DNA of 64,000 bases from Pirellulales bacterium (GTDB taxonomy: Bacteria; Planctomycetota; Planctomycetia; Pirellulales; Lacipirellulaceae), in contig JAKVCC010000004.1 of assembly GCA_022448265.1 (NCBI GenBank), positions 62,001 through 126,000 of the forward strand, written 5' to 3'. The position numbers and the translations under genes are program-made. The notes under the pieces were generated by a model, which was given only the letters and a program-made list of their open reading frames with translations, was not told the origin of the DNA and did no database searches. Shown one piece after another: positions 1 to 64,000 of this stretch. The stretch's first letter is position 1, and each line of letters starts with the position of its first letter.

Positions 1-177
1 TTGCTTGGTCCCGGTATGGGCGCGGTGGACTTCGCGCCGATCTTCACTGCCCTGCAAGAGACCAGCTACGATGGCTGGGTATCGGTCGAAGTGTTCAAAT
101 ACGAACCCAGTCCAGAGGAAATTGCTCGGCGGAGCCTGGAGTACCTAGTGCAAACCGAATCAGGTCGCCGCCCGTAG
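1..177 (+). CDS. Sugar phosphate isomerase/epimerase-like TIM-barrel protein, C-terminal fragment
   Basis: The window opens inside this gene; 58 codons in frame 1 run to a TAG at 175-177. The fragment has the ending usual for the xylose-isomerase-like TIM-barrel family: a DF-A-IF-AL-E-TSYDGW-SVE-F strand-helix-strand unit (last barrel strand carrying a metal-binding Glu) followed by [14 protein letters not shown], the terminal helix. Such proteins isomerise or epimerise sugars or sugar acids in the cytosol; the substrate cannot be read from this piece. It converges with the ferredoxin gene on the other strand and the two 3' ends overlap by 18 bases. The start lies outside the window. Confidence 0.75.
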
Positions 178-555
178 TTCAGCCAGATTTTGCGCGGTGC
201 CGACTAGGCGATCCCAGTTTTTTGAAATGTATTCCGGCGGGCCGCCCACTTGGGCCATGACCTGTGCTGCGTTTTCAGTGGGCACCATTTCAATCGCGTC
301 CCAGGGGCAGACCAACAGCTCATAGGGGTTCGACTTTTTGCCCGGGATGTGTACGCAAACTTCGCAGCCTACGCATCGTTCGAGGTCGATTTCGCACCAC
401 TGCTGCGTGCCCTTGAGCACCCCCCGATCAATCCTGTTCATAAAGATACAATCAACCGGACACACCTCTAGGCACGATTCGCACCCCGTGCAATTGTCGG
501 CGTTGATAATTGCCAACTCCTTCGGCACTTTTTTGCGGGGGCCTTTTTTTGCCAT
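160..555 (-). CDS. Dicluster 4Fe-4S ferredoxin-like protein
   Basis: A 131-residue soluble electron-transfer protein if started at the ATG ending at 555 (MAKKGPRKK); a longer in-frame reading to 594 has a less convincing N-terminus. The first cluster motif is [12 protein letters not shown] (Cys22, 25, 28, 32), a standard CxxCxxCxxxCP. The second, Cys61, 64 and 67, is followed only after a 15-residue insert by Cys83-Pro, so the second cluster loop is expanded as in 7Fe or Zn-type ferredoxins. The C-terminal 40 residues contain no further cysteines. The redox partner is not evident from neighbours. It lies downstream of, and on the same strand as, the secreted protein at 965-2689, with a 409-base gap that argues against a tight operon. 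Confidence 0.85.
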
Positions 556-964
556 GGTGAACGCGTTGCTCGTTGTCAAGACGCCGGGCGCCAATTACCA
601 AGTGGGTGTCTATAGATACTGCGGTGTCCGGTCTGGGCCTTCGCCGGAGATTGCAAAACCTATCACAATCTTACTTTAACATCGGCCTTTGGCCAAGCAA
701 GGCTGAGCCGGTTTCGGGCGTGAATGCGTTTGCCAATCCGGGAAGGCCAACTGGGAGTGGCGCGGGCGCCGAAAGAGGGTCGCCAAAACAGCGATCTTGC
801 CAGTGATCACCGGAAGCGGGGACAACGAGCGCCAAAATTGGCCCCGTTGACCGTAGCGTTACCCAATCCAATCAAAAGGCCCCTTTGATCGAAAGGCTCA
901 GGCGCTTGCCCACCGTGGTCGATGGCGGGGGAGTCGACGACCTGATTTTGCGTCGTCGAGTGGG
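556..964. other. Intergenic stretch, no gene seen
   Basis: Lies between two minus-strand genes. The short open frames here show no family signature and no plausible ribosome binding site. It presumably carries the promoter of the ferredoxin gene, but no convincing -35/-10 pair or terminator hairpin was found. Confidence 0.5.
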
Positions 965-2689
965 TTAAAATAGGGTCGCCTCGGATGCTTCCGTCTCTGC
1001 TTGCTCCACGGCCATCCCAATGGCGCGCAGCACACCCTCTTCAGCTTCGATGCGGGCCCGGCCCCCATGGGCAATCGGTTGTATAACGAACCGTACATGG
1101 TCCCGGCCGTCGGCGCTATTGGCCAACATCTCAGCGACCATTTTGATCTGTGGCTTGTCGACGTCGTCGGCCAGAGAGGCCGCCACGTCCATAATTTGTT
1201 TCAAAGCAAACGTCATCTCCATCGGGGCGACTGATTTTTCCGGATTGGCGGCCGAGGTATCAATGATGCCTTTCACGCCTTCCAGGCAGTCGCGACCAAA
1301 GGCAAAAAAGACCGAATTTTCGCCAATACCCACGGCTACATCCACCGAATCTCCAAATAACTGACGCGATTCCTCTTCCTGGTCGGGAACTGGAAGGCTC
1401 AGAGTATGGAAGTTCACGCCGGCATGCTTGTGGGAGTTCCAGGCAACGCCAGGGAGCTTGGAATCCTTTATCGAGTCCAGATCGGCCAGTTTTTGCAAGC
1501 CAGATTCCACCTTGTCGGGATCACTTACTAGGCCGCCGGCGATCAGGACAGCCGAGGTGGGCGACAGATTCAGGACAGCACCCCCATCCATGACGCCATT
1601 TTGCAAGGTTGACATGGACGCATCGAGAAAGTCGTCCATCGCGCTTTTGACAATCGCGCGTTCTTCGTCGCTGGCGAAGTCAGATGCTTCGTCAATTGTG
1701 GTCCTCAACTGTTTACGTATCGCCGCAAACGTCTGTTCGACCTGGGCGATATCTGACTTGGTGGACCGGGAAGCAAACGACAACATCATGGCAGCATCTG
1801 GCTGAAAGAAACCTGCAAAGTTCGTCTTGGGATCACTATTGAGCGACATCTGTTCGGCAAGCGGGGTGCCGGGAACAGCCGTGTAGACAATATCCAAGAA
1901 GGACCGCAGTTTTTCGGCGTCGACCGCAAGGCCAAATGTTAACTCGTCGAGCTCATTGATCCCCCGCTTAAGTTGCTCGATCTGCACTTGGGAAAGTTCT
2001 TCGCGAGTTGCAAACTGCTTGTCGGTTTCGCCATCCTGCTGACTTAACCCCGCCTCCATGCCCTGTTGCAACTGCTCGATCGCGATCTGACGGAATTGTT
2101 CGGGAACGTTTTGTACGTGGACGCGCACGCCGATGTCGTAGTCTTGGGTCAGCGCCCCGATAATCTTGCCGGGATCGGCGGGCAAGCTCTCCAGCATCTG
2201 GGGCATCGGCGATATGAATGCCCACCCGCTGGCTTCTCGTGCGAATAGTGTTATTCCTTGCGCGGAAATCTCCACGACACCGTTGGATCCTTCTTCGGAT
2301 GTGACGCCAAAAAAAGCTTGCAGTGTAGCTAGCAGTTGCTTTAGGTCCGAGACGGGCAAGCACAGGGCACCGCTGGGGCCCGTGTCGCCAATATTGACAA
2401 TCATTCCGATTGGTTTCGAACTGTCCAACCCTTGGGCAAAGCCAGCGATCATCGGCCTAAATTGATCGGCCAAGGTGGGCTTGCCCACCAGGGAGCCAAC
2501 AAAGCTCATGTCTTCAAGAATATTGTCGACGCTGTTGATCCCAATGACGGCGACGGGCTGCGCCTGGCCGTTCGCCGGCCCTGTTTGAGCAATGCCCAAA
2601 CTGGGGGCGACAAGGGCCGCGAGCAGCGTGCAAGCGGCGAACACCCTGGCCAGAACACTTTTCTCGGGACGTGTGGACCTGTTATTCAC
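965..2689 (-). CDS. Secreted hypothetical protein, planctomycete type
   Basis: A 574-residue protein of unknown function. The GTG start at 2689 is preceded by GGAG at 7-nt spacing, which fixes the start. Residues 1-35 form a Sec signal peptide: basic MNNRSTRPEK, a hydrophobic core ending LVAPSLGIAQ, and a probable cleavage site after AQ or AQT. The mature part is soluble, rich in Gln, Asp and Ser, with alternating beta-type segments and amphipathic helices and no further membrane span. Only two or three cysteines are present and I see no catalytic motif. I do not recognise a named family with confidence; similar long secreted proteins of unknown role are common in Pirellulales. Periplasmic or exported location is inferred from the signal peptide alone. 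Confidence 0.75.
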   Translation of the reverse strand: MNNRSTRPEKSVLARVFAACTLLAALVAPSLGIAQTGPANGQAQPVAVIGINSVDNILEDMSFVGSLVGKPTLADQFRPMIAGFAQGLDSSKPIGMIVNIGDTGPSGALCLPVSDLKQLLATLQAFFGVTSEEGSNGVVEISAQGITLFAREASGWAFISPMPQMLESLPADPGKIIGALTQDYDIGVRVHVQNVPEQFRQIAIEQLQQGMEAGLSQQDGETDKQFATREELSQVQIEQLKRGINELDELTFGLAVDAEKLRSFLDIVYTAVPGTPLAEQMSLNSDPKTNFAGFFQPDAAMMLSFASRSTKSDIAQVEQTFAAIRKQLRTTIDEASDFASDEERAIVKSAMDDFLDASMSTLQNGVMDGGAVLNLSPTSAVLIAGGLVSDPDKVESGLQKLADLDSIKDSKLPGVAWNSHKHAGVNFHTLSLPVPDQEEESRQLFGDSVDVAVGIGENSVFFAFGRDCLEGVKGIIDTSAANPEKSVAPMEMTFALKQIMDVAASLADDVDKPQIKMVAEMLANSADGRDHVRFVIQPIAHGGRARIEAEEGVLRAIGMAVEQAETEASEATLF

Positions 2690-2943
2690 TTTTTTTCTCC
2701 AACGAAGTAAGTATAGGCGCGTTGCCTGATGCTCGGATTGTATCTTGCTGCAGCCGTCACTTATAGCGATATACGCCAGTGCGAATATATTGTTGCCAAG
2801 AATCCGGGAAAAAAACGGCCCGACTTCGTTTCCCTAGCCACCGTTTCAAAACCCAGTTTGGGGTCACGATTTCCTTGGACCTTACCGCCAACCAGCCGAT
2901 TCGAAATGGGTTTGAACTACCGGCGCCCCGCGCGCAGCCAGTC

Positions 2944-3168
2944 CTACCGTTCGCGGTAGGTGATGCGACCCTTGGTCAGGTCGTACGGAGATAACTCGAC
3001 CCGGACTTTATCGCCCGGGACGATGCGGATGAAGTTCTTCCGCATTTTGCCTGCAATGTGGGCATTTACGAGGTGTCCACCCTCGATTTCTACACGAAAC
3101 CGGGTGTTAGCGAGTGCCTGTGTGACAACACCTTCTACCTCGAGAGCTTCTTCTTTTTGTTTTGCCAT
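2944..3168 (-). CDS. infA: Translation initiation factor IF-1
   Basis: A 74-residue OB-fold protein that binds the 30S A-site during initiation. The sequence matches IF-1 end to end: [22 protein letters not shown], the [19 protein letters not shown] core and the [15 protein letters not shown] ending. Length is normal for the family (about 72). The ATG at 3168 follows a GGAG at about 8 nt. No ribosomal-protein genes flank it here, so it stands apart from the usual secY-infA-rpmJ cluster. The 519-base gap upstream separates it from the divergent export module 1. Confidence 0.97.
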
Positions 3169-3687
3169 AAAATCTCCGCCATCGTCGCCCAGCTGCTATT
3201 TGCCAGCTATTGGGTTGAATTACCCCAGCCGTCAAATTTCCAGACGCCAAACATTAGCGTTGGGGCGCGCCAGTCTCGCGCCAAGTTGCCGGCTCCAAGT
3301 CTGTTAAAGCATAGCACTTGCGGCAATACGATCCAACCCGGCCGCAGCCAAAGCTGACGCGGGGAGGCCAAGATCACGCTACGAAAACATGGACCAGACT
3401 CGCGGGAATCTGGCAGTTTGCCGCCGCGTAAGGGCTGCTGGCATTTTCTGCGACCCACGCATGCAGTCCCGTCTCCAGGGGGCCGATAGGGTGTATTATA
3501 GTGGGGGAAACGTCGATAATTGGGGCCCATCGAATTTGACGTAACTCCCTAATCCATAACAATGTATGTTTACCGTAGCGTGACGGACGGTTGTCGACGC
3601 GAGGGGGCCCACTGGGCCAGTTGCTGTTTTCCGACTTTTTTCTTGCTTTTGGATAGATCCTGGCGCCACCCCGGTAGCACTTGATTC
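3169..3687. other. Divergent intergenic region between infA and export module 1
   Basis: A 519-base stretch between divergently transcribed genes, so it should hold both promoters. A TATTATAGT element at 3494-3502 could serve as a -10 box for the rightward operon, but no matching -35 was found. No conserved reading frame was seen. Confidence 0.4.
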
Positions 3688-5817
3688 GTGAGCACCTCTT
3701 CCGATCCATCGCAAGCTTCCGAATCTCGCCCTGTCACCGGTGCGATTGACGAGGAGGCTGTTCTCCGGGCCAAACAAGAGATTCAAGGTCTGGTCCAGGA
3801 AGTCGTCGAACTGTCGCGTGCGGAGGTCGAGCCCAATGAGTTTTACGCAGCCCTTATAGATAAGGCAGTGTCCGCACTGGCGGCCATCGGTGGCGTTGTC
3901 TGGACAGTGGAGGAAGGTGCGGGATTCAAGCTCGAATACCAGGTCAACCTGCGCGAAACGGGTCTCGCAGAGAATGAAGCCGCGCAGCTCCAACACGGCC
4001 GACTTTTGCAACAGGTGATTGAGCGCGGCGAGCCCGCGCTGGTGCAGCCCCACTCAGGGGCAGGCGACGATGTCGAAGACCAAGCTGCCGCCAATCAGAC
4101 CGATTTTCTACTGGTCATCGCCCCTATCAAGAGCGACCGCGGTGTGGACGGTGTCGTCGAAATCTTTCAGCGGGCCGGGGCGAGACCGACAACGCAGCGC
4201 GGCTATCAGCGTTTTCTCGCGCAGATTTGTGAATTGGCGGGCGAGTACGTCAAGAATCGTCGTCTGCGGCACTTGACGACCAAACAGTCGTTGTGGGAGC
4301 AACTTGAGGCGTTCACGGGACTTGTTCACCAGGCGCTCAATTCTTCCGAAACGGCCTACACTATCGCCAACGAAGGCCGTCGTCTGATTGGCTGCGATCG
4401 CGTCACAGTCGTACTGCGCCGGGGAATGAAGTATCGGGTGGCCGCCATTAGTGGGCAGGAAACCTTTGACAAGCGTTCCAATGTTGTTCGTCTGCTCCGC
4501 AAACTGGCTACCACCGTAGCCCGTACGGGTGACGATTTGTGGTTCGATGGCGACACGGCCAATCTAGCCCCCCAGGTGGAAAAGGCGGTCAACGCCTATG
4601 TGGATGAATCACATACCAAGCACCTGGCCGTCCTGCCGCTGCGCGAGGCTGTGTCAGAGGAGGAAAAACCGGGCGAGCGAAAACGGCAGCAGCGCGAGAA
4701 TATTCTGGGCGCGATCATCCTCGAGCAACTCGTCGACAGCCGTCAGCCCGAAGGCATGTTGCAGCGCGTGGACGTTGTCCGTCGGCATAGCGCAACCTCA
4801 CTCACCAATGCGCAGGCCCACGAAAATCTGTTCCTGCTGCCGCTGTGGCGATTTCTCGGAAAGACACGAGTGCTGGTCACCGCCCGCAACCTGCCCAAGA
4901 CCTTGCTAGCACTTGTCGCCCTTGGTGGAGCCATTTCGGCCATGTGCTACATGCCTTACGATTTCAATGTAATTGCCGATGGCAAGTTGCTGCCCGAAGT
5001 GCGCCGCGACGTTTTTGCCTCAGCCGAGGGAAAAGTGATTGAGATTGCGGTAGAGCGGGGCACAAGAGTGAAGGCCGGCGAAGTCGTGGTCCGGCAGCAA
5101 AGCCTTGACCAGGAGGATCGTGAGACGGCGCTCGAAGGCAAATTTCAGGAAACGCTTAAGGAGATCGAATCGACGAGGTGGCAGCGGAAGCAGGTTGTTG
5201 CTGGAACCCAGGAAGAGGAACTCGACCGTGATCGCCTAGCGGGTCAACTCTCGCAACTCAAAGTGCGCCTGGAGAGTCTAAAAAAACAAAGAAAATTGCT
5301 GGATCGCAAAAAAGAGCAGCTGGTGGTCACCAGTCCCATTGATGGCATCGTGACCACTTGGAAGGTGCGTGATCTTCTGGAAGGCCGTACTGTGCGACAA
5401 GGCCAGCGTCTGATGGAAATTGCCGATCCGGCCAGCCGCTGGGAGTTAGCGATTGACGTGCCCGAAGCCAAAATGGGTCATATTGTCGCACAGTTAACGG
5501 CGCTGCGCGAAGAGGATCCGGCCTCGAAACTACAAGTCAACTTTTTCCTTGCGACCCATTCGGATGTTCGTTTGTCTGGTCGGGTCGAAGAGATCGATCG
5601 CAATGCAGAAGTGCGCGGGGAAAACGGCAATACGGTTCGCATGCGGGTGTCGTTTCGGCAGGAAGACTTGAAGAAGCTGGTCAATGATCCGTCTGTGGAG
5701 TTGAAAATTGGTGCCGACGTGAAGGCGAAGGTTTTCTGCGGCCGTCGCCCCATCGGCTATGTTTGGTTTAGCGATCTGTTTGAGTTTGTCCAATCGAGGA
5801 TCTTGTTCCGTTTTTGA
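3688..5817 (+). CDS. Tandem GAF domain-HlyD membrane fusion protein (module 1)
   Basis: A 709-residue protein from a GTG start, with an unusual architecture. Residues about 45-190 and 210-390 look like two GAF-type sensor domains; the second begins near the segment TAYTIANEGRRLIGCDRVTV. A single hydrophobic helix at about 402-425 follows, then a HlyD-type adaptor at about 430-709: lipoyl-like half (ASAEGKVIEIAVERGTRVKAGEVV), a coiled-coil hairpin rich in Lys, Glu and Gln, the second lipoyl half (VTSPIDGIVTTWKVRDL) and a beta-barrel. Topology is therefore cytosolic sensor, one membrane pass, periplasmic adaptor. First of three closely spaced genes (gap of 42 bases to the next). A paralogue of the same layout starts module 2 at 39414. 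GAF ligands and the conducting partner cannot be read from sequence. Confidence 0.85.
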   Translation: MSTSSDPSQASESRPVTGAIDEEAVLRAKQEIQGLVQEVVELSRAEVEPNEFYAALIDKAVSALAAIGGVVWTVEEGAGFKLEYQVNLRETGLAENEAAQLQHGRLLQQVIERGEPALVQPHSGAGDDVEDQAAANQTDFLLVIAPIKSDRGVDGVVEIFQRAGARPTTQRGYQRFLAQICELAGEYVKNRRLRHLTTKQSLWEQLEAFTGLVHQALNSSETAYTIANEGRRLIGCDRVTVVLRRGMKYRVAAISGQETFDKRSNVVRLLRKLATTVARTGDDLWFDGDTANLAPQVEKAVNAYVDESHTKHLAVLPLREAVSEEEKPGERKRQQRENILGAIILEQLVDSRQPEGMLQRVDVVRRHSATSLTNAQAHENLFLLPLWRFLGKTRVLVTARNLPKTLLALVALGGAISAMCYMPYDFNVIADGKLLPEVRRDVFASAEGKVIEIAVERGTRVKAGEVVVRQQSLDQEDRETALEGKFQETLKEIESTRWQRKQVVAGTQEEELDRDRLAGQLSQLKVRLESLKKQRKLLDRKKEQLVVTSPIDGIVTTWKVRDLLEGRTVRQGQRLMEIADPASRWELAIDVPEAKMGHIVAQLTALREEDPASKLQVNFFLATHSDVRLSGRVEEIDRNAEVRGENGNTVRMRVSFRQEDLKKLVNDPSVELKIGADVKAKVFCGRRPIGYVWFSDLFEFVQSRILFRF

Positions 5818-5859
5818 GGTGGTCCTCACCTCAGTGGGTGCCATCCCAGGAGGCGGCCC

Positions 5860-6933
5860 GTGCGTTTTCAGGAGACGATTTCCATGGCTAGAATCCAGTT
5901 CAAAACTTCATTCGGTGGCAAGGTCCGCAAGAATTGTGGCCCCAAGCAAGGTTTTGAAGCGGGTTCTCGTTATTGGCCATCCCGCTTGGCGGTCTATGGG
6001 TTGGCCTTGTGCGTTTTTGCGGTTGCCGCGCCGCTCGCGCTGGCGCAGAACGAACAAACGATTTTGTTGAAGTTGGGTAGGGTCAAGTTACGGGACGAGG
6101 TGCGGATTCCGGCATCCGAAGCGGGAGTGCTGATAACCTACTCCGTCCGAGAAGGTTCGCGGGTGTCGGAGGGGGATGTTCTGGCAGTGATCGATGATCG
6201 CGAGGCGCAGGCCAGACTGAAGATTGCCCAATACGCATTGGCAGCAGCGGCCAAACGGGCCCTGAATACGATCGAGGAAGAATTTGCCAGCAAATCAGCC
6301 GAGGTGGCAAAAGTGGATTGGGAGAAGGCGGTTAAGGCCAACCTCAGAAAAAAAGATGCGGTGCCCGAGATTGAGGTCATGCAAAAGTATTTGGCCTACC
6401 AGCGGGCCCGACTGCAAACTGAGAAGGCTCAAAAGGATCAGGAACTGGCTAAGCTGGATGCCCGCACAAAGAAGGCGGAGCTCGACGCTGCCCAATTGGC
6501 CATCGAATGGCGCACGATTCGTGCCCCCTTTGCCGGCGAAGTGGTGGCCAGCTATCACCAAGAAAAGGAATGGGTCAATCCGGGCGATCCTATTCTCAAG
6601 CTGGTTCGTTTTGACAAGCTCTACGTGGAAGACACTGTCGATTCCAAGGTTCACAATCGGGATGAGCTTGTCGGTTGTGACGTGGTGGTGGAGGTAACCC
6701 GTGCGCGCGGTAAAAAGATATCAGTTGCGGGTACGGTCGTGTATGTCGAACAGTCCATGCAACTTGATGGCGGCCTCAATGTGCGAGCCGAAGTCGAGAA
6801 CACAGTGGTAAATGACAGTTGGTTGATCCAGCCTGGCATGAGCGCCACGATGACACTCCACTTGGGAACCAACCGGCAGCGGGATGCGACGCCCTCGCCC
6901 CAGGCGGGCCTTACCCGGCGGCGTGGCAATTGA
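5860..6933 (+). CDS. HlyD-family periplasmic adaptor (module 1)
   Basis: A periplasmic membrane-fusion protein of 357 residues from GTG 5860, or 349 from ATG 5884. AGGAGG sits 6 nt before the GTG and AGGAG 9 nt before the ATG, so either start is possible. A hydrophobic segment ending PLALAQ, about residues 44-65, acts as signal peptide or anchor. The mature part shows lipoyl half 1 (IPASEAGVLITYSVREGSRV), a long Ala/Lys/Glu coiled-coil hairpin, lipoyl half 2 (IRAPFAGEVVASYHQEKEWV) and a beta-barrel ending with WLIQPGMSATMTL. It lies between the GAF-HlyD and M50-HlyD genes with gaps of 42 and 21 bases, indicating one operon. Family role: bridging an inner-membrane exporter to an outer-membrane channel. 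Confidence 0.87.
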   Translation: MRFQETISMARIQFKTSFGGKVRKNCGPKQGFEAGSRYWPSRLAVYGLALCVFAVAAPLALAQNEQTILLKLGRVKLRDEVRIPASEAGVLITYSVREGSRVSEGDVLAVIDDREAQARLKIAQYALAAAAKRALNTIEEEFASKSAEVAKVDWEKAVKANLRKKDAVPEIEVMQKYLAYQRARLQTEKAQKDQELAKLDARTKKAELDAAQLAIEWRTIRAPFAGEVVASYHQEKEWVNPGDPILKLVRFDKLYVEDTVDSKVHNRDELVGCDVVVEVTRARGKKISVAGTVVYVEQSMQLDGGLNVRAEVENTVVNDSWLIQPGMSATMTLHLGTNRQRDATPSPQAGLTRRRGN

Positions 6934-6954
6934 TCTCGCGACCACCGTTATTCT

Positions 6955-9201
6955 ATGCCAACGCTAGCTGACAGTATTGTTGCCAGTTCGTCGCGCAAAA
7001 TGGCGATTCGCGTGCGGCCCGATCTCCAATCGCGGCGGCAGCGTTACCAGGGGCGCGTATATTGGGTCGTTAAGGATCCCGTCGGACTCCAGTACTTTCG
7101 CTTCGAGGAAGAAGAGTTTGCCATTTTGCAAATGCTTGATGGCCAATCGAGCCTGGAAGATATCGCCGAGCAGTTTGAGGCCGAATTTCCCCCGCAAACA
7201 ATCCGTGTTGAAGAGTTGCAGAATTTCATTGGCATGCTGCATCGCAGTGGGCTGGTGCTGTCTGACGCGGCGGGCCAGGGTGTCGAGCTAAAAAAGCGGC
7301 ACGAAGAGCGCCGGCGCAAGGAATTGATCGGCTCGGTGAGCAACATCTTGTCGATTCGCTTCAAAGGATTTGATCCCGAGCGGATTCTTAACGCCCTTTA
7401 TCCCTGGGTGCGCTGGTTTTTTATGCCAATAGCGACTTGCTTGAGTTTGCTGCTGGTTCTCTCGGCGCTCATGCTGGTGATTGTGCAGTTTGATGTTTTT
7501 CAGTCGAAGCTGCCGTCTTTCCAATCATTTTTCGCTGCCCAGAACTGGCTCCTCATTGCAGCCGTATTGGGTGTTACCAAGATGATCCATGAGTTTGGTC
7601 ACGGTTTGTCGTGTAAGCATTTTGGAGGCGAATGTCATGAGATGGGGATCATGTTCCTGGTGCTGACGCCTTGCCTATACTGCAACGTGTCCGATTCCTG
7701 GATGCTGCCCAATCGTTGGCACCGGGCGGCGATCGGGGCAGCCGGCATGTATATTGAAGTTGTGCTGGCTTCACTAGCTACATTTCTCTGGTGGTTTAGC
7801 GAGCCAGGATTGCTCAACTATACATGTCTCAACATCATGTTCGTCAGTTCCGTCAGTACAATTTTGTTTAACGCGAATCCGCTGTTGCGCTACGACGGTT
7901 ATTATATTTTGAGCGACATCATGGAGGTGCCTAATCTACGGCAGAAAGCCAGTTCGATTCTCAATCGAAAGCTCGGTAAATGGTGTCTGGGACTGGAGGA
8001 ACCGGAGGATCCCTTCTTGCCCAAACGGAACCAAGGATTGTTTGCGGTTTATACCGTCGCATCGTTTTTTTATCGCTGGTTGATCCTGCTTTCAATTTTA
8101 GTTTTCTTGAATAAGATATTCGAACCCTATGGCCTCAAGGTCGTAGGTCAGATGATCGCATTGATGTCGCTTTATGGTTTGATCGTCATGCCGCTCAGTA
8201 AAGTGGCCAAGTTTTTTCGGGTACCGGGGAGGTGGAGTAAGGTGAAAAAGGTTCGCATGTTTGCATCGCTGGTTTTTCTGGGCGCGCTGGTAGGTGGCGC
8301 GTTTGCGATTCCGTTTCCATCGAGTGTTGTGTGTAGTTTTGAGCTATTGCCGCGTGGGGCGTCGTCGGTTTATGTGGAGGTTGCGGGCACGCTGGAAGAA
8401 ATTCTCGTTAAACCTGGCCAGCAGGTGGCCGCCAACCAGGTCCTGGCGCGAATACGGAGTATAGAACTGGAGCTGGAAATCGAAGCCTTGCGAGGCGATC
8501 GCGATGCCAGCCTGGAGGAGTTCAAGTCGCTGCAGCAGTTGCGCTCGCGTGACAACGATGCAACTTTACGACTTGAGATGGTTGGCGAAAGGCTTATCGC
8601 AATTGAAAAGCGATTGGCCCAAAAACTTCGTGATGCAAAGCGATTGGAAATTACCGCCCCGATTGCGGGCACGGTGATCCCGCCGCCGGAGCGGCAGGAA
8701 CGGCCGCGGGACCAGCAGCTGGAGTTGGCCAGTTGGACGGGCTCGACATTGGATGAAAAAAATGTTGGCGCCACTCTTATGGCGGACGGGGAACAAAACC
8801 TCTTCTGCCAGATTGGCGATCCGAATGCGTGGGACGCGGTGCTCGTCATTGGCCAGCGCGAGTTGGATTTGGTTGCGGAGGGACAAGAGGTGCGGATTAT
8901 GTTGGAGGAATCGGCGTATCACGTGTTCATGAGTACTATTGAGTACGTTGCCAACGACGAGTTGGAGATGCTCTCGCCCCGGTTGGCAAGTACCTCGGGC
9001 GGGCCCGTGCCGGCTCAGGCAGACCGCGACGGCACGATGCGCCCTTTGTCTACCTCGTACCAGGCTGTCGCGTATCTCGAGGGTGAAGTGGGCCTGTTTC
9101 GAAATGGCCTCACCGGCAGGGCTCGCATTATGACCGAACCGCGCACCCTAGCCCGTCGCATTGGTCGCTATCTGGGGCGGACGTTCAACTTAGATATGTA
9201 G
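6955..9201 (+). CDS. PqqD-like/peptidase M50/HlyD fusion protein (module 1)
   Basis: A 748-residue polytopic protein. Residues about 20-100 resemble PqqD-type leader-binding domains (VYWVVKDPVGLQYFRFEEEE, then a winged-helix-like segment to HRSGLVL). A membrane core of about seven helices follows, with the site-2-protease zinc motif HEFGH at 212-216 and the second motif NPLLRYDGYY at 308-317, whose Asp314 is the expected third ligand. The conserved HEMGI and PCLYCNVSDSW segments lie between. After the last helix (about 435-460) come two lipoyl halves of a HlyD domain around a coiled coil, ending at 748. Annotated homologues are often called putative peptide zinc metalloproteases. It closes the operon. 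Cleavage of a substrate, export, or both are possible; none is proven. Confidence 0.85.
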   Translation: MPTLADSIVASSSRKMAIRVRPDLQSRRQRYQGRVYWVVKDPVGLQYFRFEEEEFAILQMLDGQSSLEDIAEQFEAEFPPQTIRVEELQNFIGMLHRSGLVLSDAAGQGVELKKRHEERRRKELIGSVSNILSIRFKGFDPERILNALYPWVRWFFMPIATCLSLLLVLSALMLVIVQFDVFQSKLPSFQSFFAAQNWLLIAAVLGVTKMIHEFGHGLSCKHFGGECHEMGIMFLVLTPCLYCNVSDSWMLPNRWHRAAIGAAGMYIEVVLASLATFLWWFSEPGLLNYTCLNIMFVSSVSTILFNANPLLRYDGYYILSDIMEVPNLRQKASSILNRKLGKWCLGLEEPEDPFLPKRNQGLFAVYTVASFFYRWLILLSILVFLNKIFEPYGLKVVGQMIALMSLYGLIVMPLSKVAKFFRVPGRWSKVKKVRMFASLVFLGALVGGAFAIPFPSSVVCSFELLPRGASSVYVEVAGTLEEILVKPGQQVAANQVLARIRSIELELEIEALRGDRDASLEEFKSLQQLRSRDNDATLRLEMVGERLIAIEKRLAQKLRDAKRLEITAPIAGTVIPPPERQERPRDQQLELASWTGSTLDEKNVGATLMADGEQNLFCQIGDPNAWDAVLVIGQRELDLVAEGQEVRIMLEESAYHVFMSTIEYVANDELEMLSPRLASTSGGPVPAQADRDGTMRPLSTSYQAVAYLEGEVGLFRNGLTGRARIMTEPRTLARRIGRYLGRTFNLDM

Positions 9202-9429
9202 ATTCGCGGAGTGACGCTGCTTTTTGTTGCGTTATGGCAGATTTGGCCCTCGGCACCGATGTCCGGTTAAATCTATTCAGAGTTGATCTGCGATCCTGTC
9301 AGTAGTTGCTCTCAATCACCACTGCTAGCACTCGTTCAACGGACTCGATCTGGTCCGAAGCTGCGAACCTTCGTAGGATGTCTGTCTTGATTGCGACTCT
9401 CGAGGGCCTCGATCGCGGTGAGTGCGGCT

Positions 9430-12400
9430 ATGGCGAAGAAGAAGCGCGCGCAGCGCATCAATGGCGAAGGTGCATCGGCCGCGCCGCGTCGGTGGAAGAG
9501 AAAAATCGGCCGCCGATTGTTCCTGCTAGTGTTGCTCGCGGTGGGCGTGGTGGCAGTCGCCCCTGCGATCGTGGCCCGCACCTCGCTGCGCAATCAACTG
9601 CTTGGCGTGGCGCTATCTGCGCCCGGGTGGCGCATTGAAAGCCAGGGGGCAAATCTAGGTTGGTCTGGAAAACAGTCGCTGACGGGCGTAACACTGGTCG
9701 ACCCGGCAGGCCAGTCTTTGTTGACAGCAGAGTCGATTAGTTGTGATCGATCGCTACTAGGACTCGCCGCCAATTGGAGGGACCTGGGTAAGGTCCGCAT
9801 CGCCAGACCAACTGCTTACATCGTAACGCGTCCTGGCGGCAGCAATGTCGAAGACCTGTTGGCGACCATGGAGACTAGCGGCGGGGATCCTGAAAATAAG
9901 CAGCTTCCGCGCGAAGAGAAAAACGGCTTCTCTGTGCAGGTCGAAGTTATTGAAGGCACAGTCCATGGCGTCGATTCCACGACCCAGGGGGCGTGGTTGC
10001 TGACCGAGGCCAATCTTGTCGCACATCTGGATACACCCTCCCATGGCGCGCTCGATATCACCGGCAGCGTCAACTTGGCCACCGCCCGCGAAGGGACCGC
10101 AGGCAATGCAAAATTTCAGTTTCAATCGAGGGCGGCCACCGGACACCAACTTGACCTGTTCCTGAAAGGGTTTCCGCTCGAGCCGCTGGAACCGTGGTTG
10201 GTCCGCGCGCTGCCTGGTGCACAATTGAAGGGCCGCCTGACGATCGACGCACCGCAGATCCGCTGGACGTCGGATCCACAGCGTGGGCTGCAGGTGCATA
10301 CGGCCGGCCGTATGGAAATCCAGCAGTTGGAATTTTCCGCCGACGCGATTCTAAGAGAGCGAGTGGTCCTCCAACATTTGCAGGCTCCTTGGCGGCTGAT
10401 GGTGGCCAACAATACGATTGCCGTCGAGCAACTGTCGCTGGACGCTGGTTGGAGCAATTTTTCCGCACGAGGTTCCCTCACATTCGACGAACTATTTGCC
10501 CTGTGTGAGAAACAATTGCCGCAAAGCCAATGGACTCTGGCGGGCGAAGTTGCGCTGGACCAATTGACCAAGATGTTGCCGCGCACCCTGAAATTGCGCG
10601 AGGGAGTGCGCATCGACCGCGGGGTGCTCTCGCTAGAATTGGACAGCCAGCGGGCGGAGAATGGATTTGCTTGGAGTGCGACCGCTTCGCTACGCGATGT
10701 CGCAGGAAGCAATCGGGGACGGGTCATTCGCTGGCAGCAGCCGATAGAAACAGCATTGGCGCTGGTCGACTCCCCGCAAGGTGCGCACATCGAACAATGG
10801 TCGCTGACAGCACCCTTTGCGGAGGCCCAGTTCGCGACCGGCCGCGAGGAGGTTTCAGGAAACTTCCAGATCGATCTGGATCAGTTCAGCCAAGATCTGG
10901 GGCAATTCATTCAGCTGAAACCGTGGCACTTGGGCGGTAGCGGCTCGGGCCAGCTGTCATTCTTGCGTCCGGCGGTCGGGGAATTTTCTGCACATGCCGA
11001 CCTAGAGCTGCAAGACCTTCAGGTGATCCACAAGGAAAAAAAACTTTGGTCTGACCCCAAGCTGCAAGTTGTCGTGCGGGCCGCCGGTACTGGAGCCGAT
11101 CTGGAATTCCACCAATTGAGCACCGCGACCATCAAGGTGCGTGGCAAGGATGATGCGTTCGACCTGCAGCTCTTGCAGCCGGTGAATCTCGCTGAGGCGA
11201 GGCCCAGTTGGTTGGTAAAAGTTGAGGGCAAAGGCCCCTTGGCCCCGGGGGTAGATTGGTTGCGACCCTGGTTGCCCAATATTGCGCTGGAGCTGGCCGG
11301 CGAGGCCAATGTCCAGGCCAAGTTGCGACTCGCTGCCGATGCGGTACACGTTATCGAGTCGCAGGGTAGTGTCGTGGGCCTCAGGGTTCGCAGCAGGGCG
11401 TTCGAGATTGATGAACCAAATTTTCATTTTTCCGGCGATTGCCGGTGGGATGCCACGGCCGACAGCCTAGAGTCAAAAGAGTTGCAGATGATCGGCAGTG
11501 CACTTGCATTTCGCGCAAGGGATTTGGGTTTCAGCATGCTCAGTGCTGGCATACCGGCTGCCAAGGGCCAGGTTGCATTTCGCGCCAATCTTGAGCGGAT
11601 GGCGGCAGCAGCTCGTTTGGTCAGCGGCGATTCCTCGACCTGGCTACGTGGTACGGTTGAGGGACAATTACAGTTGGCCCCTGGCGATGGAGCACTGCAG
11701 GCCGTATTTTCGGCGACTGCCGCCGAGCTGCAGCTATTGCGAGCCGACGCCTCGAGTACCGCCCCGGAAGTCCTTTGGACCGATCCGCAATTGCAGGTTT
11801 CGGGCAAGGCCATCTATGCGATTGCTGACGACCGTGCGCGGGTCGAAAAACTTGAATTTCGCGGACAGACATTGCAGCTAACCAGCGCGGCAACGATCGA
11901 GCAGATGTGCACGCTGCCGCGGCTCCAGGCCAATGGGCAGTTGCAATACGATGCCCAGGAGTTGGCCACACTACTGACAACCTATCTGGGTTCCAACGTC
12001 CGGCTGGTAGGGAATCGCCACATGCGTTTCCAAATCGCTGGTCTGCTCTCGGAAGTTGACCCACAGGGCGCGCCGCTCGATTGGTTGCAGCGCTGGCAAA
12101 TGTCGGCTGACGCAGGGTGGCTGTCAGCGTCAGTTTACGGATTGCCTGTTGGGGCAGGAAAGCTCGAGGGAACTTTCCAGCAGGGCCAGCTTCAATTTGC
12201 CCCACTTGAAGTGGCCGTGGGAAATGGCTGGTTGACCGCTCACCCGCTTCTCACTTTTGGACACAGATCACAGCAACTGCAGCTATCTGCCGGTCCCCTG
12301 CTACGCCGCGTGCAGATTTTGCCTCAGGTGAGCCAGGCCATGCTTAAATACATTGCGCCGGTGGTGGCAAATGCAACGCATACCGAAGGGGAGTTCTCCG

Positions 12401-12951
12401 TACATTTGGCCGATTCTCGGGTGCCCCTGGCGAATCCCCAGGAGGCCCAGGTGGCCGGCCAGTTGGCGGTCCATCGCCTGAGCGTGGCACCGGGACCAAT
12501 GCTGCAAGAACTGGCAACAGCTGTTGAGCGACTCAAAACACTTTCAAATTCTAAACAGCTTTTTTCGGCGGTGACCGCGACGCGCTCGGTGAAGGGTTTG
12601 ACGATCAACGATCGCAATATCGACTTTCAAGTGGTTCAAGGTCGTGTTTACCATCGCAACTTGGAGTTTATTATCGACGACGTGCCCATCCGCTCGCAAG
12701 GTTCGGTTGGCTTTGACCAAAGCCTAGCACTGGTGTTTGAGATACCCATTCAAGAGAAATGGTTAGGGAAGTATTCTCGCTCCTTGGCGGGGCAAACTTT
12801 GCGCATACCTGTCAACGGCTCGCTGGACCAATGGGATTTTGATTTGCGGGCAGTGGCCGACTTGTCGCAGCGGTTGGTGAAAGATGCCGCGTCCCAGGCA
12901 ATCGGCGATGAAGTCAATCGCCAGATCGAAAAACTGTTTCGGTCCCGCTAG
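9430..12951 (+). CDS. AsmA/TamB-like large envelope protein
   Basis: A protein of about 1173 residues from ATG 9430 (MAKKKRAQRI); an in-frame TTG at 9391 is less likely. A basic N-terminus and one hydrophobic helix (LFLLVLLAVGVVAVAPAIVA) anchor it in the inner membrane, and the rest is periplasmic. The long body of repeated beta-strands with LxIxxxxVxL patterns, and an ending with DVPIRSQGSVGFDQSLALVF then DFDLRAVADL, are typical of the C-terminal region of AsmA-like proteins. Relatives form hydrophobic grooves that move lipid or outer-membrane protein across the periplasm. It follows export module 1 on the same strand after 228 bases, a suggestive but unproven link. No enzymatic motif is visible. 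Confidence 0.65.
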   Translation: MAKKKRAQRINGEGASAAPRRWKRKIGRRLFLLVLLAVGVVAVAPAIVARTSLRNQLLGVALSAPGWRIESQGANLGWSGKQSLTGVTLVDPAGQSLLTAESISCDRSLLGLAANWRDLGKVRIARPTAYIVTRPGGSNVEDLLATMETSGGDPENKQLPREEKNGFSVQVEVIEGTVHGVDSTTQGAWLLTEANLVAHLDTPSHGALDITGSVNLATAREGTAGNAKFQFQSRAATGHQLDLFLKGFPLEPLEPWLVRALPGAQLKGRLTIDAPQIRWTSDPQRGLQVHTAGRMEIQQLEFSADAILRERVVLQHLQAPWRLMVANNTIAVEQLSLDAGWSNFSARGSLTFDELFALCEKQLPQSQWTLAGEVALDQLTKMLPRTLKLREGVRIDRGVLSLELDSQRAENGFAWSATASLRDVAGSNRGRVIRWQQPIETALALVDSPQGAHIEQWSLTAPFAEAQFATGREEVSGNFQIDLDQFSQDLGQFIQLKPWHLGGSGSGQLSFLRPAVGEFSAHADLELQDLQVIHKEKKLWSDPKLQVVVRAAGTGADLEFHQLSTATIKVRGKDDAFDLQLLQPVNLAEARPSWLVKVEGKGPLAPGVDWLRPWLPNIALELAGEANVQAKLRLAADAVHVIESQGSVVGLRVRSRAFEIDEPNFHFSGDCRWDATADSLESKELQMIGSALAFRARDLGFSMLSAGIPAAKGQVAFRANLERMAAAARLVSGDSSTWLRGTVEGQLQLAPGDGALQAVFSATAAELQLLRADASSTAPEVLWTDPQLQVSGKAIYAIADDRARVEKLEFRGQTLQLTSAATIEQMCTLPRLQANGQLQYDAQELATLLTTYLGSNVRLVGNRHMRFQIAGLLSEVDPQGAPLDWLQRWQMSADAGWLSASVYGLPVGAGKLEGTFQQGQLQFAPLEVAVGNGWLTAHPLLTFGHRSQQLQLSAGPLLRRVQILPQVSQAMLKYIAPVVANATHTEGEFSVHLADSRVPLANPQEAQVAGQLAVHRLSVAPGPMLQELATAVERLKTLSNSKQLFSAVTATRSVKGLTINDRNIDFQVVQGRVYHRNLEFIIDDVPIRSQGSVGFDQSLALVFEIPIQEKWLGKYSRSLAGQTLRIPVNGSLDQWDFDLRAVADLSQRLVKDAASQAIGDEVNRQIEKLFRSR

Positions 12952-13210
12952 GCAATCCGAAATGCCGAAGTTATTTTTGATTTGTTTCCAAATGATGGGG
13001 CACACAACGTTGGTTTGATGGTTAGAAAGAGTGCCCTATGTTTGGGGTTGGATTCGTATTAACACTTGGGATTTTGATGAACCCGTGCCACTTTCAGTAA
13101 CTTGCCACCTCCCGCCAAAACATGCTTGTCCTGGGTGGTTCAATCGCTGCGCAGGGGGCAATAAGTTCGCAGATCGGGCGTTTCCACATTTAACCGTGTG
13201 CGATTTCTGG

Positions 13211-14536
13211 GTGAGAACGCAATTCTCAATCGCAGTTTGTCTATTATGTCTTCTGGTGCTTGGATCCGTGCAGGCCCTCGCCGAGGAGGCCCCCATCACT
13301 CCCAGAGCGTTGCCGGCGATTGACCAACGTCGCGCTGAGCAGGCTGGCTTGCGGAGACTGGAAAGCGACCATCTGACCCTCTACACCGATTTGCCGGCCA
13401 GCGCTGCAATCGACGAGTTGCCGGTGGTTTTCGATGCAGCCGTCGCCCAGTGGGCCAAGTATTTTAACATCGCGCCCCAGCGCACCCGCGCCTGGAGAAT
13501 GCGCGCATTTTTGATTAATGACCGGGCCAAGTTTGCTGCATTGGGCCTGCTTCCCAGGGAGCGGCCTGATTTTAAGAATGGTTTTGCAACAGAGAAGGAG
13601 CTTTGGATTGTCGAACAACCTAGTGACTATTACCGTCGCCACCTGCTGCTGCATGAGGGGACGCACGGGTTCATGCACGCCATGCTTGGCGGCGCCGGAC
13701 CGGGTTGGTACTCCGAGGGGATGGCCGAATTGTTTGCCACCCACACGTGGCAGGCCCAGCGCCTCCACCTCCGCCAGATGCCTGCCGATCGCCAAGTCGT
13801 GCCGATGTGGGGACGCATCAAAATCGTGCGCGAGGCGCACGACAAGGGTACGGGGTTGCCGCTACTGGCCGTGCTGCAGCTTGACCAAGGGCGGCGGTTT
13901 TCCACTGGTGAATATGCCTGGTGCTGGGCCCTGTGCACGTTTCTCGACTCGCATCTCGACTGGCAGGCGACCTTTCGGCAATTACCTCAATGGGTAACCG
14001 ATCGAGATTTTAACGGTCGCTTTCGGGAGCTTTTTCGCGCCCAGTGGCCAGAACTCCTAGTGGAATGGCAGGCGTTTATTGCTGAGCTGGATTACGGCTA
14101 CGAGGCTCGGCGGATGGCGATGCAGCATCGTAGCCCGGTGCTTCTCCAAAGTGCCGCCCAGGTTACCGTGGCCGCTGACCGCGGTTGGCAATCCACCGGT
14201 TGGATGTTGCAAGCTGGAAGAGAGTACAAATTTTCAGCGAGCGGACGTTACATGATTGCCCACGATACGGCTCCTTGGTTTTGTGAACCGGAAGGTGTGA
14301 CACTCAGGTACCACGCTGGCCAGCCCCTAGGTAAACTACTAGGCGTGTTGCGAAGCGAGGACGCGGGCCTTTCACCAACGCTTGCCCTGGGCTTGGGAGC
14401 TGTGCTGAAACCCAAACGGCCTGCCGTGCTTTACCTCCGCGTGAACGATTCGCCGGCCAGATTGAGTGACAATCGGGGGGAACTGACCGCCAGCATTGCC
14501 CCGGACCAACCGCTAGAGAAGCACGAAGTGCCCTAG
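13211..14536 (+). CDS. Secreted gluzincin-type metallopeptidase (DUF1570-like)
   Basis: About 441 residues from GTG 13211, chosen because a signal peptide begins there (VRTQFSIAVCLLCLLVLGS, cut near ALA-EE); the open frame reaches back to 13031 without a credible N-terminus. The zinc motif HEGTH is at 148-152 and the glutamate of WYSEGMAELFATH at 169 is the likely third ligand, 17 residues on, as in gluzincins. The C-terminal third (from about residue 325) is beta-rich, perhaps a carbohydrate-binding or PA14-like module. The substrate is unknown. A second protein of this type lies at 30405-31712. The gene is followed by 297 bases before glyA. Confidence 0.72.
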   Translation: MRTQFSIAVCLLCLLVLGSVQALAEEAPITPRALPAIDQRRAEQAGLRRLESDHLTLYTDLPASAAIDELPVVFDAAVAQWAKYFNIAPQRTRAWRMRAFLINDRAKFAALGLLPRERPDFKNGFATEKELWIVEQPSDYYRRHLLLHEGTHGFMHAMLGGAGPGWYSEGMAELFATHTWQAQRLHLRQMPADRQVVPMWGRIKIVREAHDKGTGLPLLAVLQLDQGRRFSTGEYAWCWALCTFLDSHLDWQATFRQLPQWVTDRDFNGRFRELFRAQWPELLVEWQAFIAELDYGYEARRMAMQHRSPVLLQSAAQVTVAADRGWQSTGWMLQAGREYKFSASGRYMIAHDTAPWFCEPEGVTLRYHAGQPLGKLLGVLRSEDAGLSPTLALGLGAVLKPKRPAVLYLRVNDSPARLSDNRGELTASIAPDQPLEKHEVP

Positions 14537-14609
14537 GTGGAGTTTGTGCGCAAAGGATTGGCTCGATCCTCGCTATACGGGTCCATGTGTCAGATGGGTT
14601 GCCATAGAG

Positions 14610-14630
14610 CCTGAGAGTGAATCTTTCAGG
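14610..14630 (+). promoter_or_regulatory. Hairpin in the glyA leader
   Basis: Eight-base-pair stem (CCTGAGAG with CTTTCAGG, one G-T pair) with a TGAAT loop, in the 297-base gap ahead of glyA. No U-run follows, so it is not a standard terminator. The region does not match the glycine or tetrahydrofolate riboswitch consensus as far as I can tell. It could be an RNA control element or chance. Confidence 0.25.
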
Positions 14631-14833
14631 GCCAGCGAGCAAGTGACGGAGGTGATGTGCCATCCATTAGTTTCTGGGGTCCTGGCCATTGAATTCACCC
14701 TGAAGGCAAATGGATCGACTGCCGCTATTGGCCGGCCGATTGACACTACGCGCCGATCGCTCGACAATGATAGGCTACCGCTTGTTTTGCCCAAGGGCTT
14801 CTTGCATATTTCTGGGTGACCGCTGGGGACTCC

Positions 14834-16120
14834 ATGACGAATTATTTGGCTGAAAGTGATCCTGAAGCTTGGTCCGCGGTTGCCGACGAGATCAGTCGCC
14901 AGCACGATGGGCTGGAACTGATTGCCAGCGAAAACTACACCAGTCCGGCCGTTATGCAAGCCGCCGGAAGCGTCCTTACGAATAAATATGCAGAGGGCTA
15001 TCCAGGCCGGCGTTATTACGGTGGGTGCGAGCATGTCGACAAGGTGGAAGAGCTGGCCCGCGCTCGGGCGAAAAAACTCTTCGGCGCTGATTTTGCGAAC
15101 GTGCAGCCCCACTCTGGTTCGCAGGCTAACATGGCAATTTACTTGGCTGCGCTCGAGCCGGGTGATACAGTGCTGGGGCTTGACCTAGCCCACGGCGGCC
15201 ATCTTACCCACGGGATGAAGCTCAATTTTTCGGGCACGCTTTACAATTTTGTCAGCTATGGTGTTCGCCAGGACGATCACCGGCTTGATTTTGATCAGAT
15301 CGCGCGGCTGGCGCAGGAACACAAGCCGACCTTGATTGTTGCTGGGGCCAGTGCTTATCCTCGCGAGATTCCGCACGCGCGCTTCGCGGAAATCGCCGAG
15401 GGTATTGGTGCAAAGCTGATGGTCGATATGGCGCACTACGCTGGTCTCGTGGCAGCTGGTCTTCACGACAATCCGTTGGGGGTAGCCGACTTTGTTACTT
15501 CCACAACGCACAAAACATTGCGAGGCCCACGTGGTGGGCTTTGCTTGGCCAAGAAGGAATTTGCCAAGGTGCTCAATAGCCGCGTGTTTCCGGGTTTGCA
15601 AGGCGGACCACTCATGCACATCATTGCTGGCAAGGCCGTTTGCTTTGGCGAAGCGCTGAAGCCAGACTTTAAGGTGTATGTCCAGCAGGTCGTCGACAAT
15701 GCGCGGGTGCTCGCCGAGACGTTGGCCAGTGGAGGTTTGAGTTTGGTGAGCGGTGGCACCGACAACCACATGGTGCTCGTCGATGTTACGCCGCTGGGGG
15801 TTGGCGGCAAAGTGGCCGAGTCGGTCCTGGGAGCATGCGGTATTACGGTCAACAAGAACATGATTCCGTTTGACCTGCGCAAGCCGGTTGATCCTTCGGG
15901 TATTCGTGTCGGCACTCCTGCGCTGACGTCGCGTGGCATGGGAGGTGTCGAGATGCGCTCGGTGGGGCGGTGGATGCTCGAATCACTGCGTGCGGCGGAC
16001 GATCCGGTCGTGCATGAGCGCATTCGCTCAGAAGTACGCCAGCTTTGCGATCATTTTCCAGTACCAGCCGCCGCGCTCAACGAAACCTTGACTACCACCT
16101 GCAAGGATGGAGCTATATGA
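14834..16120 (+). CDS. glyA: Serine hydroxymethyltransferase
   Basis: Cytosolic PLP enzyme that converts serine and tetrahydrofolate to glycine and methylene-THF. The 428-residue product from ATG 14834 (GTG 14816 is an in-frame alternative) carries the family landmarks: [40 protein letters not shown], the SGSQANMA cofactor loop, and the PLP-lysine segment [14 protein letters not shown]. The stop codon overlaps the ATG of the response regulator gene in an ATGA junction, so the two are translationally coupled. Length and motifs are ordinary for GlyA. Confidence 0.97.
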
Positions 16121-16551
16121 GCAAGCCGCGAATACTTGTCGCTGATGACAATGAGGCTAATGTGGAGCTTCTGGAGGCCTATTTAGGTGGCCTGGATGTC
16201 GAGATGGCCGTTGCGGTTGACGGGCGAGACACGCTGGACAAGGTGGCGGCCTTTCGGCCGGACCTAATCTTGCTCGATATTATGATGCCGAAGCTAAGTG
16301 GTTTTGAGGTTTGCCAGCGGCTCAAGAGCGACGCGGCGACCAGCGGCATTATGATTTTGATGGTGACGGCGCTCAATGAGTTGGGCGACATTGAGCGGGC
16401 TGTGGAAGCCAAGACCGACGACTTTCTCTCCAAGCCGGTTAATAAGATTGAATTGGTTAAAAGGGTGCAAGTCTTGCTGGAGGTGCGAAGCACGCGAGAC
16501 GAAAACGAAAGGCTGCGGGAATACATTAAGCGTATGGAAGCTAGTCGTTAA
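16117..16551 (+). CDS. Stand-alone response regulator (receiver domain)
   Basis: A 144-residue CheY/PleD-type receiver. Acidic pocket Asp10-Asp11, phospho-acceptor Asp54 in [15 protein letters not shown], Thr84 in MVTALNE and Lys106 in FLSKPVNK are all present, so it should be phosphorylatable. After the receiver there is only a short helical tail (about 120-144) with charged heptads, and no output domain, so it must act through protein contacts or as a phosphate relay. The start is set by the ATGA overlap with glyA; a longer reading upstream is only the glyA frame shadow. No histidine kinase lies nearby. Coupling to glyA is unusual. Confidence 0.9.
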
Positions 16552-16618
16552 ATCCTTGGGCGCAGTTCTTTACTTACATGGCCCATTATGGGAATAGATC
16601 ATTGATGGGATCGGAAGA

Positions 16619-18529
16619 ATGGAGATGTGTTGGAGAGCATTGGCTTGCCTCTTGGTACTTGTTTGCCAATCAGCAGTAAACCTGCCGTACCTGGCCGGCG
16701 AGGAGCTTCAGGTTTCTCTGTCCGGTGAGCCATCCACGGGGCTCATTCCGCGCTTGATCGACGAACTAGGGAGCGTGGTCTACGCTGAGCGCCTGCGAGC
16801 CGAATCCCGTCTGCTTGAGTTGGGAGCGGATGCGTTCGATCAACTCCAGGCTGCTGAATTGAGCCTGGACCCTGAAGTCGCGATGCGAGCGAGATACATC
16901 TTGTTGCAGATACAGGTCGAGTGGGTGCGCCCCGACGATCTTCCCGAGGTCCGCAAATTAATGATGCGTTACGGTGACCTGCCTGCGGCTGAGCGCCGCA
17001 CGCGCATCGATCGCTTGGCAGCGATCGAAAAAAATCGTGGTATGCGTGCGCTGTGCAGGATTGCACGCTTCGATTCCTTGCCACGGTTAGCTCGCAGCGC
17101 GGCGCTGGCGGTTATGGGAAAAGGTAGTGGCCCATCGCTCAATAGGGCTGAATCGAGCGACGTCGTCGCCAAGGAAATTGGTGATGCCCAGAGCGTGCCG
17201 GTCCAGTGGCTGCGCACGTTTGCCGATCAATTGCAGCGGCCGGGCAAGGTGGACAGGCGATGGCTGTCGTTGATCGATGCCGAATTAGCCCTGGTGGGTC
17301 AGGAGGCAGAGGGAACTGATTCAGCCGTTGCGTTGCAGTTGCTAGGGTATCATTTGGAACTCAGCTTGCGAGTCGCTAATCCGCAAGCCATCTTCCAAAC
17401 GCTCCAGCGGCGCATCGATTTCGTGACCGAAATCTTGGAATCCTACGGTTATGAGAATTTTGAAATCGCTACCGATGCGATCGGTAGCGATCCGCTTTTG
17501 TACTACAAAATGCAATCGCAAGGCGGTACCAACCAGGCTCCGCTGGCCTCAGCAACTATCTGGACAATTGAGCGGAGGCAATGGGAGGTTTTGGAGTTGC
17601 TGGAAGAAAAGTATCAGAGCGCCTTTCGGGATGATCGGCTTTTACTCTATCTCGCAGCCGTTGCCCTTGGCCGGCAGGGTTGCGAAGAAGATGCTGGCGC
17701 ATCGGCGAAGCGTGCGTTCCAAATCGAAGTGTCCGATGCGCAACTGCGCAACGTGTTTGCCGAAATCGTTGAGGAGTTGGGACGCCACGACTGGGCGGAA
17801 CGCGAATGGAAACATGTGATTGAGACAGTTCCCCCCATTGAATTCCCTTCTTTGCATGCGCGCACCAGATATGCTCTCTTGCGCTTGCACGACCGGGGTG
17901 AGGACGAGGCCGCTGCTCAAATGTTGACGGAGTGCCTCGAATCGCTGGCCGCTGCTCCCGAAGCGCAGGGAAGTCTTTTGGAGGATTCCAGCCGGCGAAG
18001 GATATTGAAGGACATTGAGGCCCAGCGGCGATTCTATGAGGCGTGCGTATTTGAGGCGAAGGGCGATTTCCAGTCGCAGCGCAAGAAGTTAGAACAGGCG
18101 GTGACTCACAGTCCGGAGGACCCTGACATCTTGATCGCCCTTTATCATCTGAAAGGTGTCGATGATGCGTTTCGCAAAGTGACGCAGATGCGAATTCAAG
18201 CCGTCTGCCGAAAAATAGAATTTGCGATCGAGACCAACACGGGCATCTTCGAGGAGAAGGACGCCGCAAATTATTTCAATCACTGGGCTTGGCTGGTCAG
18301 CAATACCGAGGGCGATTACCGTAAGGCTCTAGTCTACTCTCACCGTTCTCTGGAGCTTTTGCCTGGCAACGCAAGCTACTTAGATACCTTGGGCCGCTGT
18401 TATTTTTCTGTGGGCGACTTGGAGAATGCGATTCGTTACCAGCGTCAGGCAGTAAAAAAGCATCCGCACATGCAGGTGATGCAGCGCCAGCTGGCGCACT
18501 TTGAACAACACCTTGCCAGCCGGCAGTAG
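16619..18529 (+). CDS. Secreted TPR-containing hypothetical protein
   Basis: A 636-residue protein with a Sec signal peptide (MEMCWRALACLLVLVCQSAV, cut near YLAGEE). Residues about 40-120 resemble the short HEAT-like region that many planctomycete proteins carry (LGSVVYAERLRAESRLLELG). The remainder is helical, and the last 150 residues hold tetratricopeptide-type pairs such as DYRKALVYSHRSLELLPGNA and YLDTLGRCYFSVGDLENAIR. No catalytic motif is seen; a scaffold or binding role in the periplasm is the most that can be inferred. It begins 67 bases after the response regulator on the same strand, so co-transcription is possible. Confidence 0.72.
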   Translation: MEMCWRALACLLVLVCQSAVNLPYLAGEELQVSLSGEPSTGLIPRLIDELGSVVYAERLRAESRLLELGADAFDQLQAAELSLDPEVAMRARYILLQIQVEWVRPDDLPEVRKLMMRYGDLPAAERRTRIDRLAAIEKNRGMRALCRIARFDSLPRLARSAALAVMGKGSGPSLNRAESSDVVAKEIGDAQSVPVQWLRTFADQLQRPGKVDRRWLSLIDAELALVGQEAEGTDSAVALQLLGYHLELSLRVANPQAIFQTLQRRIDFVTEILESYGYENFEIATDAIGSDPLLYYKMQSQGGTNQAPLASATIWTIERRQWEVLELLEEKYQSAFRDDRLLLYLAAVALGRQGCEEDAGASAKRAFQIEVSDAQLRNVFAEIVEELGRHDWAEREWKHVIETVPPIEFPSLHARTRYALLRLHDRGEDEAAAQMLTECLESLAAAPEAQGSLLEDSSRRRILKDIEAQRRFYEACVFEAKGDFQSQRKKLEQAVTHSPEDPDILIALYHLKGVDDAFRKVTQMRIQAVCRKIEFAIETNTGIFEEKDAANYFNHWAWLVSNTEGDYRKALVYSHRSLELLPGNASYLDTLGRCYFSVGDLENAIRYQRQAVKKHPHMQVMQRQLAHFEQHLASRQ

Positions 18530-18628
18530 CCCCATGAGGCGCCGAGAGTCACGGGCAGAGGGGTTACAGATAGGGGGCTCGTTAGCCAGCAATACAAAAT
18601 GACGCTGCCGTCAATCGACAGGATGTCG

Positions 18629-19171
18629 TTACTTGGGTAATTGGAATAGCGACTGAATCTTGAGTACGGCACAGTCTTCGGGAAATGTGTGAAATGCCCG
18701 GACGCGCAGCGTCTTGTCGCGAGAGTCAACGTTGATGTAGCTCATCGCACCCACATCGAGGCGGCCGCTTGCTTCGAATTGTTGCAACATGCCACAGCGG
18801 GTCGCTTGCAGCGTTAGTTGCTGCTGATAGGCTAAAAATTTATCGGGAAGTGTCGGCTCTAAGCAGAAAGATATTTCGTAGTTGACGCCGCCGCGACATT
18901 GGAGATTGTCGCTTCGTTCCCCTTTCAGGCGATAAGACATCAGCCGCCTTTTTTTGGGCAGCGGATGGTGGGCGGCAGTTGCCACCTCGGTTAGGATTAG
19001 ATCGCCGCTTTTCCAGGTGACCAAATGCCCGGCACTTGTTATTTGCACAGTCGCTTTGTACGGACCGCGTTCGATCGACCGGGACTGAGAAATTTCAAAT
19101 AGCTCAGGGTGCAGCGATCTGCCATAGAGTTGAAACACCAGCTCAGCGATTTTTGGTCGAACGGATAGCAC
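18629..19171 (-). CDS. DUF2617-family protein
   Basis: A 180-residue protein without signal peptide or membrane segment. The N-terminus VRPKIAELVFQLYGRSLHPELF and the later GHLVTWKSGDLILTEV match my memory of DUF2617, a family of unknown function found in planctomycetes and actinobacteria. The sequence is a mix of strands and helices with no obvious catalytic triad. The start at 19171 is taken from the open frame and has no strong ribosome binding site. It converges with the TPR protein gene (99-base gap). Confidence 0.7.
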   Translation of the reverse strand: MLSVRPKIAELVFQLYGRSLHPELFEISQSRSIERGPYKATVQITSAGHLVTWKSGDLILTEVATAAHHPLPKKRRLMSYRLKGERSDNLQCRGGVNYEISFCLEPTLPDKFLAYQQQLTLQATRCGMLQQFEASGRLDVGAMSYINVDSRDKTLRVRAFHTFPEDCAVLKIQSLFQLPK

Positions 19172-19480
19172 GGTCGATATCTCTGGTTATGGATGTCGTA
19201 TGTTTTGAACAATATGCCCCAATTGTACTTGCCACCGGTGGGCATCACAAAGGCAGATTCCGAAGCGGCTAGCTTACTTAAAATTCGATCTTGACAAGTG
19301 GGTCCCATTGATTACGGAGATGATGTTCGTGCCAGAAAATCCCCTGCGGATGGGCGCTCAATTATTAGTAGCGAGTCAGCTGTGGGGCAAGAAAATAGTG
19401 AGAAAGCCTCGCGCACGGGCGCACCAATCAATGGCTGCGACCGCTTGCCCGCAGCACACTAATGTGACGGGACCGAAGAA
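19172..19480. other. Divergent intergenic region, no gene seen
   Basis: 309 bases between DUF2617 (leftward) and the glycosylase gene (rightward). Only short shadow frames without family similarity were seen; promoters for both flanking genes are expected but not recognised. Confidence 0.4.
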
Positions 19481-20152
19481 TTGACGTTCATAACGCACAA
19501 AGTTTTTCGCCACTTGCTCGACAAGTTGGGTCCGCAGCACTGGTGGCCCGGGGAATCACCGCTGGAGGTGATAATCGGTGCGATTTTAGTCCAGAATACG
19601 GCGTGGAAGAATGTAGAACAAGCCATCGAGAATCTGCGTGACGCCGATTTAATTCATGCAGACCGTCTCTTGGAAATTAGTTCTGAAGATCTGGCGGAGC
19701 TGATCCGGCCGGCGGGCTATTACCGATTGAAGACAAAGCGGCTACGAAGCTTGCTCAAGTTTATGGTAGAAGAGTACGACGGTTCGATCGCTGCGATGCA
19801 GGCGGCTGACAGACATCGCTTGCGACGGCAATTGCTTGCCGTGAAAGGCGTGGGGCCCGAAACGGCCGATTCAATTCTTTTGTACGCGCTGGAACAGCCT
19901 TTTCTGGTCGTCGATACTTACACACATCGCATATTTTCCAGGCACGGTTGGGTAGGCTACGATATCGACTATCACCAGTTGCAGGGGCATTTGACCAGCG
20001 AGCTGCCCGAAGAGGTGGCGATCTACAACGAGCTCCATGCGCTGCTGGTCCGGGTGGGGCATCATTATTGCCGTAAGCAACCCCGCTGCGAGTCCTGTCC
20101 ACTGCAAGAAATGTTGCCTGGCGGCCGTGTCGTGGAGCCGGATGATTGCTAA
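19481..20152 (+). CDS. HhH-GPD DNA glycosylase, endonuclease III superfamily (MagIII-like)
   Basis: A 223-residue base-excision repair protein from a TTG start. The helix-hairpin-helix reads LLAVKGVGPETADSILLYAL and the catalytic aspartate lies in FLVVDTYTHRIFSRHG, both clear HhH-GPD features. At the position of the Nth lysine nucleophile (G-R-K-T-A in Nth) this protein has P-E-T-A, so it should lack beta-lyase activity and act as a monofunctional glycosylase, like the 3-methyladenine glycosylase MagIII. The cysteine loop CRKQPRCESCPLQEML keeps three cysteines, but the fourth expected near LQEM is missing; a lone Cys ends the protein. Whether a 4Fe-4S cluster forms is uncertain. Confidence 0.85.
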   Translation: MTFITHKVFRHLLDKLGPQHWWPGESPLEVIIGAILVQNTAWKNVEQAIENLRDADLIHADRLLEISSEDLAELIRPAGYYRLKTKRLRSLLKFMVEEYDGSIAAMQAADRHRLRRQLLAVKGVGPETADSILLYALEQPFLVVDTYTHRIFSRHGWVGYDIDYHQLQGHLTSELPEEVAIYNELHALLVRVGHHYCRKQPRCESCPLQEMLPGGRVVEPDDC

Positions 20153-20554
20153 AACCATCGGTACTCGGGTTTTTCTAGTACGGGAGTTGCCAAGTAGAGA
20201 TAAATCCAGGCTGATCTCCTTGGAGGAGGCATCGGGGCTATTGAGGCGGCCGCCCCTGAAGGCGTTTGGGGTAAGTCCTTACGCTTTTCAATTCCTTCGA
20301 ACGAGCTCCGGTGTGCTGGCACGCCCGCAGCTACGCCCTGCTCTCGGTCAACCCGCTCGGTTAGGCTGTCTTTGACGGCCACAAGGGCCGTGAAGAACTG
20401 GAACAAGAGTTTGAGGGTTACGGCCAGTGGGCCGGGCTGCAACTAAGCACCCATCCCCAAGCAACAGGGAACTACACAACTAGCTAGATAAAGGTGTTGC
20501 ACGCACTGTTCTGGGCAGGTCCTGGCTAGACTGTTGGATCATCGAAAGCTGACG
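20153..20554. other. Convergent intergenic region, no gene seen
   Basis: 402 bases between the 3' ends of the glycosylase and cyclotransferase genes. Short overlapping frames on both strands have no recognisable family. No hairpin followed by a T-run was found. Confidence 0.4.
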
Positions 20555-21490
20555 CTACAACGGTTTCAGTCGGATCTCATACAGCGTCGGCCAGTTCTTG
20601 CCGGTGACGAAAAGTCGCTGATTTTTCGCATCGTATGCAATGCCATTGAGCACTGCATCGGGATTGCGTCGCGTCTCGGGGGGCGCCAGCCCACGTAAGT
20701 TGATCCTCGCTATTACCTCGCCTGTTTCGGGTGCTATGCGCGCGATCTGATCGCTACCCCACACGTTCGCCAGAATCTTGCCTTCAACGTATTCCAATTC
20801 GTTGAGATTCGCGACCGGAATTCCGCCGTCGCGCACGACCACGCGCCGAACCTCGCGAAAGGTGGTCGGGTTCAGGAAGTAGAGTACGGAGCTGCCGTCG
20901 CTTAAGATCAAATGCTCCTCATCATGGGTTAATCCCCACCCCTCTCCGCGAAAACGAAAAGTCTCCAATTTCGCAAATGTTTTTTTGTCGTAAATAATTC
21001 CCACGCCGGACCGCCAAGTCAACTGGTAGATGCGATCATCCCAAATCGTGATTCCCTCGCCGAAGAGATTTCGGTCGAGCTGCACTTGCTGCAACACCTC
21101 ACCCGTTGCCAAATCAACCCTTCGCAAGGTCGATTTTCCGTACTTCCCCGTTCCTTCGTACAGGACGCCTTTGGAAAATGCCAATCCTTGACAAAAGGCG
21201 TGAGAATCGTGGGTGTAGGTGTTGACGACCTCGAAGCCGTGAACCGTTGGTGCGGGATCGCGGGCTGGTGCCCAAGTTGCAATGCCCAGAACGATCAGGC
21301 TAACGGCCGCTACGCTGAGCCCTATCCAGCGACGGCGAACGCCTTGTCCCGGTTCTGGTGTTGCAGCGCAGCGCCCCTGATGGGGCTTGTTTTTTTTTCG
21401 GCGGGACAATAGGTCACCAGCTGCCGGAACTATGAAGGAAAAACACGAGGTGCAAATGGAATCGGCCAACCCGTGCCGCGTATTCCTCAC
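20555..21490 (-). CDS. Glutaminyl-peptide cyclotransferase (bacterial five-bladed propeller type)
   Basis: A 311-residue enzyme that cyclises N-terminal glutamine to pyroglutamate. The catalytic part, from residue about 85, matches the plant/bacterial glutamine cyclotransferase family: DSHAFCQGLAFSKGVLYEGT, LFGEGITIWDDRIYQLTW, GEGWGLTHDEEHLILSDGSS, LNELEYVEGKILANVW and DAVLNGIAYDAKNQRLFVTG. It is exported or membrane anchored: a helix at about 55-72 (IGLSVAAVSLIVLGIATW) follows a basic stretch. The GTG at 21490 gives a long pre-helix segment; an in-frame TTG near 21409 would give a more usual signal anchor, so the start is uncertain. Likely acts on secreted proteins in the periplasm. Confidence 0.88.
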   Translation of the reverse strand: MRNTRHGLADSICTSCFSFIVPAAGDLLSRRKKNKPHQGRCAATPEPGQGVRRRWIGLSVAAVSLIVLGIATWAPARDPAPTVHGFEVVNTYTHDSHAFCQGLAFSKGVLYEGTGKYGKSTLRRVDLATGEVLQQVQLDRNLFGEGITIWDDRIYQLTWRSGVGIIYDKKTFAKLETFRFRGEGWGLTHDEEHLILSDGSSVLYFLNPTTFREVRRVVVRDGGIPVANLNELEYVEGKILANVWGSDQIARIAPETGEVIARINLRGLAPPETRRNPDAVLNGIAYDAKNQRLFVTGKNWPTLYEIRLKPL

Positions 21491-22061
21491 GGATTTGCCT
21501 CTGGTTTGGTTGCCCCATAAGGAGCCATGTCTTCACGGCCCTATCGTACGTCTCCTGGCCGTCTATGCGGTGGGTGTCGATACGCTCCTATTATTCACCT
21601 GGTGTAGTGGCGACGCAATGCGTCCTTTATGCGTCAGATGCCAATCGACTTGACGGGAGAATTTGGCGCGCTGGGCCAATTCTGCTCGACATATTGACAC
21701 TTGCGCTTTTAAGGAAACCGGAGCCACTTCCAGCAACGCGCTACCTCGCGTCCAAATACGATTGGCCTAGATGGCTCATTAGCTTCGCAGGGGGCAAGTG
21801 GCGCGAAATAGTATTAAAGGTGATCCCAGAGCCCTTTCAGTTGTACCCAAACGTCAAACGCTAGCTGCATGTTGTCCCTTGCTTGGAGCGCTCGCAGCGG
21901 GCTACGCGACGAGAGGGCATCCGCGCTTGCTAGCAAAGTGGGTCACCAGGAATAAACTACTCCTCCAACAACTTTCGTCGAGACCGCTCTGGGCGCGCCC
22001 GGGGTAGTTTTCCTATTATCCGAGCCCCTCTTGCTTGCCTGCTCATATTGGAGAACGATCC
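21491..22061. other. Divergent intergenic region, no gene seen
   Basis: 571 bases between the cyclotransferase (leftward) and LysM (rightward) genes. Three overlapping open frames of 69-99 codons are present, but they have skewed composition, no signal peptide, no family motif and no ribosome binding site, so I do not call them. Confidence 0.4.
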
Positions 22062-23438
22062 GTGAGTTCAATTCGACCTCTGGCCACAATTACCGTGTTG
22101 GCCTTCGCTGGCGTGCTGTTGTACATGAAGATCAACGAGACCGAACCTGTCTTGCCCGATGGTGTCGAGAGTTGGTCGATTGATCAGAACATACAAATCG
22201 GTGGCAACCTGGACGAGTCGACCGATTTCCGTGCGGCGATTCCGGCAGCTACACGTCCACCAGTTGCCGGTAGTGCGCCGCCCTTCCGGCCAGATTCTGT
22301 GGCGGGAGGCTCTGCGCTCGATTCAGACACACCATCGGCGGCCTCTTCGCAAGCACCGGCCTGGTCTCCAGAGACGGGTGCGACCGCGACGCCACGAATT
22401 CAGATATCGGAGGGCGGAGATAGCAGGGCCAACTTGCTCAGCGACGAGTCACGCCGCGCAGGGGGCGAAGCAGCTAAGACAAAGTCCCCTGATTTTCCGC
22501 CGCTCCCAGAGCTTCCAACTATTTCCAGCACGCCCGAGCCAGCGGCCTTATCCCAGGGCCAGCCGGTAAGTGCGCCTGAAATCGGCCTGCAATCGACTGC
22601 CCCAGTTTCACCCCCACGACAGGATGGGTTCAACGATGGACGGCCAAATGTGCTCTCGGGCGATACTTCTCCGCAGAGTGAGGTGGCCCAGCCTTCCTTG
22701 TTTGCGGCCACCCAACTTGCCGTGCGTGCGGCCCTAGACCGGGGAGAGCTCTCTCAGGCCTTGTTGCTACTATCGGACTGGTACGACGATCCGTCGCTTT
22801 CCCGACAAGAAGCCCGCGAGGTTCAAAACTTGCTTAGCCAGTTGGCGGGCACGGTCATCTATTCGACCGAACCTCGTTTGGAGGCGCTCTACCGGGTGCA
22901 GGCGGGAGAGACATTGCCCGATATCGCGAAAAAATACGACGTACCAAAGCAACTCCTAGCAAAGATTAACGGTATCGGCGCTGCCACTCAGCTTCAGGGC
23001 GGACAGGAACTTAAGGTCTTGTGCGGTCCCTTTTCGGCCATCGTCGACATCAGCAGGCGTAAAATCACGCTTATGCTAGATCGCCGTTATGCGGGCCAGT
23101 TCGCCATCGAATTTGATCCGAGTATTTCGGTGGAGGAGGGGCAATGGGTCGTCAATCAAAAACTGCTCACGCCTGCGGAGGTCGGCTTTGGCGCGGCGGC
23201 TTCTACAGCGCTCGGCGCAGCCACAACGCCCACCGCAGCGACGGCGGCCGGCGAGGACCGAAGCCTGACGCTCTCAAACTCCAGCGGGGAATCGAGCCAG
23301 TTGGTGATTCTCCGCGGTAGTGGCCGCAGCTCACCCCCTTCCGAGCCTGCTAGCCGGGTTATCCGTCTGAAGACCCATGATGTGGCAGATGTATTTGATA
23401 TACTGTCGCTAGGCAGCAAGGTAACAATCCGGCGGTAA
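22062..23438 (+). CDS. LysM protein with degenerate L,D-transpeptidase-like C-terminus
   Basis: About 458 residues from GTG 22062, chosen because GGAGAA lies 7 nt upstream. A signal anchor (LATITVLAFAGVLLYMKI) leads into about 200 residues of Pro/Ser/Ala-rich low-complexity linker. A LysM domain follows at about 279-324 (YRVQAGETLPDIAKKYDVPK...GGQELKVL). Next, FSAIVDISRRKITLMLDRRY looks like the opening strands of a YkuD L,D-transpeptidase, and the last 25 residues (RVIRLKTHDVADVFDILSLG) look like its closing segment. The HGT and SHGC catalytic parts between are missing and replaced by an Ala/Thr-rich stretch, so it is probably a non-enzymatic wall-binding protein. The pyrE gene follows closely. 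Confidence 0.75.
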   Translation: MSSIRPLATITVLAFAGVLLYMKINETEPVLPDGVESWSIDQNIQIGGNLDESTDFRAAIPAATRPPVAGSAPPFRPDSVAGGSALDSDTPSAASSQAPAWSPETGATATPRIQISEGGDSRANLLSDESRRAGGEAAKTKSPDFPPLPELPTISSTPEPAALSQGQPVSAPEIGLQSTAPVSPPRQDGFNDGRPNVLSGDTSPQSEVAQPSLFAATQLAVRAALDRGELSQALLLLSDWYDDPSLSRQEAREVQNLLSQLAGTVIYSTEPRLEALYRVQAGETLPDIAKKYDVPKQLLAKINGIGAATQLQGGQELKVLCGPFSAIVDISRRKITLMLDRRYAGQFAIEFDPSISVEEGQWVVNQKLLTPAEVGFGAAASTALGAATTPTAATAAGEDRSLTLSNSSGESSQLVILRGSGRSSPPSEPASRVIRLKTHDVADVFDILSLGSKVTIRR

Positions 23439-23463
23439 TGTCGCATGCGCGGCAGGGGGCAGA

Positions 23464-24003
23464 ATGTACGATTCTCAAGACTTGGTCGAACTGATTCGTG
23501 AGCAAGCACTTCAGCTCGGCGATTTTACGCTAGCTTCGGGCAAGCAATCCAATTATTACCTCGATTGCCGCAAGGTGACCCTTGAGGCGCGCGGGGCGCA
23601 GCTCATCGGTGCGGGCATGCTGGAATTGCTCGGCGACCCGATGCCTTCCCTGGTAGGTGGCATGGCCATCGGTGCCGACCCGATAACCGGATCGATGCTG
23701 ACGTTGGCCGGCACTCGCGGTATACCCTTGCGCGGCGTAATCGTTCGCAAAGAGGCCAAGGAGCATGGAACGGGTAGAAGGGTGGAGGGACCGTACGTGC
23801 CGGGCGAAGAGCTGGTGATTGTGGAAGACGTGGTGACCACCGGCGGCTCAAGTTTGCGCGCCATCGAGTGCTGCGAAGCGGTGGGCCTGCGGGTAAAACG
23901 CGTGCTAGCAATCATTGACCGCCTCGAGGGCGGGCGGGCAGCTTTTGCCGAGCGAGGTTACGAACTCTCCACGCTATTGACGATAAAGGATTTTGGGCTG
24001 TGA
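23464..24003 (+). CDS. pyrE: Orotate phosphoribosyltransferase
   Basis: Pyrimidine biosynthesis enzyme that joins orotate to PRPP to give OMP. The 179-residue product has the PRPP-binding loop LVIVEDVVTTGGSSLRAIE, the OPRT loop signature RKEAKEHGTGRRVEG with catalytic lysines, and SGKQSNYYLDCRKVTLEARG at the N-terminal hood. Length is slightly short but within the family range. ATG 23464 starts 25 bases after the LysM gene stop, so it may be co-transcribed with it; no other pyr genes are in the window. Confidence 0.95.
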   Translation: MYDSQDLVELIREQALQLGDFTLASGKQSNYYLDCRKVTLEARGAQLIGAGMLELLGDPMPSLVGGMAIGADPITGSMLTLAGTRGIPLRGVIVRKEAKEHGTGRRVEGPYVPGEELVIVEDVVTTGGSSLRAIECCEAVGLRVKRVLAIIDRLEGGRAAFAERGYELSTLLTIKDFGL

Positions 24004-24066
24004 ACGGGTGGCCACTGTCTGTCACGTTCAATCCGCACTCCGTAATCCCAAATCTGCAATGGCCTT

Positions 24067-24744
24067 ATGGAAACCTCGTTGCATCGCCAACTGAAAGAGG
24101 TTTACGCCGCGGGTACCGGCCAGCAGGAAGTCGTTTTGCAGCAGTATCGGATCGACGCGATCCGTGGCGGTGCACTCGTCGAAATCCAGCATGGATCGCT
24201 GGCCGCCATTCGCGATAAAATTGCCGACCTGTTGGAACATCACCAGGTGATTGTTGTGAAGCCCATTGTAGCGCTCAAGGAGTTGGTAAAACTTGAACAG
24301 CGCGGAGGCAAGGTCGTCGAGCGGCGGCGGAGCCCCAAACGGGGGCAACTGCTCGACATCTTTGAAGAGCTGGTTTATTTTACGCGAGTCTTTCCGCATC
24401 CGAAGCTGTCGCTGGAGGTGGCGCTGGTGGAAATCGAAGAATTTCGTTATCCAGGGCACGGCCGACGGCGCTGGCGACGCGCAAACGACTATCAGGTAGA
24501 GGACCAATATTTGACGAAGATCCGAGAGACGCATCACCTGCGTACTTTAGGTGATCTTCGGAAGTTTCTCCCCCGTGGACTGCCGAGAAGGTTTCACACG
24601 GGACATTTGGCAGAAGCTTTGCAGGTGCGGCGTCCGATCGCTCAGCGTGTTGCCTACTGCCTACGAGAAACCGGAGCCATTCATCCGGTTGGCAAGCAAG
24701 GCAATGCGATTGTGTATAGCCGCCGTCGCCGCGCAGCCGCATAG
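24067..24744 (+). CDS. Conserved hypothetical protein, possible PD-(D/E)xK nuclease fold plus winged helix
   Basis: A 225-residue basic soluble protein I cannot assign to a characterised family. The N-terminal part YRIDAIRGGALVEIQHGSLA, followed by IRDKIADLLEHHQVIVVKPI, has the spacing of a restriction-endonuclease-like core (Asp, then Glu-x-Gln in place of ExK on adjacent strands). The middle is rich in Arg and Lys (RRRSPKRG, GRRRWRRANDYQ), fitting nucleic-acid contact. The C-terminal 65 residues resemble a winged helix ending GAIHPVGKQGNAIVYSRRR. The start ATG 24067 lies 63 bases after pyrE. The fold assignment is inference and needs a profile search. Confidence 0.6.
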   Translation: METSLHRQLKEVYAAGTGQQEVVLQQYRIDAIRGGALVEIQHGSLAAIRDKIADLLEHHQVIVVKPIVALKELVKLEQRGGKVVERRRSPKRGQLLDIFEELVYFTRVFPHPKLSLEVALVEIEEFRYPGHGRRRWRRANDYQVEDQYLTKIRETHHLRTLGDLRKFLPRGLPRRFHTGHLAEALQVRRPIAQRVAYCLRETGAIHPVGKQGNAIVYSRRRRAAA

Positions 24745-24989
24745 AGTTGGGCGTAATACGGAGAACCGGTTGCGGATAGCTCTACCCCTGTCGGCAGCGT
24801 GCCGAACCTGCTAGTTTTTACGGATCCTTGCGGGGCCGATCGGCCGTAGCCCGACTCGGGCTATGGACGCGCACTTCGCGCCCGCCCACCGTTGGCGGTA
24901 AGGGTGCGGCACTGAATCGCGACGCAAGCCGAAGTGCGCAGGTTTGAAACAGTTTCCGCAGAGCCTTCCAGCGAAGAAAGAGGTCCCTC

Positions 24990-25994
24990 ATGCGCAGCCT
25001 CAGCCCGTCCACGCGGCAATCGCCCGTGCGAAAACTCATGGGCGTACAGATAGTCGGTACGGGTAGCTTTGTGCCGGACAAGATTGTCACCAATGACGAT
25101 CTGGCGGCCTTGGGTTGTGATGCTGAGTGGATCGTAAAGCGCACTGGAATCCGCGAGCGCCGCCATGCGCCGCCCGAGATGACGACCAGCGATATGGCGG
25201 TTGCTGCTGCTCGGCGTGCGATCGAAGCTGCCGGAGTCGAGTTGCAGGAGATCGACCTACTATTGCTGGCCACGTTTACTCCCGACCGCCTGATGCCTGC
25301 GACGGCTACTACGGTGCAAGACAAGTTGGGCCTGTGTTGCGGTGCGATGGATTTGGTGGCAGCCTGCTCTGGTTTTCTTTATGCACTTGTGACGGGGATG
25401 CAATTTGTCGCGACTGGTGGCAGCCGTCGGGTCCTGGTTATCGGTGCCGACACCAACTCGCGCGTCCTTGATCCAACCGATAAAAAGATTTATCCGCTGT
25501 TTGGTGACGGTGCCGGCGCAGTCCTGTTAGCGCCTGGCAGCCCAGAACAGGGGGCCCTGTCGTACACGCTGGGCTGCGATGGATCGGGGGCAGAACTGCT
25601 CTGCCGAGAGTCAGGCGGCGTCGAACTGGAGTACGACCCCCAGCGCTGGTACATGCAAATGGACGGTCGGGCCGTCTTCAAATGGGCCGTGCGACTGGTG
25701 GAACAGGTTTCGCGACAAGTCGTCGAAGCGTCCGATATGCATGTAGATCAAATCGATTGGTGGCTATTGCATCAGGCCAATGTTCGCATTCTCGACGCGG
25801 CAGCAGAGGCCCTGGGGATCGACCGGGAAAAAGTGGTGATGCACCTCGATCGTTATGGTAATACCTCGGCAGGGAGCGTGCCGATCTCGCTGGACGAAAC
25901 ATTGCGGGCTGGGAAAATCAAGTCTGGCGAGCACCTGTTGATGTCGGGTTTTGGTGCGGGGCTCACCTGGGGAACTACAGTTTTTCGCTGGTGA
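24990..25994 (+). CDS. fabH: 3-oxoacyl-ACP synthase III
   Basis: Initiates fatty-acid synthesis by condensing an acyl-CoA with malonyl-ACP. The Cys-His-Asn triad is intact: Cys126 in LVAACSGFLYA, His261 in WLLHQANVRI and Asn291 in YGNTSAGSVP, counted from ATG 24990. That ATG has AGAGG about 9 nt upstream; an in-frame ATG at 25038 gives a 318-residue product with more family-typical numbering (110/245/275) but no ribosome binding site. The IVGTGSFVPDKIVTNDDL N-terminus and GFGAGLTWG C-terminus are standard. No other fab genes are adjacent, so it stands alone. Confidence 0.94.
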   Translation: MRSLSPSTRQSPVRKLMGVQIVGTGSFVPDKIVTNDDLAALGCDAEWIVKRTGIRERRHAPPEMTTSDMAVAAARRAIEAAGVELQEIDLLLLATFTPDRLMPATATTVQDKLGLCCGAMDLVAACSGFLYALVTGMQFVATGGSRRVLVIGADTNSRVLDPTDKKIYPLFGDGAGAVLLAPGSPEQGALSYTLGCDGSGAELLCRESGGVELEYDPQRWYMQMDGRAVFKWAVRLVEQVSRQVVEASDMHVDQIDWWLLHQANVRILDAAAEALGIDREKVVMHLDRYGNTSAGSVPISLDETLRAGKIKSGEHLLMSGFGAGLTWGTTVFRW

Positions 25995-26077
25995 GTGATT
26001 CGGATGCGAAAGATTTAGGCTTGGATCCGCCGGGTCGAAGCGAATGGCCTTAGGTAGAAAGCAGGTTTGATTGCGTT

Positions 26078-27904
26078 ATGGCAGCGATTGCAAGCAAGAA
26101 GCCCAGGCAAAAAAAACTGCCCGCGCGCAGTAAAGTCAAAGAGTTGGACACCTGGGACCTTTCCAGTTTGTACGCCGATGATTCTGCGTGGGAAGCAGAT
26201 TTTGCGAAGTGGGAAAAGCGCATCAAAGGCTACGCTCCCTTTCGCGGCACACTCAGTGATAGCGCGACCCAGTTGGCCAGATGCCTTGCGTTCGATCTCA
26301 AGTTCGAACGTCAGGCAGAAAAACTTGGCACCTATGCTTTTTTGAGGACGACCGAAGATACAGCAGCCAGCGTCTATCAGCGGATCCTGGGGCGTTATCA
26401 ACACGCCGCTAGTGAGGCGAGTCAGGCCGCCAGTTTTATTCGACCCGAAATTCTCGCCATTCCATCCCGCATCCTGCAGAAGATGCTCAAGGCGAAGCCA
26501 CTTCGACCTTATCGGGTGCTGCTTCAGCGACTGGTTCGCTACAAGCCGCATACACTCTCTAGCGCCGAGGAACGCTTGCTGGCGATGCAGAGTCAGATGT
26601 CCGGTACGGCGGATAAGACGTTTCGGCAATTGACCGATGCCGATTTCAAGTTTGGGTTGATAAAAAACGAGATGGGCGAAATGATCGAACTGTCCCACTC
26701 GTCGTTTTCTGCTTTGCTCCACGCGCCCCGGCGAGCGGTTCGGCGGGCCGCATTTCACCAGTACTACCAAGTCTACGAAGCCCACGAAAATGCCTTGGCG
26801 GCAACACTGAGCGGCTCGGTCCAGCGAGACGTGTATTATGCCAAGGCTCGGGGGCATGCGAGTGCTATTCAGTCGGCTCTGTTTGCCGACGATGTACCGC
26901 TAAGCGTCTACGACAACTTGATCGCTGCTGTGCGAAGCAGCGCACCGGCGATCTACCGCTATCTCGATTTGCGCAGGCGGAAAATGAGGCTCAAAGCAAT
27001 CCACCACTACGACACCTACGCGCCGATCCTGAGTGGCTTGGACCAGCAGCGGACTTGGAAGCAGGCCGTTGAGTTGGTTATCCGGTCGCTGGAGCCGCTG
27101 GGCGACTCTTATTGCAAGGTGTTGCGCGAAGGCCTGACCACTGCGCGTTGGTGCGATCGCTATCCCAATCGGGGCAAGCAGAGTGGCGCTTTCAGTTGCG
27201 GGACATTTGACGGGGCGCCCTTCATCATGATGAACTACCAGCCCAAGGTGCTTGATCACGTCTTCACGTTGGCCCACGAGGCAGGCCATTCGATGCATAG
27301 TCATTACTCGGCCAAGAGTCAGCCGTTCCAGTATTACGATTACGTCATTTTTGTTGCCGAGGTGGCTAGCACGTTCAACGAGCAGTTGCTCAGCCGCCAC
27401 CTGATGCAACATGCGCAGTCCGACCAGCAGCGCGCTTACCTGATCAACCGTGACATCGACGCGATCCGAGGCACGATTATTCGGCAGACGATGTTTGCCG
27501 AATTTGAAAAGATTATCCATGCGTTGGCCGAGGCTGGCGAACCGCTAACGGTCGATTGCTTTAAGAGCGAGTACGCCAAACTATTGGAGGTATATTTCGG
27601 GCCTGATTTTGCCCTGGACGAGCAGTTGACCCTGGAGTGCTTGCGCATCCCTCATTTTTACCGCGCGTTTTACGTCTACAAGTACGCGACAGGTCTCTCT
27701 GCGGCCATCGCGCTCTCAGAGCGGGTGCTAGGCGGTGGCGGCCAAGAGCTGGCCGATTACCTCTCGTTTCTCCAGGGAGGTTGTTCGAAGTACCCCCTGG
27801 AGTTGCTCAAGGGTGCGGGCGTTGACATGACCAGTCCCGAGCCGGTCCAGACGGCCTTGCAGCGCTTCGCAGAACTGGTCGACGAACTGGAGGAACTATT
27901 GTGA
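26078..27904 (+). CDS. pepF: Oligoendopeptidase F (M3 metallopeptidase)
   Basis: A 608-residue cytosolic zinc peptidase that degrades short peptides. The active-site motif is FTLAHEAGHSMHSHYS with His400, Glu401 and His404; the third ligand Glu lies in the following helix (IFVAEVASTFNE). The preceding GAFSCGTFDGAPFIMMNY and the C-terminal FYRAFYVYKYATGLSAAIAL segment are typical of PepF. The N-terminus starts with a basic run before LDTWDLSSLYADD, the usual family opening. It overlaps the next gene, on the opposite strand, by 9 bases at the 3' end. Confidence 0.95.
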   Translation: MAAIASKKPRQKKLPARSKVKELDTWDLSSLYADDSAWEADFAKWEKRIKGYAPFRGTLSDSATQLARCLAFDLKFERQAEKLGTYAFLRTTEDTAASVYQRILGRYQHAASEASQAASFIRPEILAIPSRILQKMLKAKPLRPYRVLLQRLVRYKPHTLSSAEERLLAMQSQMSGTADKTFRQLTDADFKFGLIKNEMGEMIELSHSSFSALLHAPRRAVRRAAFHQYYQVYEAHENALAATLSGSVQRDVYYAKARGHASAIQSALFADDVPLSVYDNLIAAVRSSAPAIYRYLDLRRRKMRLKAIHHYDTYAPILSGLDQQRTWKQAVELVIRSLEPLGDSYCKVLREGLTTARWCDRYPNRGKQSGAFSCGTFDGAPFIMMNYQPKVLDHVFTLAHEAGHSMHSHYSAKSQPFQYYDYVIFVAEVASTFNEQLLSRHLMQHAQSDQQRAYLINRDIDAIRGTIIRQTMFAEFEKIIHALAEAGEPLTVDCFKSEYAKLLEVYFGPDFALDEQLTLECLRIPHFYRAFYVYKYATGLSAAIALSERVLGGGGQELADYLSFLQGGCSKYPLELLKGAGVDMTSPEPVQTALQRFAELVDELEELL

Positions 27905-28990
27905 CACGGCCGCTGAAGGACTGTCTTTGCCAAACTGGGTGATCCAAAGAAATGGCTGCCCTTGCTCGTCAACACGAAAGTCGGTGGCCAGTCGGGCCTG
28001 GCTGGCAAGGTGGTCCAGCACGCCCTTGAGATATGTCTTCCGGCGGTCCATTTGGATAATCGCTTGCTCCGGCACGAGTTTTCGTTTTCGTAGCATCCAC
28101 TGATCGAACACGACGGGAAGTTGGATGCGTGTTTCAAGTGCATCCAGCGCCTGAGTGAACGTGTAATCATTCACCTCGATAGTGAGCTTTTCGAATAACT
28201 GTGGCGCTACCAGTCGAATGTTTTTCCCCGATTTCCAGCCTGTCGGCCATGCATCGCGCTCTCGTTCGTAGACCGCGATCGAAAGCCGCAATGTTTTACC
28301 GCGCGGTTGTTCAGGTCGCAGGACCAGACCGTGCTCTCGGAGAGCAATTGCCAGGGCCGTTCCGATGCTGATGCCTTTGAGTTCTGTCTTTACCGGGAGT
28401 GCGAGAGGTTCTCGGGTCGGCGGCAAACGGATTACTGGCACCACAAGGGTTTTTTCCAAGCGGGCCAGCAGTTCGTCCCCCGTGCGGCTTTGGGTCGGGA
28501 AGTCAATCGAAGGCGCCAGGCTGGCAAAAACGGTGCGAAACTGCTTTTCTGTGAGGTCAAACCGCCCTCGCGGCACCTGGTTGTGTGCAGTCTCCAGGGG
28601 CAACTGCTGAAAATAATCTTGCAAGGCCCGCTGGTCCCTAAAAAGGAAACGCCGCTTGGGCAGTACCAGCTCGTTTTGTCGGCTAAGAATTGCGAGTACC
28701 TGGTAGCGCGCAGCAGAACCGATCTGGTGCGCGGCAACCTTCGGTTGGTCTTTGGGTCGGATTTTGCGCATGCGGACAGTGGCCAGGCCCATTTTCCCGA
28801 GCAGCATCGTCCACTCCTGGGGGGCTGTGAGGGATGCGCCTGCTTCGATAGCCACTTCCAGATCGATGGGCAGGCGCGCATTTGCGATTGCGCTGTAGAG
28901 CCACGTACTTGCGCCGACAGTAGCTATAAACAAAAATCGTGAGATCTTTAGCCACAGCGACGCGGTCGGTGATGCAGGAAAGCGAACCAT
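27896..28990 (-). CDS. Signal-anchored hypothetical protein with an STN-like region
   Basis: A 364-residue protein with an N-terminal hydrophobic segment at about 10-34 (LWLKISRFLFIATVGASTWL), likely a signal peptide or anchor, then a periplasmic domain. The segments LPVKTELKGISIGTALAIAL and LTIEVNDYTFTQALDALETR, the latter followed by LPVVFDQWMLRKRKL, recall secretin/TonB short N-terminal repeats as seen in other planctomycete proteins. No enzyme motif is visible. It converges with pepF and diverges from the sugar isomerase gene across a 176-base gap that holds an inverted repeat. Function unknown. Confidence 0.65.
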   Translation of the reverse strand: MVRFPASPTASLWLKISRFLFIATVGASTWLYSAIANARLPIDLEVAIEAGASLTAPQEWTMLLGKMGLATVRMRKIRPKDQPKVAAHQIGSAARYQVLAILSRQNELVLPKRRFLFRDQRALQDYFQQLPLETAHNQVPRGRFDLTEKQFRTVFASLAPSIDFPTQSRTGDELLARLEKTLVVPVIRLPPTREPLALPVKTELKGISIGTALAIALREHGLVLRPEQPRGKTLRLSIAVYERERDAWPTGWKSGKNIRLVAPQLFEKLTIEVNDYTFTQALDALETRIQLPVVFDQWMLRKRKLVPEQAIIQMDRRKTYLKGVLDHLASQARLATDFRVDEQGQPFLWITQFGKDSPSAAVSQ

Positions 28991-29059
28991 AGTATCGCAA
29001 GTATAGCACTGTCGTGGGGATCGTCCCTTTTTAAGGGCCCCTAGCCGACAACACTTGTT

Positions 29060-29080
29060 AAGCGTTACAATTTAACGCTT
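29060..29080. promoter_or_regulatory. Inverted repeat in a divergent promoter region, possible operator
   Basis: A perfect palindrome AAGCGTTA / TAACGCTT with a 5-base spacer, between the divergent genes at 28990 and 29167. A smaller CCCTT-TTT-AAGGG hairpin lies just left at 29025-29037. The dyad symmetry and AT-rich centre fit a repressor or LacI/GntR-type binding site for the sugar isomerase gene, but no cognate regulator is in the window. Confidence 0.35.
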
Positions 29081-29166
29081 TCTGGCAAGCTTTTTTCTGA
29101 TCAAGGGCTATCAAAGTCGCTAGCTCGTAGAGTATGTGGTGATAAAGTAAAAGAAGGAGCATTTGT

Positions 29167-30165
29167 ATGTCGCGTCCCGTCACGTTGTTTACCGGCCAGT
29201 GGGCTGATTTGCCGTTGGATGATCTGGCCCGCAAGGCGGGTGATTTTGGTTACGACGGCCTGGAGTTGGCTTGCTGGGGTGATCATTTTGACGTGCAGCA
29301 AGCGGTTGAGGACGACGGTTATACCGATGCGAAACGTGAGCAACTGGAACGTCACGATTTGCAGTGCCACGCGATCAGTGCCCACCTCGTTGGCCAGGCC
29401 GTGTGCGATCCTGTTGATCCCCGCCACCAGGCCATTCTTCCAGATTTTATTTGGGGGGACGGCGATCCAGCCGGGGTGAATCAGCGGGCCGCTGAAGAAA
29501 TGAAGAATTCGGCCCGCGCGGCGCAGCGTCTGGGAGTGGATGTGGTCAACGGATTCACCGGTTCGGGAATTTGGCATATGCTTTATTCTTTTCCGCCCGT
29601 CCCCGAATCAATGATTGATCAAGGATATGCCGACTTCGCGGCGGCGTGGAATCCGATTCTTGATGTGTTTGGCGAGTGCGGAGTTCGCTTTGCGCTGGAG
29701 GTTCATCCCACCGAGATTGCCTTCGACATTTACACGGCGAAGCGGGCTCTTGAGGCCATAGGCCATCGGGAAGAGTTTGGCTTCAACTTCGATCCGAGCC
29801 ATCTGATATGGCAGGGCGTTGATCCGGTGGAGTTTATTCGTGAGTTTCCCGATCGCATCTACCACGTACACGTTAAAGACGCGATCGTCACACTCAACGG
29901 CAAGAGTGGTATTCTTGCTAGTCATCTGAACTTCGGCGATGCGCGGCGGGGCTGGGATTTTCGTTCACCGGGTCGCGGGGGTGTGAATTTTGAAGAGATC
30001 ATTCGAGCGCTGAATGATATTGGCTATGGCGGACCGTTGAGCGTCGAATGGGAAGATGCCCGCATGGACCGCGAACACGGTGCCCGCGAGGCGTGTGAGA
30101 TGGTGCGCCGTCTGGACTTCACGCCGTCGAACGTTTTGTTCGATGCCGCATTTGGAGAGGGTTGA
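29167..30165 (+). CDS. Sugar phosphate isomerase/epimerase (xylose isomerase-like TIM barrel)
   Basis: A 332-residue cytosolic enzyme with a good ribosome binding site (AAGGAG, 8 nt before ATG). It shows the family's metal-binding pattern: Glu in [14 protein letters not shown], Asp/His in [12 protein letters not shown], His in IYHVHVKDA and Glu in [17 protein letters not shown] near the C-terminus. The [18 protein letters not shown] start is typical of planctomycete sets that probably act on inositol-type or keto sugars. The exact substrate is unknown. The window's first feature is the tail of a related gene. Confidence 0.88.
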
Positions 30166-30404
30166 GTTGATTCTGCACCGTGGTCGAGAGTGTTCTGGAT
30201 CTCTTAGGGAGCCTCCTTGCGGACTGGTCCCCGCCCGCCCGCTCGCAAGCTCCCCTCCGGGCCCTTTCCCCGCGAAATTCCTGGATGGGCTCTTGGTAAA
30301 GCGGGTGAGAGTTGGAGTCCAATAGTTTGGTGTATGCTAGAGAGTCGAATGCCGGTCAGTTTCACATCGGGCTTCGAGACCAGGTTCCCTCAGCGCACTC
30401 TCGG

Positions 30405-31712
30405 ATGGTGGTCGTGCGGCGAAATTCTTTTTTCCTTCCGGCTTTCGCACTGCTCTTAAGTGGATTGCCAACCCAGACCTCGACGACTTTTGGCCAGCGG
30501 TTGTACGTGGCCGCCGATGTTTGTACGGAGCACAAGCCCCCGACCCACCGCGATGTGGCGGAAGCGGCTAGCTTGTATCAACAAGCGCGAGTGGCTTGCG
30601 AGCAGGGTGACGTGGGAGCGGCATTGAAGCTGGTGGGTTGCGCGCTTGCAGCCGACCCCGACCATGCGGGTGCTCGGCGGGTTCTGGGTTATGGCCGCAG
30701 TGGCAACGCATGGGCAGGTCGATATGCAGCGCGCCGCTTGGAAAGAGGCGAAATTTGGCATCCAGAATTTGGCTGGATTTGGGCCGAAGACCGCCCGCGC
30801 TGGGAGGCAGGTGAGCGTCGCCTGGGGGATAGATGGATTTCGGAATCCGACGATAACCGTCGCCACAAGGCTATCGCGGCGGGCTGGCAGATACGCACCG
30901 ATCACTTTCGTGTGGTTACCAATCATAGCCGCCAAGCGGCGGCCCAATTGGCCACGCGCTTGGAATGTCTTTACCAGATCTGGCAGCAGCAATTCGGCGG
31001 TTTCTTTTTGAGTCCCGCGGAGCTGCTCAAGCGGTTTGATGGCAAAGAAACCAGCGGATATCGCGGGAAGCCATTTCAAGTGGTCTATTACCGCAATCGC
31101 GAGCAGTACAACGAGGCCTTGCGCCGCCAGCAGCCGCGGATAGAGATGACGTTGGGCATCTATTTTGACACCACGCGTGAGACGCACTTTTTTTCCGGAG
31201 ACGATCAGGACGCGGGAACGATCTACCACGAAGCCATCCATCAGTTTTTTCAGGAGTCGGTCCGCTCGGTGCGCAGCGTAGGCGGACTGGCTAACGCCTG
31301 GATCATCGAAGGCGTTGCCTGCTACTTCGAGTCGTTGGTAGAGCACGGAGATGCGGTGATGGGGCACTACTATACTTTGGGGACCGCCGGGGCAGGCCGG
31401 CTGCCAGCGGCCCGGCATCGACTATTTGTCGACGAATTTTACCTTCCACTAGCAGAACTTTGCGAATTGGGAATGACTGACTTCCAGCGGCGCGATGACC
31501 TCGCTAGGCTCTATAGTCAGGCGGCGGGGTTGGCGACATTTTTGATGCACTACCAGGAGGGCCGGTACCGGACAGCCCTGGTCGAGTGGCTTAAGCTCAT
31601 CTATACGGGCGGGGACAAAATCAGTACGCTCTGCGATCTTACGGGGCGCAGTTTTGACGATTTGGATAGGGAGTACCGAAAATTTCTGGAGCAGCACTCC
31701 GTTGAGCGATAG
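30405..31712 (+). CDS. Secreted metallopeptidase, DUF1570-like
   Basis: About 435 residues from ATG 30405, selected because a signal peptide starts there (MVVVRRNSFFLPAFALLLSG, cut near FG-Q); the frame is open back to 30312 without a usable N-terminus. A short TPR-like pair occupies about 45-100. The DUF1570-type domain contains HEAIH at 275-279 and WIIEGVACYFESL with Glu302, a gluzincin arrangement. The preceding FQVVYYRNREQYNEALRRQQ and GIYFDTTRETHFF segments are usual in this family. It is a periplasmic or surface protein with unknown substrate and the second member of its type here (first at 13211). Confidence 0.75.
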   Translation: MVVVRRNSFFLPAFALLLSGLPTQTSTTFGQRLYVAADVCTEHKPPTHRDVAEAASLYQQARVACEQGDVGAALKLVGCALAADPDHAGARRVLGYGRSGNAWAGRYAARRLERGEIWHPEFGWIWAEDRPRWEAGERRLGDRWISESDDNRRHKAIAAGWQIRTDHFRVVTNHSRQAAAQLATRLECLYQIWQQQFGGFFLSPAELLKRFDGKETSGYRGKPFQVVYYRNREQYNEALRRQQPRIEMTLGIYFDTTRETHFFSGDDQDAGTIYHEAIHQFFQESVRSVRSVGGLANAWIIEGVACYFESLVEHGDAVMGHYYTLGTAGAGRLPAARHRLFVDEFYLPLAELCELGMTDFQRRDDLARLYSQAAGLATFLMHYQEGRYRTALVEWLKLIYTGGDKISTLCDLTGRSFDDLDREYRKFLEQHSVER

Positions 31713-31794
31713 GCCCCAAACCATAAACGCCGCGCAACGAACTTACGTGATTAACCGCAAGTCGTAACCCACAATCGTTAAGGAGCCGTCTGTT

Positions 31795-31917
31795 GTGATA
31801 ACTGTCATCTCGCACATCACCCCGTTTGAAGTACCGGCCGGCATGCTGTTAATGGCGTGCGGCTTTGTTTTGGGAGCCATGACAGCTCGAGTCTGGCAAC
31901 GCTTTCGTGCCGGTTAG
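31795..31917 (+). CDS. Membrane microprotein, 40 residues
   Basis: A short gene with GTG start preceded by AAGGAG at about 9 nt. The product begins MITVISHITPFEVPAGML and contains one hydrophobic helix (GMLLMACGFVLGAMTARV) with a basic tail (WQRFRAG). Such TPFEhPAG microproteins seem to recur in planctomycetes, by memory only. Its role is unknown. It sits 82 bases after the metallopeptidase stop and about 220 bases before tRNA-His. Confidence 0.55.
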   Translation: MITVISHITPFEVPAGMLLMACGFVLGAMTARVWQRFRAG

Positions 31918-32138
31918 CAGCCGGTCGTTTGGCTTTTAGGATCAGTGCACTTGCATGCCTGTTTTGCGCGGGACTCTCCGCCCAATCTTAGCGTGCAACT
32001 CTGATCTCTCATTGGTGCCAGCAAGGACGCAACCACTGCCCACAAATCGGGGGTTCGCCAAGCAGCTGCCGTATAGGGCTCGCTGCCAACTTGACCGGCA
32101 AACTGGGCAGTTGTACGATCAAAAGCTTCAAGCATGTG

Positions 32139-32212
32139 GTGGCTGTAGCTCAGCTGGTTAGAGCGCCGGATTGTGATTCCGGAGGTCGTGGGTTCGAGTC
32201 CCATTAGCCACC
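32139..32212 (+). tRNA. tRNA-His (GTG anticodon)
   Basis: Full cloverleaf: acceptor GTGGCTG paired with TAGCCAC, D arm GCTC, anticodon stem CCGGA/TCCGG with loop TTGTGAT (anticodon at 32173-32175), variable GAGGTC, T arm GTGGG-TTCGAGT-CCCAT. A G at 32138 faces the discriminator C at 32212, the extra G-1:C73 pair that is the histidine identity element. CCA is not encoded. Confidence 0.96.
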
Positions 32213-32229
32213 CTTTTGTAATCCCAAGC

Positions 32230-32257
32230 CCCGAACAATTTGCGGGTTTTTCTTTTT
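32230..32257 (+). terminator. Weak rho-independent terminator after tRNA-His
   Basis: A short CCCG/CGGG stem around an AACAATTTG loop is followed directly by TTTTTCTTTTT. The stem is only four pairs, so strength is doubtful, but its position 18 bases after the tRNA and the long T-run fit a terminator. Confidence 0.4.
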
Positions 32258-32372
32258 GCGCCCTATCCTGCCCTCACTTCAGACTTGGGTAGGCATGGGC
32301 ACTTAGTCAGGCACGAGGACCTAGTTCAGGACAGATAGTCGAGGGCGGTGGAAAGCAAGGAAGGCAGCGGCC

Positions 32373-32750
32373 ATGGAGTTGATCGACCAACTGAGCGCAC
32401 AGCTGGGAATCTCACGCCGTCAGGCGGCGGGAGGGGCGGGATTGTTGCTGGAGTTTGTCCAGCAGCGGCTGGAGCCTGAGGACTTTGTCTTGGTGGCTGA
32501 TGCCGTGCCCGCCATCTCCGACATCATCGGCAAAGCGCCAAGAATCCACCACCGTCAGCCCCGTCCACTGCGGGAAGAGCTTAGCCGCTGGTTTGGAGGC
32601 TTGGGCGGCTTGGCCGACTTGGTCTGGCCCTTTGAAACGCTTGGCTGCAATAAGACCACCCTTGTCAGCATGGTAGGCGCTCTGGTTGGTTTCTTTCACG
32701 AAAAAGGTGGCGATGAAGTGGCATCGTTGCTAGAAGGTGTGCTTCGATGA
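32373..32750 (+). CDS. DUF2780 (VcgC/VcgE-like) protein
   Basis: A 125-residue protein resembling DUF2780: MELIDQLSAQLGISRRQAAG, GLLLEFVQQRLEPEDF and, near the C-terminus, TTLVSMVGALVGFFHEKGGD. It has no signal peptide or membrane helix and is mostly helical with Gly-rich hinges. Members have no proven function. The start ATG 32373 has a GGAAGG-like sequence upstream. It sits alone between tRNA-His and a decayed ATPase gene. Confidence 0.68.
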   Translation: MELIDQLSAQLGISRRQAAGGAGLLLEFVQQRLEPEDFVLVADAVPAISDIIGKAPRIHHRQPRPLREELSRWFGGLGGLADLVWPFETLGCNKTTLVSMVGALVGFFHEKGGDEVASLLEGVLR

Positions 32751-32921
32751 CAGTTTAATGCGATAGCTCCCATTTAAAAACCATTAGCCGGCAGCTACGA
32801 GCCTCAAGAATTTTTATCTCAAACCGAGGCGAAAACGGGTTCTCGTGCCTTTGTTGAAACGGTTCCTCTATCCAGGCTAGAATCTTATTTCGCCTAAAGA
32901 CCATGCTTAAGATTGCGACCT

Positions 32922-33155
32922 ATGCCCGACTACGAAAAAATGGGTTTCTTTTAGCTGGGTGGTAAGCACGATCTTGTAGCGGGTGAAACACGGGACAAGC
33001 TGATCCTTTATAATAGTAAAGACTTGACGACGCACGCCATTTGCGTCGACATGACCGGCAGCGGGAAGATGGGCCTTTGCTTGTCGTTTATTGAAGAAGC
33101 GGGCCGATCCCGACGGTACGTGCCGGCTGAAATGCTAAGCGACGGGTTTCGGTAG
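32922..33155 (+). pseudogene. Remnant of a HerA/DUF87-type P-loop ATPase gene
   Basis: Read from ATG 32922, the frame gives MPDYEKMGFF, then a TAG at codon 11, then [40 protein letters not shown] and SFIEEAG before losing similarity and stopping at 33153. This matches by eye the N-terminus of planctomycete HerA-like ATP-binding proteins (MPDYEKLG-FYLG; VGMTGSGKTG-CL). The Walker A Thr after Lys is changed to Met, there is an in-frame stop, and the rest of the several-hundred-residue protein is absent, so it is a dead fragment. The assignment is from memory of the family. Confidence 0.6.
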
Positions 33156-33206
33156 GCTCAGCCAATTGCACCAAGTACAACTAGCCTAAAAAGTAAAGTA
33201 GAACTG

Positions 33207-33779
33207 ATGTACGTTCCCTGCCATCTCTATCGATCCATTTGCTGGACGACTTGTTTTTTCCTGGTGATTGCCGGTGGCTGCCAGCAGCAGGTCGTTTCGA
33301 AGTTGCGGGGGCAGTGGATTGGTCGTGCCGATACAGCTGAGGCGCAGGAGGCACGCGATAACAAGAAATACGGCAAGTCTCGTGTGGCGAACCCTGCCAT
33401 GGGATCCCAGAAAATTGAGGGTCGAAAAACCGATTGGGAAATGTGGGAAGACGTGGCAGTTATATGGGATTTTTCCAGCGGTAGTGATCTGAAAATGTCG
33501 TTGGCTGACGGTTCGCAATCCATTTCGGGCCGCTGGAGTATTGTCGACACAGGGCCCACCGGTAGCACGATCGAAGTGCTTACGGGTGATGGCATTGCGA
33601 GCGAAGGGGCTCGCCCCGACGGGGCCCAGCGCCCCGAAACCGAAGCCTGTGTAATTCGTCGTTTTGAGATTGAGCTGGACGAGCGCGACGGTGAGTGCGT
33701 CGGTTTTTTGCTGTACGAAGTGGCGGCAGACCGACAACTGGGAGCACTCTATTTCCGTCGTCCTATCGACGCGGACTAG
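33207..33779 (+). CDS. Hypothetical lipoprotein
   Basis: A 190-residue protein with a lipoprotein signal: hydrophobic CWTTCFFLVIAGGC with a lipobox ending at about Cys25. The mature part is a small beta-rich domain (LRGQWIGRADTAEAQEARDN, WEDVAVIWDFSSGSDLKMSL, GRWSIVDTGPTGSTIEV), resembling the lipocalin-like folds of many small planctomycete lipoproteins in which a W-x-G motif opens the barrel. Function unknown; membrane attachment is inferred. It is followed after 30 bases by another hypothetical gene on the same strand. Confidence 0.7.
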   Translation: MYVPCHLYRSICWTTCFFLVIAGGCQQQVVSKLRGQWIGRADTAEAQEARDNKKYGKSRVANPAMGSQKIEGRKTDWEMWEDVAVIWDFSSGSDLKMSLADGSQSISGRWSIVDTGPTGSTIEVLTGDGIASEGARPDGAQRPETEACVIRRFEIELDERDGECVGFLLYEVAADRQLGALYFRRPIDAD

Positions 33780-33809
33780 CCCAGAGTTGTTTGCTACGGA
33801 GCCATTATC

Positions 33810-34448
33810 ATGTCGGAACGCGAACGTTGGATCGTCTATCCCTTGTTGTTCTTCGCTTTGGGTGCCGCACTACGCGACAAGGTCACACAACGGGTTGAGT
33901 CGAAGGAAATCCTTTGCCAGCGTCTCAGAATCGTCGATCAGCACGATTCCAACGTTGTTTTGGCGGAAGTCGGTGCAAGCCGCTTGGGCGACGAAAACGG
34001 CCACCTTCCCAGATCTTTCCTGCGAGTCGATGATATGATGTGTCTGGGGGGCGTCCAATGCGAAGGTTTGAGCGTCGTCAACGAGAAAGACCCTGAGAAT
34101 CCGTTGATCGTATTGGCGACGGGACCGGCGCCGAATTACGAGATCGACAAAGCCCCTAAGCTTATGGGAGTGGTAGTCCTTAGAGACAATGCGAGCGAAC
34201 AGGTGAGTGAACTTCGCGCCGATCAAATCCTGGGTTCTCGGATGGTGTGCAATCAGATTTTTGTGCGCAATCCTGAAAATGGTCGTCCGCTGGTTTACGT
34301 TGGCACCGAAGCAATTCCTGGGATCTCTTTGAACGACGAAGATCCAGGGGTGTCGCACCAAGGGGTGATTGTTCTTAACAACCAGCACCTGGGCCTGCGA
34401 TTGGCTCCGCCAACTGCAACGCAGCCAAGTAGGAGCGAAGCTCCCTAG
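33810..34448 (+). CDS. Hypothetical protein with repeated beta motifs
   Basis: A 212-residue protein. Residues 8-25 (IVYPLLFFALGAALRDK) form a weak membrane anchor. The body holds three similar units, each starting with Cys: CQRLRIVDQHDSNVVLAEVG, CEGLSVVNEKDPENPLIVLA and CNQIFVRNPENGRPLVYVGT. The pattern suggests a small beta-helix or stacked strands. There is no enzyme motif. The start ATG 33810 follows the lipoprotein gene by 30 bases, so they probably form a pair. I know no characterised homologue. Confidence 0.65.
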   Translation: MSERERWIVYPLLFFALGAALRDKVTQRVESKEILCQRLRIVDQHDSNVVLAEVGASRLGDENGHLPRSFLRVDDMMCLGGVQCEGLSVVNEKDPENPLIVLATGPAPNYEIDKAPKLMGVVVLRDNASEQVSELRADQILGSRMVCNQIFVRNPENGRPLVYVGTEAIPGISLNDEDPGVSHQGVIVLNNQHLGLRLAPPTATQPSRSEAP

Positions 34449-34756
34449 CTCAGGGCTCGCCGCGCTTTGGTTTTCGAACGGGTGAGCAATCCGAGTTCGA
34501 CAAGCTGCGAGCAAGTTTTCCTCTGGGGTGCCGAGCGTGCGATTTCGGTCGGATAAGTTGGCAATTTTTTCCGCTTAAATCACACCTTTCAGTTGCGTTC
34601 CTCCACGCCGAAACGCTACCCTGGAGAAGCTGCATTGCCTGCATTTTTCCGCGAGACCTTTTGTCGGCCTGAGGCAAGCTTGTAGAAGTCCAGCGAAAAC
34701 AAAGAATTCGTGGCAAGCCCAATCTCCTCGAGTCTATTTTCTGGCCGTCCAAAGTT
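34449..34756. other. Intergenic region, no gene seen
   Basis: 308 bases ahead of the FAAL gene. Shadow frames only; no clear promoter or hairpin. Confidence 0.4.
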
Positions 34757-36934
34757 ATGCATGGCAAACAGAACGGTGATTTTTCCAGTTGTTCCGGCCC
34801 AGGCTTGAGTACGCTTGCCGACTTGCTCGACCGGCGCGCGCACCAGTTTCCCCATCGTGTGGCTTTCGTCTATGAGTCGGAGACGGGTGAATCACAGCAG
34901 TGGACCTATGGCGAGCTTCAGCAGCGTGCGCAGACGATTTCCCGGTGGCTGGGAGATCGCTCCGAGCCCGGCGATCGAGCGCTGCTAGTCTATCCGCCCG
35001 GCCTCGATTTTATCGCGTGTTTTTTTGGCTGCGTTTACGCCCGCGTGTTGCCCGTACCGGCCACTTACCCCAAGCCGCGTAGGCCATTACCGCGTGCGGA
35101 CGCAATTGCCCGTGATTGCCAGCCCAGACTGGCACTGACCCACAGTTCTGTTCTTACTGGAATCAACTGGGAACAGCAGTCGCCGGTCATGTCAGACCTG
35201 GCGTGGGAAGCCACCGACGAATTGGACCTGCTGCCGCTATCTGCGGAGTGTTCGCGGCCAGAAACCTCTGCAGACGACCTAGCATACTTGCAGTACACGT
35301 CGGGTTCGACTGCCGATCCGCGCGGGGTGATGATTAGCCATCAAAATGTGCTGCACAATCTTGAATCGATTCGTGTAGGATTCCAGATCACTGCCATCGA
35401 GCAACAGATGCACCCACCGACGGCTGTATTTTGGTTGCCTGCCTATCACGACATGGGATTGATCGGGTGCATCCTGACCCCAATTTACGTGGGCGTAACA
35501 ACCTATCTGATTGCCCCCAACACATTCTTGCGCCGGCCAATGCGTTGGCTCGAATTGATGTCGGAAACGCAAGCGGAAGTGAGCGGAGCACCTAATTTTG
35601 GTTATGAGCTAGCGGTGCAGAAGACTTCTGCCGACCAGCGCAAGGAGCTGGATTTAAGAAACTGGCGATTGGCCTTCTGCGGAGCAGAACCCATTGTCCC
35701 GGACACACTTCGAGATTTTTCCGCTGCATTCCAGCCGTCCGGCTTTCGTTCCGATTCGTTTTATCCTTGTTACGGCATGGCTGAGGCCACGCTGTTGCTG
35801 ACAGGCGGTGAGGGGCCGGCCGAACTGAATGTCCTGCATGTCGACCGCGGTCAGCTTGGCAGTCATCGGGCCGTTCCTGTCCAGGAGACGCATCCGCAGG
35901 CGCATGGGATCGTTGGCTGCGGTGCAACGCTCGACGGGCAGACGCTGAAAATTGTCGAACCGCAGTCTCGTGATCCTTTGCCAGAGGGTCGCGTGGGCGA
36001 AATCTGGGTCCGCGGCGGGAGCGTGGCCCGAGGATATTGGAATCAGGAGGACCAGAGCCGCAAGACTTTTCAGGCGAGGCTTTCCGGCGAAGCATCCGAC
36101 GAATTTCTGCGCACTGGCGATTTGGGTTTTTTCTGGAATGGTCAGCTTTTTGTTACGGGTCGACTCAAGGACGCAATTATTATTCGCGGCTGTAATTATT
36201 ATCCACAAGACATCGAGCGCACCGCACAGCAAGCCCACCCGGCGGTCGGCGAAGGTGTGGCCTTCTCTGTTCCCGGGAAGCGCCAAGAGCGCCTCGTTGT
36301 GGTCCATCAGGTTCACCGCGAGTTTCGTAAAGCGGATCTGGACGAGGTATTGCGCACCATCCGCGCGGAGATCACCGCCGAGCATGATGTGGACCCTGGG
36401 TATATCATACTGATCAGGCCCGTGAGTTTGCCCATCACCTCAAGCGGCAAAGTACAGCGTAACCGTTGCCGAGAACTGTTTTTGGCCGGTGACCTGACAG
36501 TGTTGGCTGAATGGCAGGGACACGACGACCGGGATTCCGGTGTAGACAAAGCGGCTGATGTCGGGCGAGCCGCGACACTGCGGGCAGCTCCGTTCTTGAA
36601 TAATCTGGGGAGCATTCCGCCGGAAGAGCTTCCGGGCGAGGTTCAAGCTTGGCTCATTGAGTGGCTCACAGCAGCCGCGCATTTGAATCCTGGGGCGATG
36701 GGGCCTACCACCCCTTTTGCAGAGTTGGGAATGGACTCGCTGACCGCCGTGGAAAATAGCCAGGAATTGGAGTCAGTGCTGGGGCTGCAGTTGCCGCCGA
36801 TGGTCGTTTGGAGCTTTCCCACGGCTCAGGCTTTAGCGACCTATCTTGCGGAGCAACTGTTGTTGGCGAAAGAGTCTCGCAGCAGTCAACCGAAGGCAGA
36901 CCAGTCTGTTGCCAACACGAGTGCGATCGATTGA
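34757..36934 (+). CDS. Fatty acyl-AMP ligase with C-terminal acyl carrier domain
   Basis: A 725-residue adenylate-forming enzyme that activates a fatty acid as acyl-AMP and probably loads it on its own carrier domain. The P-loop LAYLQYTSGSTADPRGVM, the FWLPAYHDMGLIG motif usual in FAALs, FYPCYGMAEATLLLTGG, and FLRTGDLGFFWNGQLFVTGR then DAIIIRGCNYYPQDIE are all intact. The C-terminus has an ACP: FAELGMDSLTAVENSQELES with the phosphopantetheine Ser. No polyketide synthase or NRPS is nearby, so the acceptor is unknown; it might modify a membrane lipid or a protein. It converges with the TolC-like gene. Confidence 0.9.
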   Translation: MHGKQNGDFSSCSGPGLSTLADLLDRRAHQFPHRVAFVYESETGESQQWTYGELQQRAQTISRWLGDRSEPGDRALLVYPPGLDFIACFFGCVYARVLPVPATYPKPRRPLPRADAIARDCQPRLALTHSSVLTGINWEQQSPVMSDLAWEATDELDLLPLSAECSRPETSADDLAYLQYTSGSTADPRGVMISHQNVLHNLESIRVGFQITAIEQQMHPPTAVFWLPAYHDMGLIGCILTPIYVGVTTYLIAPNTFLRRPMRWLELMSETQAEVSGAPNFGYELAVQKTSADQRKELDLRNWRLAFCGAEPIVPDTLRDFSAAFQPSGFRSDSFYPCYGMAEATLLLTGGEGPAELNVLHVDRGQLGSHRAVPVQETHPQAHGIVGCGATLDGQTLKIVEPQSRDPLPEGRVGEIWVRGGSVARGYWNQEDQSRKTFQARLSGEASDEFLRTGDLGFFWNGQLFVTGRLKDAIIIRGCNYYPQDIERTAQQAHPAVGEGVAFSVPGKRQERLVVVHQVHREFRKADLDEVLRTIRAEITAEHDVDPGYIILIRPVSLPITSSGKVQRNRCRELFLAGDLTVLAEWQGHDDRDSGVDKAADVGRAATLRAAPFLNNLGSIPPEELPGEVQAWLIEWLTAAAHLNPGAMGPTTPFAELGMDSLTAVENSQELESVLGLQLPPMVVWSFPTAQALATYLAEQLLLAKESRSSQPKADQSVANTSAID

Positions 36935-36971
36935 TTTCCAGGCCACTATGGCCTGACTGGGCGAACCGCGA

Positions 36972-39206
36972 TTACTCGGCAAGTGGTTCCGATGAGGTAG
37001 GTGTCGAAAGGGCGTGCTCGGTCCACTGAACACCTTGGGGCTGAATCGCTTCCGTGCCCAGCATGGCAACTTCGAACAGTGCCACCGATGTGTCCGGCCC
37101 GTCTCCCGCATTATCATGTGCAGGCGCCTGGGGCGTAATATCTGTTTCTGAATGCATCAACGAGTCCTTGGGAGAAGGCTCCGCGCTGTTGGCACCCAGA
37201 TCGACGGGTGTGAGTATTTCCAGTCTCTCCGCTGGCGGAAGCCCTTCGTTGGTAAGCTGCTCGTAGGTGCCACAGCTTACTTGCGGTGCATGGGCGGAGG
37301 AGTAGTTCAATCGTTTTGGCCGCCCTCGACGGCTCTCCAGTTGGGCGGCGTCCTGGTGGGCTTGGCAGGGCCAGGCACCTTCGCTCAGAAATACGCCGTC
37401 GTAGTCGAGCAGCGTCCCCTTAGCGAAATGCACATTTTTCACGGCAATCGCATACTCGGCCAAAGCCCGAAAATGGCGGCTGTCTGCGTCGGCCAAGCGG
37501 CGCTGCCCATCGAGGAGCAAATCGAGAGGTGCTTTGTCTGCTTCAAAGGCTGCTTCAACTGCGGCCAACTGTTGTCTGGCAGCATCCAAGCGATTGAAAC
37601 TGGTTTGCGAAACCTGATAGGCTCGATCCATCTCAGCTACGGCATCAGCGACTTCATGCAGTACATGATGTTCTTGCTCACGAAGTATGGCGCGGGCACG
37701 CGTCAACTGCATTTTTGCATGCCGATTTGCCGCAAAGGCGCGGCGATAGCCAATCGGGACATTTAGCTCCAGGCCGAGCTGCCATTCCTGGAAGTCGCCA
37801 CTAGTGAGGTCTTCGTAAGCATTGTCAAAGCGGGGATTGTTGCTGCTGTTGTCCAGCAAACTGCGTCCGAAGCCGCGCCAGCGGTAACGGCCCACCGCAT
37901 CGAGACTTGGCAAGAGATGATTTTTGCTGGCAATCAATTCCAACTCGCGCCGCCGCGTTTCAAATCGTTGCCGGCGGAGTTCCACGCGGCGCAGCACGGC
38001 TTCACGCGTTACCTCGCACCAGTCGAATTTTATCGGTGCGGCAAGCGGTTGGTCGGTGGGACGCAGTAAACGCCCGTCGCTGGGGGGCAATCCGATGATC
38101 CTGCGCAAACGGCGTTCTGTCACATGGACCCCACCAGCACCTCGGAACGTACCGCCACTGCTGCCATTTCCGGTACGCGTTCCGTCAACGAGTCGGCCAC
38201 TCAGGGCGTTTTGGACTTCTTCTTGGAAGCGGAAAAACTGTTCGCGGGCTTGCGCCTCTTTTTCCGCTTCGCCGCCGCGGCGACCGGCTTCGAACAAAGC
38301 ATGAACGCGGCGCCAGGTGTCAAGAGCCGCATTCCGCGCGGTAATTTTGGCATCGAGGTCGCGATAGGCGTAGTACAAATCCCAATAGGAGTTTTCTATG
38401 TTGCTAACGAGGTCGCAGACTGCCAGCTCAAAGTCAGCCAGTCCCACGTCGGTATTGACGCGGGCGATCAACACACCCCCGTACACGCCAGGGGTTTCAC
38501 TCGGACCCGCAATACGGTTGAAGAGCATGCCGCTGCCCTGCAGCAGCGGATGGCGAAACTCGGATTCGATATTGACATTCCACGCGCTGGGAAACTGATT
38601 GCTTGGCGCGTTGTTAGCGTCGTATTCTAGGTTGTGACGCAGCATGAATTCCGAGCCGGTGACGGCGCGCTTGGCAAATTGTGTTTGCGACACGAAGGCA
38701 TCTTGCTGCAGGATGCGTGTACCTCCACCGAAAAACTCATTGTTCAGTGCCTTGTCGTTCTTTTCGCCAAAGACACTTGTGGAGAACTGTGCGTCAAAAG
38801 CGCTGAGCGCCGCTTCAATGCCAAAACGAGGATCCGTTTCTTGCAAGGCAGGATTCCAAAAAGTTTGCGTCGATGAGGGATTGCGCAATACGGCCCCGCC
38901 CAGATCCCGTAGTACCTTGGACTGGGCCAGCGCGAGTTGGACTACCTGCTCCAGAGGTACGTCCCAGTACTCGGGGTCGCTGGTGCTCGTGAGGGTCAGT
39001 GGTTCCGCTGCAGCCCATTCGTCGCAGGTTGCTGAGCATTGGCTCACTTGGGGATATTCGATTTCCGAGGCTTGTGTGTGATAACAGTCGTCGCTTGTGC
39101 AAGCTCGAAAGACTCCTTTGCCGCGCGAACGACATCCGACGCTCATCGCCATGGCTAGGCAAACCAGCGAACCAACCAACAGATTGCGGAGTTGCAAGTG
39201 CTGCAT
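36972..39206 (-). CDS. TolC-family outer-membrane efflux lipoprotein
   Basis: A 744-residue protein, long for the family (usually 430-500). It has a lipoprotein signal with MAMSVGC ending at Cys25. The helical barrel regions are recognisable: ENSYWDLYYAYRDLDAKITA, then ARNAALDTWRRVHALFEAGR in the first repeat and LELNVPIGYRRAFAANRHAK then MQLTRARAILREQEHHVLHE in the second. The last 130 residues are polar and acidic, outside the barrel. It forms the outer-membrane channel of a tripartite exporter by family knowledge. It diverges from the GAF-HlyD gene of module 2 across a 207-base gap and is the only TolC-like gene in the window. Confidence 0.87.
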   Translation of the reverse strand: MQHLQLRNLLVGSLVCLAMAMSVGCRSRGKGVFRACTSDDCYHTQASEIEYPQVSQCSATCDEWAAAEPLTLTSTSDPEYWDVPLEQVVQLALAQSKVLRDLGGAVLRNPSSTQTFWNPALQETDPRFGIEAALSAFDAQFSTSVFGEKNDKALNNEFFGGGTRILQQDAFVSQTQFAKRAVTGSEFMLRHNLEYDANNAPSNQFPSAWNVNIESEFRHPLLQGSGMLFNRIAGPSETPGVYGGVLIARVNTDVGLADFELAVCDLVSNIENSYWDLYYAYRDLDAKITARNAALDTWRRVHALFEAGRRGGEAEKEAQAREQFFRFQEEVQNALSGRLVDGTRTGNGSSGGTFRGAGGVHVTERRLRRIIGLPPSDGRLLRPTDQPLAAPIKFDWCEVTREAVLRRVELRRQRFETRRRELELIASKNHLLPSLDAVGRYRWRGFGRSLLDNSSNNPRFDNAYEDLTSGDFQEWQLGLELNVPIGYRRAFAANRHAKMQLTRARAILREQEHHVLHEVADAVAEMDRAYQVSQTSFNRLDAARQQLAAVEAAFEADKAPLDLLLDGQRRLADADSRHFRALAEYAIAVKNVHFAKGTLLDYDGVFLSEGAWPCQAHQDAAQLESRRGRPKRLNYSSAHAPQVSCGTYEQLTNEGLPPAERLEILTPVDLGANSAEPSPKDSLMHSETDITPQAPAHDNAGDGPDTSVALFEVAMLGTEAIQPQGVQWTEHALSTPTSSEPLAE

Positions 39207-39413
39207 GGGCCCATAATGGGTGAGCTAAAGAGGGTAATCTAAAAATGGTTTTCGTCGCGGAATGACCCCTACAACCAGTTTTTCCCTAAAATTTGGTAGA
39301 GATTGCGCAGTTTGCCAGGTCGTCGTTGGCGACCAGTTAGTTTTCGCATTTTTTAGGTCAAGCCTTTGCATGCGTGCGGCCTGACGGAACTGCTTGGATA
39401 TACTGAAACTGTT

Positions 39414-41498
39414 ATGTCCTCGACTCGGCACAACCCCGGAATCGAATCCGACTGGCAGCAGTTGGAAGAAGTTGTGGAAAGTCTCCACCTGGAGGCGCGC
39501 GCGCGCGGCAGCGAGGTGGACTTTTATCGAAAACTGCTATCGTGTTGCGTTACGACGCTAGCAGCCTCGGGCGGTGCGATTTGGCGGCCTACCAGGCGGG
39601 GGCCGCTTGAGTTGTGTTACCAAATCAATTTGGACGCTCAGCTCGATCGAGAAGATGCAGAGTCCGAATCGGCGCATCAGCAATTGTTGCAACGCGCCCT
39701 GGCATCCGTTGAACCGCAGGTTGTTCTTCCAGGCAGTGGAACTGGTGCCGCATCTTTTAGCTCGACCGCAGACGTCATTATGCTTGGCGCAGTATATGGC
39801 AGTGGTGCTTCGGAGGTGGCAGCGCAGCCGCGAGCTGTGATCGAACTTTTCATGCGATCGGGTTGCAGCCCCGCGGCGCAACAGGGTTGGCAGGAATTGC
39901 TCGCCACGGTCTGCCACGTTGCTGCAGACTTTTATGTTTTTGATGAGCTGCGCACACTGCAATCGCAGCGTGGTCTGCACGACCAGTCGTTGCTTTTGCT
40001 CCGCCGCATCCACCGCAGTACCGACTTGCGGCAAACGGCCATCGAGATTGCCAACGAAGGACGACGGTTTCTGGATGTGGATCGACTAAGTGTTGTTATG
40101 CGCCGCGGAAAAAATTGGCGGCTGCAAGCGGCGAGTGGCGTGGATCGAATTGAGCCCCGGTCGGACACTACGAAGCAACTGGAAATTCTGGCCGGAAGGA
40201 TCGCCAGCTGGGGTGAACCGCTCGAATTTCAGGACGTGGCGGCGGCCACGAAAGACTTGCCAAACGAGTTGGCGCGTGTCGTCGAACAGTATATGGACCA
40301 TTCCCATGGGCGGGCGCTCGTGGCAGTGCCCGTAACGTTTGCCGTGGAGCACGCTACGTTTTCTAAGCATTCCCAGACGAATTTCGAAGAGATCGACGAC
40401 CGGTCGCCGCAACTGCAGCAGCCTACGCTGGTGTTGGTGGCCGAGCAATTTGGGAAGCATGATCGGGATATGACGCGCCAGCGCGTAGTCGAACTCGCAG
40501 CCCTCTGTGAGCCGGCTTGGCGGCAAGCGGTTTGGCTTAATCGATTTCCATTGCGGACCACCTTGCGCGGGGCGGACGCTGTGGCACGCTGGTTCCAGGC
40601 CTGGGGGCTGAGCCGCGCCACCTTGATGGTCATTGCTTTTGCAGTCTGCCTAGCGGCGCTCGGATGGGTGGATCGCGATTTCGAAGTTGAAGCACCCGCG
40701 AAGCTTGTCTCAGTGTTGGAGTGTGATGTATTTGCCACCGCTGACGGTACCGTAAGGGAAATACGGACACGTCATGGGGCAGAAGTCCACGAGGGTGACG
40801 TGCTGGCGGTACTCGACGATCCTCAATTGGCCTTGGAGTTTGAGCAGGTGGATGGAGAGATTGCCACCGTGAGCAAACGGCTGGAGGCAATTGCCGTCGC
40901 GCGGACACAGCGTACCGCGCGCGAAGATCTGTCGACGCAGGCCCTGCCATTGTCTGCTGAGGCAGTCCAATTGCAGAAGAAGCGCGCCAGCTTGATCAAG
41001 CAGCAGGAAATTTTGGATCAGCGCCGTGCCGCGCTCTCGCTTCGCAGTCCCATAACGGGCCAAGTCCTAACCCTCGATCTGCAAAACCGCTTGCAGGCAC
41101 GGCCTGTGCAGCGAGGCCAGGTTCTCTTTACAGTTGCCGATACCTCGCGAGGCTGGCTTCTCGAAGCGGACGTGAGTCAAGATGATATCGGCCACATACT
41201 TGCCGCTCAGCGCGGTGAGGATCGCCAGTTGCCAGTACGTTTTCGCCTGGCTGGTGGAGTCGACCAGATTTTTTCTGGTCATCTCGAGGCATTGCGGGCA
41301 ACTGCTGTGCTGGCTACAGATGACCTGGGATCAGATCCGCCGTCGATCCAGGCGAAAATTTCCGTAGACGAGGAGCATCTTGGTGCGGCCCGGCCGGGGA
41401 TGAGCGCCCAGGTGCGAATTGGTTGCGGGAAGCGCAGCTTTGGTTACATCTGGCTGCACGACGCTTGGGAAACGGTCTACTCTTGGTGGGCTTTTTGA
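39414..41498 (+). CDS. Tandem GAF domain-HlyD membrane fusion protein (module 2)
   Basis: A 694-residue paralogue of the protein at 3688. The start ATG 39414 (MSSTRHNPGIESDW) is preferred over a TTG at 39366. Two GAF-like regions (about 25-190 and 205-380; the second again contains TAIEIANEGRRFLDVDRLSV) are followed by one membrane helix at about 400-425 (LMVIAFAVCLAALGWV) and a HlyD domain: FATADGTVREIRTRHGAEVH, coiled coil, LRSPITGQVLTLDLQNRL and a beta-barrel. It opens the second three-gene export module, 52 bases before the adaptor gene. The matching layout in both copies, including the shared ANEGRR motif, argues for a conserved unit rather than chance fusion. Confidence 0.86.
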   Translation: MSSTRHNPGIESDWQQLEEVVESLHLEARARGSEVDFYRKLLSCCVTTLAASGGAIWRPTRRGPLELCYQINLDAQLDREDAESESAHQQLLQRALASVEPQVVLPGSGTGAASFSSTADVIMLGAVYGSGASEVAAQPRAVIELFMRSGCSPAAQQGWQELLATVCHVAADFYVFDELRTLQSQRGLHDQSLLLLRRIHRSTDLRQTAIEIANEGRRFLDVDRLSVVMRRGKNWRLQAASGVDRIEPRSDTTKQLEILAGRIASWGEPLEFQDVAAATKDLPNELARVVEQYMDHSHGRALVAVPVTFAVEHATFSKHSQTNFEEIDDRSPQLQQPTLVLVAEQFGKHDRDMTRQRVVELAALCEPAWRQAVWLNRFPLRTTLRGADAVARWFQAWGLSRATLMVIAFAVCLAALGWVDRDFEVEAPAKLVSVLECDVFATADGTVREIRTRHGAEVHEGDVLAVLDDPQLALEFEQVDGEIATVSKRLEAIAVARTQRTAREDLSTQALPLSAEAVQLQKKRASLIKQQEILDQRRAALSLRSPITGQVLTLDLQNRLQARPVQRGQVLFTVADTSRGWLLEADVSQDDIGHILAAQRGEDRQLPVRFRLAGGVDQIFSGHLEALRATAVLATDDLGSDPPSIQAKISVDEEHLGAARPGMSAQVRIGCGKRSFGYIWLHDAWETVYSWWAF

Positions 41499-41550
41499 GG
41501 ATTGCCGCGCAGGTGTTTCGAGGCCAAGTTATTTTGGGAGTTAGCAGGTT

Positions 41551-42423
41551 GTGAGAATCGAACCACACATCGCTAGTCTTGTTATTGTGTCGCTTATGGG
41601 CGTGGTTTGCGCAGCTGAGGAAACGGCCACCGCGCGGGTTGAGTCGGTCGTCCTTCGGCCATTGCACGAAGCCGAAGTGTCGGCACAGCGGACGGGCATG
41701 TTGAGTAAGATGTTTGCCTCAGAAGGCGAGCATGTCGAGAAAGGTCAATTGCTCGCCTCACTCGACTCGCGCGAGGCAAAGTTGGCCGTTGCCAAGGCCG
41801 AAGTAGAACATGCCCAGGCGGAGGTCCGAGCGAACAACGAAGTACGTTTGCAATACGCGGAAAAATCTCTGGAAGTTGCTCGTGCCGAACTTCAGCGTTC
41901 TCGCGAATCGATCCAAAAGTTCGCAAAGAGCATTTCGCAGTCACAAGTGGATGTGGAACGCTTGACCGTCGAAAAACTTACATTGGAACGTCGGCAAGCG
42001 GAGCACGAATTGCGTCTCGAACGATTTTCTATGAAACTTAGAAAGCACGATTTGGAGGCCGCCCGTTTGCAGTTGGAGCAGCATTCCATTCGCTCTCCAT
42101 TTGCGGGGATCGTGGTGGAAGTAGCTGGTCGCGCCGGTGAGTGGGTCGAGATTGGCACGCCGGTGTTTCGGCTGGTTGCCGTCGATAGGTTGCGTGGGGA
42201 GGGGTTTTTGCAGGCCGAGCAGGTAACGAAGGACCTGGTCGGCAAGTCTGTGCGCATGACCGTGATTGCGGCAGGTCACCCAATGAAGGTCACCGGCCAA
42301 TTGCGATTTGTAAGTCCCGAAACGGACCCAGTTACCAAGCAAGTGCGCGTGTGGGCAGAAGTGCCCAACGAGGACGGTCGCCTAAGGCCAGGGCAGCAGG
42401 GGACGTTAGAGATTTTTCGCTAG
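41551..42423 (+). CDS. HlyD-family periplasmic adaptor (module 2)
   Basis: A 290-residue periplasmic adaptor from GTG 41551 with a signal peptide (ASLVIVSLMGVVCA, cut near AEE). Lipoyl half 1 is SAQRTGMLSKMFASEGEHVE, then a coiled-coil hairpin from about 75 to 175 with regular Ala/Glu/Arg heptads, then lipoyl half 2 IRSPFAGIVVEVAGRAGEWV, and a beta-barrel ending LRPGQQGTLEIFR. It is 60 residues shorter than the module 1 counterpart, mainly at the N-terminus and C-terminus. A gap of 160 bases to the M50-HlyD gene is wider than in module 1. Confidence 0.87.
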   Translation: MRIEPHIASLVIVSLMGVVCAAEETATARVESVVLRPLHEAEVSAQRTGMLSKMFASEGEHVEKGQLLASLDSREAKLAVAKAEVEHAQAEVRANNEVRLQYAEKSLEVARAELQRSRESIQKFAKSISQSQVDVERLTVEKLTLERRQAEHELRLERFSMKLRKHDLEAARLQLEQHSIRSPFAGIVVEVAGRAGEWVEIGTPVFRLVAVDRLRGEGFLQAEQVTKDLVGKSVRMTVIAAGHPMKVTGQLRFVSPETDPVTKQVRVWAEVPNEDGRLRPGQQGTLEIFR

Positions 42424-42583
42424 TGATTGCCTATTATTCTACGGGGATTGCCCTTGTCGGCTTCGGTGCCGGGGAGTGAGCTACTGGTCTCTTGGCTGAA
42501 AACGGTACCCTCCGCCTGCAGGTGAAGTTCGGAACACGCGGCAGTAATTTTAGTTGAAAAAAAGTTAGCCTTGCGGCACCAAC

Positions 42584-44764
42584 ATGATCCCGATTTCCCC
42601 ACACAACCTGTCCGCAGCCGATCGGCAGGTGGCACTGCGCGCACGCGGCGACTTGCAAATCGTGCCGGTCGTCTATGCGGGGCAGGCCGCCTACGTGGTA
42701 AAGGATCCGCTCACACTGGAGTTGTTTCATCTCACCGCGGCCGAGTATTTTTTTCTACATGCCCTCGAGCAGCCGACATCGCTTCGTTCACTCCGTAGTG
42801 AGTTTCAGCGGCAGTTTGCACCTCGGCGGATAACCGACGCAGCCGTGCAGCATGGGATCAATCAGCTCTACCACCAAGGGCTTCTCCTTAGTATCGCGAG
42901 TGGGCAGGGGCAACAGCTCAGCGAGCGGGGCCAGCGCAATCGGCGCCAAAACCGATGGCAAGCCATGCTGAATTTGTTGTCGTTTCGCTTGGGCAGTATT
43001 GATGCTACTCGTGTAATCGACGGCTTGCACGCGCGGGTGCACCGCATTTTCTCCTGGCCGGTCTTGGCGTTGATGCTCGGCGTCGTTTTGTATGCCGTTT
43101 GGATTCTCCTTTCGGAAGGGCATTCGGTGCTGGAACGTTTGCCTAGTTTGCAGGCGCTTACGCAGCCACGCTACTGGTTCCTCTGGTTGGCCACGATTGC
43201 ACTGGTGAAAGTGATCCATGAATTGGCGCACGCAGTGACCTGTCAGCATTTGGGCGGACGTTGTCACGAAATCGGCATGCTTCTGCTGGCTTGTCTTCCC
43301 TGTTTGTATTGCGATGTGTCGGATGTGTGGCGCTTGCCCAACAAGTGGCAGCGGATTGCCGTTTCGGCAGCTGGAATGATTGCGGAGTTTTGCCTTGCGG
43401 CAATCGCGCTGATCGCGTGGTGGCATACCGAGCCCGGACTGTTGCACACCTGGTGTCTTAGCGTGGTGATCGTCTGTACCGTCGGCACGGTGCTGGTGAA
43501 CGCCAATCCGCTTTTGCGTTATGATGGCTATTACATATTGGCGGACCTGGTCGAGATACCCAATTTAGCGGCCCGCGCACAGGGCTTGTTGCCCGCAGCG
43601 CTGCGGGCCTGGCTCTTAGGCGATCCCCGCGAGAAGGATCCATTGCTAACTCGCCGAGAGCGTCATGGCATGCTGGCGTATGCACTCTCGGCACGCGTAT
43701 ACTTGTTGTTTGTACTACTGGGAATTTTCGTGGTATTGCTTACCTGGGCGCGCCCGTATCGCGCTGAAAGCCTTGTCTACACGCTTGGGGCCTTGACCTT
43801 GGCCGGCCTGATTTTTCGGCCGCTGCGATCCATCTGGAGCTTGGGGCGCAACCCTTCGGTCCGCGCGCGTTTGCGGGCGGGACGTGCTACGCTGCTCGCA
43901 ATCTCAATGGTCGCTGCCATGGGATTGATCCTGGTTTGGCCGATTGAGCAGACCGTGATCGGCCCCGCCGTATTTGTGCCGACTGGGGCACAAACGGTTT
44001 ACGCGACGTCGCCCGGCGAACTGGTGCATGCGATTGTTCCGGGATCTGTGGTGCAGCAAGGCGACATTTTGGCACGCCTGAGTGATCCCAAAACCGATTT
44101 GGCGCTCGCGCGCCAGACGGGCGAATACGAAGTCTGCCGCGTCCGTCATGACCAGCTTGGTTTGATGGGATCTCGGAGCCGTCAAGCTTCCCAGCAACTT
44201 CCGACTGCCCGCGCGGCGCTCACCGCGGCTGCATCGCAATTGGAGGAACTCCACCGCAAGGCGGCGGAGTTGACATTACGTGCTCCACGAGCTGGGACGG
44301 TCTTTGCACCGCCAGAAGTTGTTGATGACCGGATGAGCCAGGATGTCCTGCCCAGGTGGACTGGTGTGGCGCTCGACAAGCGGAATCAGGGCTCCTGGAT
44401 CAAGCCGGGCACGGTATTGTGTACGATTGGAGACCCCAATCATCTCGACGCGCTGCTTTCCATCCGGCAGGTCGATATTGCCGAGGTCCAGCCTGGCCAA
44501 GCGGTCAGGATTCTGCTCGGCACCGCGCCGGTGCGAGTGTTGGCGGGCACGGTTGAAGAAGTTGCCCGCCGCGCAAGCCACCTCGATCAGGCCGATGGCG
44601 TATTGGCCGCTGATAAATTTCACCTTGTGCAGGTCAGACTCAGCGTGCCCGACCCGGGGGTCTTAGTGGGCAACCGCGGTACGGCCAAAATCAAGGCCGC
44701 TCGCCGCTCGCTGGGTGAGATACTCAGTCGCACCTTGCAACAAATGCTACGCCTTCCGTGGTAG
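42584..44764 (+). CDS. PqqD-like/peptidase M50/HlyD fusion protein (module 2)
   Basis: A 726-residue paralogue of the protein at 6955 with the same architecture: PqqD-like N-terminus (AAYVVKDPLTLELFHLTAAE, then winged-helix-like LRSEFQRQF...), membrane core with HELAH at 212-216 and NPLLRYDGYY at 308-317, the same residue numbers as module 1, and a C-terminal HlyD domain with two lipoyl halves. HEIGM and PCLYCDVSDVW segments between the motifs are also conserved. All zinc ligands and the catalytic Glu are present, so it should be active. The neighbouring genes are a TolC-like protein upstream and a PKD surface protein downstream, a likely channel and a likely cargo. Confidence 0.86.
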   Translation: MIPISPHNLSAADRQVALRARGDLQIVPVVYAGQAAYVVKDPLTLELFHLTAAEYFFLHALEQPTSLRSLRSEFQRQFAPRRITDAAVQHGINQLYHQGLLLSIASGQGQQLSERGQRNRRQNRWQAMLNLLSFRLGSIDATRVIDGLHARVHRIFSWPVLALMLGVVLYAVWILLSEGHSVLERLPSLQALTQPRYWFLWLATIALVKVIHELAHAVTCQHLGGRCHEIGMLLLACLPCLYCDVSDVWRLPNKWQRIAVSAAGMIAEFCLAAIALIAWWHTEPGLLHTWCLSVVIVCTVGTVLVNANPLLRYDGYYILADLVEIPNLAARAQGLLPAALRAWLLGDPREKDPLLTRRERHGMLAYALSARVYLLFVLLGIFVVLLTWARPYRAESLVYTLGALTLAGLIFRPLRSIWSLGRNPSVRARLRAGRATLLAISMVAAMGLILVWPIEQTVIGPAVFVPTGAQTVYATSPGELVHAIVPGSVVQQGDILARLSDPKTDLALARQTGEYEVCRVRHDQLGLMGSRSRQASQQLPTARAALTAAASQLEELHRKAAELTLRAPRAGTVFAPPEVVDDRMSQDVLPRWTGVALDKRNQGSWIKPGTVLCTIGDPNHLDALLSIRQVDIAEVQPGQAVRILLGTAPVRVLAGTVEEVARRASHLDQADGVLAADKFHLVQVRLSVPDPGVLVGNRGTAKIKAARRSLGEILSRTLQQMLRLPW

Positions 44765-45111
44765 CGCGGCCGCATCTTTCAGCAGAAACGCTGAAGGGAT
44801 ACGTGGGCAAGAGGTCATTTTCTATGAGCCCGCCGCTCGATCTGCCATGCGAGTGGGGCTTTGCGTCCCAGGATCGAACAGTATCAGGGGACGAATTGCT
44901 CGATGGAGTGGCAAGTTTTTCGGGCTTGCGACATTGTTTTTTTGACTAGCGCGGCCTGTCGATGGTGAATAGGACCAGATGGTGCCAATCAAAATAGGGG
45001 TGGAGTCAAATCCCTTGCAATCATTCGGCATAGCCTTAGTGGGCCTGTTCCCCGCACGCCATTGGCAATGTCTGCCCCGACCGGCTGATTGCGCCACAGC
45101 GCTAGATTGGC
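44765..45111. other. Convergent intergenic region, no gene seen
   Basis: 347 bases between the M50-HlyD gene and the 3' end of the secreted protein gene. A 41-codon frame from ATG 44824 has a weak AAGAGG upstream but no recognisable content; not called. No clear terminator was found. Confidence 0.4.
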
Positions 45112-46044
45112 TTACGGTAGAAGCAGAATTAATCCCGCGATTGCCCCGACTTCGACCATGCTTGCCCCAAGCTGGATGGGCCACCGATGCGGTCGCCGCG
45201 GATTGCAGCTTCCTGGGCGATAGTGGCCCAAGGTGTACACGCAGTCGCATGGACAATCGACTGCCATTTTGTAGGGCAGGGCGGGAATCGTGGCAAAGAA
45301 TCGACCGGCTGAGACCAAAGGTTGCAGGAGGTAGCTGGGTGTGTAGCCGTAACGTTCGGCATTCACTTCTTCGAAGTACAGGGGCCGATGACGCATGCAC
45401 GTGGCTGCCCAGCGATATTCGGTGACCGCCCAGCCACCAGCGATCCGCATGTCGCCTGCGGTAAGGGTTTGTTCAGCGCACCTGGCGTAGGCGCTCTCGG
45501 GCAATTTTCCGGCAGGGAACGAGATGCTCGCCTGTATCTCCGAAATGGATGGCGCGATGTAACACGAAACGGCTTGTTGTTCATCATCAGAATTTTTTTC
45601 AGTTTTTTTATCCGCCGGCTGGTCGTCAGGTTCGGGCAAGTTGTTTTGTTGCGCGACTCGGAATCCGTCTACATCATTCAACGAGAGGAAACCCGAGCGT
45701 TCGACAGTCCCCGGTGCAAGCTGCGCCTGAGAGCGTGTCACTGAGGACGACATTCGGTAATTTTGGGATACAGTAACTCTGCTGGGTAGGAGAATCAGTG
45801 TGCCGTTTGCCTTGGCGTTGGCTTCGGCGAGGTGGGTCGGTTGCACGAGGCAAGCCCTCGCCCCGTCAGCGTGCTGCGGCTGCTCGCAACCGACAGTTGG
45901 GCCGTTGGGCTGGGCACCGAAAAGTGAGCAGCAGGCAGTGGTCGACCACACGACTGTGGTGGCCGTAGCCAACCACAGACCGCGTTGCCAGAGTCTTGCC
46001 AGACGATTTTTGCAGCGGGGGTAGGCAGGGGCCAAGCATTGCAT
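45112..46044 (-). CDS. Secreted hypothetical protein of a planctomycete-conserved type
   Basis: About 310 residues from ATG 46044 (MQCLAPAYPRC); the frame stays open to 46269, but the upstream part lacks a usable N-terminus. A signal sequence at about 15-45 (LWLATATTVVWSTTACC) may be a lipoprotein lipobox. The C-terminal half has the segments RHRPLYFEEVNAERYGY, LQPLVSAGRFFATIPALPYK and MAVDCPCDCVYTLGHYRPGS, which I recall as a repeated signature in planctomycete genomes, followed by a final hydrophobic stretch. The function is unknown. It is divergent from the PKD protein gene and might share a promoter region with it. Confidence 0.65.
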   Translation of the reverse strand: MQCLAPAYPRCKNRLARLWQRGLWLATATTVVWSTTACCSLFGAQPNGPTVGCEQPQHADGARACLVQPTHLAEANAKANGTLILLPSRVTVSQNYRMSSSVTRSQAQLAPGTVERSGFLSLNDVDGFRVAQQNNLPEPDDQPADKKTEKNSDDEQQAVSCYIAPSISEIQASISFPAGKLPESAYARCAEQTLTAGDMRIAGGWAVTEYRWAATCMRHRPLYFEEVNAERYGYTPSYLLQPLVSAGRFFATIPALPYKMAVDCPCDCVYTLGHYRPGSCNPRRPHRWPIQLGASMVEVGAIAGLILLLP

Positions 46045-46157
46045 CGGATCGCGCTCACGATATGGGTTGGATGCCAGTCGATGGTGGGGAGCTATCGCTA
46101 GCAGCCAATTTCGGCCTCCTACAATCGTATCCTCGATAAAATTCGTTGTGGCCCGTA

Positions 46158-46172
46158 CGATCCATGGGATCG
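46158..46172. promoter_or_regulatory. Inverted repeat between divergent genes, possible operator
   Basis: CGATCC-ATG-GGATCG, six-base arms around a 3-base centre, followed by a TATATT element at 46174-46179 that could be a -10 box. It lies between the start of the secreted protein (leftward) and the PKD protein (rightward). Short and unsupported by a second copy, so tentative. Confidence 0.25.
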
Positions 46173-46336
46173 CTATATTCGGAAAGGTTCTACAAAACTT
46201 GCAGTTCTGGCGGCTAAACCACGCCCTCCTGCCGAATTTGGGCAGTGCGTCCCGCCCGACATTCGCCAATCGTTAAGGCTTCATTTATTTGACAAGTTTG
46301 TAGTTTTCTCCGGATAATCGAAGGAGGTGCGCTAAC

Positions 46337-49300
46337 TTGTTTCTGATCGGTTGCCTCTTCATGGGACTCTTCACCTTACTTGCCCGCTGCCGGGTGCCCA
46401 TAGGGCGTGGTCGGCATGCCCTGCAGCTAGAAGCAGCACCGTTGGCACCCCGTCGCCTGGAAAGGCGGCGTGTCCTGGACGCATCTGTGGCCCAATTGTT
46501 TCTGGGCTCGCTTCCCGAGTCAGGGCCATTTGTGCAGACAGGTGAGTTCACCAATCATCAGGCCGATCCATCACCGCCACTAGCGGTGACCAGCACGGCG
46601 ACCAGCACGTCGACTTCATTGGTGATTCCCAACTCACCACCCATAATTTCGGGAATTTATACTTTTCCAGATAGTACGGACAAAAACGACGCGCCGGTGG
46701 ATGTGCTGATATTGTTTGGTGACTTGGACGCCCAAGACACGCACATGATCGACATCGATTGGGGCGACGGCTCGCCGGTGGAGTCCATCACTGTCGATTT
46801 TCAAAAGCGCTTTCTTTTCACTCCGCACCAGTATTTGAACGACAACCCGACCGGAACACCTGTCGACACCCACGATATCCAAGTGACTGTTCGCGACCAA
46901 CGGGGCGGTATGGCCATGGGGAGCGCGCCGGTCACGGTGAGTAATGTGGCACCAAAGATCGATGCGATTTTCATCACCTCCCCTGTCGACGAAGATGGTG
47001 TCGCTTTTTTGGAGATGTCTTTTACCAATCCAGGCTCGTTGGACATGCACACGGTCGAAATCGACTGGGGTGACGGAACGCCGACCGAAACGATTACGCT
47101 CGCCGTTGGCGAACGCACCTTGGATGCGTCACACCGATATCTGAATGACGAACCCACTGGCACTTTCAGCGACACCTACCAGGTGACTCTCAAACTCGTT
47201 GATGATGACGCAGGCATGGACTCGGCGATGCTTGCGGTAACTGTTAACAATGTGGCGCCCTCCAATATCCAGATCGCGCCAGTGGCAATGATTGACGAGA
47301 ACGGGACAGCGCAGCTTCAGCTAACGTTTGCCGACCCAGGTACGCTGGATAGCCACTGGATCGATATTGATTGGGGTGACGGCACCTCGGTGGAAACCAT
47401 CTCGCTGATTCCGGGAGCCCGCTCACTGGCTGCTACGCACCAGTATTTGGACGACAACCCAACCGGAACGCTTACCGACACCTATCAGGTGGCCGTAACG
47501 GTGACCGATGACGACACGGGGATGTCGATGGTCACCGCGCCGATCGTTGTAAATAACGTGATGCCGACGATAACCATCGATGGTGAGCCAGCCACAAGTT
47601 CCGAAGGAACGGCCATTAGCCTTGCCAGTACCGTTGTCGATCCAGGCTCGCTGGATACGTTTGCTTATGCTTGGGTAGTTAGTGCTGGCGGCAATATTGT
47701 TGCCACGGGTTCCGGTCCGACCTTTAGCTTCACGCCTGCCGACAATGGTGGCCACGAAGTAACCTTGACCGTGACGGACGACGATGGCGGCATTGGCAGC
47801 AAAATGGTCTCGATTAACGTCCTGAACGTGGACCCCACGTTGGGTGCCATTGCTGACATTGTGACTGACGAAGGCACGTTTATCTCACTGCCTCCGGCCA
47901 CATTCACCGATCCCGGCTTCGACCTAGTCGCCGCCGGTACTGAAGAAAACTTTACCGGCACTATCGACTGGGGCGACGGGACCACTGAGCCGCTAGCCGA
48001 TATTACGCTGACTGAAGTCCCCGGCAGCGAAGGGGTGAACGTGGACCCCACGTTGGGTGCCATTGCTGACATTGTGACTGACGAAGGCACGTTTATCTCA
48101 CTGCCTCCGGCCACATTCACCGATCCCGGCTTCGACCTAGTCGCCGCCGGTACTGAAGAAAACTTTACCGGCACTATCGACTGGGGCGACGGGACCACTG
48201 AGCCGCTAGCCGATATTACGCTGACTGAAGTCCCCGGCAGCGAAGGGGTGCTTACCACCGGGACGATCAGCGCGATGCACGCCTACGCCGATGACGGGGT
48301 ATACACGGCCACCGTCACGGTTATGGACGATGACGGGGGCACGGCGTCCCAGTCATTCGGGGTGACGGTCAACAACGTTGTTCCGGTGCTCACCGGTGAG
48401 GACGCCTCACTCAACCTGGATGAAGGTGATCAATTTACGCTCTTTGACCTTGGCATTGGCCTGAGCGACCCTGGCTTCGACAACGGGCTGAATCCAATTC
48501 CCGGCGGCGAACTTGAAGAGATATTTGTGGGCGTCTCGATCGATTGGGGTGATGGTTCGGCGGCGATTCCCGTGAATGTGGTCGATCGTGTGAGCGGCAG
48601 CGAGGGCGTGCCGACTACGGCCATGTTTGAACACGCAGTTCATGCTTATGCCGACAACGGCATTTATTTGGTCACCATAGAGTTTTCGGATGACGATGGC
48701 GGATTTACCACAGGTACATTCGAGATTGTTGTCCACAACGTTGCCCCATCACTCACGCTTACAGATCGCGCGCTGGAGATTAACGAAGGCGAGACACTCG
48801 TACTTGCCGATCTGGGTGTATTCAGCGATCCTGGTTACAACAACCCGCTTAACCCAAACTTGCCTCCGGCGGGCTCGCTCGAGAGTTTCTCGTACGATGT
48901 CGATTGGGGCGATGGTACGCCGGTCGAAACAGGTGTTCTGCCGGCGACGGGCACGGACGGTTCGCAGGGTGTGCTGACAACGGGCACTTTGGCAGACAGC
49001 CATTTTTATGCAGACAATGACCCGGACAATCTATTCACGATAACCGTTTCGCTTTACGACGACGACGGGGGCAGCACCCAACAAACAATTGTTGTTACCG
49101 TGTTGAACGTAAACCCCACGCTTGATCCGATTGTCGCGACCGACGTTGGATCAGAAGGAAAAACCACCCTTGACCTGACATTTTCTGATCCGGGCGCCGA
49201 TGTTTTTGAGATCATGGTCGACTGGGGCGACAAGCTGAGCTTGGCTCCGGAAGATCGGTTTGTCGTCGAAACGGTTCACGTGGGACCTACGCCAACAAGT

Positions 49301-50215
49301 TATACCTTAGTCCATTGGTATTCGGGCCCGCCCGATCCGACCAGCCCTGCTGCTGATATTGTCATCACGGTCAAGATACTGGACGACGATTTTGGTACCG
49401 CGGGGGTCAGTGACATCGGTCTGAGCAATCTGGAATTGGTGGCGATTTCCAATGCGGGGATCGGAGCGACTCCAATTCGCATCGACACCACGCCGCAGGT
49501 ACCGCGACTAGTGTTCCCGCGACGTGCCGAGAGTACGATCCTGTTGAACACATCGACGAGCGGGCAAGGCTCGGTGCAAGGCGCGGACCTGCGCAGTGCG
49601 TCCGGCGAGACCAAAGCCACCAACGAGCGATTCTTGGAGCTGCAGGTCATTAGCGCAACGGGAGAATATGGCGAGCGAATTCGCCTGAAGCCGGAGGTGC
49701 TCAAAGACCTACCCGGATTGTTTCGTCGTCTGGCCGATAACCACTATGCAATTTTCTTGGTCCGCACTGAGACCAATACCCGCCGCTTGGTATTCGATTT
49801 TTTCGTGCGTAATGGAAGAGCCATTGATCCGGGCGACGATTCAGAGGGAACCCGTGACCGGCCCCCGACCGACGAGGCTGCCGAGCAAGTCGCGCCTGAG
49901 GCAGCACCGGTGGTACCGGGTGGCGAAGCGGATCTTAACGAGGATCAGGACGAGCCAGCTGTTGGCCCCCTGGTTTCGCCTCCAGGCGACGCGGCCGATC
50001 TGGGGGCAATTTCCCGAGGGCCCCCACACGCTCCCTGGCCCGCGATTCAAGCAAGGTCGCAGGGCTGGACTGTCGCAGCGACAGCGCTGGTGGCGAGCCG
50101 CGCCTGCCGAGATTGGGCGCAGCGCGTGGATCGCGCGGTAGCAGCCGCTGGGGCGCGGCGGTGGCGCCGGCTCCGCAGCCATCCCCATCTTCCTTACAAA
50201 CGAAAAAACCCGTAA
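46337..50215 (+). CDS. Large PKD-repeat surface protein
   Basis: A 1292-residue secreted protein. TTG 46337 is set as start by AAGGAGG at 46321-46327. The N-terminus carries LERRRVLDAS at 41-50, a variant of the LEPR-type motif at the start of many giant planctomycete secreted proteins. About eight PKD-like beta domains follow, each with a DWGDGT strand, a VDDDxG turn and a NNVxP linker (e.g. IDWGDGTSVETIS, VTVTDDDTG). A 71-residue segment is repeated perfectly (497-567 and 568-638). The C-terminus has a hydrophobic helix (GWTVAATALVAS) and an Arg-rich tail, perhaps an anchor or sorting signal. Adhesion or matrix role is inferred. It lies downstream of export module 2. Confidence 0.82.
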   Translation: MFLIGCLFMGLFTLLARCRVPIGRGRHALQLEAAPLAPRRLERRRVLDASVAQLFLGSLPESGPFVQTGEFTNHQADPSPPLAVTSTATSTSTSLVIPNSPPIISGIYTFPDSTDKNDAPVDVLILFGDLDAQDTHMIDIDWGDGSPVESITVDFQKRFLFTPHQYLNDNPTGTPVDTHDIQVTVRDQRGGMAMGSAPVTVSNVAPKIDAIFITSPVDEDGVAFLEMSFTNPGSLDMHTVEIDWGDGTPTETITLAVGERTLDASHRYLNDEPTGTFSDTYQVTLKLVDDDAGMDSAMLAVTVNNVAPSNIQIAPVAMIDENGTAQLQLTFADPGTLDSHWIDIDWGDGTSVETISLIPGARSLAATHQYLDDNPTGTLTDTYQVAVTVTDDDTGMSMVTAPIVVNNVMPTITIDGEPATSSEGTAISLASTVVDPGSLDTFAYAWVVSAGGNIVATGSGPTFSFTPADNGGHEVTLTVTDDDGGIGSKMVSINVLNVDPTLGAIADIVTDEGTFISLPPATFTDPGFDLVAAGTEENFTGTIDWGDGTTEPLADITLTEVPGSEGVNVDPTLGAIADIVTDEGTFISLPPATFTDPGFDLVAAGTEENFTGTIDWGDGTTEPLADITLTEVPGSEGVLTTGTISAMHAYADDGVYTATVTVMDDDGGTASQSFGVTVNNVVPVLTGEDASLNLDEGDQFTLFDLGIGLSDPGFDNGLNPIPGGELEEIFVGVSIDWGDGSAAIPVNVVDRVSGSEGVPTTAMFEHAVHAYADNGIYLVTIEFSDDDGGFTTGTFEIVVHNVAPSLTLTDRALEINEGETLVLADLGVFSDPGYNNPLNPNLPPAGSLESFSYDVDWGDGTPVETGVLPATGTDGSQGVLTTGTLADSHFYADNDPDNLFTITVSLYDDDGGSTQQTIVVTVLNVNPTLDPIVATDVGSEGKTTLDLTFSDPGADVFEIMVDWGDKLSLAPEDRFVVETVHVGPTPTSYTLVHWYSGPPDPTSPAADIVITVKILDDDFGTAGVSDIGLSNLELVAISNAGIGATPIRIDTTPQVPRLVFPRRAESTILLNTSTSGQGSVQGADLRSASGETKATNERFLELQVISATGEYGERIRLKPEVLKDLPGLFRRLADNHYAIFLVRTETNTRRLVFDFFVRNGRAIDPGDDSEGTRDRPPTDEAAEQVAPEAAPVVPGGEADLNEDQDEPAVGPLVSPPGDAADLGAISRGPPHAPWPAIQARSQGWTVAATALVASRACRDWAQRVDRAVAAAGARRWRRLRSHPHLPYKRKNP
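47823..48250 (+). repeat. Perfect 213-bp tandem duplication inside the PKD gene
   Basis: Two adjacent copies with a 213-base period (47823-48035 and 48036-48248); identity extends two bases further to 48250. No difference was seen by eye. 213 is a multiple of three, so the frame is kept. The first copy encodes only the front part of a PKD domain, so the duplication inserts a truncated domain. Confidence 0.9.
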
Positions 50216-50365
50216 TCCGGTCCTGTTCGGCGGCCGTTCAAATTACAATTGGATCATAGAGACCTTCGTCTAGGTTCCAGTTTCTGGGCTTCAATTTTGC
50301 ATGGCCCAGTTTACCAGGCCCATTGAAGGGGACCCCGGCCTCATTGGCACTCTGAGAGTTCGTTT

Positions 50366-53300
50366 ATGCTTATCTGTCCAGGTTGCTCAGCCGAAGTAGA
50401 TAAAACGTCGCTTGCCGCGGGCCGTTGCAAGCATTGCAGCTCAGCATTGCACAATGTTCCTCAGCGGACCATTCAAGACGTCCGCCAGGTCAAGCAGCCC
50501 GCACAGGACGAGCCGAATTCGTCTGGTGAACTGGATACCGTGGATCCTGCAGCCGTCTCCCGTGAAGGGAGAGCGGAAACAGAGACCGGCATCAATCCTG
50601 GTACCGTGGAGAATCGGGAATTCGATCCGAGACGCGTTGCGGAGCCGGATGCAGAGGACGGAGGTCGGAAGCCGCCGACCGTGACGATAAGTGGTGAGAA
50701 AACTATTGATTTTGGCGGTTCGATCAATCTAGAGGAAGTGACCGATAGCATGGTCACGGCCCAATGGCTCGACAACATTACGGGCGGCGAGACTGGCACC
50801 AATGTAACGGTCAAGCAAAAGGAAACCGTTTCTAGCACGCAAAGCACTAGCTCGTCGCTCGTCGTCAAGTCGCGCCAATTCCGAACAGGTCCTGACGTAG
50901 GGCAGCCGATCTCATCGCCGGACGACGCACCGGACTATGAGCTCTTGAGCAAGATTGGCGAAGGTGGCATGGGTGTCGTGTATGCAGCCCGCCAATCGTC
51001 AATTGCCCGCACCGTTGCGGTCAAGATGCTTAAAGGGATCGACGCCCAAGAGGGCGAGAAACGCGAGAAGTTTATTTCCGAGGCCGTTGTCACCGGGGAA
51101 CTGGACCATCCCAATATCGTGCCGATCTACGATTTGGGTTCGAATGACTCGGGCGCTTTGTTCTATTCGATGAAACGCGTGCGCGGTACGTCCTGGGACG
51201 ACGTCGTTCTCCAAAGGTCGCTCGACGAAAATTTGAACATTCTCCTGCGTGTTGCCGACGCGGTGGCTTTTGCGCACGCTAACGGCGTTTTGCATCGCGA
51301 CCTGAAGCCTCAGAACGTGATGCTCGGCGATTTTGGCGAAGTGCTGGTGATGGACTGGGGCCTAGCTCGCATCAGTCCCGAGTTTCCAAGTGCCGAGGTG
51401 GTTAGCCAATCGGATGTGATGGGCGGGACTCCAGCCTATATGGCGCCGGAAATGGCAACCGGGCCAATCGATCAGATCACCATCGCGAGCGACATTTATT
51501 TGCTGGGTGCGATCCTCTATGAGGTACTTACGGGTAAGCCGCCTCATTCGGGAAAAACTGTGATGGCCTGCCTCTTTGCAGCAGCAAAAAACAAGATATT
51601 GCCCTCGGACAAATCGGGCGAACTCATGGACCTTGCCTTGCGGGCCATGGCGACCCAGCCGGCGGACCGTTATGCGACCGTTCAGGATTTCCAAGCCGCG
51701 CTCCGCCTCTATCAGTCGCATTCGGAAAGTGTCGTCCTTACCGACAGTGCCTCAAGTAACCTCACAAAGGCCCTGGCGGCCGATGACTACGATTATTTCT
51801 CCCGGGCCATGTATGGATTTCAGGAAGCCCTCACGTTGTGGGATGGTAATCGTCGCGCGCACTCGCTCCAAAAGCATGCGCGTGCCGCCTATGCCCAATC
51901 GGCGCTGGAGCGGGGCGACCTTGATCTCGGTATTTCGTTGCTGGATCCCGAGGAAGAGAGTCATCGCGACTTGCTCACCAAGCTCGAGGTGCAGCGCCAG
52001 GAACGCGAGTCCCGCGCGCGCCGCTTGAAACTCCTTAAGGGCATGGTGGCGGCCCTCTTGGCTTCAGTAGTCGGCATTGTATCGGTGGCATTTGTGTTTG
52101 TGCGCGCCGAACGCAATGTAGCTGTGTCCCAACGCGATCGCGCCGTGAGGGCGGAAGGGGAAGCACTCGAAAATTTGGAAGCGGCTGAAGCTGCGCGAAA
52201 AGTTGCCGATACACAGCGCCAGATTGCCGAGACAGAAAAAGAACGCGCCGAAAATGAAAAAGAGCGGGCGGAGCGTGAAGAACTTCGGGCCAAGGAGCAA
52301 GAGCAGATTGCCATTCAGGCTAAGAAAGACGAAGAGTATGAAGCCTATGTGGCACGGATAGGGTTGGCCCATGCTAAGATCGAGGAGAACGCGTTTGACC
52401 GCGCTGAACAATTGCTCATTGAGTGCAATCCCGAGCTGTGCCACTGGGAATGGGGCCGGCTGCTGCATCTATGCCGATTAAGCCAGAGCAGCTGGCACGT
52501 CAATGGACCTGTGGAGGCGGTGACTTTTTCGCCTGACGGGAGCCAGTTTGCCACAGGCGATTGGGACGGAAAAGCCCGTTTGTGGGACCTGGAAACGGGT
52601 GTCGCGCTTCATACGTTGTCTCACGGCCAATACGTACACGCTGTCGCCTTTGACCCCGAAGGCGGCCGACTGGCCACCGGCAGCAGCGATCACTCAGTGC
52701 GTATCATCGACGTTAAGGGAGGCGCGCTTCTGCAGACCCTTCGCGGGCATACCGACGCGGTACTCAGCGTGCAATTTTCTTGCGATGGACGCCAAGTGCT
52801 AACCGCTGGATACGACAACAGTGCCAAGATTTGGGATTTGTCCACAGGCACGGTGTTACAAACTTTGCGGGGCCACAGTTGGTGGGTTTGGGCCGCTAGG
52901 TTTTCTAGGGATGATCGCCGCATCGTGACGGCAAGTCAGGACGGAAAGGCCATCGTCTGGCAACAATCCGGTTCCGGAGACTACGAAGTCCTCACTGAAT
53001 TCACCAAGCATCGTGGCCCGTTGTATGCCGCGCAATTTTCGCCTGACGGTACGCATGTTGTCACTGCCGGCTACGACCGGCGCGTATTACTTTGGAATCC
53101 CGATCAAGTTCAGCCGGTCGATATTGCCCGACGGCTCGAGGAGCTGCCCGACCCGCCTGCGCCGTTCCACGAGCTGGCCGTACACCAAGGGCCCGTCCGT
53201 TCGGTCGTTTTCTCTCCGGATGGGTCGACTATTGTCTCTGGCGGCCAAGACAATGTCATCCGCGTTTGGCACTTGGCCACGAGTCAAGAGATCGCTGTTT

Positions 53301-55279
53301 TACGCGGGCACGCGAGCCACGTGCGGGATTGCGATTATTCGCCGGATGGACGTCTATTGCTTTCCGCCGGGCGCGATCAGCAAATCAAGCTCTGGCAACC
53401 AGCCGAGTACGGTGAAGCGCTGGTCTTGGGAGGTGCCGAGAATTCGGATCAGAAAGATGCTGTTTTGGCCGCCCGTTTCTCGCGAGACGGTAGCCGTATT
53501 GTGACGGCCAGCCGCGATCGGACTGCCACGTTGTGGGATGCTGCATCGCAGCAACGGTTGCAGCATTTTTCAGAGGGGCATGATTTCCTCGCATCGTCGT
53601 CGGCGTTCTTTGCCAATGGAAATAAGCTTGTCACCGGCGCGGGTGATGGCACGGCGCGGGTTTGGGACGTGGCCAGTGGTACCCAGATCTTAAAGTTGGA
53701 GCAGACTGGCCGCACCGCGGCGCTCGGTGTTTCGGACGATTCGCGCTGGATCGCTACGGGGGGGCAGAATAACCAGGCGATTATCTGGGACGCGCGAACT
53801 GGCCAACGGCAGGCCGTGCTCGAAGGCCACGAGGCCGCTGTCACCGCCGTAGGCTTCGCACCGGGTGGTCACTTGCTGGCGACGGCCGATGATCGGGGGC
53901 GCTGCCGTTTGTGGGAACGCGCCGCAGAGGGTGCCCCATGGACTGGTACGCATTGGCTGCGCGGCCATAGTCGTTCGATTGTTGCATTGCAGTTTGTCGA
54001 TGGCGGCGCGCGGCTGGTCACTGCGAGCGGAGACAACTCCTGTGGGCAGTGGGACGTGGCGTCAGGTCAGGAGCTTACTCGGTTGGTACTAAAACATCCT
54101 GACTGGGTTGCCGATATGTCCGTGTCGGCCAATGGTTCGCGGGCACTGACGTGCTGCGACGACGGAAAACTGAGAGTGTGGTCTTTGGATGATGCGCGCT
54201 TGGAGCGTACCATCAAACCGTCTTCCGAAGGTGTATTTTCTTCGGTTGATCTTTCGCCTGACGGGCAGACAGCGATCGCTGCGCGTGCGGCCCAGGGAAC
54301 CGTGCAAATGTGGGATCTCGACTCAGGCCACGAGATCAAGCCCGCTGATCCGGAGCGGGAAGCGTGGCTGGAGTTTGGCGGACGAGCCGGCGTTATTTGG
54401 GCGGCGCGATTTGCGCCGCACGGGAATCAGGTGCTTACGATCGGGGGCAACGACGCCCGCCTGTGGGACGTAGCGACGCGCAAGTCGTTGGTGCGTTTTA
54501 GTCCGCATGGCGCGGTTTCGGCGGCCGACATATCTCCGGATGGCCGACTTTTGGCGACTGGCAGTTGGGACCAATCGGCAAAGGTTTGGAATACCAAAAC
54601 GGGTCAGGCTGTTTGCAAGCTTGCCGGGGTCCACCAGGGCTATGTGAACAGCGTGGAGTTTTCGCCTGATGGCAAGTCGATACTTACGGCCAGTGATGAC
54701 GGCACGGCCCGATTGTGGAACGCCGTGACGGGTGCCCCACTGGAGATTGCATTTTTGGGCCATGAGGCACGCGTACGGCAAGCGCGCTTTAACGCGGGTG
54801 GGACTCGGGTCCTCACCACGGGCAACGACAAGACGGCCCGAATCTGGGACGCTAGTACGGGCGACGCTCTGGTGACGTTGGTTGGGCACAAATGGGCAGT
54901 ACTCAGCGGCAAGTTTTCGCGCGACGGCGAGAGGGTGATCACCGGCAGCGAAGACAATACCGCGATTATTTGGAATGCCCAGTCGGGCCAGGCCGAGCTG
55001 ACACTGGCCGGGCATACCGATAGCATAACCTCGGTTGCCTTTTCTCCAGACGGTGTTAGGGTGCTTACAGGTAGTCGCGACAATGTTGCCAAACTTTGGG
55101 ATGCGCGGACCGGCAAGGAGATTCTTACGCTCGCGGCCCACCGGGACGAGCTCACGTCAGTGAGTTTTTCGCCCGACGGCCGCATGGCGCTCACCAGTGG
55201 CCGTGACGGGGCCACCATTCTCTGGACTGCCGCCGATTGGAGTGCGCCGCGCGAGCGTCAGGCTGCCGTAGGGCGCTGA
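50366..55279 (+). CDS. Ser/Thr protein kinase with WD40 propellers
   Basis: A 1637-residue transmembrane signalling protein. Residues 4-24 hold a zinc-ribbon (CPGC...CKHC). After a linker, the kinase domain spans about 191-455: LSKIGEGGMGVVYAARQ P-loop, VAVKMLKG, catalytic loop HRDLKPQNVML near 310, DWG in place of DFG, and GTPAYMAPEM. A membrane helix at about 558-580 (MVAALLASVVGIVSVAFVFV) leads to a charged coiled coil, then about 21 WD40 repeats from 711 to 1625, enough for three seven-bladed propellers. The propellers should be outside the membrane and the kinase in the cytosol. The DWG variant is common in planctomycete kinases. It follows the PKD gene by 150 bases. Confidence 0.93.
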   Translation: MLICPGCSAEVDKTSLAAGRCKHCSSALHNVPQRTIQDVRQVKQPAQDEPNSSGELDTVDPAAVSREGRAETETGINPGTVENREFDPRRVAEPDAEDGGRKPPTVTISGEKTIDFGGSINLEEVTDSMVTAQWLDNITGGETGTNVTVKQKETVSSTQSTSSSLVVKSRQFRTGPDVGQPISSPDDAPDYELLSKIGEGGMGVVYAARQSSIARTVAVKMLKGIDAQEGEKREKFISEAVVTGELDHPNIVPIYDLGSNDSGALFYSMKRVRGTSWDDVVLQRSLDENLNILLRVADAVAFAHANGVLHRDLKPQNVMLGDFGEVLVMDWGLARISPEFPSAEVVSQSDVMGGTPAYMAPEMATGPIDQITIASDIYLLGAILYEVLTGKPPHSGKTVMACLFAAAKNKILPSDKSGELMDLALRAMATQPADRYATVQDFQAALRLYQSHSESVVLTDSASSNLTKALAADDYDYFSRAMYGFQEALTLWDGNRRAHSLQKHARAAYAQSALERGDLDLGISLLDPEEESHRDLLTKLEVQRQERESRARRLKLLKGMVAALLASVVGIVSVAFVFVRAERNVAVSQRDRAVRAEGEALENLEAAEAARKVADTQRQIAETEKERAENEKERAEREELRAKEQEQIAIQAKKDEEYEAYVARIGLAHAKIEENAFDRAEQLLIECNPELCHWEWGRLLHLCRLSQSSWHVNGPVEAVTFSPDGSQFATGDWDGKARLWDLETGVALHTLSHGQYVHAVAFDPEGGRLATGSSDHSVRIIDVKGGALLQTLRGHTDAVLSVQFSCDGRQVLTAGYDNSAKIWDLSTGTVLQTLRGHSWWVWAARFSRDDRRIVTASQDGKAIVWQQSGSGDYEVLTEFTKHRGPLYAAQFSPDGTHVVTAGYDRRVLLWNPDQVQPVDIARRLEELPDPPAPFHELAVHQGPVRSVVFSPDGSTIVSGGQDNVIRVWHLATSQEIAVLRGHASHVRDCDYSPDGRLLLSAGRDQQIKLWQPAEYGEALVLGGAENSDQKDAVLAARFSRDGSRIVTASRDRTATLWDAASQQRLQHFSEGHDFLASSSAFFANGNKLVTGAGDGTARVWDVASGTQILKLEQTGRTAALGVSDDSRWIATGGQNNQAIIWDARTGQRQAVLEGHEAAVTAVGFAPGGHLLATADDRGRCRLWERAAEGAPWTGTHWLRGHSRSIVALQFVDGGARLVTASGDNSCGQWDVASGQELTRLVLKHPDWVADMSVSANGSRALTCCDDGKLRVWSLDDARLERTIKPSSEGVFSSVDLSPDGQTAIAARAAQGTVQMWDLDSGHEIKPADPEREAWLEFGGRAGVIWAARFAPHGNQVLTIGGNDARLWDVATRKSLVRFSPHGAVSAADISPDGRLLATGSWDQSAKVWNTKTGQAVCKLAGVHQGYVNSVEFSPDGKSILTASDDGTARLWNAVTGAPLEIAFLGHEARVRQARFNAGGTRVLTTGNDKTARIWDASTGDALVTLVGHKWAVLSGKFSRDGERVITGSEDNTAIIWNAQSGQAELTLAGHTDSITSVAFSPDGVRVLTGSRDNVAKLWDARTGKEILTLAAHRDELTSVSFSPDGRMALTSGRDGATILWTAADWSAPRERQAAVGR

Positions 55280-55354
55280 GATCGGCAGGCAGCAGCCCCT
55301 TTGAGAACCACCCTCAAGACCCGCACAGTCGGCACCGATACTTAGGACAAGACG

Positions 55355-56026
55355 GTGTTGCGCGTCCGCGGGCTCGATGCTAGCACGCCGCGTGCATCGC
55401 TTGGCTCCATGGTATGGATCGAAGTGGCAATTCCTCAACGAACAGAGCAGCGACAACAGGCTCGGCCCTCATGGGGCCGGCGGCCGATTGTGCTTGCACA
55501 ACTTCCCAAGGTTGGGGCAGACACGGAAAATGGGTGTGAGTCGGTTATTTTTTTGCCACCTGAGGCTGACATTGCGCCGCCTGGAATTATGCCACAAATC
55601 GCGGTCGACCGGAAAACGGCCGGGCCTATTTTCCAACTTTTGACCGACCTTGCGCCGTACGCAGGCTTGGTCGTCACTCTGGCGCTAATCGTGTCGGCCG
55701 GACTCTTATATTGGCTTATTGTGGGACCCACGCAAATGTCTCTACCGCATCAAGAACTCGCGCCCGACAGGAGCGGCTGGCCGGCCAAAAATGCATCGAC
55801 CCCACCGTTTCCCGCGCCCTCGCCAGCTACGTTCAACCCACAATCACCAAGCCAGACCAGCGATTTGAGCTTGGGCGGCGGGGAGAGCCCTGTTTTGACC
55901 CAACCACGTTTTCAAAGTATCAGCCAAGCCGCTCCCCTTAATTTTTACTGTATGGGCAACGTTTTTGGCGAGGAGCCGCTGATCGCATTGCCGGAGCCGG
56001 TGCCTGCAATGCCCGATTTTTCCTGA
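55355..56026 (+). CDS. Single-pass membrane hypothetical protein
   Basis: A 223-residue protein from GTG 55355. One strong helix at about 108-130 (YAGLVVTLALIVSAGLLYWL) separates a polar N-terminal part from a Pro/Ser/Thr-rich C-terminal part (PPFPAPSPATFNPQSPSQTS) that should be periplasmic. No domain is recognised. It lies 75 bases after the kinase gene and 76 bases before the MinD-like ATPase gene on the same strand. Its Pro-rich style recalls the linker of the next protein, suggesting the two act together, but this is inference. Confidence 0.55.
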   Translation: MLRVRGLDASTPRASLGSMVWIEVAIPQRTEQRQQARPSWGRRPIVLAQLPKVGADTENGCESVIFLPPEADIAPPGIMPQIAVDRKTAGPIFQLLTDLAPYAGLVVTLALIVSAGLLYWLIVGPTQMSLPHQELAPDRSGWPAKNASTPPFPAPSPATFNPQSPSQTSDLSLGGGESPVLTQPRFQSISQAAPLNFYCMGNVFGEEPLIALPEPVPAMPDFS

Positions 56027-56102
56027 TGCGGAAGAAACGATCTCCACTGCGACAAGACCACCGAACTTGGGAGCGTTCCCAGCCTCAAAGGATACGCCTC
56101 AG

Positions 56103-57161
56103 ATGAGTCAAATCGATAACGCCTTTATACAGGCATACGCTACTTCTGAACCGTCGCCCGCATCGGCGGCCACGGGAAGCGTTGCGCGATCTGGTCAGGT
56201 CCTACCCACCGGGTCGCCCAACCCAGGGCCGATTCCAGCGCCTCACATTAGCGCCCACCCGGCGCCACAGGATTCCGACAACCGGGCGAGGGGCCCAATG
56301 GCTCCCGAGCCGATCCCCGCCCCCCACTTTCAGGCCGCTCCCAGCCCAATGCCCAACTTGGCGCCTGCCTTCGAAGAGCCGTCGACGACATCGCACCTAG
56401 CACCAACCGGCGGAGCTAGCCTGGCCCCGCCCAGCACGGACGCGGAGCGCCGGCCCCTGTCGACCTTTGCATCCGTTGAGCACAGCTCACCGGCTACCTT
56501 CAATCCGGTGTTTGAGGTGGACGCATTTCAATGGCCGCAAATCGTCATGGATCTGGTCGGCGGACATCCGCAGCTTCTCGCGCCTGTTGTTGAACAATTG
56601 CTCGATGCACGTGAAGCAGGTCGGACACTAGTGGGCATTGCCGGTACGCGGCCCGGAGTTGGTTGTACGACCGTGCAACTGTGCCTAGCGAATCTGCTTA
56701 GTCAGGTCGGGTTGCAGTTGGCAATCGTAGACAGCAATTTTTCTCATGGGGATTTGGCTGTTCAGTTGGGCGTGAAAGTCGACACCGGCTGGGAAGAAGT
56801 TCTTATGGGGAGGCTACCGCTGGCCGAAGGTGTCGTCAGATCGGTCGACGACCAACTCGCCTTATTGCCTTTAGGAGGTGCTTGTCAGAGAGCAAGCGAG
56901 CTGCTGTCAGGAATTCAAACATCGATTACCGCCGGCGTGCTGCGATACCACTACGACATGGTCCTGTTTGATCTAGGTGCTGCGGGGCAAGTGCCTCAAT
57001 GCGATCTAGCGAAAACTATCCTGGAGCATTGCCGAATGGATATTGGTCTGATTGTTGCTGATTCGGCGGCCGGAAGTCGTGTGAGCGCGAAACCGATCAA
57101 CCAACTGCTCGAATTGTTTGGCCCGACTTGCCACGGTCTTATCGGAAACCACGCAGCTTAA
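56103..57161 (+). CDS. MinD/BY-kinase-like P-loop ATPase
   Basis: About 352 residues from ATG 56103 (MSQIDNAF); a start at 56067 is also possible. The first 130 residues are a Pro/Ala/Ser-rich linker. The C-terminal half is a SIMIBI ATPase: deviant Walker A GIAGTRPGVGCTTVQLCLAN, Walker A' LAIVDSNFSHGDL, and Walker B-like DMVLFDLGAAGQ. It resembles the CpsD/Wzc-type cytoplasmic kinase of polysaccharide export but lacks a visible C-terminal tyrosine cluster, so kinase activity is doubtful. It is followed by an ExeA-like ATPase gene, a pairing known from polysaccharide and PEP-CTERM/XrtA clusters. No glycosyltransferases lie nearby. Confidence 0.72.
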   Translation: MSQIDNAFIQAYATSEPSPASAATGSVARSGQVLPTGSPNPGPIPAPHISAHPAPQDSDNRARGPMAPEPIPAPHFQAAPSPMPNLAPAFEEPSTTSHLAPTGGASLAPPSTDAERRPLSTFASVEHSSPATFNPVFEVDAFQWPQIVMDLVGGHPQLLAPVVEQLLDAREAGRTLVGIAGTRPGVGCTTVQLCLANLLSQVGLQLAIVDSNFSHGDLAVQLGVKVDTGWEEVLMGRLPLAEGVVRSVDDQLALLPLGGACQRASELLSGIQTSITAGVLRYHYDMVLFDLGAAGQVPQCDLAKTILEHCRMDIGLIVADSAAGSRVSAKPINQLLELFGPTCHGLIGNHAA

Positions 57162-57183
57162 AAACTATGCAGGCCCACGAATC

Positions 57184-58011
57184 ATGTACGAAGAATACTG
57201 GCAACTAGAAACGAAACCTTTCGAACCAACGAGCAGAGGCCAGTTTTTCTGCTCCGCGTCAGCCCAACAGGCGGCTCTCAATAAGTTGCGTTATGTGGTC
57301 GAGAGCCGTCGCGGGGCGGCCCTGTTGGCGGGTCCATCGGGCGTCGGCAAGACACTCCTTGCAGCTACACTTAGCGATCATTTGGAGGATTCGCTGGGAA
57401 AATTCGTACACGTGGTATTCCCGCTCATGTCCAGTCGCGATCTTCTGGTGTATCTTGCCGAACAGCTTGGCGCATCGCCTGCTGACCCGCCGCAGCACAC
57501 GGTCGAGGAGAGCTTGCGCCGTTTGCAGTTTGTGTTCGAAGAAAACAGTCGCCGTGGCTACCATGCCGTAGTCGTGGTGGACGAAGCGCATCTGCTCGAA
57601 GACAGCGGCCTGCTGGAAACATTGCGATTGTTATTGAATCTGCAAACATCCGGACAGCCGGCGTTCACGATGCTCTTAGTGGGCCAATCAGCACTACTTT
57701 CCGCCATGCAGCGCAACCGCTCTCTTGAAGAGCGGATCGACATGAAGATCCTGCTGAAGCCGTTTTCAGAGGAAGAGACTGCCGCTTACATCCAGGGCCG
57801 CCTGCAGGTGGCCGGGGCGACCCGTAATATCTTTGCCGCCGACGCCTTACAACTGGCGCATCAGCTTACCGGCGGAGTTCCTCGGCGTATCAACCGGCTT
57901 TGCGATCTTGCGCTGGTGGTCGGTTTTGCGGTGCGCCAGCACACGATCGGCGTGGACGAGCTGCAGTCGGTCAGCGACGAACTGGTGACCATCTCCGCCA
58001 TGGCGGCGTAG
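57184..58011 (+). CDS. ExeA-like AAA ATPase
   Basis: A 275-residue ATPase. The start MYEEYWQLETKPFEPTSRGQ at 57184 is the family opening, so the longer frame from 57118 is rejected. Walker A is LLAGPSGVGKTLLAATL, Walker B VVVVDEAHLLED, and a sensor region follows (LLVGQSALLSAM, LEERIDMKILLKPFS). The C-terminal helical domain (ALQLAHQLTGGVPRRINRLC) matches ExeA/GspA-type proteins, which load secretion or polysaccharide machinery at the inner membrane. It starts 22 bases after the MinD-like gene, so both are probably one transcript. No periplasmic peptidoglycan-binding tail is present, unlike full-length ExeA. Confidence 0.87.
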   Translation: MYEEYWQLETKPFEPTSRGQFFCSASAQQAALNKLRYVVESRRGAALLAGPSGVGKTLLAATLSDHLEDSLGKFVHVVFPLMSSRDLLVYLAEQLGASPADPPQHTVEESLRRLQFVFEENSRRGYHAVVVVDEAHLLEDSGLLETLRLLLNLQTSGQPAFTMLLVGQSALLSAMQRNRSLEERIDMKILLKPFSEEETAAYIQGRLQVAGATRNIFAADALQLAHQLTGGVPRRINRLCDLALVVGFAVRQHTIGVDELQSVSDELVTISAMAA

Positions 58012-58182
58012 GAGTGAGGAACAAGGAGCCATTTCTTCACGTTTTACACTCGAATCGCGAGCCATGCCCGGCTAAAGAGGTTGCCGTAAGATGCCACCGG
58101 GCGTCTCACTTCGACAGCCGGAAGATTATCCCGGGGGTCGCAGCTTGGGCGAACTTGTCACGGACAGACAAACCACCAATGC

Positions 58183-59544
58183 TCAGCGGTGCGCTGGCAA
58201 AGCCCAGCCGATGCCGATGCCTATTGCGATTACGCCCAACGTACAAAAGGCCTCGGGTGCCCACCCCGACAGGGCCCATTGTGCTTGCCATACGGTTGTT
58301 GCATAGTTGGTGGCCGAACAAAACATGAACAGGCACGACAAGAAGAACACAATGGGCGTGATCGGAAACAGAACGATTTTGTGCGGCCGCGGCAAATCGG
58401 GTTCCCGAATTCGCAGCACAAAGACCGAAATGGATATTAGCATGGCAAAAAACCAAAATACGGGCGAGGTAAACGCGATTAGCCGCCCGAATCCGTCCTC
58501 GCTGCCAAAGGCGCATACCCATAACAGGGCCGCGGATCCCTGCAGCAGTAACGAACGCACGGGCGCATCCCGCCCTCCGCTCCATTGGCTCAGCCAGGCA
58601 AATCGGGGATGCTCGGTTCCTACGGCGTAGTAGATGCGCGAACCTGCGAACAGGCTGCCGTTAATCGCGCCCAGCGAAGAAACGCACACCAGTGCCCCGA
58701 TTGCCCGGCGACCCACCCCCCCCCAGCGCATCTCCGCCAGGTTGGCAGCGCTGTTGCTGCTCGCGCCCGCCAGGCCCAGGGCATAGACAAAGGCGAGATT
58801 GACCAAAAGATACACCGCGGTGATCGATGCCACCCCAATCAATAGCGCTCGCAATATATTTCGATTGGGCTCGCGCACCTCAGCGGCTACATACGACAGA
58901 TCATTCCATCCGCCATAGGTGAACAGTACCAACACCAGGGCCAGGGCATAATTGGGTGGCGATGCGCCCAGGCCGGAACTGGCGAAGACCCTGGTGGTTG
59001 GCGTCAGTAGCGCGACGCCGATGATACCCAAGAGCCCCACAACCTTGAGTACGGTGAGTACGTTTTGCGTCGTCTTGCCGGCACGGACGCCCAGCAGGTT
59101 GAGTAGCGTAACCGCGACGATCGAACCGGCCGCATAGAGTACGAAGTCCCAATCGGTGTCGCCCGTTTGCAGTAGCGTTTCGGAGAGCGACGCATGGGCG
59201 AAGCGCGCAAACACAAAGGCCATTATTCCGACGCTGCCGGGCCGCACGATCCAAAACTCAGTCCAGGCAAACAAAAATCCAACCGGACGCCCGAACGCCC
59301 GTGACAAGAACACAAAGTCGCCTCCTTCGCGCGGCAGGGCCGTTGCCAACTCGACATAACAGAGCGCGCCCGCTAGTGTGATCAACCCGCCGGCCCCCCA
59401 GACGGCCATGAGTGTCCAGCTACTACTGACCAATCCCGCGACGCGCGGCGTGGATTCGTAGATGCCCGCGCCGATTACCACCCCCAAGATGATGCAAACT
59501 GAATCAAACAGGGTGAGTCGGCGACGGGGTCCGTTGTCAGACAT
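58183..59544 (-). CDS. APC-superfamily amino acid permease
   Basis: A 453-residue inner-membrane transporter with about 12 helices. The start SVCIILGVVIGAGIYESTPR has the GxGI unwound helix-1 motif of the APC fold, followed by GGLITLAGALCYVELATALP in helix 2 and the conserved REGGDFVFLSRAFGRPVGFL segment. It is probably an amino acid/polyamine uniporter or antiporter; the substrate is not predictable here. Start ATG 59544. The short secreted ORF at 59630-59764 lies upstream on the same strand, 85 bases away. Confidence 0.9.
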   Translation of the reverse strand: MSDNGPRRRLTLFDSVCIILGVVIGAGIYESTPRVAGLVSSSWTLMAVWGAGGLITLAGALCYVELATALPREGGDFVFLSRAFGRPVGFLFAWTEFWIVRPGSVGIMAFVFARFAHASLSETLLQTGDTDWDFVLYAAGSIVAVTLLNLLGVRAGKTTQNVLTVLKVVGLLGIIGVALLTPTTRVFASSGLGASPPNYALALVLVLFTYGGWNDLSYVAAEVREPNRNILRALLIGVASITAVYLLVNLAFVYALGLAGASSNSAANLAEMRWGGVGRRAIGALVCVSSLGAINGSLFAGSRIYYAVGTEHPRFAWLSQWSGGRDAPVRSLLLQGSAALLWVCAFGSEDGFGRLIAFTSPVFWFFAMLISISVFVLRIREPDLPRPHKIVLFPITPIVFFLSCLFMFCSATNYATTVWQAQWALSGWAPEAFCTLGVIAIGIGIGWALPAHR

Positions 59545-59629
59545 GGGCGATTTGGGTGCGCCAATAGCAGGGGTCAGCGTCTGTCCGCATTATTTGCTTG
59601 TTTTGTCGCCACGACCAGGAGCTCGCGGG

Positions 59630-59764
59630 TCATTTGGGATCGAGCGCGCCTGCCGATGTTTTGACGGCCCTATCGACTGCCGACATATCACTGGGGCCTG
59701 AGAGTGCCATTCTGGCACAGAGGGCGGCGCATACAAATATGGAGAAAGGAACGCGATTTTGCAT
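59630..59764 (-). CDS. Possible 44-residue secreted peptide
   Basis: ATG at 59764 with a strong AGAGGAG about 7 nt upstream. The product MQNRVPFSIFVCAALCARMA has a signal-like hydrophobic N-terminus, then a short polar tail ending ALDPK. No homologue is known to me. It may be a small exported peptide or a leader ahead of the permease gene; the ribosome binding site is the main support. Confidence 0.4.
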   Translation of the reverse strand: MQNRVPFSIFVCAALCARMALSGPSDMSAVDRAVKTSAGALDPK

Positions 59765-60052
59765 GTACTAGCTCCTCTTGATTCGTAGCAATTTGTTGTC
59801 GCTGACCTCAGCCATCAAGGGTGTCTACGAGTCTGCAGCTAGGGTGCTCCGCCGGGGACTCGGCTTGCGGACGACGAGTTTAGTTTCATCCGGCAAACGG
59901 AGTAAAGACGAGAATCTTCACCGGGACGGTGTGAGGATTGCTAGCTACCATTCTCTCAGCACTGGGGCGTGACAAACTAGTCTCGGCAAGCGAAACTGCG
60001 GGTTCCGGCTGTCCGCCGCCCGTTGTTAGCATCTGGCCTCGAGCTATCCGCC

Positions 60053-60268
60053 ATGACCCAAGCCCAGCAGCCCACCATCCGTTTGGACCAATTTCTGAAG
60101 GCAAATGGTTTGGTTGAGACGGGCGGGCAGGCGAAGCTGCTAATCCAAGAGGGGCGGGTGCAGGTCAATGGTGAAACAGAAACTCGCCGCCGCCGGCAGC
60201 TTCGCGAGGCCGATGTGGTACGGCTGGGAGACCAGCAGCTGACAGTGGAGTTTGAGGAGGCCGGGTAG
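60053..60268 (+). CDS. S4-domain RNA-binding protein (YbcJ-like)
   Basis: A 71-residue protein that is a bare S4 domain: IRLDQFLKANGLVETGGQAK, then LLIQEGRVQVNGETETRRRR and DVVRLGDQQLTVEF. The family binds structured RNA, often linked with ribosome maintenance. Start ATG 60053 (MTQAQQPTIRLDQF) follows a GGC-rich region without a clear ribosome binding site; a TTG at 60023 is less plausible. It converges with the metallophosphoesterase-like gene with only 5 bases between them. Confidence 0.87.
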   Translation: MTQAQQPTIRLDQFLKANGLVETGGQAKLLIQEGRVQVNGETETRRRRQLREADVVRLGDQQLTVEFEEAG

Positions 60269-60273
60269 CAGAC

Positions 60274-61065
60274 TCAATATCGTCCCCGGCGGCGCTCTTT
60301 CGCTGGTAAGGCTTCCAGGCAGGTAGTCCACCAGCCGGTGCATATGGTTTTGGCAAACTCTTCTGGCAGATTCTCAGAGCGCATTTCGTCGGCTAACGCT
60401 TGATAGGGGTAATCGACCGGTACGAAGGTGGCGTTTAGGTTCTTTCCGTCATGTTCCAAGAGCGTGTACCAAACATGGGTCGCACCGTCGTTTTCGGGCC
60501 GGCCGAGGACGCCCACATTGATCAGGTGGCGACCTTGCGACAGGCGGCGTTGCCATTTGATGCCGGTGTGGGTGACGAGCATGACGTCGACCTGGTTTTT
60601 GTCAGCCAGCATCTCGAGGAAATGTGTGGAGGTGGTACTTTCCCACAGAAACTCATTCATCTTTCGCGGACTGCCGTGGCTGAGCAGCACCTGAAGCGGA
60701 CCTAATCTGATTTGCCTGGACTCTGGCAAAGTGCGCATCCACGTACGATGCCCAGAATCCGTATGACTCCGTGTGTAATCGTAGCTGATTTTGGCAAAAT
60801 AATTGTCCTGCGGATCGGTGTAGCCACACTGGCAATCGTCCAGTTCATTGCCAATGGAATTGTCGTAGTTGCCTTGGATACAAACGATGTCGTTCTCGCG
60901 GAGCAGATCCAGACTTTGATTGGGATGAGGTCCGAAGCCACCAAAGTCCCCGAGACAGAAGATGGCGTCCACGCCGCGCGTCCGCGCATCCCGAACCGCC
61001 GCTTGCAGGGCCAGATAATTGCTGTAAATACCACCGAAACACGCAATGCGTTGCGATTCTGCCAT
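60274..61065 (-). CDS. Metallophosphoesterase-fold protein with degenerate metal motifs
   Basis: About 263 residues from ATG 61065 (MAESQRIACFGG). The fold of the YfcE/MPP family is evident: motif II CLGDFGGFGPHPNQS, motif III IQGNYDNSIGNE and VLLSHGSPR. However, motif I, normally SDxHGN, reads GGIYSN with Asp replaced by Gly12 and His by Tyr14, and the final GHTH motif reads THTG. Several metal ligands are therefore lost, so it may bind one metal, or be a non-enzymatic sensor. The role is unknown. It faces larB across 132 bases in a divergent arrangement. Confidence 0.78.
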   Translation of the reverse strand: MAESQRIACFGGIYSNYLALQAAVRDARTRGVDAIFCLGDFGGFGPHPNQSLDLLRENDIVCIQGNYDNSIGNELDDCQCGYTDPQDNYFAKISYDYTRSHTDSGHRTWMRTLPESRQIRLGPLQVLLSHGSPRKMNEFLWESTTSTHFLEMLADKNQVDVMLVTHTGIKWQRRLSQGRHLINVGVLGRPENDGATHVWYTLLEHDGKNLNATFVPVDYPYQALADEMRSENLPEEFAKTICTGWWTTCLEALPAKERRRGRY

Positions 61066-61197
61066 GGGGCCATTGTAGGGCATGGGGAATGGTTATTTCA
61101 GCGGGGTAGCGAACATTGGGGCTGGGCCAGAGATTTGCTCTGGAAGTTCGTGGCCATCCCTACCTTCCATGGCTACGGAACGGGTAAACTGACATGT

Positions 61198-61995
61198 ATG
61201 GATAGCAAGCAATTGGTGGCCTTGGCGGGCCAGTTGGCGGCGGCCGAGATATCGGCGGACCAGTTTCTGCGACTGGCCGCCGCGGTAGTTGGCCAGCCGC
61301 AGATCGGCGACGGTGGTGCCGGCAAGATTGCCAATGTTGATCTCGAGCGGGCGACCCGGTGTGGATTTCCCGAGGTCATCTATGGCAGCGGCAAGAATGT
61401 GGCTGCGATTGTCCAGATTGCCGATCAGCTTTTGGCCCATGGGCAGCCTGTTCTCGTGACACGTGTGACAGCCACCGATGGGGCGGACCTCTTGCGGCAG
61501 TATCCGGGCGCCGACTACCACGAAGTCGGCGGCACGCTGCGGATTGATCCTGCCGGCTATGTCCGAAAAGTGGCCGGGCACGTGGCGGTCATCACGGCCG
61601 GGACCAGCGATTTGCCCGTCGCCGAAGAAGCACGCGAAACGCTCGATTGGATGGGAGTGCGAGCAACCATGGTCACCGATGTAGGTGTGGCGGGGCCCCA
61701 TCGGCTTCCCGAGCGGCTAGTCGAGTTTGACAGTGCCGACGCGATTGTCGTAGTTGCTGGGATGGAAGGGGCGTTGCCGAGTGTGGTGGGGGGGTATGTT
61801 TCCTGCCCAGTTTTTGCGGTGCCAACGAGTGTTGGCTATGGGGCCAACCTGGGTGGCTTGGCCGCTCTGCTGGCGATGCTCAACAGTTGTGCGAGCAACG
61901 TAGCGGTGGTCAATATCGACGCCGGCTTCAAGGCCGGTTATCTGGCAGGGTTGGTGGCCTGGGGCCGAAACGGTGTGGAGAAGAAAAAAAATTAG
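61198..61995 (+). CDS. larB: Pyridinium-3,5-biscarboxylic acid mononucleotide synthase
   Basis: A 265-residue enzyme of nickel-pincer cofactor synthesis, which carboxylates and hydrolyses nicotinate adenine dinucleotide. Start ATG 61198 (MDSKQLVAL). Family features: DLERATRCGFPEVIYGSGK, HVAVITAGTSDLPVAEEARE, TDVGVAGPHRLPERL, VVVAGMEGALPSVVGGYV and the PurE-like SVGYGANLGGLAALLAMLNS. The longer open frame to the left (60712) is a shadow over the minus-strand gene. larC, larE and larA are not in the window. A terminator-like hairpin follows at 62009. Confidence 0.93.
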   Translation: MDSKQLVALAGQLAAAEISADQFLRLAAAVVGQPQIGDGGAGKIANVDLERATRCGFPEVIYGSGKNVAAIVQIADQLLAHGQPVLVTRVTATDGADLLRQYPGADYHEVGGTLRIDPAGYVRKVAGHVAVITAGTSDLPVAEEARETLDWMGVRATMVTDVGVAGPHRLPERLVEFDSADAIVVVAGMEGALPSVVGGYVSCPVFAVPTSVGYGANLGGLAALLAMLNSCASNVAVVNIDAGFKAGYLAGLVAWGRNGVEKKKN

Positions 61996-62008
61996 GAATC
62001 AGACGGTT

Positions 62009-62031
62009 CCCTCCGAGAGGGCGAGTTTTTT
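62009..62031 (+). terminator. Rho-independent terminator after larB
   Basis: Five-pair stem CCCTC/GAGGG with CGA loop, then CGAG and a six-T run, 14 bases after the larB stop codon. The four-base gap before the T-run weakens it. Confidence 0.5.
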
Positions 62032-62165
62032 GTCGCGTACGATTTGCGCCCTCCGGAGTACTGCAGCCCGCAGTCTGGCGAAGCCGCTCAATTGGAAAAG
62101 GAAAAAAATACATGCCATCTAATAGATCAGCCGAACTGCCGATTTGAACCAAGGCGGGAAGACCC

Positions 62166-63065
62166 ATGGCACTTCAAGACAGCACACGAGAGCCCCTGCC
62201 TCAACTGGCCCAGCGGCAGGTCGATAGTCACAAGGGCCATTACGGCCGCGTCCTTATCGTGGGCGGTTCGCGCTCGATGGCAGGCGCGCCCGCCTTGGCC
62301 GGCAGATCAGCGCTTCGCAGCGGTGCTGGCCTAGTCTCGTTGGCTGTGCCGCGTTCGATCCAAGCCACCGTGGCGAGCTTTGAAGCTGCCTATGTGACGA
62401 TTGGCTTTGGTGCTGACGATGAGGATGCCCTGATGGATCAGGAGGATGGCGAGATCATCACGCTGGCTGGCGAGATGACGGCCATCGCACTCGGGCCGGG
62501 CCTGGGCTCGCATCCGAGAACGATCAGGCTCACGGTTGATCTTTGTGAAAACTTGTCACAACCGCTGGTCGTCGATGCCGACGCGCTCAATGCGTTGGCG
62601 GTGGAGAGTGATTGTCTAGAGATGGCTGCGGGCCCCCGTGTGCTGACACCACACCCGGGAGAGTTTCAGCGTCTTACGGGTGAGCCTTGTGCCAAGAACC
62701 TGGCCGCCCGAGCCAGTCAGGCCGCGGAGCTGTGCCGGAAAGACTCTAGCGGCCAGACGATTGTAGTTCTGAAAGGACATCAAACCATTCTTACGGACGG
62801 CGAACGTTATGCCGTCAACGCGACGGGTAATCCAGGCATGGCTACAGGCGGAAGCGGCGACTGTTTGACGGGTATCATCGCCGCGCTGGTGGGCCAAGGC
62901 TTATCGTGTTGGGAAGCGGCTCGCTTAGGCGTTCACGTCCATGGCTTGGCAGGGGATTTGGCAGCGGGCGATTTGGGGCAGGTCTCAATGACTGCCAGCG
63001 ATCTAGTGGACGTTTTGCCAAGGGCGTTTCAAGAGTCCGCTACGTTGAATTGTCCGACCGCGTGA
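62166..63065 (+). CDS. nnrD: ADP-dependent NAD(P)H-hydrate dehydratase
   Basis: A 299-residue ribokinase-fold repair enzyme that restores hydrated NAD(P)H using ADP. It has the start HKGHYGRVLIVGGSRSMAGA, DADALNAL with catalytic Asp, VLTPHPGEFQRLTG, and the phosphate-binding loop NPGMATGGSGDCLTGIIAAL. The epimerase domain (NnrE) is not fused here, unlike in many bacteria. Start ATG 62166. It converges with the Ppx/GppA gene, 77 bases between them. Confidence 0.95.
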   Translation: MALQDSTREPLPQLAQRQVDSHKGHYGRVLIVGGSRSMAGAPALAGRSALRSGAGLVSLAVPRSIQATVASFEAAYVTIGFGADDEDALMDQEDGEIITLAGEMTAIALGPGLGSHPRTIRLTVDLCENLSQPLVVDADALNALAVESDCLEMAAGPRVLTPHPGEFQRLTGEPCAKNLAARASQAAELCRKDSSGQTIVVLKGHQTILTDGERYAVNATGNPGMATGGSGDCLTGIIAALVGQGLSCWEAARLGVHVHGLAGDLAAGDLGQVSMTASDLVDVLPRAFQESATLNCPTA

Positions 63066-63142
63066 GGTTTTCTGAGATTGTCGCGAAGCGGGCTGGCAAC
63101 GATTATCGCTCCCATCCGACACTGAGCTCGCCCGTTGCTTAT

Positions 63143-64000
63143 TCACTTCTTTGCTGCTGCTAAGCTAGGGCAATCCCATTGGATGCTTGTTTCGGTTTGG
63201 AAGGCCTTTTCAAACAAGCTAGCGCGGCGACGGGCCGCCCACAGATCTACCTCGGGGTACTCCTTGGACGAAACCAGCAACTCAGTCTGTTTTTTTGTGC
63301 CGCGCACCTGCACCGCTTCGATCGACTGGTTGTAGCTACGATCGAGTCCGCCTGCAATCCGCAGAATCGAAGCCATTTGCTCCACGCGTCGTTGGTCGCC
63401 CTTGTTGAGGATGCGAAAATTCTTGTGCTTGTTTTTGGGCTCAGCACCGCGGTGGTAGCGGGCGACGTTGGCTATGATCTCAAGCTCCTTAGGCCGAAAG
63501 CTTTCAATACTGCTATGCAAAATGAGATGATAGGAATGTTTGTGGTGTCCCGCGTAATTGATCAAGTAACCGACGTCTTGCATTCGTGCCGCGGCGTCAA
63601 GCAAGCGAGAATCCTTAGCATCGAGATCATAGGTTTGACAGAGACCTTTGTAGATGTCGGTGGCCAGCTTTGCCGCATGGCGCGCGTGGGTTAGCTCAAC
63701 TCCGCAAGCTGCCGCAAATCGTTCGATGTGCGCCGTTTCGTCGACGGCTTCTGCATCTTGTGTTCCTTGCAGGGATTCGATCATTGAAAGCAGCATTCCG
63801 TCGCGTACGCCGTACGTGTGAACTTGCAATAGATTGACTTTGAAACGACGCATAATGCGATCAATTGTGGCTAGGCCTTGGACGATAATGTCGGCCCGGT
63901 CAGGATGAAGCCCGGCAACCTCGCGGCGCTGTTTCAGTGACATCTTGCGCAGTCGATCGACTAGGTGTCGAATTTCAGCCCGCGAAATCTGACAGCCGGC
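63143..64000 (-). CDS. Ppx/GppA-family phosphatase, C-terminal part (gene continues beyond the window)
   Basis: The reading frame is open through the right edge; the last codons at the edge encode ISRAEIRHLVDRLRKMSLKQ, then RREVAGLHPDRADIIVQG, the end of the actin-like domain of exopolyphosphatase/guanosine-pentaphosphate phosphatase. The rest is the HD-type C-terminal domain: LDAAARMQDVGYLINYAGHH with KHSYHLILHSS, typical of Ppx/GppA domain III. It hydrolyses polyphosphate or pppGpp by family knowledge. The ATG at 63943 is internal, not the start. The N-terminal domain lies outside the window. Confidence 0.88.
   Translation of the reverse strand, partial: AGCQISRAEIRHLVDRLRKMSLKQRREVAGLHPDRADIIVQGLATIDRIMRRFKVNLLQVHTYGVRDGMLLSMIESLQGTQDAEAVDETAHIERFAAACGVELTHARHAAKLATDIYKGLCQTYDLDAKDSRLLDAAARMQDVGYLINYAGHHKHSYHLILHSSIESFRPKELEIIANVARYHRGAEPKNKHKNFRILNKGDQRRVEQMASILRIAGGLDRSYNQSIEAVQVRGTKKQTELLVSSKEYPEVDLWAARRRASLFEKAFQTETSIQWDCPSLAAAKK

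Follow-up and report, generated by a model that had tools for sequence, protein, structure and literature searches.

The gene at positions 6955-9201 of the window, by which we mean the whole stretch of 64,000 nucleotides that was analysed, encodes a fusion of an RRE (PqqD-like) domain, an M50 peptidase and a HlyD-type adaptor. We consider it fairly likely that this protein is the inner-membrane part of a TolC-type exporter, operating without an ABC transporter on giant or large surface proteins, with the RRE reading their leader and the M50 core cleaving it. This reading is drawn from the invariant active site, the RRE fold, the gene partnership, the leader motif of the giant proteins and the co-occurrence across the phylum. 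A wider proposal is advanced more tentatively: the system may be a distinct, ABC-independent form of Gram-negative secretion, in which the RRE-protease-adaptor protein reads a non-Sec LExRxLL leader and the motor that moves the chain through the adaptors and TolC is a truncated SecA. Giant surface proteins of planctomycetes bear an export tag that was known as early as 2004 but lacked a machine, and the SecA/HlyD/M50 module, known from 2015, lacked a cargo. Our evidence pairs the two, and it appears to be the cargo, the LExRxLL giants matched to the module of 2015, that is new. Coordinates are collected in Table 1.

Table 1. Features of the two operons, the candidate cargo and related loci. 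Positions are those of the window, except in the last row, where each is preceded by its locus.
Feature	Position	Strand	Basis
GAF-HlyD adaptor, operon 1, 709 aa	3688..5817	+	Pfam GAF, HlyD_3, HlyD_D23
Short HlyD/RND-type periplasmic adaptor, operon 1, 357 aa	5860..6933	+	Pfam HlyD_3, TIGR01730
RRE(PqqD-like)-M50-HlyD fusion, 748 aa	6955..9201	+	ATG start; ORF check and domain scans
RRE/PqqD-like domain, residues 25-103	7027..7263	+	AlphaFold pLDDT about 90 there; structural matches to leader-binding RREs
HEFGH zinc/catalytic motif, residues 212-216	7588..7602	+	H212, E213, H216 invariant 40/40
LRYDGYY, third zinc-ligand motif (D314), residues 311-317	7885..7905	+	D314 invariant 40/40
HlyD/MacA-like adaptor domain, residues 453-731	8311..9147	+	Foldseek matches MacA, MexA, AcrA, best E 6e-13
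TolC-type outer-membrane efflux protein, 744 aa, divergent from operon 2	36972..39206	-	Pfam OEP, E 1e-20
GAF-HlyD adaptor, operon 2, 710 aa	39366..41498	+	HlyD_3, E 9e-11; weak GAF
Short HlyD adaptor, operon 2, 290 aa	41551..42423	+	TIGR01730 over cut-off
Second RRE-M50-HlyD fusion, 726 aa	42584..44764	+	Pfam/NCBIfam, alignment
Small conserved protein between second fusion and giant gene	45112..46269	-	Homologues in L080, L083, L085, L086, L136
Candidate cargo, 1292-aa PKD-repeat protein with LExRxLL-type leader	46337..50215	+	TTG start behind AAGGAGGTG
Leader motif LERRRVL of candidate cargo	46457..46477	+	Pattern and position
Truncated SecA-like proteins, annotated otherwise in part	L087:10087-12045, L088:11020-13044, L098:14168-16084, L147:14006-16093		

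The preliminary description had read a PqqD-like N-terminus and a HlyD C-terminus from the letters, and both hold up. Pfam placed Peptidase_M50 on residues 202-279 above the cut-off (E 2e-7), HlyD_D23 on residues 470-575 slightly under it (E 2.5e-6) and PqqD on residues 56-101 under the gathering cut-off (E 7e-4). The NCBIfam model of the daptide RRE-protease, NF041824, matches residues 32-420 with E 6e-56, at 190 bits for this protein and 155 for the second copy, both short of the 300 bits that the curated model requires. A profile of 40 homologues of the fusion, searched against the PDB sequences, matched PqqD (3g2b) at residues 31-101, the RRE TfuB1 (6jx3) at residues 15-99, the archaeal site-2 protease MJ0392 (3b4r) at residues 197-228 and MacA/HlyD adaptors.

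The AlphaFold model of residues 1-125 (pLDDT 86) has the winged-helix topology of an RRE, with three strands and three helices, and is PqqD-like. The closest folds are those of TbiB1-leader complexes (lasso-peptide RREs), PqqD, TigE and TfuB1, all at a Foldseek probability of 1.00, with VIA Z of 7.3-9.2 and an rmsd of 2.5-3.0 Å over 83-87 residues. The fold suggests that the RRE may bind a leader peptide. In the full-length model (pLDDT 81) the C-terminal part matches MacA-type adaptors. HlyD-type adaptors were the only folds among the Foldseek matches listed for the full model, so the identity of the M50 part is taken from Pfam and the short match to a PDB sequence. Seven hydrophobic segments were found in the fusion, with the HlyD part after the last of them, an arrangement that would agree with an RRE in the cytosol and a HlyD domain in the periplasm.

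The M50 core was claimed to be intact in its HExxH and second motif, and this is so. HEFGH and LRYDGYY together make up the HExxH and the distant DG motif, in a membrane-embedded core, by which an M50 site-2 protease is recognised, and Glu213, singled out earlier for mutation, is correctly numbered as the glutamate of HEFGH. Across the 40 homologues compared, which come from Planctomycetota and Proteobacteria, all four residues (H212, E213, H216 and D314) are unchanged (40/40). The M50 core therefore probably cleaves the leader, as far as can be judged from conserved residues. The homology to MpaP, a leader peptidase, counts in the same direction.

A different task for the M50 part within giant LExRxLL export would be mainly that of a pore or scaffold replacing the ABC transporter, with cleavage incidental or absent, along the lines of Kamneva et al. 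This is consistent with the lack of an ABC transporter both in the loci described here and in PMC4452313, where the M50 protein is proposed as the pore. However, HExxH and the distant Asp would be dispensable in a scaffold, yet the four residues are invariant across phyla, and the nearest relative, MpaP, is a peptidase. We therefore regard a mere pore or scaffold as rather unlikely and retain leader cleavage as part of the proposed export.

Both fusions are encoded by the third gene of an operon with the order GAF-HlyD, short HlyD, RRE-M50-HlyD (3688-9201 and 39366-44764). The second fusion, whose presence at 42584 had been pointed out before, is indeed there and is 33% identical to the first, with HELAH and LRYDG at the corresponding positions; its PqqD part is undetected by Pfam, yet aligns across the entire domain. 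A GAF-HlyD homologue adjoins the fusion in most relatives, and a TolC-type gene is found at L080 and L085 in the same position as in the window. An ABC transporter was neither found among the neighbouring window genes scanned nor annotated in the operons of the relatives, and no RND or MFS pump was seen in the operons. Immediately 3' of operon 1 lies a gene (9391-12951, + strand) for an AsmA/DUF748-like protein of 1186 aa, and an ORF of similar size follows in L036. The TolC gene of operon 2 is adjoined by one for an AMP-binding ligase with a carrier-protein domain (34757-36934, + strand; DIP2/FAAL-like).

The genome of the window encodes a 647-aa SecA on another contig (C8). Its alignment to solved SecA stops at about residue 605, an end point that we take to mean that the wing and the two-helix finger are missing. 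The wing-scaffold region is missing from the secondary SecA_DEAD of the module described in PMC4452313 as well. Of the 10 alphaproteobacterial loci examined, 7 have a truncated SecA; SecA-like proteins of about 640-695 aa are encoded there by operon genes whose annotation reads SecA, prepilin peptidase or DEAD/DEAH helicase. The co-occurrence sample comprised 196 Planctomycetota genomes, 46 fusion-positive (E < 1e-30) and 150 fusion-negative. A short SecA is present in 29 of the 46 and was not found in the other 17, and there is no clear case among the 150 (p 5e-23, a value which, like those below, overstates independence as the genomes share descent). Three ambiguous frames in fusion-negative genomes, short or at contig edges, were counted here as fragments of the housekeeping gene. 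In 16 genomes, which contribute 20 cases, the distance between the short SecA and the fusion is at most 6 kb. Judged from this pattern of genes, the truncated SecA is a component of the fusion system.

M50 proteases take part in regulated proteolysis. The substrate of the fusion might thus be a regulator anchored in the membrane; the GAF protein would act as the sensor, and the adaptors would serve only for positioning. Sensing is a known role of GAF domains, and PMC4452313 interprets their occurrence in the module as regulatory. The constant TolC, the two further adaptors and the translocation ATPase nevertheless point to transport, and the loci showed neither an anti-sigma factor nor a regulator that is conserved, which makes a regulatory protease improbable.

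A candidate cargo of the proposed exporter is encoded downstream of operon 2. Its N-terminus contains APRRLERRRVLDAS; neither NF012209 nor PF07595 matched the protein at E 1, and the leader was assigned to it solely from pattern and position. The protein begins with a hydrophobic stretch, MFLIGCLFMGLFTLLAR, and could therefore enter by Sec; the LExR proteins of L126 and L127 may begin in the same way. The small protein encoded between the second fusion and this gene has no Pfam match but a conserved C-terminus (PLYFEE..ERYG..., YTLG.YRPG), and on its other side the candidate cargo gene is adjoined by one for a Ser/Thr kinase fused to many WD40 repeats (50366-55279, + strand). No LExRxLL giant is adjacent to operon 1, so that its cargo would have to be LExRxLL proteins encoded elsewhere in the genome. 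At least six such proteins are encoded outside the window.

The order of fusion, small gene and large LExRx(V)L protein is preserved in operon-2-type loci of Planctomycetota. In seven of them (L077, L080, L083, L085, L086, L136 and the window) the LExRx(V)L protein is located 1.1-1.6 kb downstream of the fusion, and the small gene was detected in all of these except L077. At the operon-1-type loci L126 and L127, an LExR protein of 1,171-1,177 aa is encoded 0.7-0.8 kb from the fusion with a DUF3467 gene adjacent. Among 379 flanking ORFs of at least 300 aa, the motif occurs within residues 1-150 in 17, against 4 for residues 151-300. The DUF3467 protein recurs (L090:7651-7947, L126:6672-7010, L127:7074-7430, L134:10338-10703) and is found once in the genome of the window (C9:37524-37778); it is possibly a chaperone or targeting factor.

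The leader also follows the fusion at the scale of genomes. LEPR-XLL (NF012209, E 0.02) was matched in 16 of the 46 fusion-positive genomes, leaving 30 without a match, and in 1 of the 150 fusion-negative ones (p 1e-10); it occurs in 0/14 control genomes. Counted by family, which corrects in part for shared descent, the figures are 10/23 and 0/46 (p 3e-6). PF07595 (Planc_extracel), the model specific to the planctomycete version of the signal, is too insensitive at its strict cut-off, with matches in 5/196 genomes. At a lax E of 0.02 its association is weak (12/46 fusion-positive versus 14/150 negative, p 0.006), and many of the ORFs matched are small and resemble chance matches. Exceptions are G132, with a clear LEPR-XLL, and G139, with a clear PF07595, both fusion-negative.

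Homologues of the fusion in Proteobacteria, sampled from plasmid records only, have TolC and another two adaptors as neighbours, together with very large genes (10-49 kb). The leader motif (I/L)E(P/S/A)Rx(L/M/V)(L/F/Y) is present on the large protein in all 12 loci with a readable N-terminus (Pseudosulfitobacter, Alisedimentitalea, Thalassospira, Azospirillum, E. coli, Variovorax, Burkholderia, Methylosinus, Mesorhizobium, Ensifer, Cupriavidus and Tistrella), counting Tistrella, where the large protein is in the same locus as the fusion without being directly adjacent, and Alisedimentitalea, where the motif was found upstream of the annotated start. In shuffled N-termini the pattern occurs at 0.1-2.5% per sequence. 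These leaders are mostly basic, or neutral, and have no Sec-like hydrophobic core, in contrast to most of the short HlyD partners tested, which have signal peptides.

The 48.7 kb giant gene of Variovorax (L102, CP063167.1:19413-68132) encodes about 16,239 residues behind the leader MALEARYMFDAAA. At L092 (NZ_CP123586.1, near record position 183224) the annotated start of a 24-kb gene lies downstream of the LEPR leader, so that the annotation misses the export tag. E. coli plasmids (L095) carry a mostly plasmid-borne form without SecA, consisting of the giant, TolC, two adaptors and M50-HlyD; among 5426 complete E. coli genomes, 24 contain the L095-type M50-HlyD gene. DUF4347 alone was considered as a cargo tag and rejected, because the DUF4347 protein of Phaeobacter plasmids lacks the leader motif and has no fusion next to it; L143:13986-19163 is such a contrast case.

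The preliminary description had placed the fusion in a RiPP setting. The neighbours speak against it. A RiPP exporter-protease would read and trim a small modified peptide and hand it to the adaptor, and the homology to MpaP and to the LiaK/YydH maturation proteases, as well as an RRE fold near those of lasso and sactipeptide systems, would suit such a role. Scans with Pfam and NCBIfam, however, revealed no RiPP modifying enzymes, daptide modifying enzymes or daptide precursor among the window genes scanned, no modifying enzymes are annotated beside the proteobacterial homologues, and what recurs next to the fusion is giant proteins, TolC, adaptors and SecA. With no modifying enzyme among the window genes scanned and giant proteins constantly present, a RiPP cluster was rejected, and a RiPP exporter is very improbable. 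The absence of these enzymes together with the recurring giants makes it likely that the "leader" is the front end of a giant protein and not a small peptide. The earlier idea stands as regards the RRE fold and the principle that a leader is read, in which binding itself is presumed; the neighbouring genes move it from RiPP maturation to protein secretion. Efflux of small molecules by a tripartite pump, with an M50 core unrelated to the neighbouring giants, is likewise very improbable: in structure, the HlyD part best matches drug-efflux adaptors such as MacA, MexA and AcrA, but the operons contain no RND, MFS or ABC pump, and the adjacent giants have one common leader motif that co-occurs with the fusion across the phylum.

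In the export of giant proteins that we propose, the cytosolic RRE would recognise the N-terminal leader of a new protein, a basic stretch followed by LExRx(L/V/M)(L/F/Y). The SecA-like motor, without wing and two-helix finger, would feed the chain to the membrane, with housekeeping SecA acting where the short one is missing. The leader would be cut by the M50 core at or within the membrane, and a periplasmic ring of the fusion's HlyD domain, GAF-HlyD and short HlyD would pass the chain into TolC and outward. We infer leader binding, cleavage, the direction of transport, the conduit through the membrane (the M50 core, SecYEG or another) and the use of energy by the exporter. The PqqD-like domain would thereby gain a concrete role in the module. 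If this is true, Gram-negative bacteria have an added secretion route for proteins of about 1,000 to 16,000 residues, whose recognition step was borrowed from peptide natural-product biosynthesis.

The closest known system is the module of a secondary SecA_DEAD, HlyD, Peptidase_M50 and GAF proteins without an ABC transporter, described by Kamneva, Poudel and Ward (2015, PMC4452313) from Planctomycetes, Proteobacteria and others, sometimes with OEP. Its cargo was left unnamed and its broader role "completely unknown"; PqqD and giant proteins are absent from the main text of that paper; the operon META1p2402-2399 of Methylobacterium extorquens AM1 is one that it names. The truncated SecA, M50-HlyD, GAF-HlyD and HlyD/biotin_lipoyl proteins and the lack of an ABC transporter are the same here. 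Both window operons encode the latter three proteins, and the wing-less SecA_DEAD protein is encoded elsewhere in the genome, on another contig, just as partner genes of the module may be (PMC4452313). To this description we add an RRE, an active site that is conserved, and LExRxLL proteins as candidate cargo. MpaP of the daptides is an RRE-dependent intramembrane M50 leader peptidase (PMC10036551). Its model (MpaP/DapP, NF041824) resembles the fusion in joining an RRE to an M50 peptidase, with homology over residues 32-420, but ends before the HlyD tail and gives 190 of the 300 bits at its cut-off. Furthermore, MpaP acts on small peptides and has adjacent modifying enzymes that are missing here.

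For R. baltica, the motif RRLxxExLExRxLLA was put forward as a signal for export; it is found on 8 of the 10 longest proteins of T. immobilis (PMC8567305). The candidate cargo has the same leader motif as this PF07595/LEPR-XLL signal, for which a machine is proposed here; none has been assigned to it in the literature searched, mostly open-access papers. A paper joining the module, the leader and the RRE peptidase was not found in a search that was thin on subscription papers and preprints. Type I secretion (HlyB-HlyD-TolC) is similar in its HlyD-family adaptors, TolC-type channel and large surface cargo. It differs in that no ABC transporter was seen here, the signal is N-terminal whereas theirs is C-terminal, and a SecA-like ATPase and a protease are proposed to take part. 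Finally, the accessory Sec system of Gram-positive bacteria dedicates a second SecA (SecA2) to large surface adhesins. SecA2 is mentioned in PMC4452313, and a second SecA for large surface proteins is the feature shared with the exporter proposed here. None of the loci was seen to contain a second SecY. The proposed exporter differs from accessory Sec in belonging to Gram-negative bacteria, in its adaptors, TolC and RRE-M50 protein, and in a short SecA without wing and two-helix finger.
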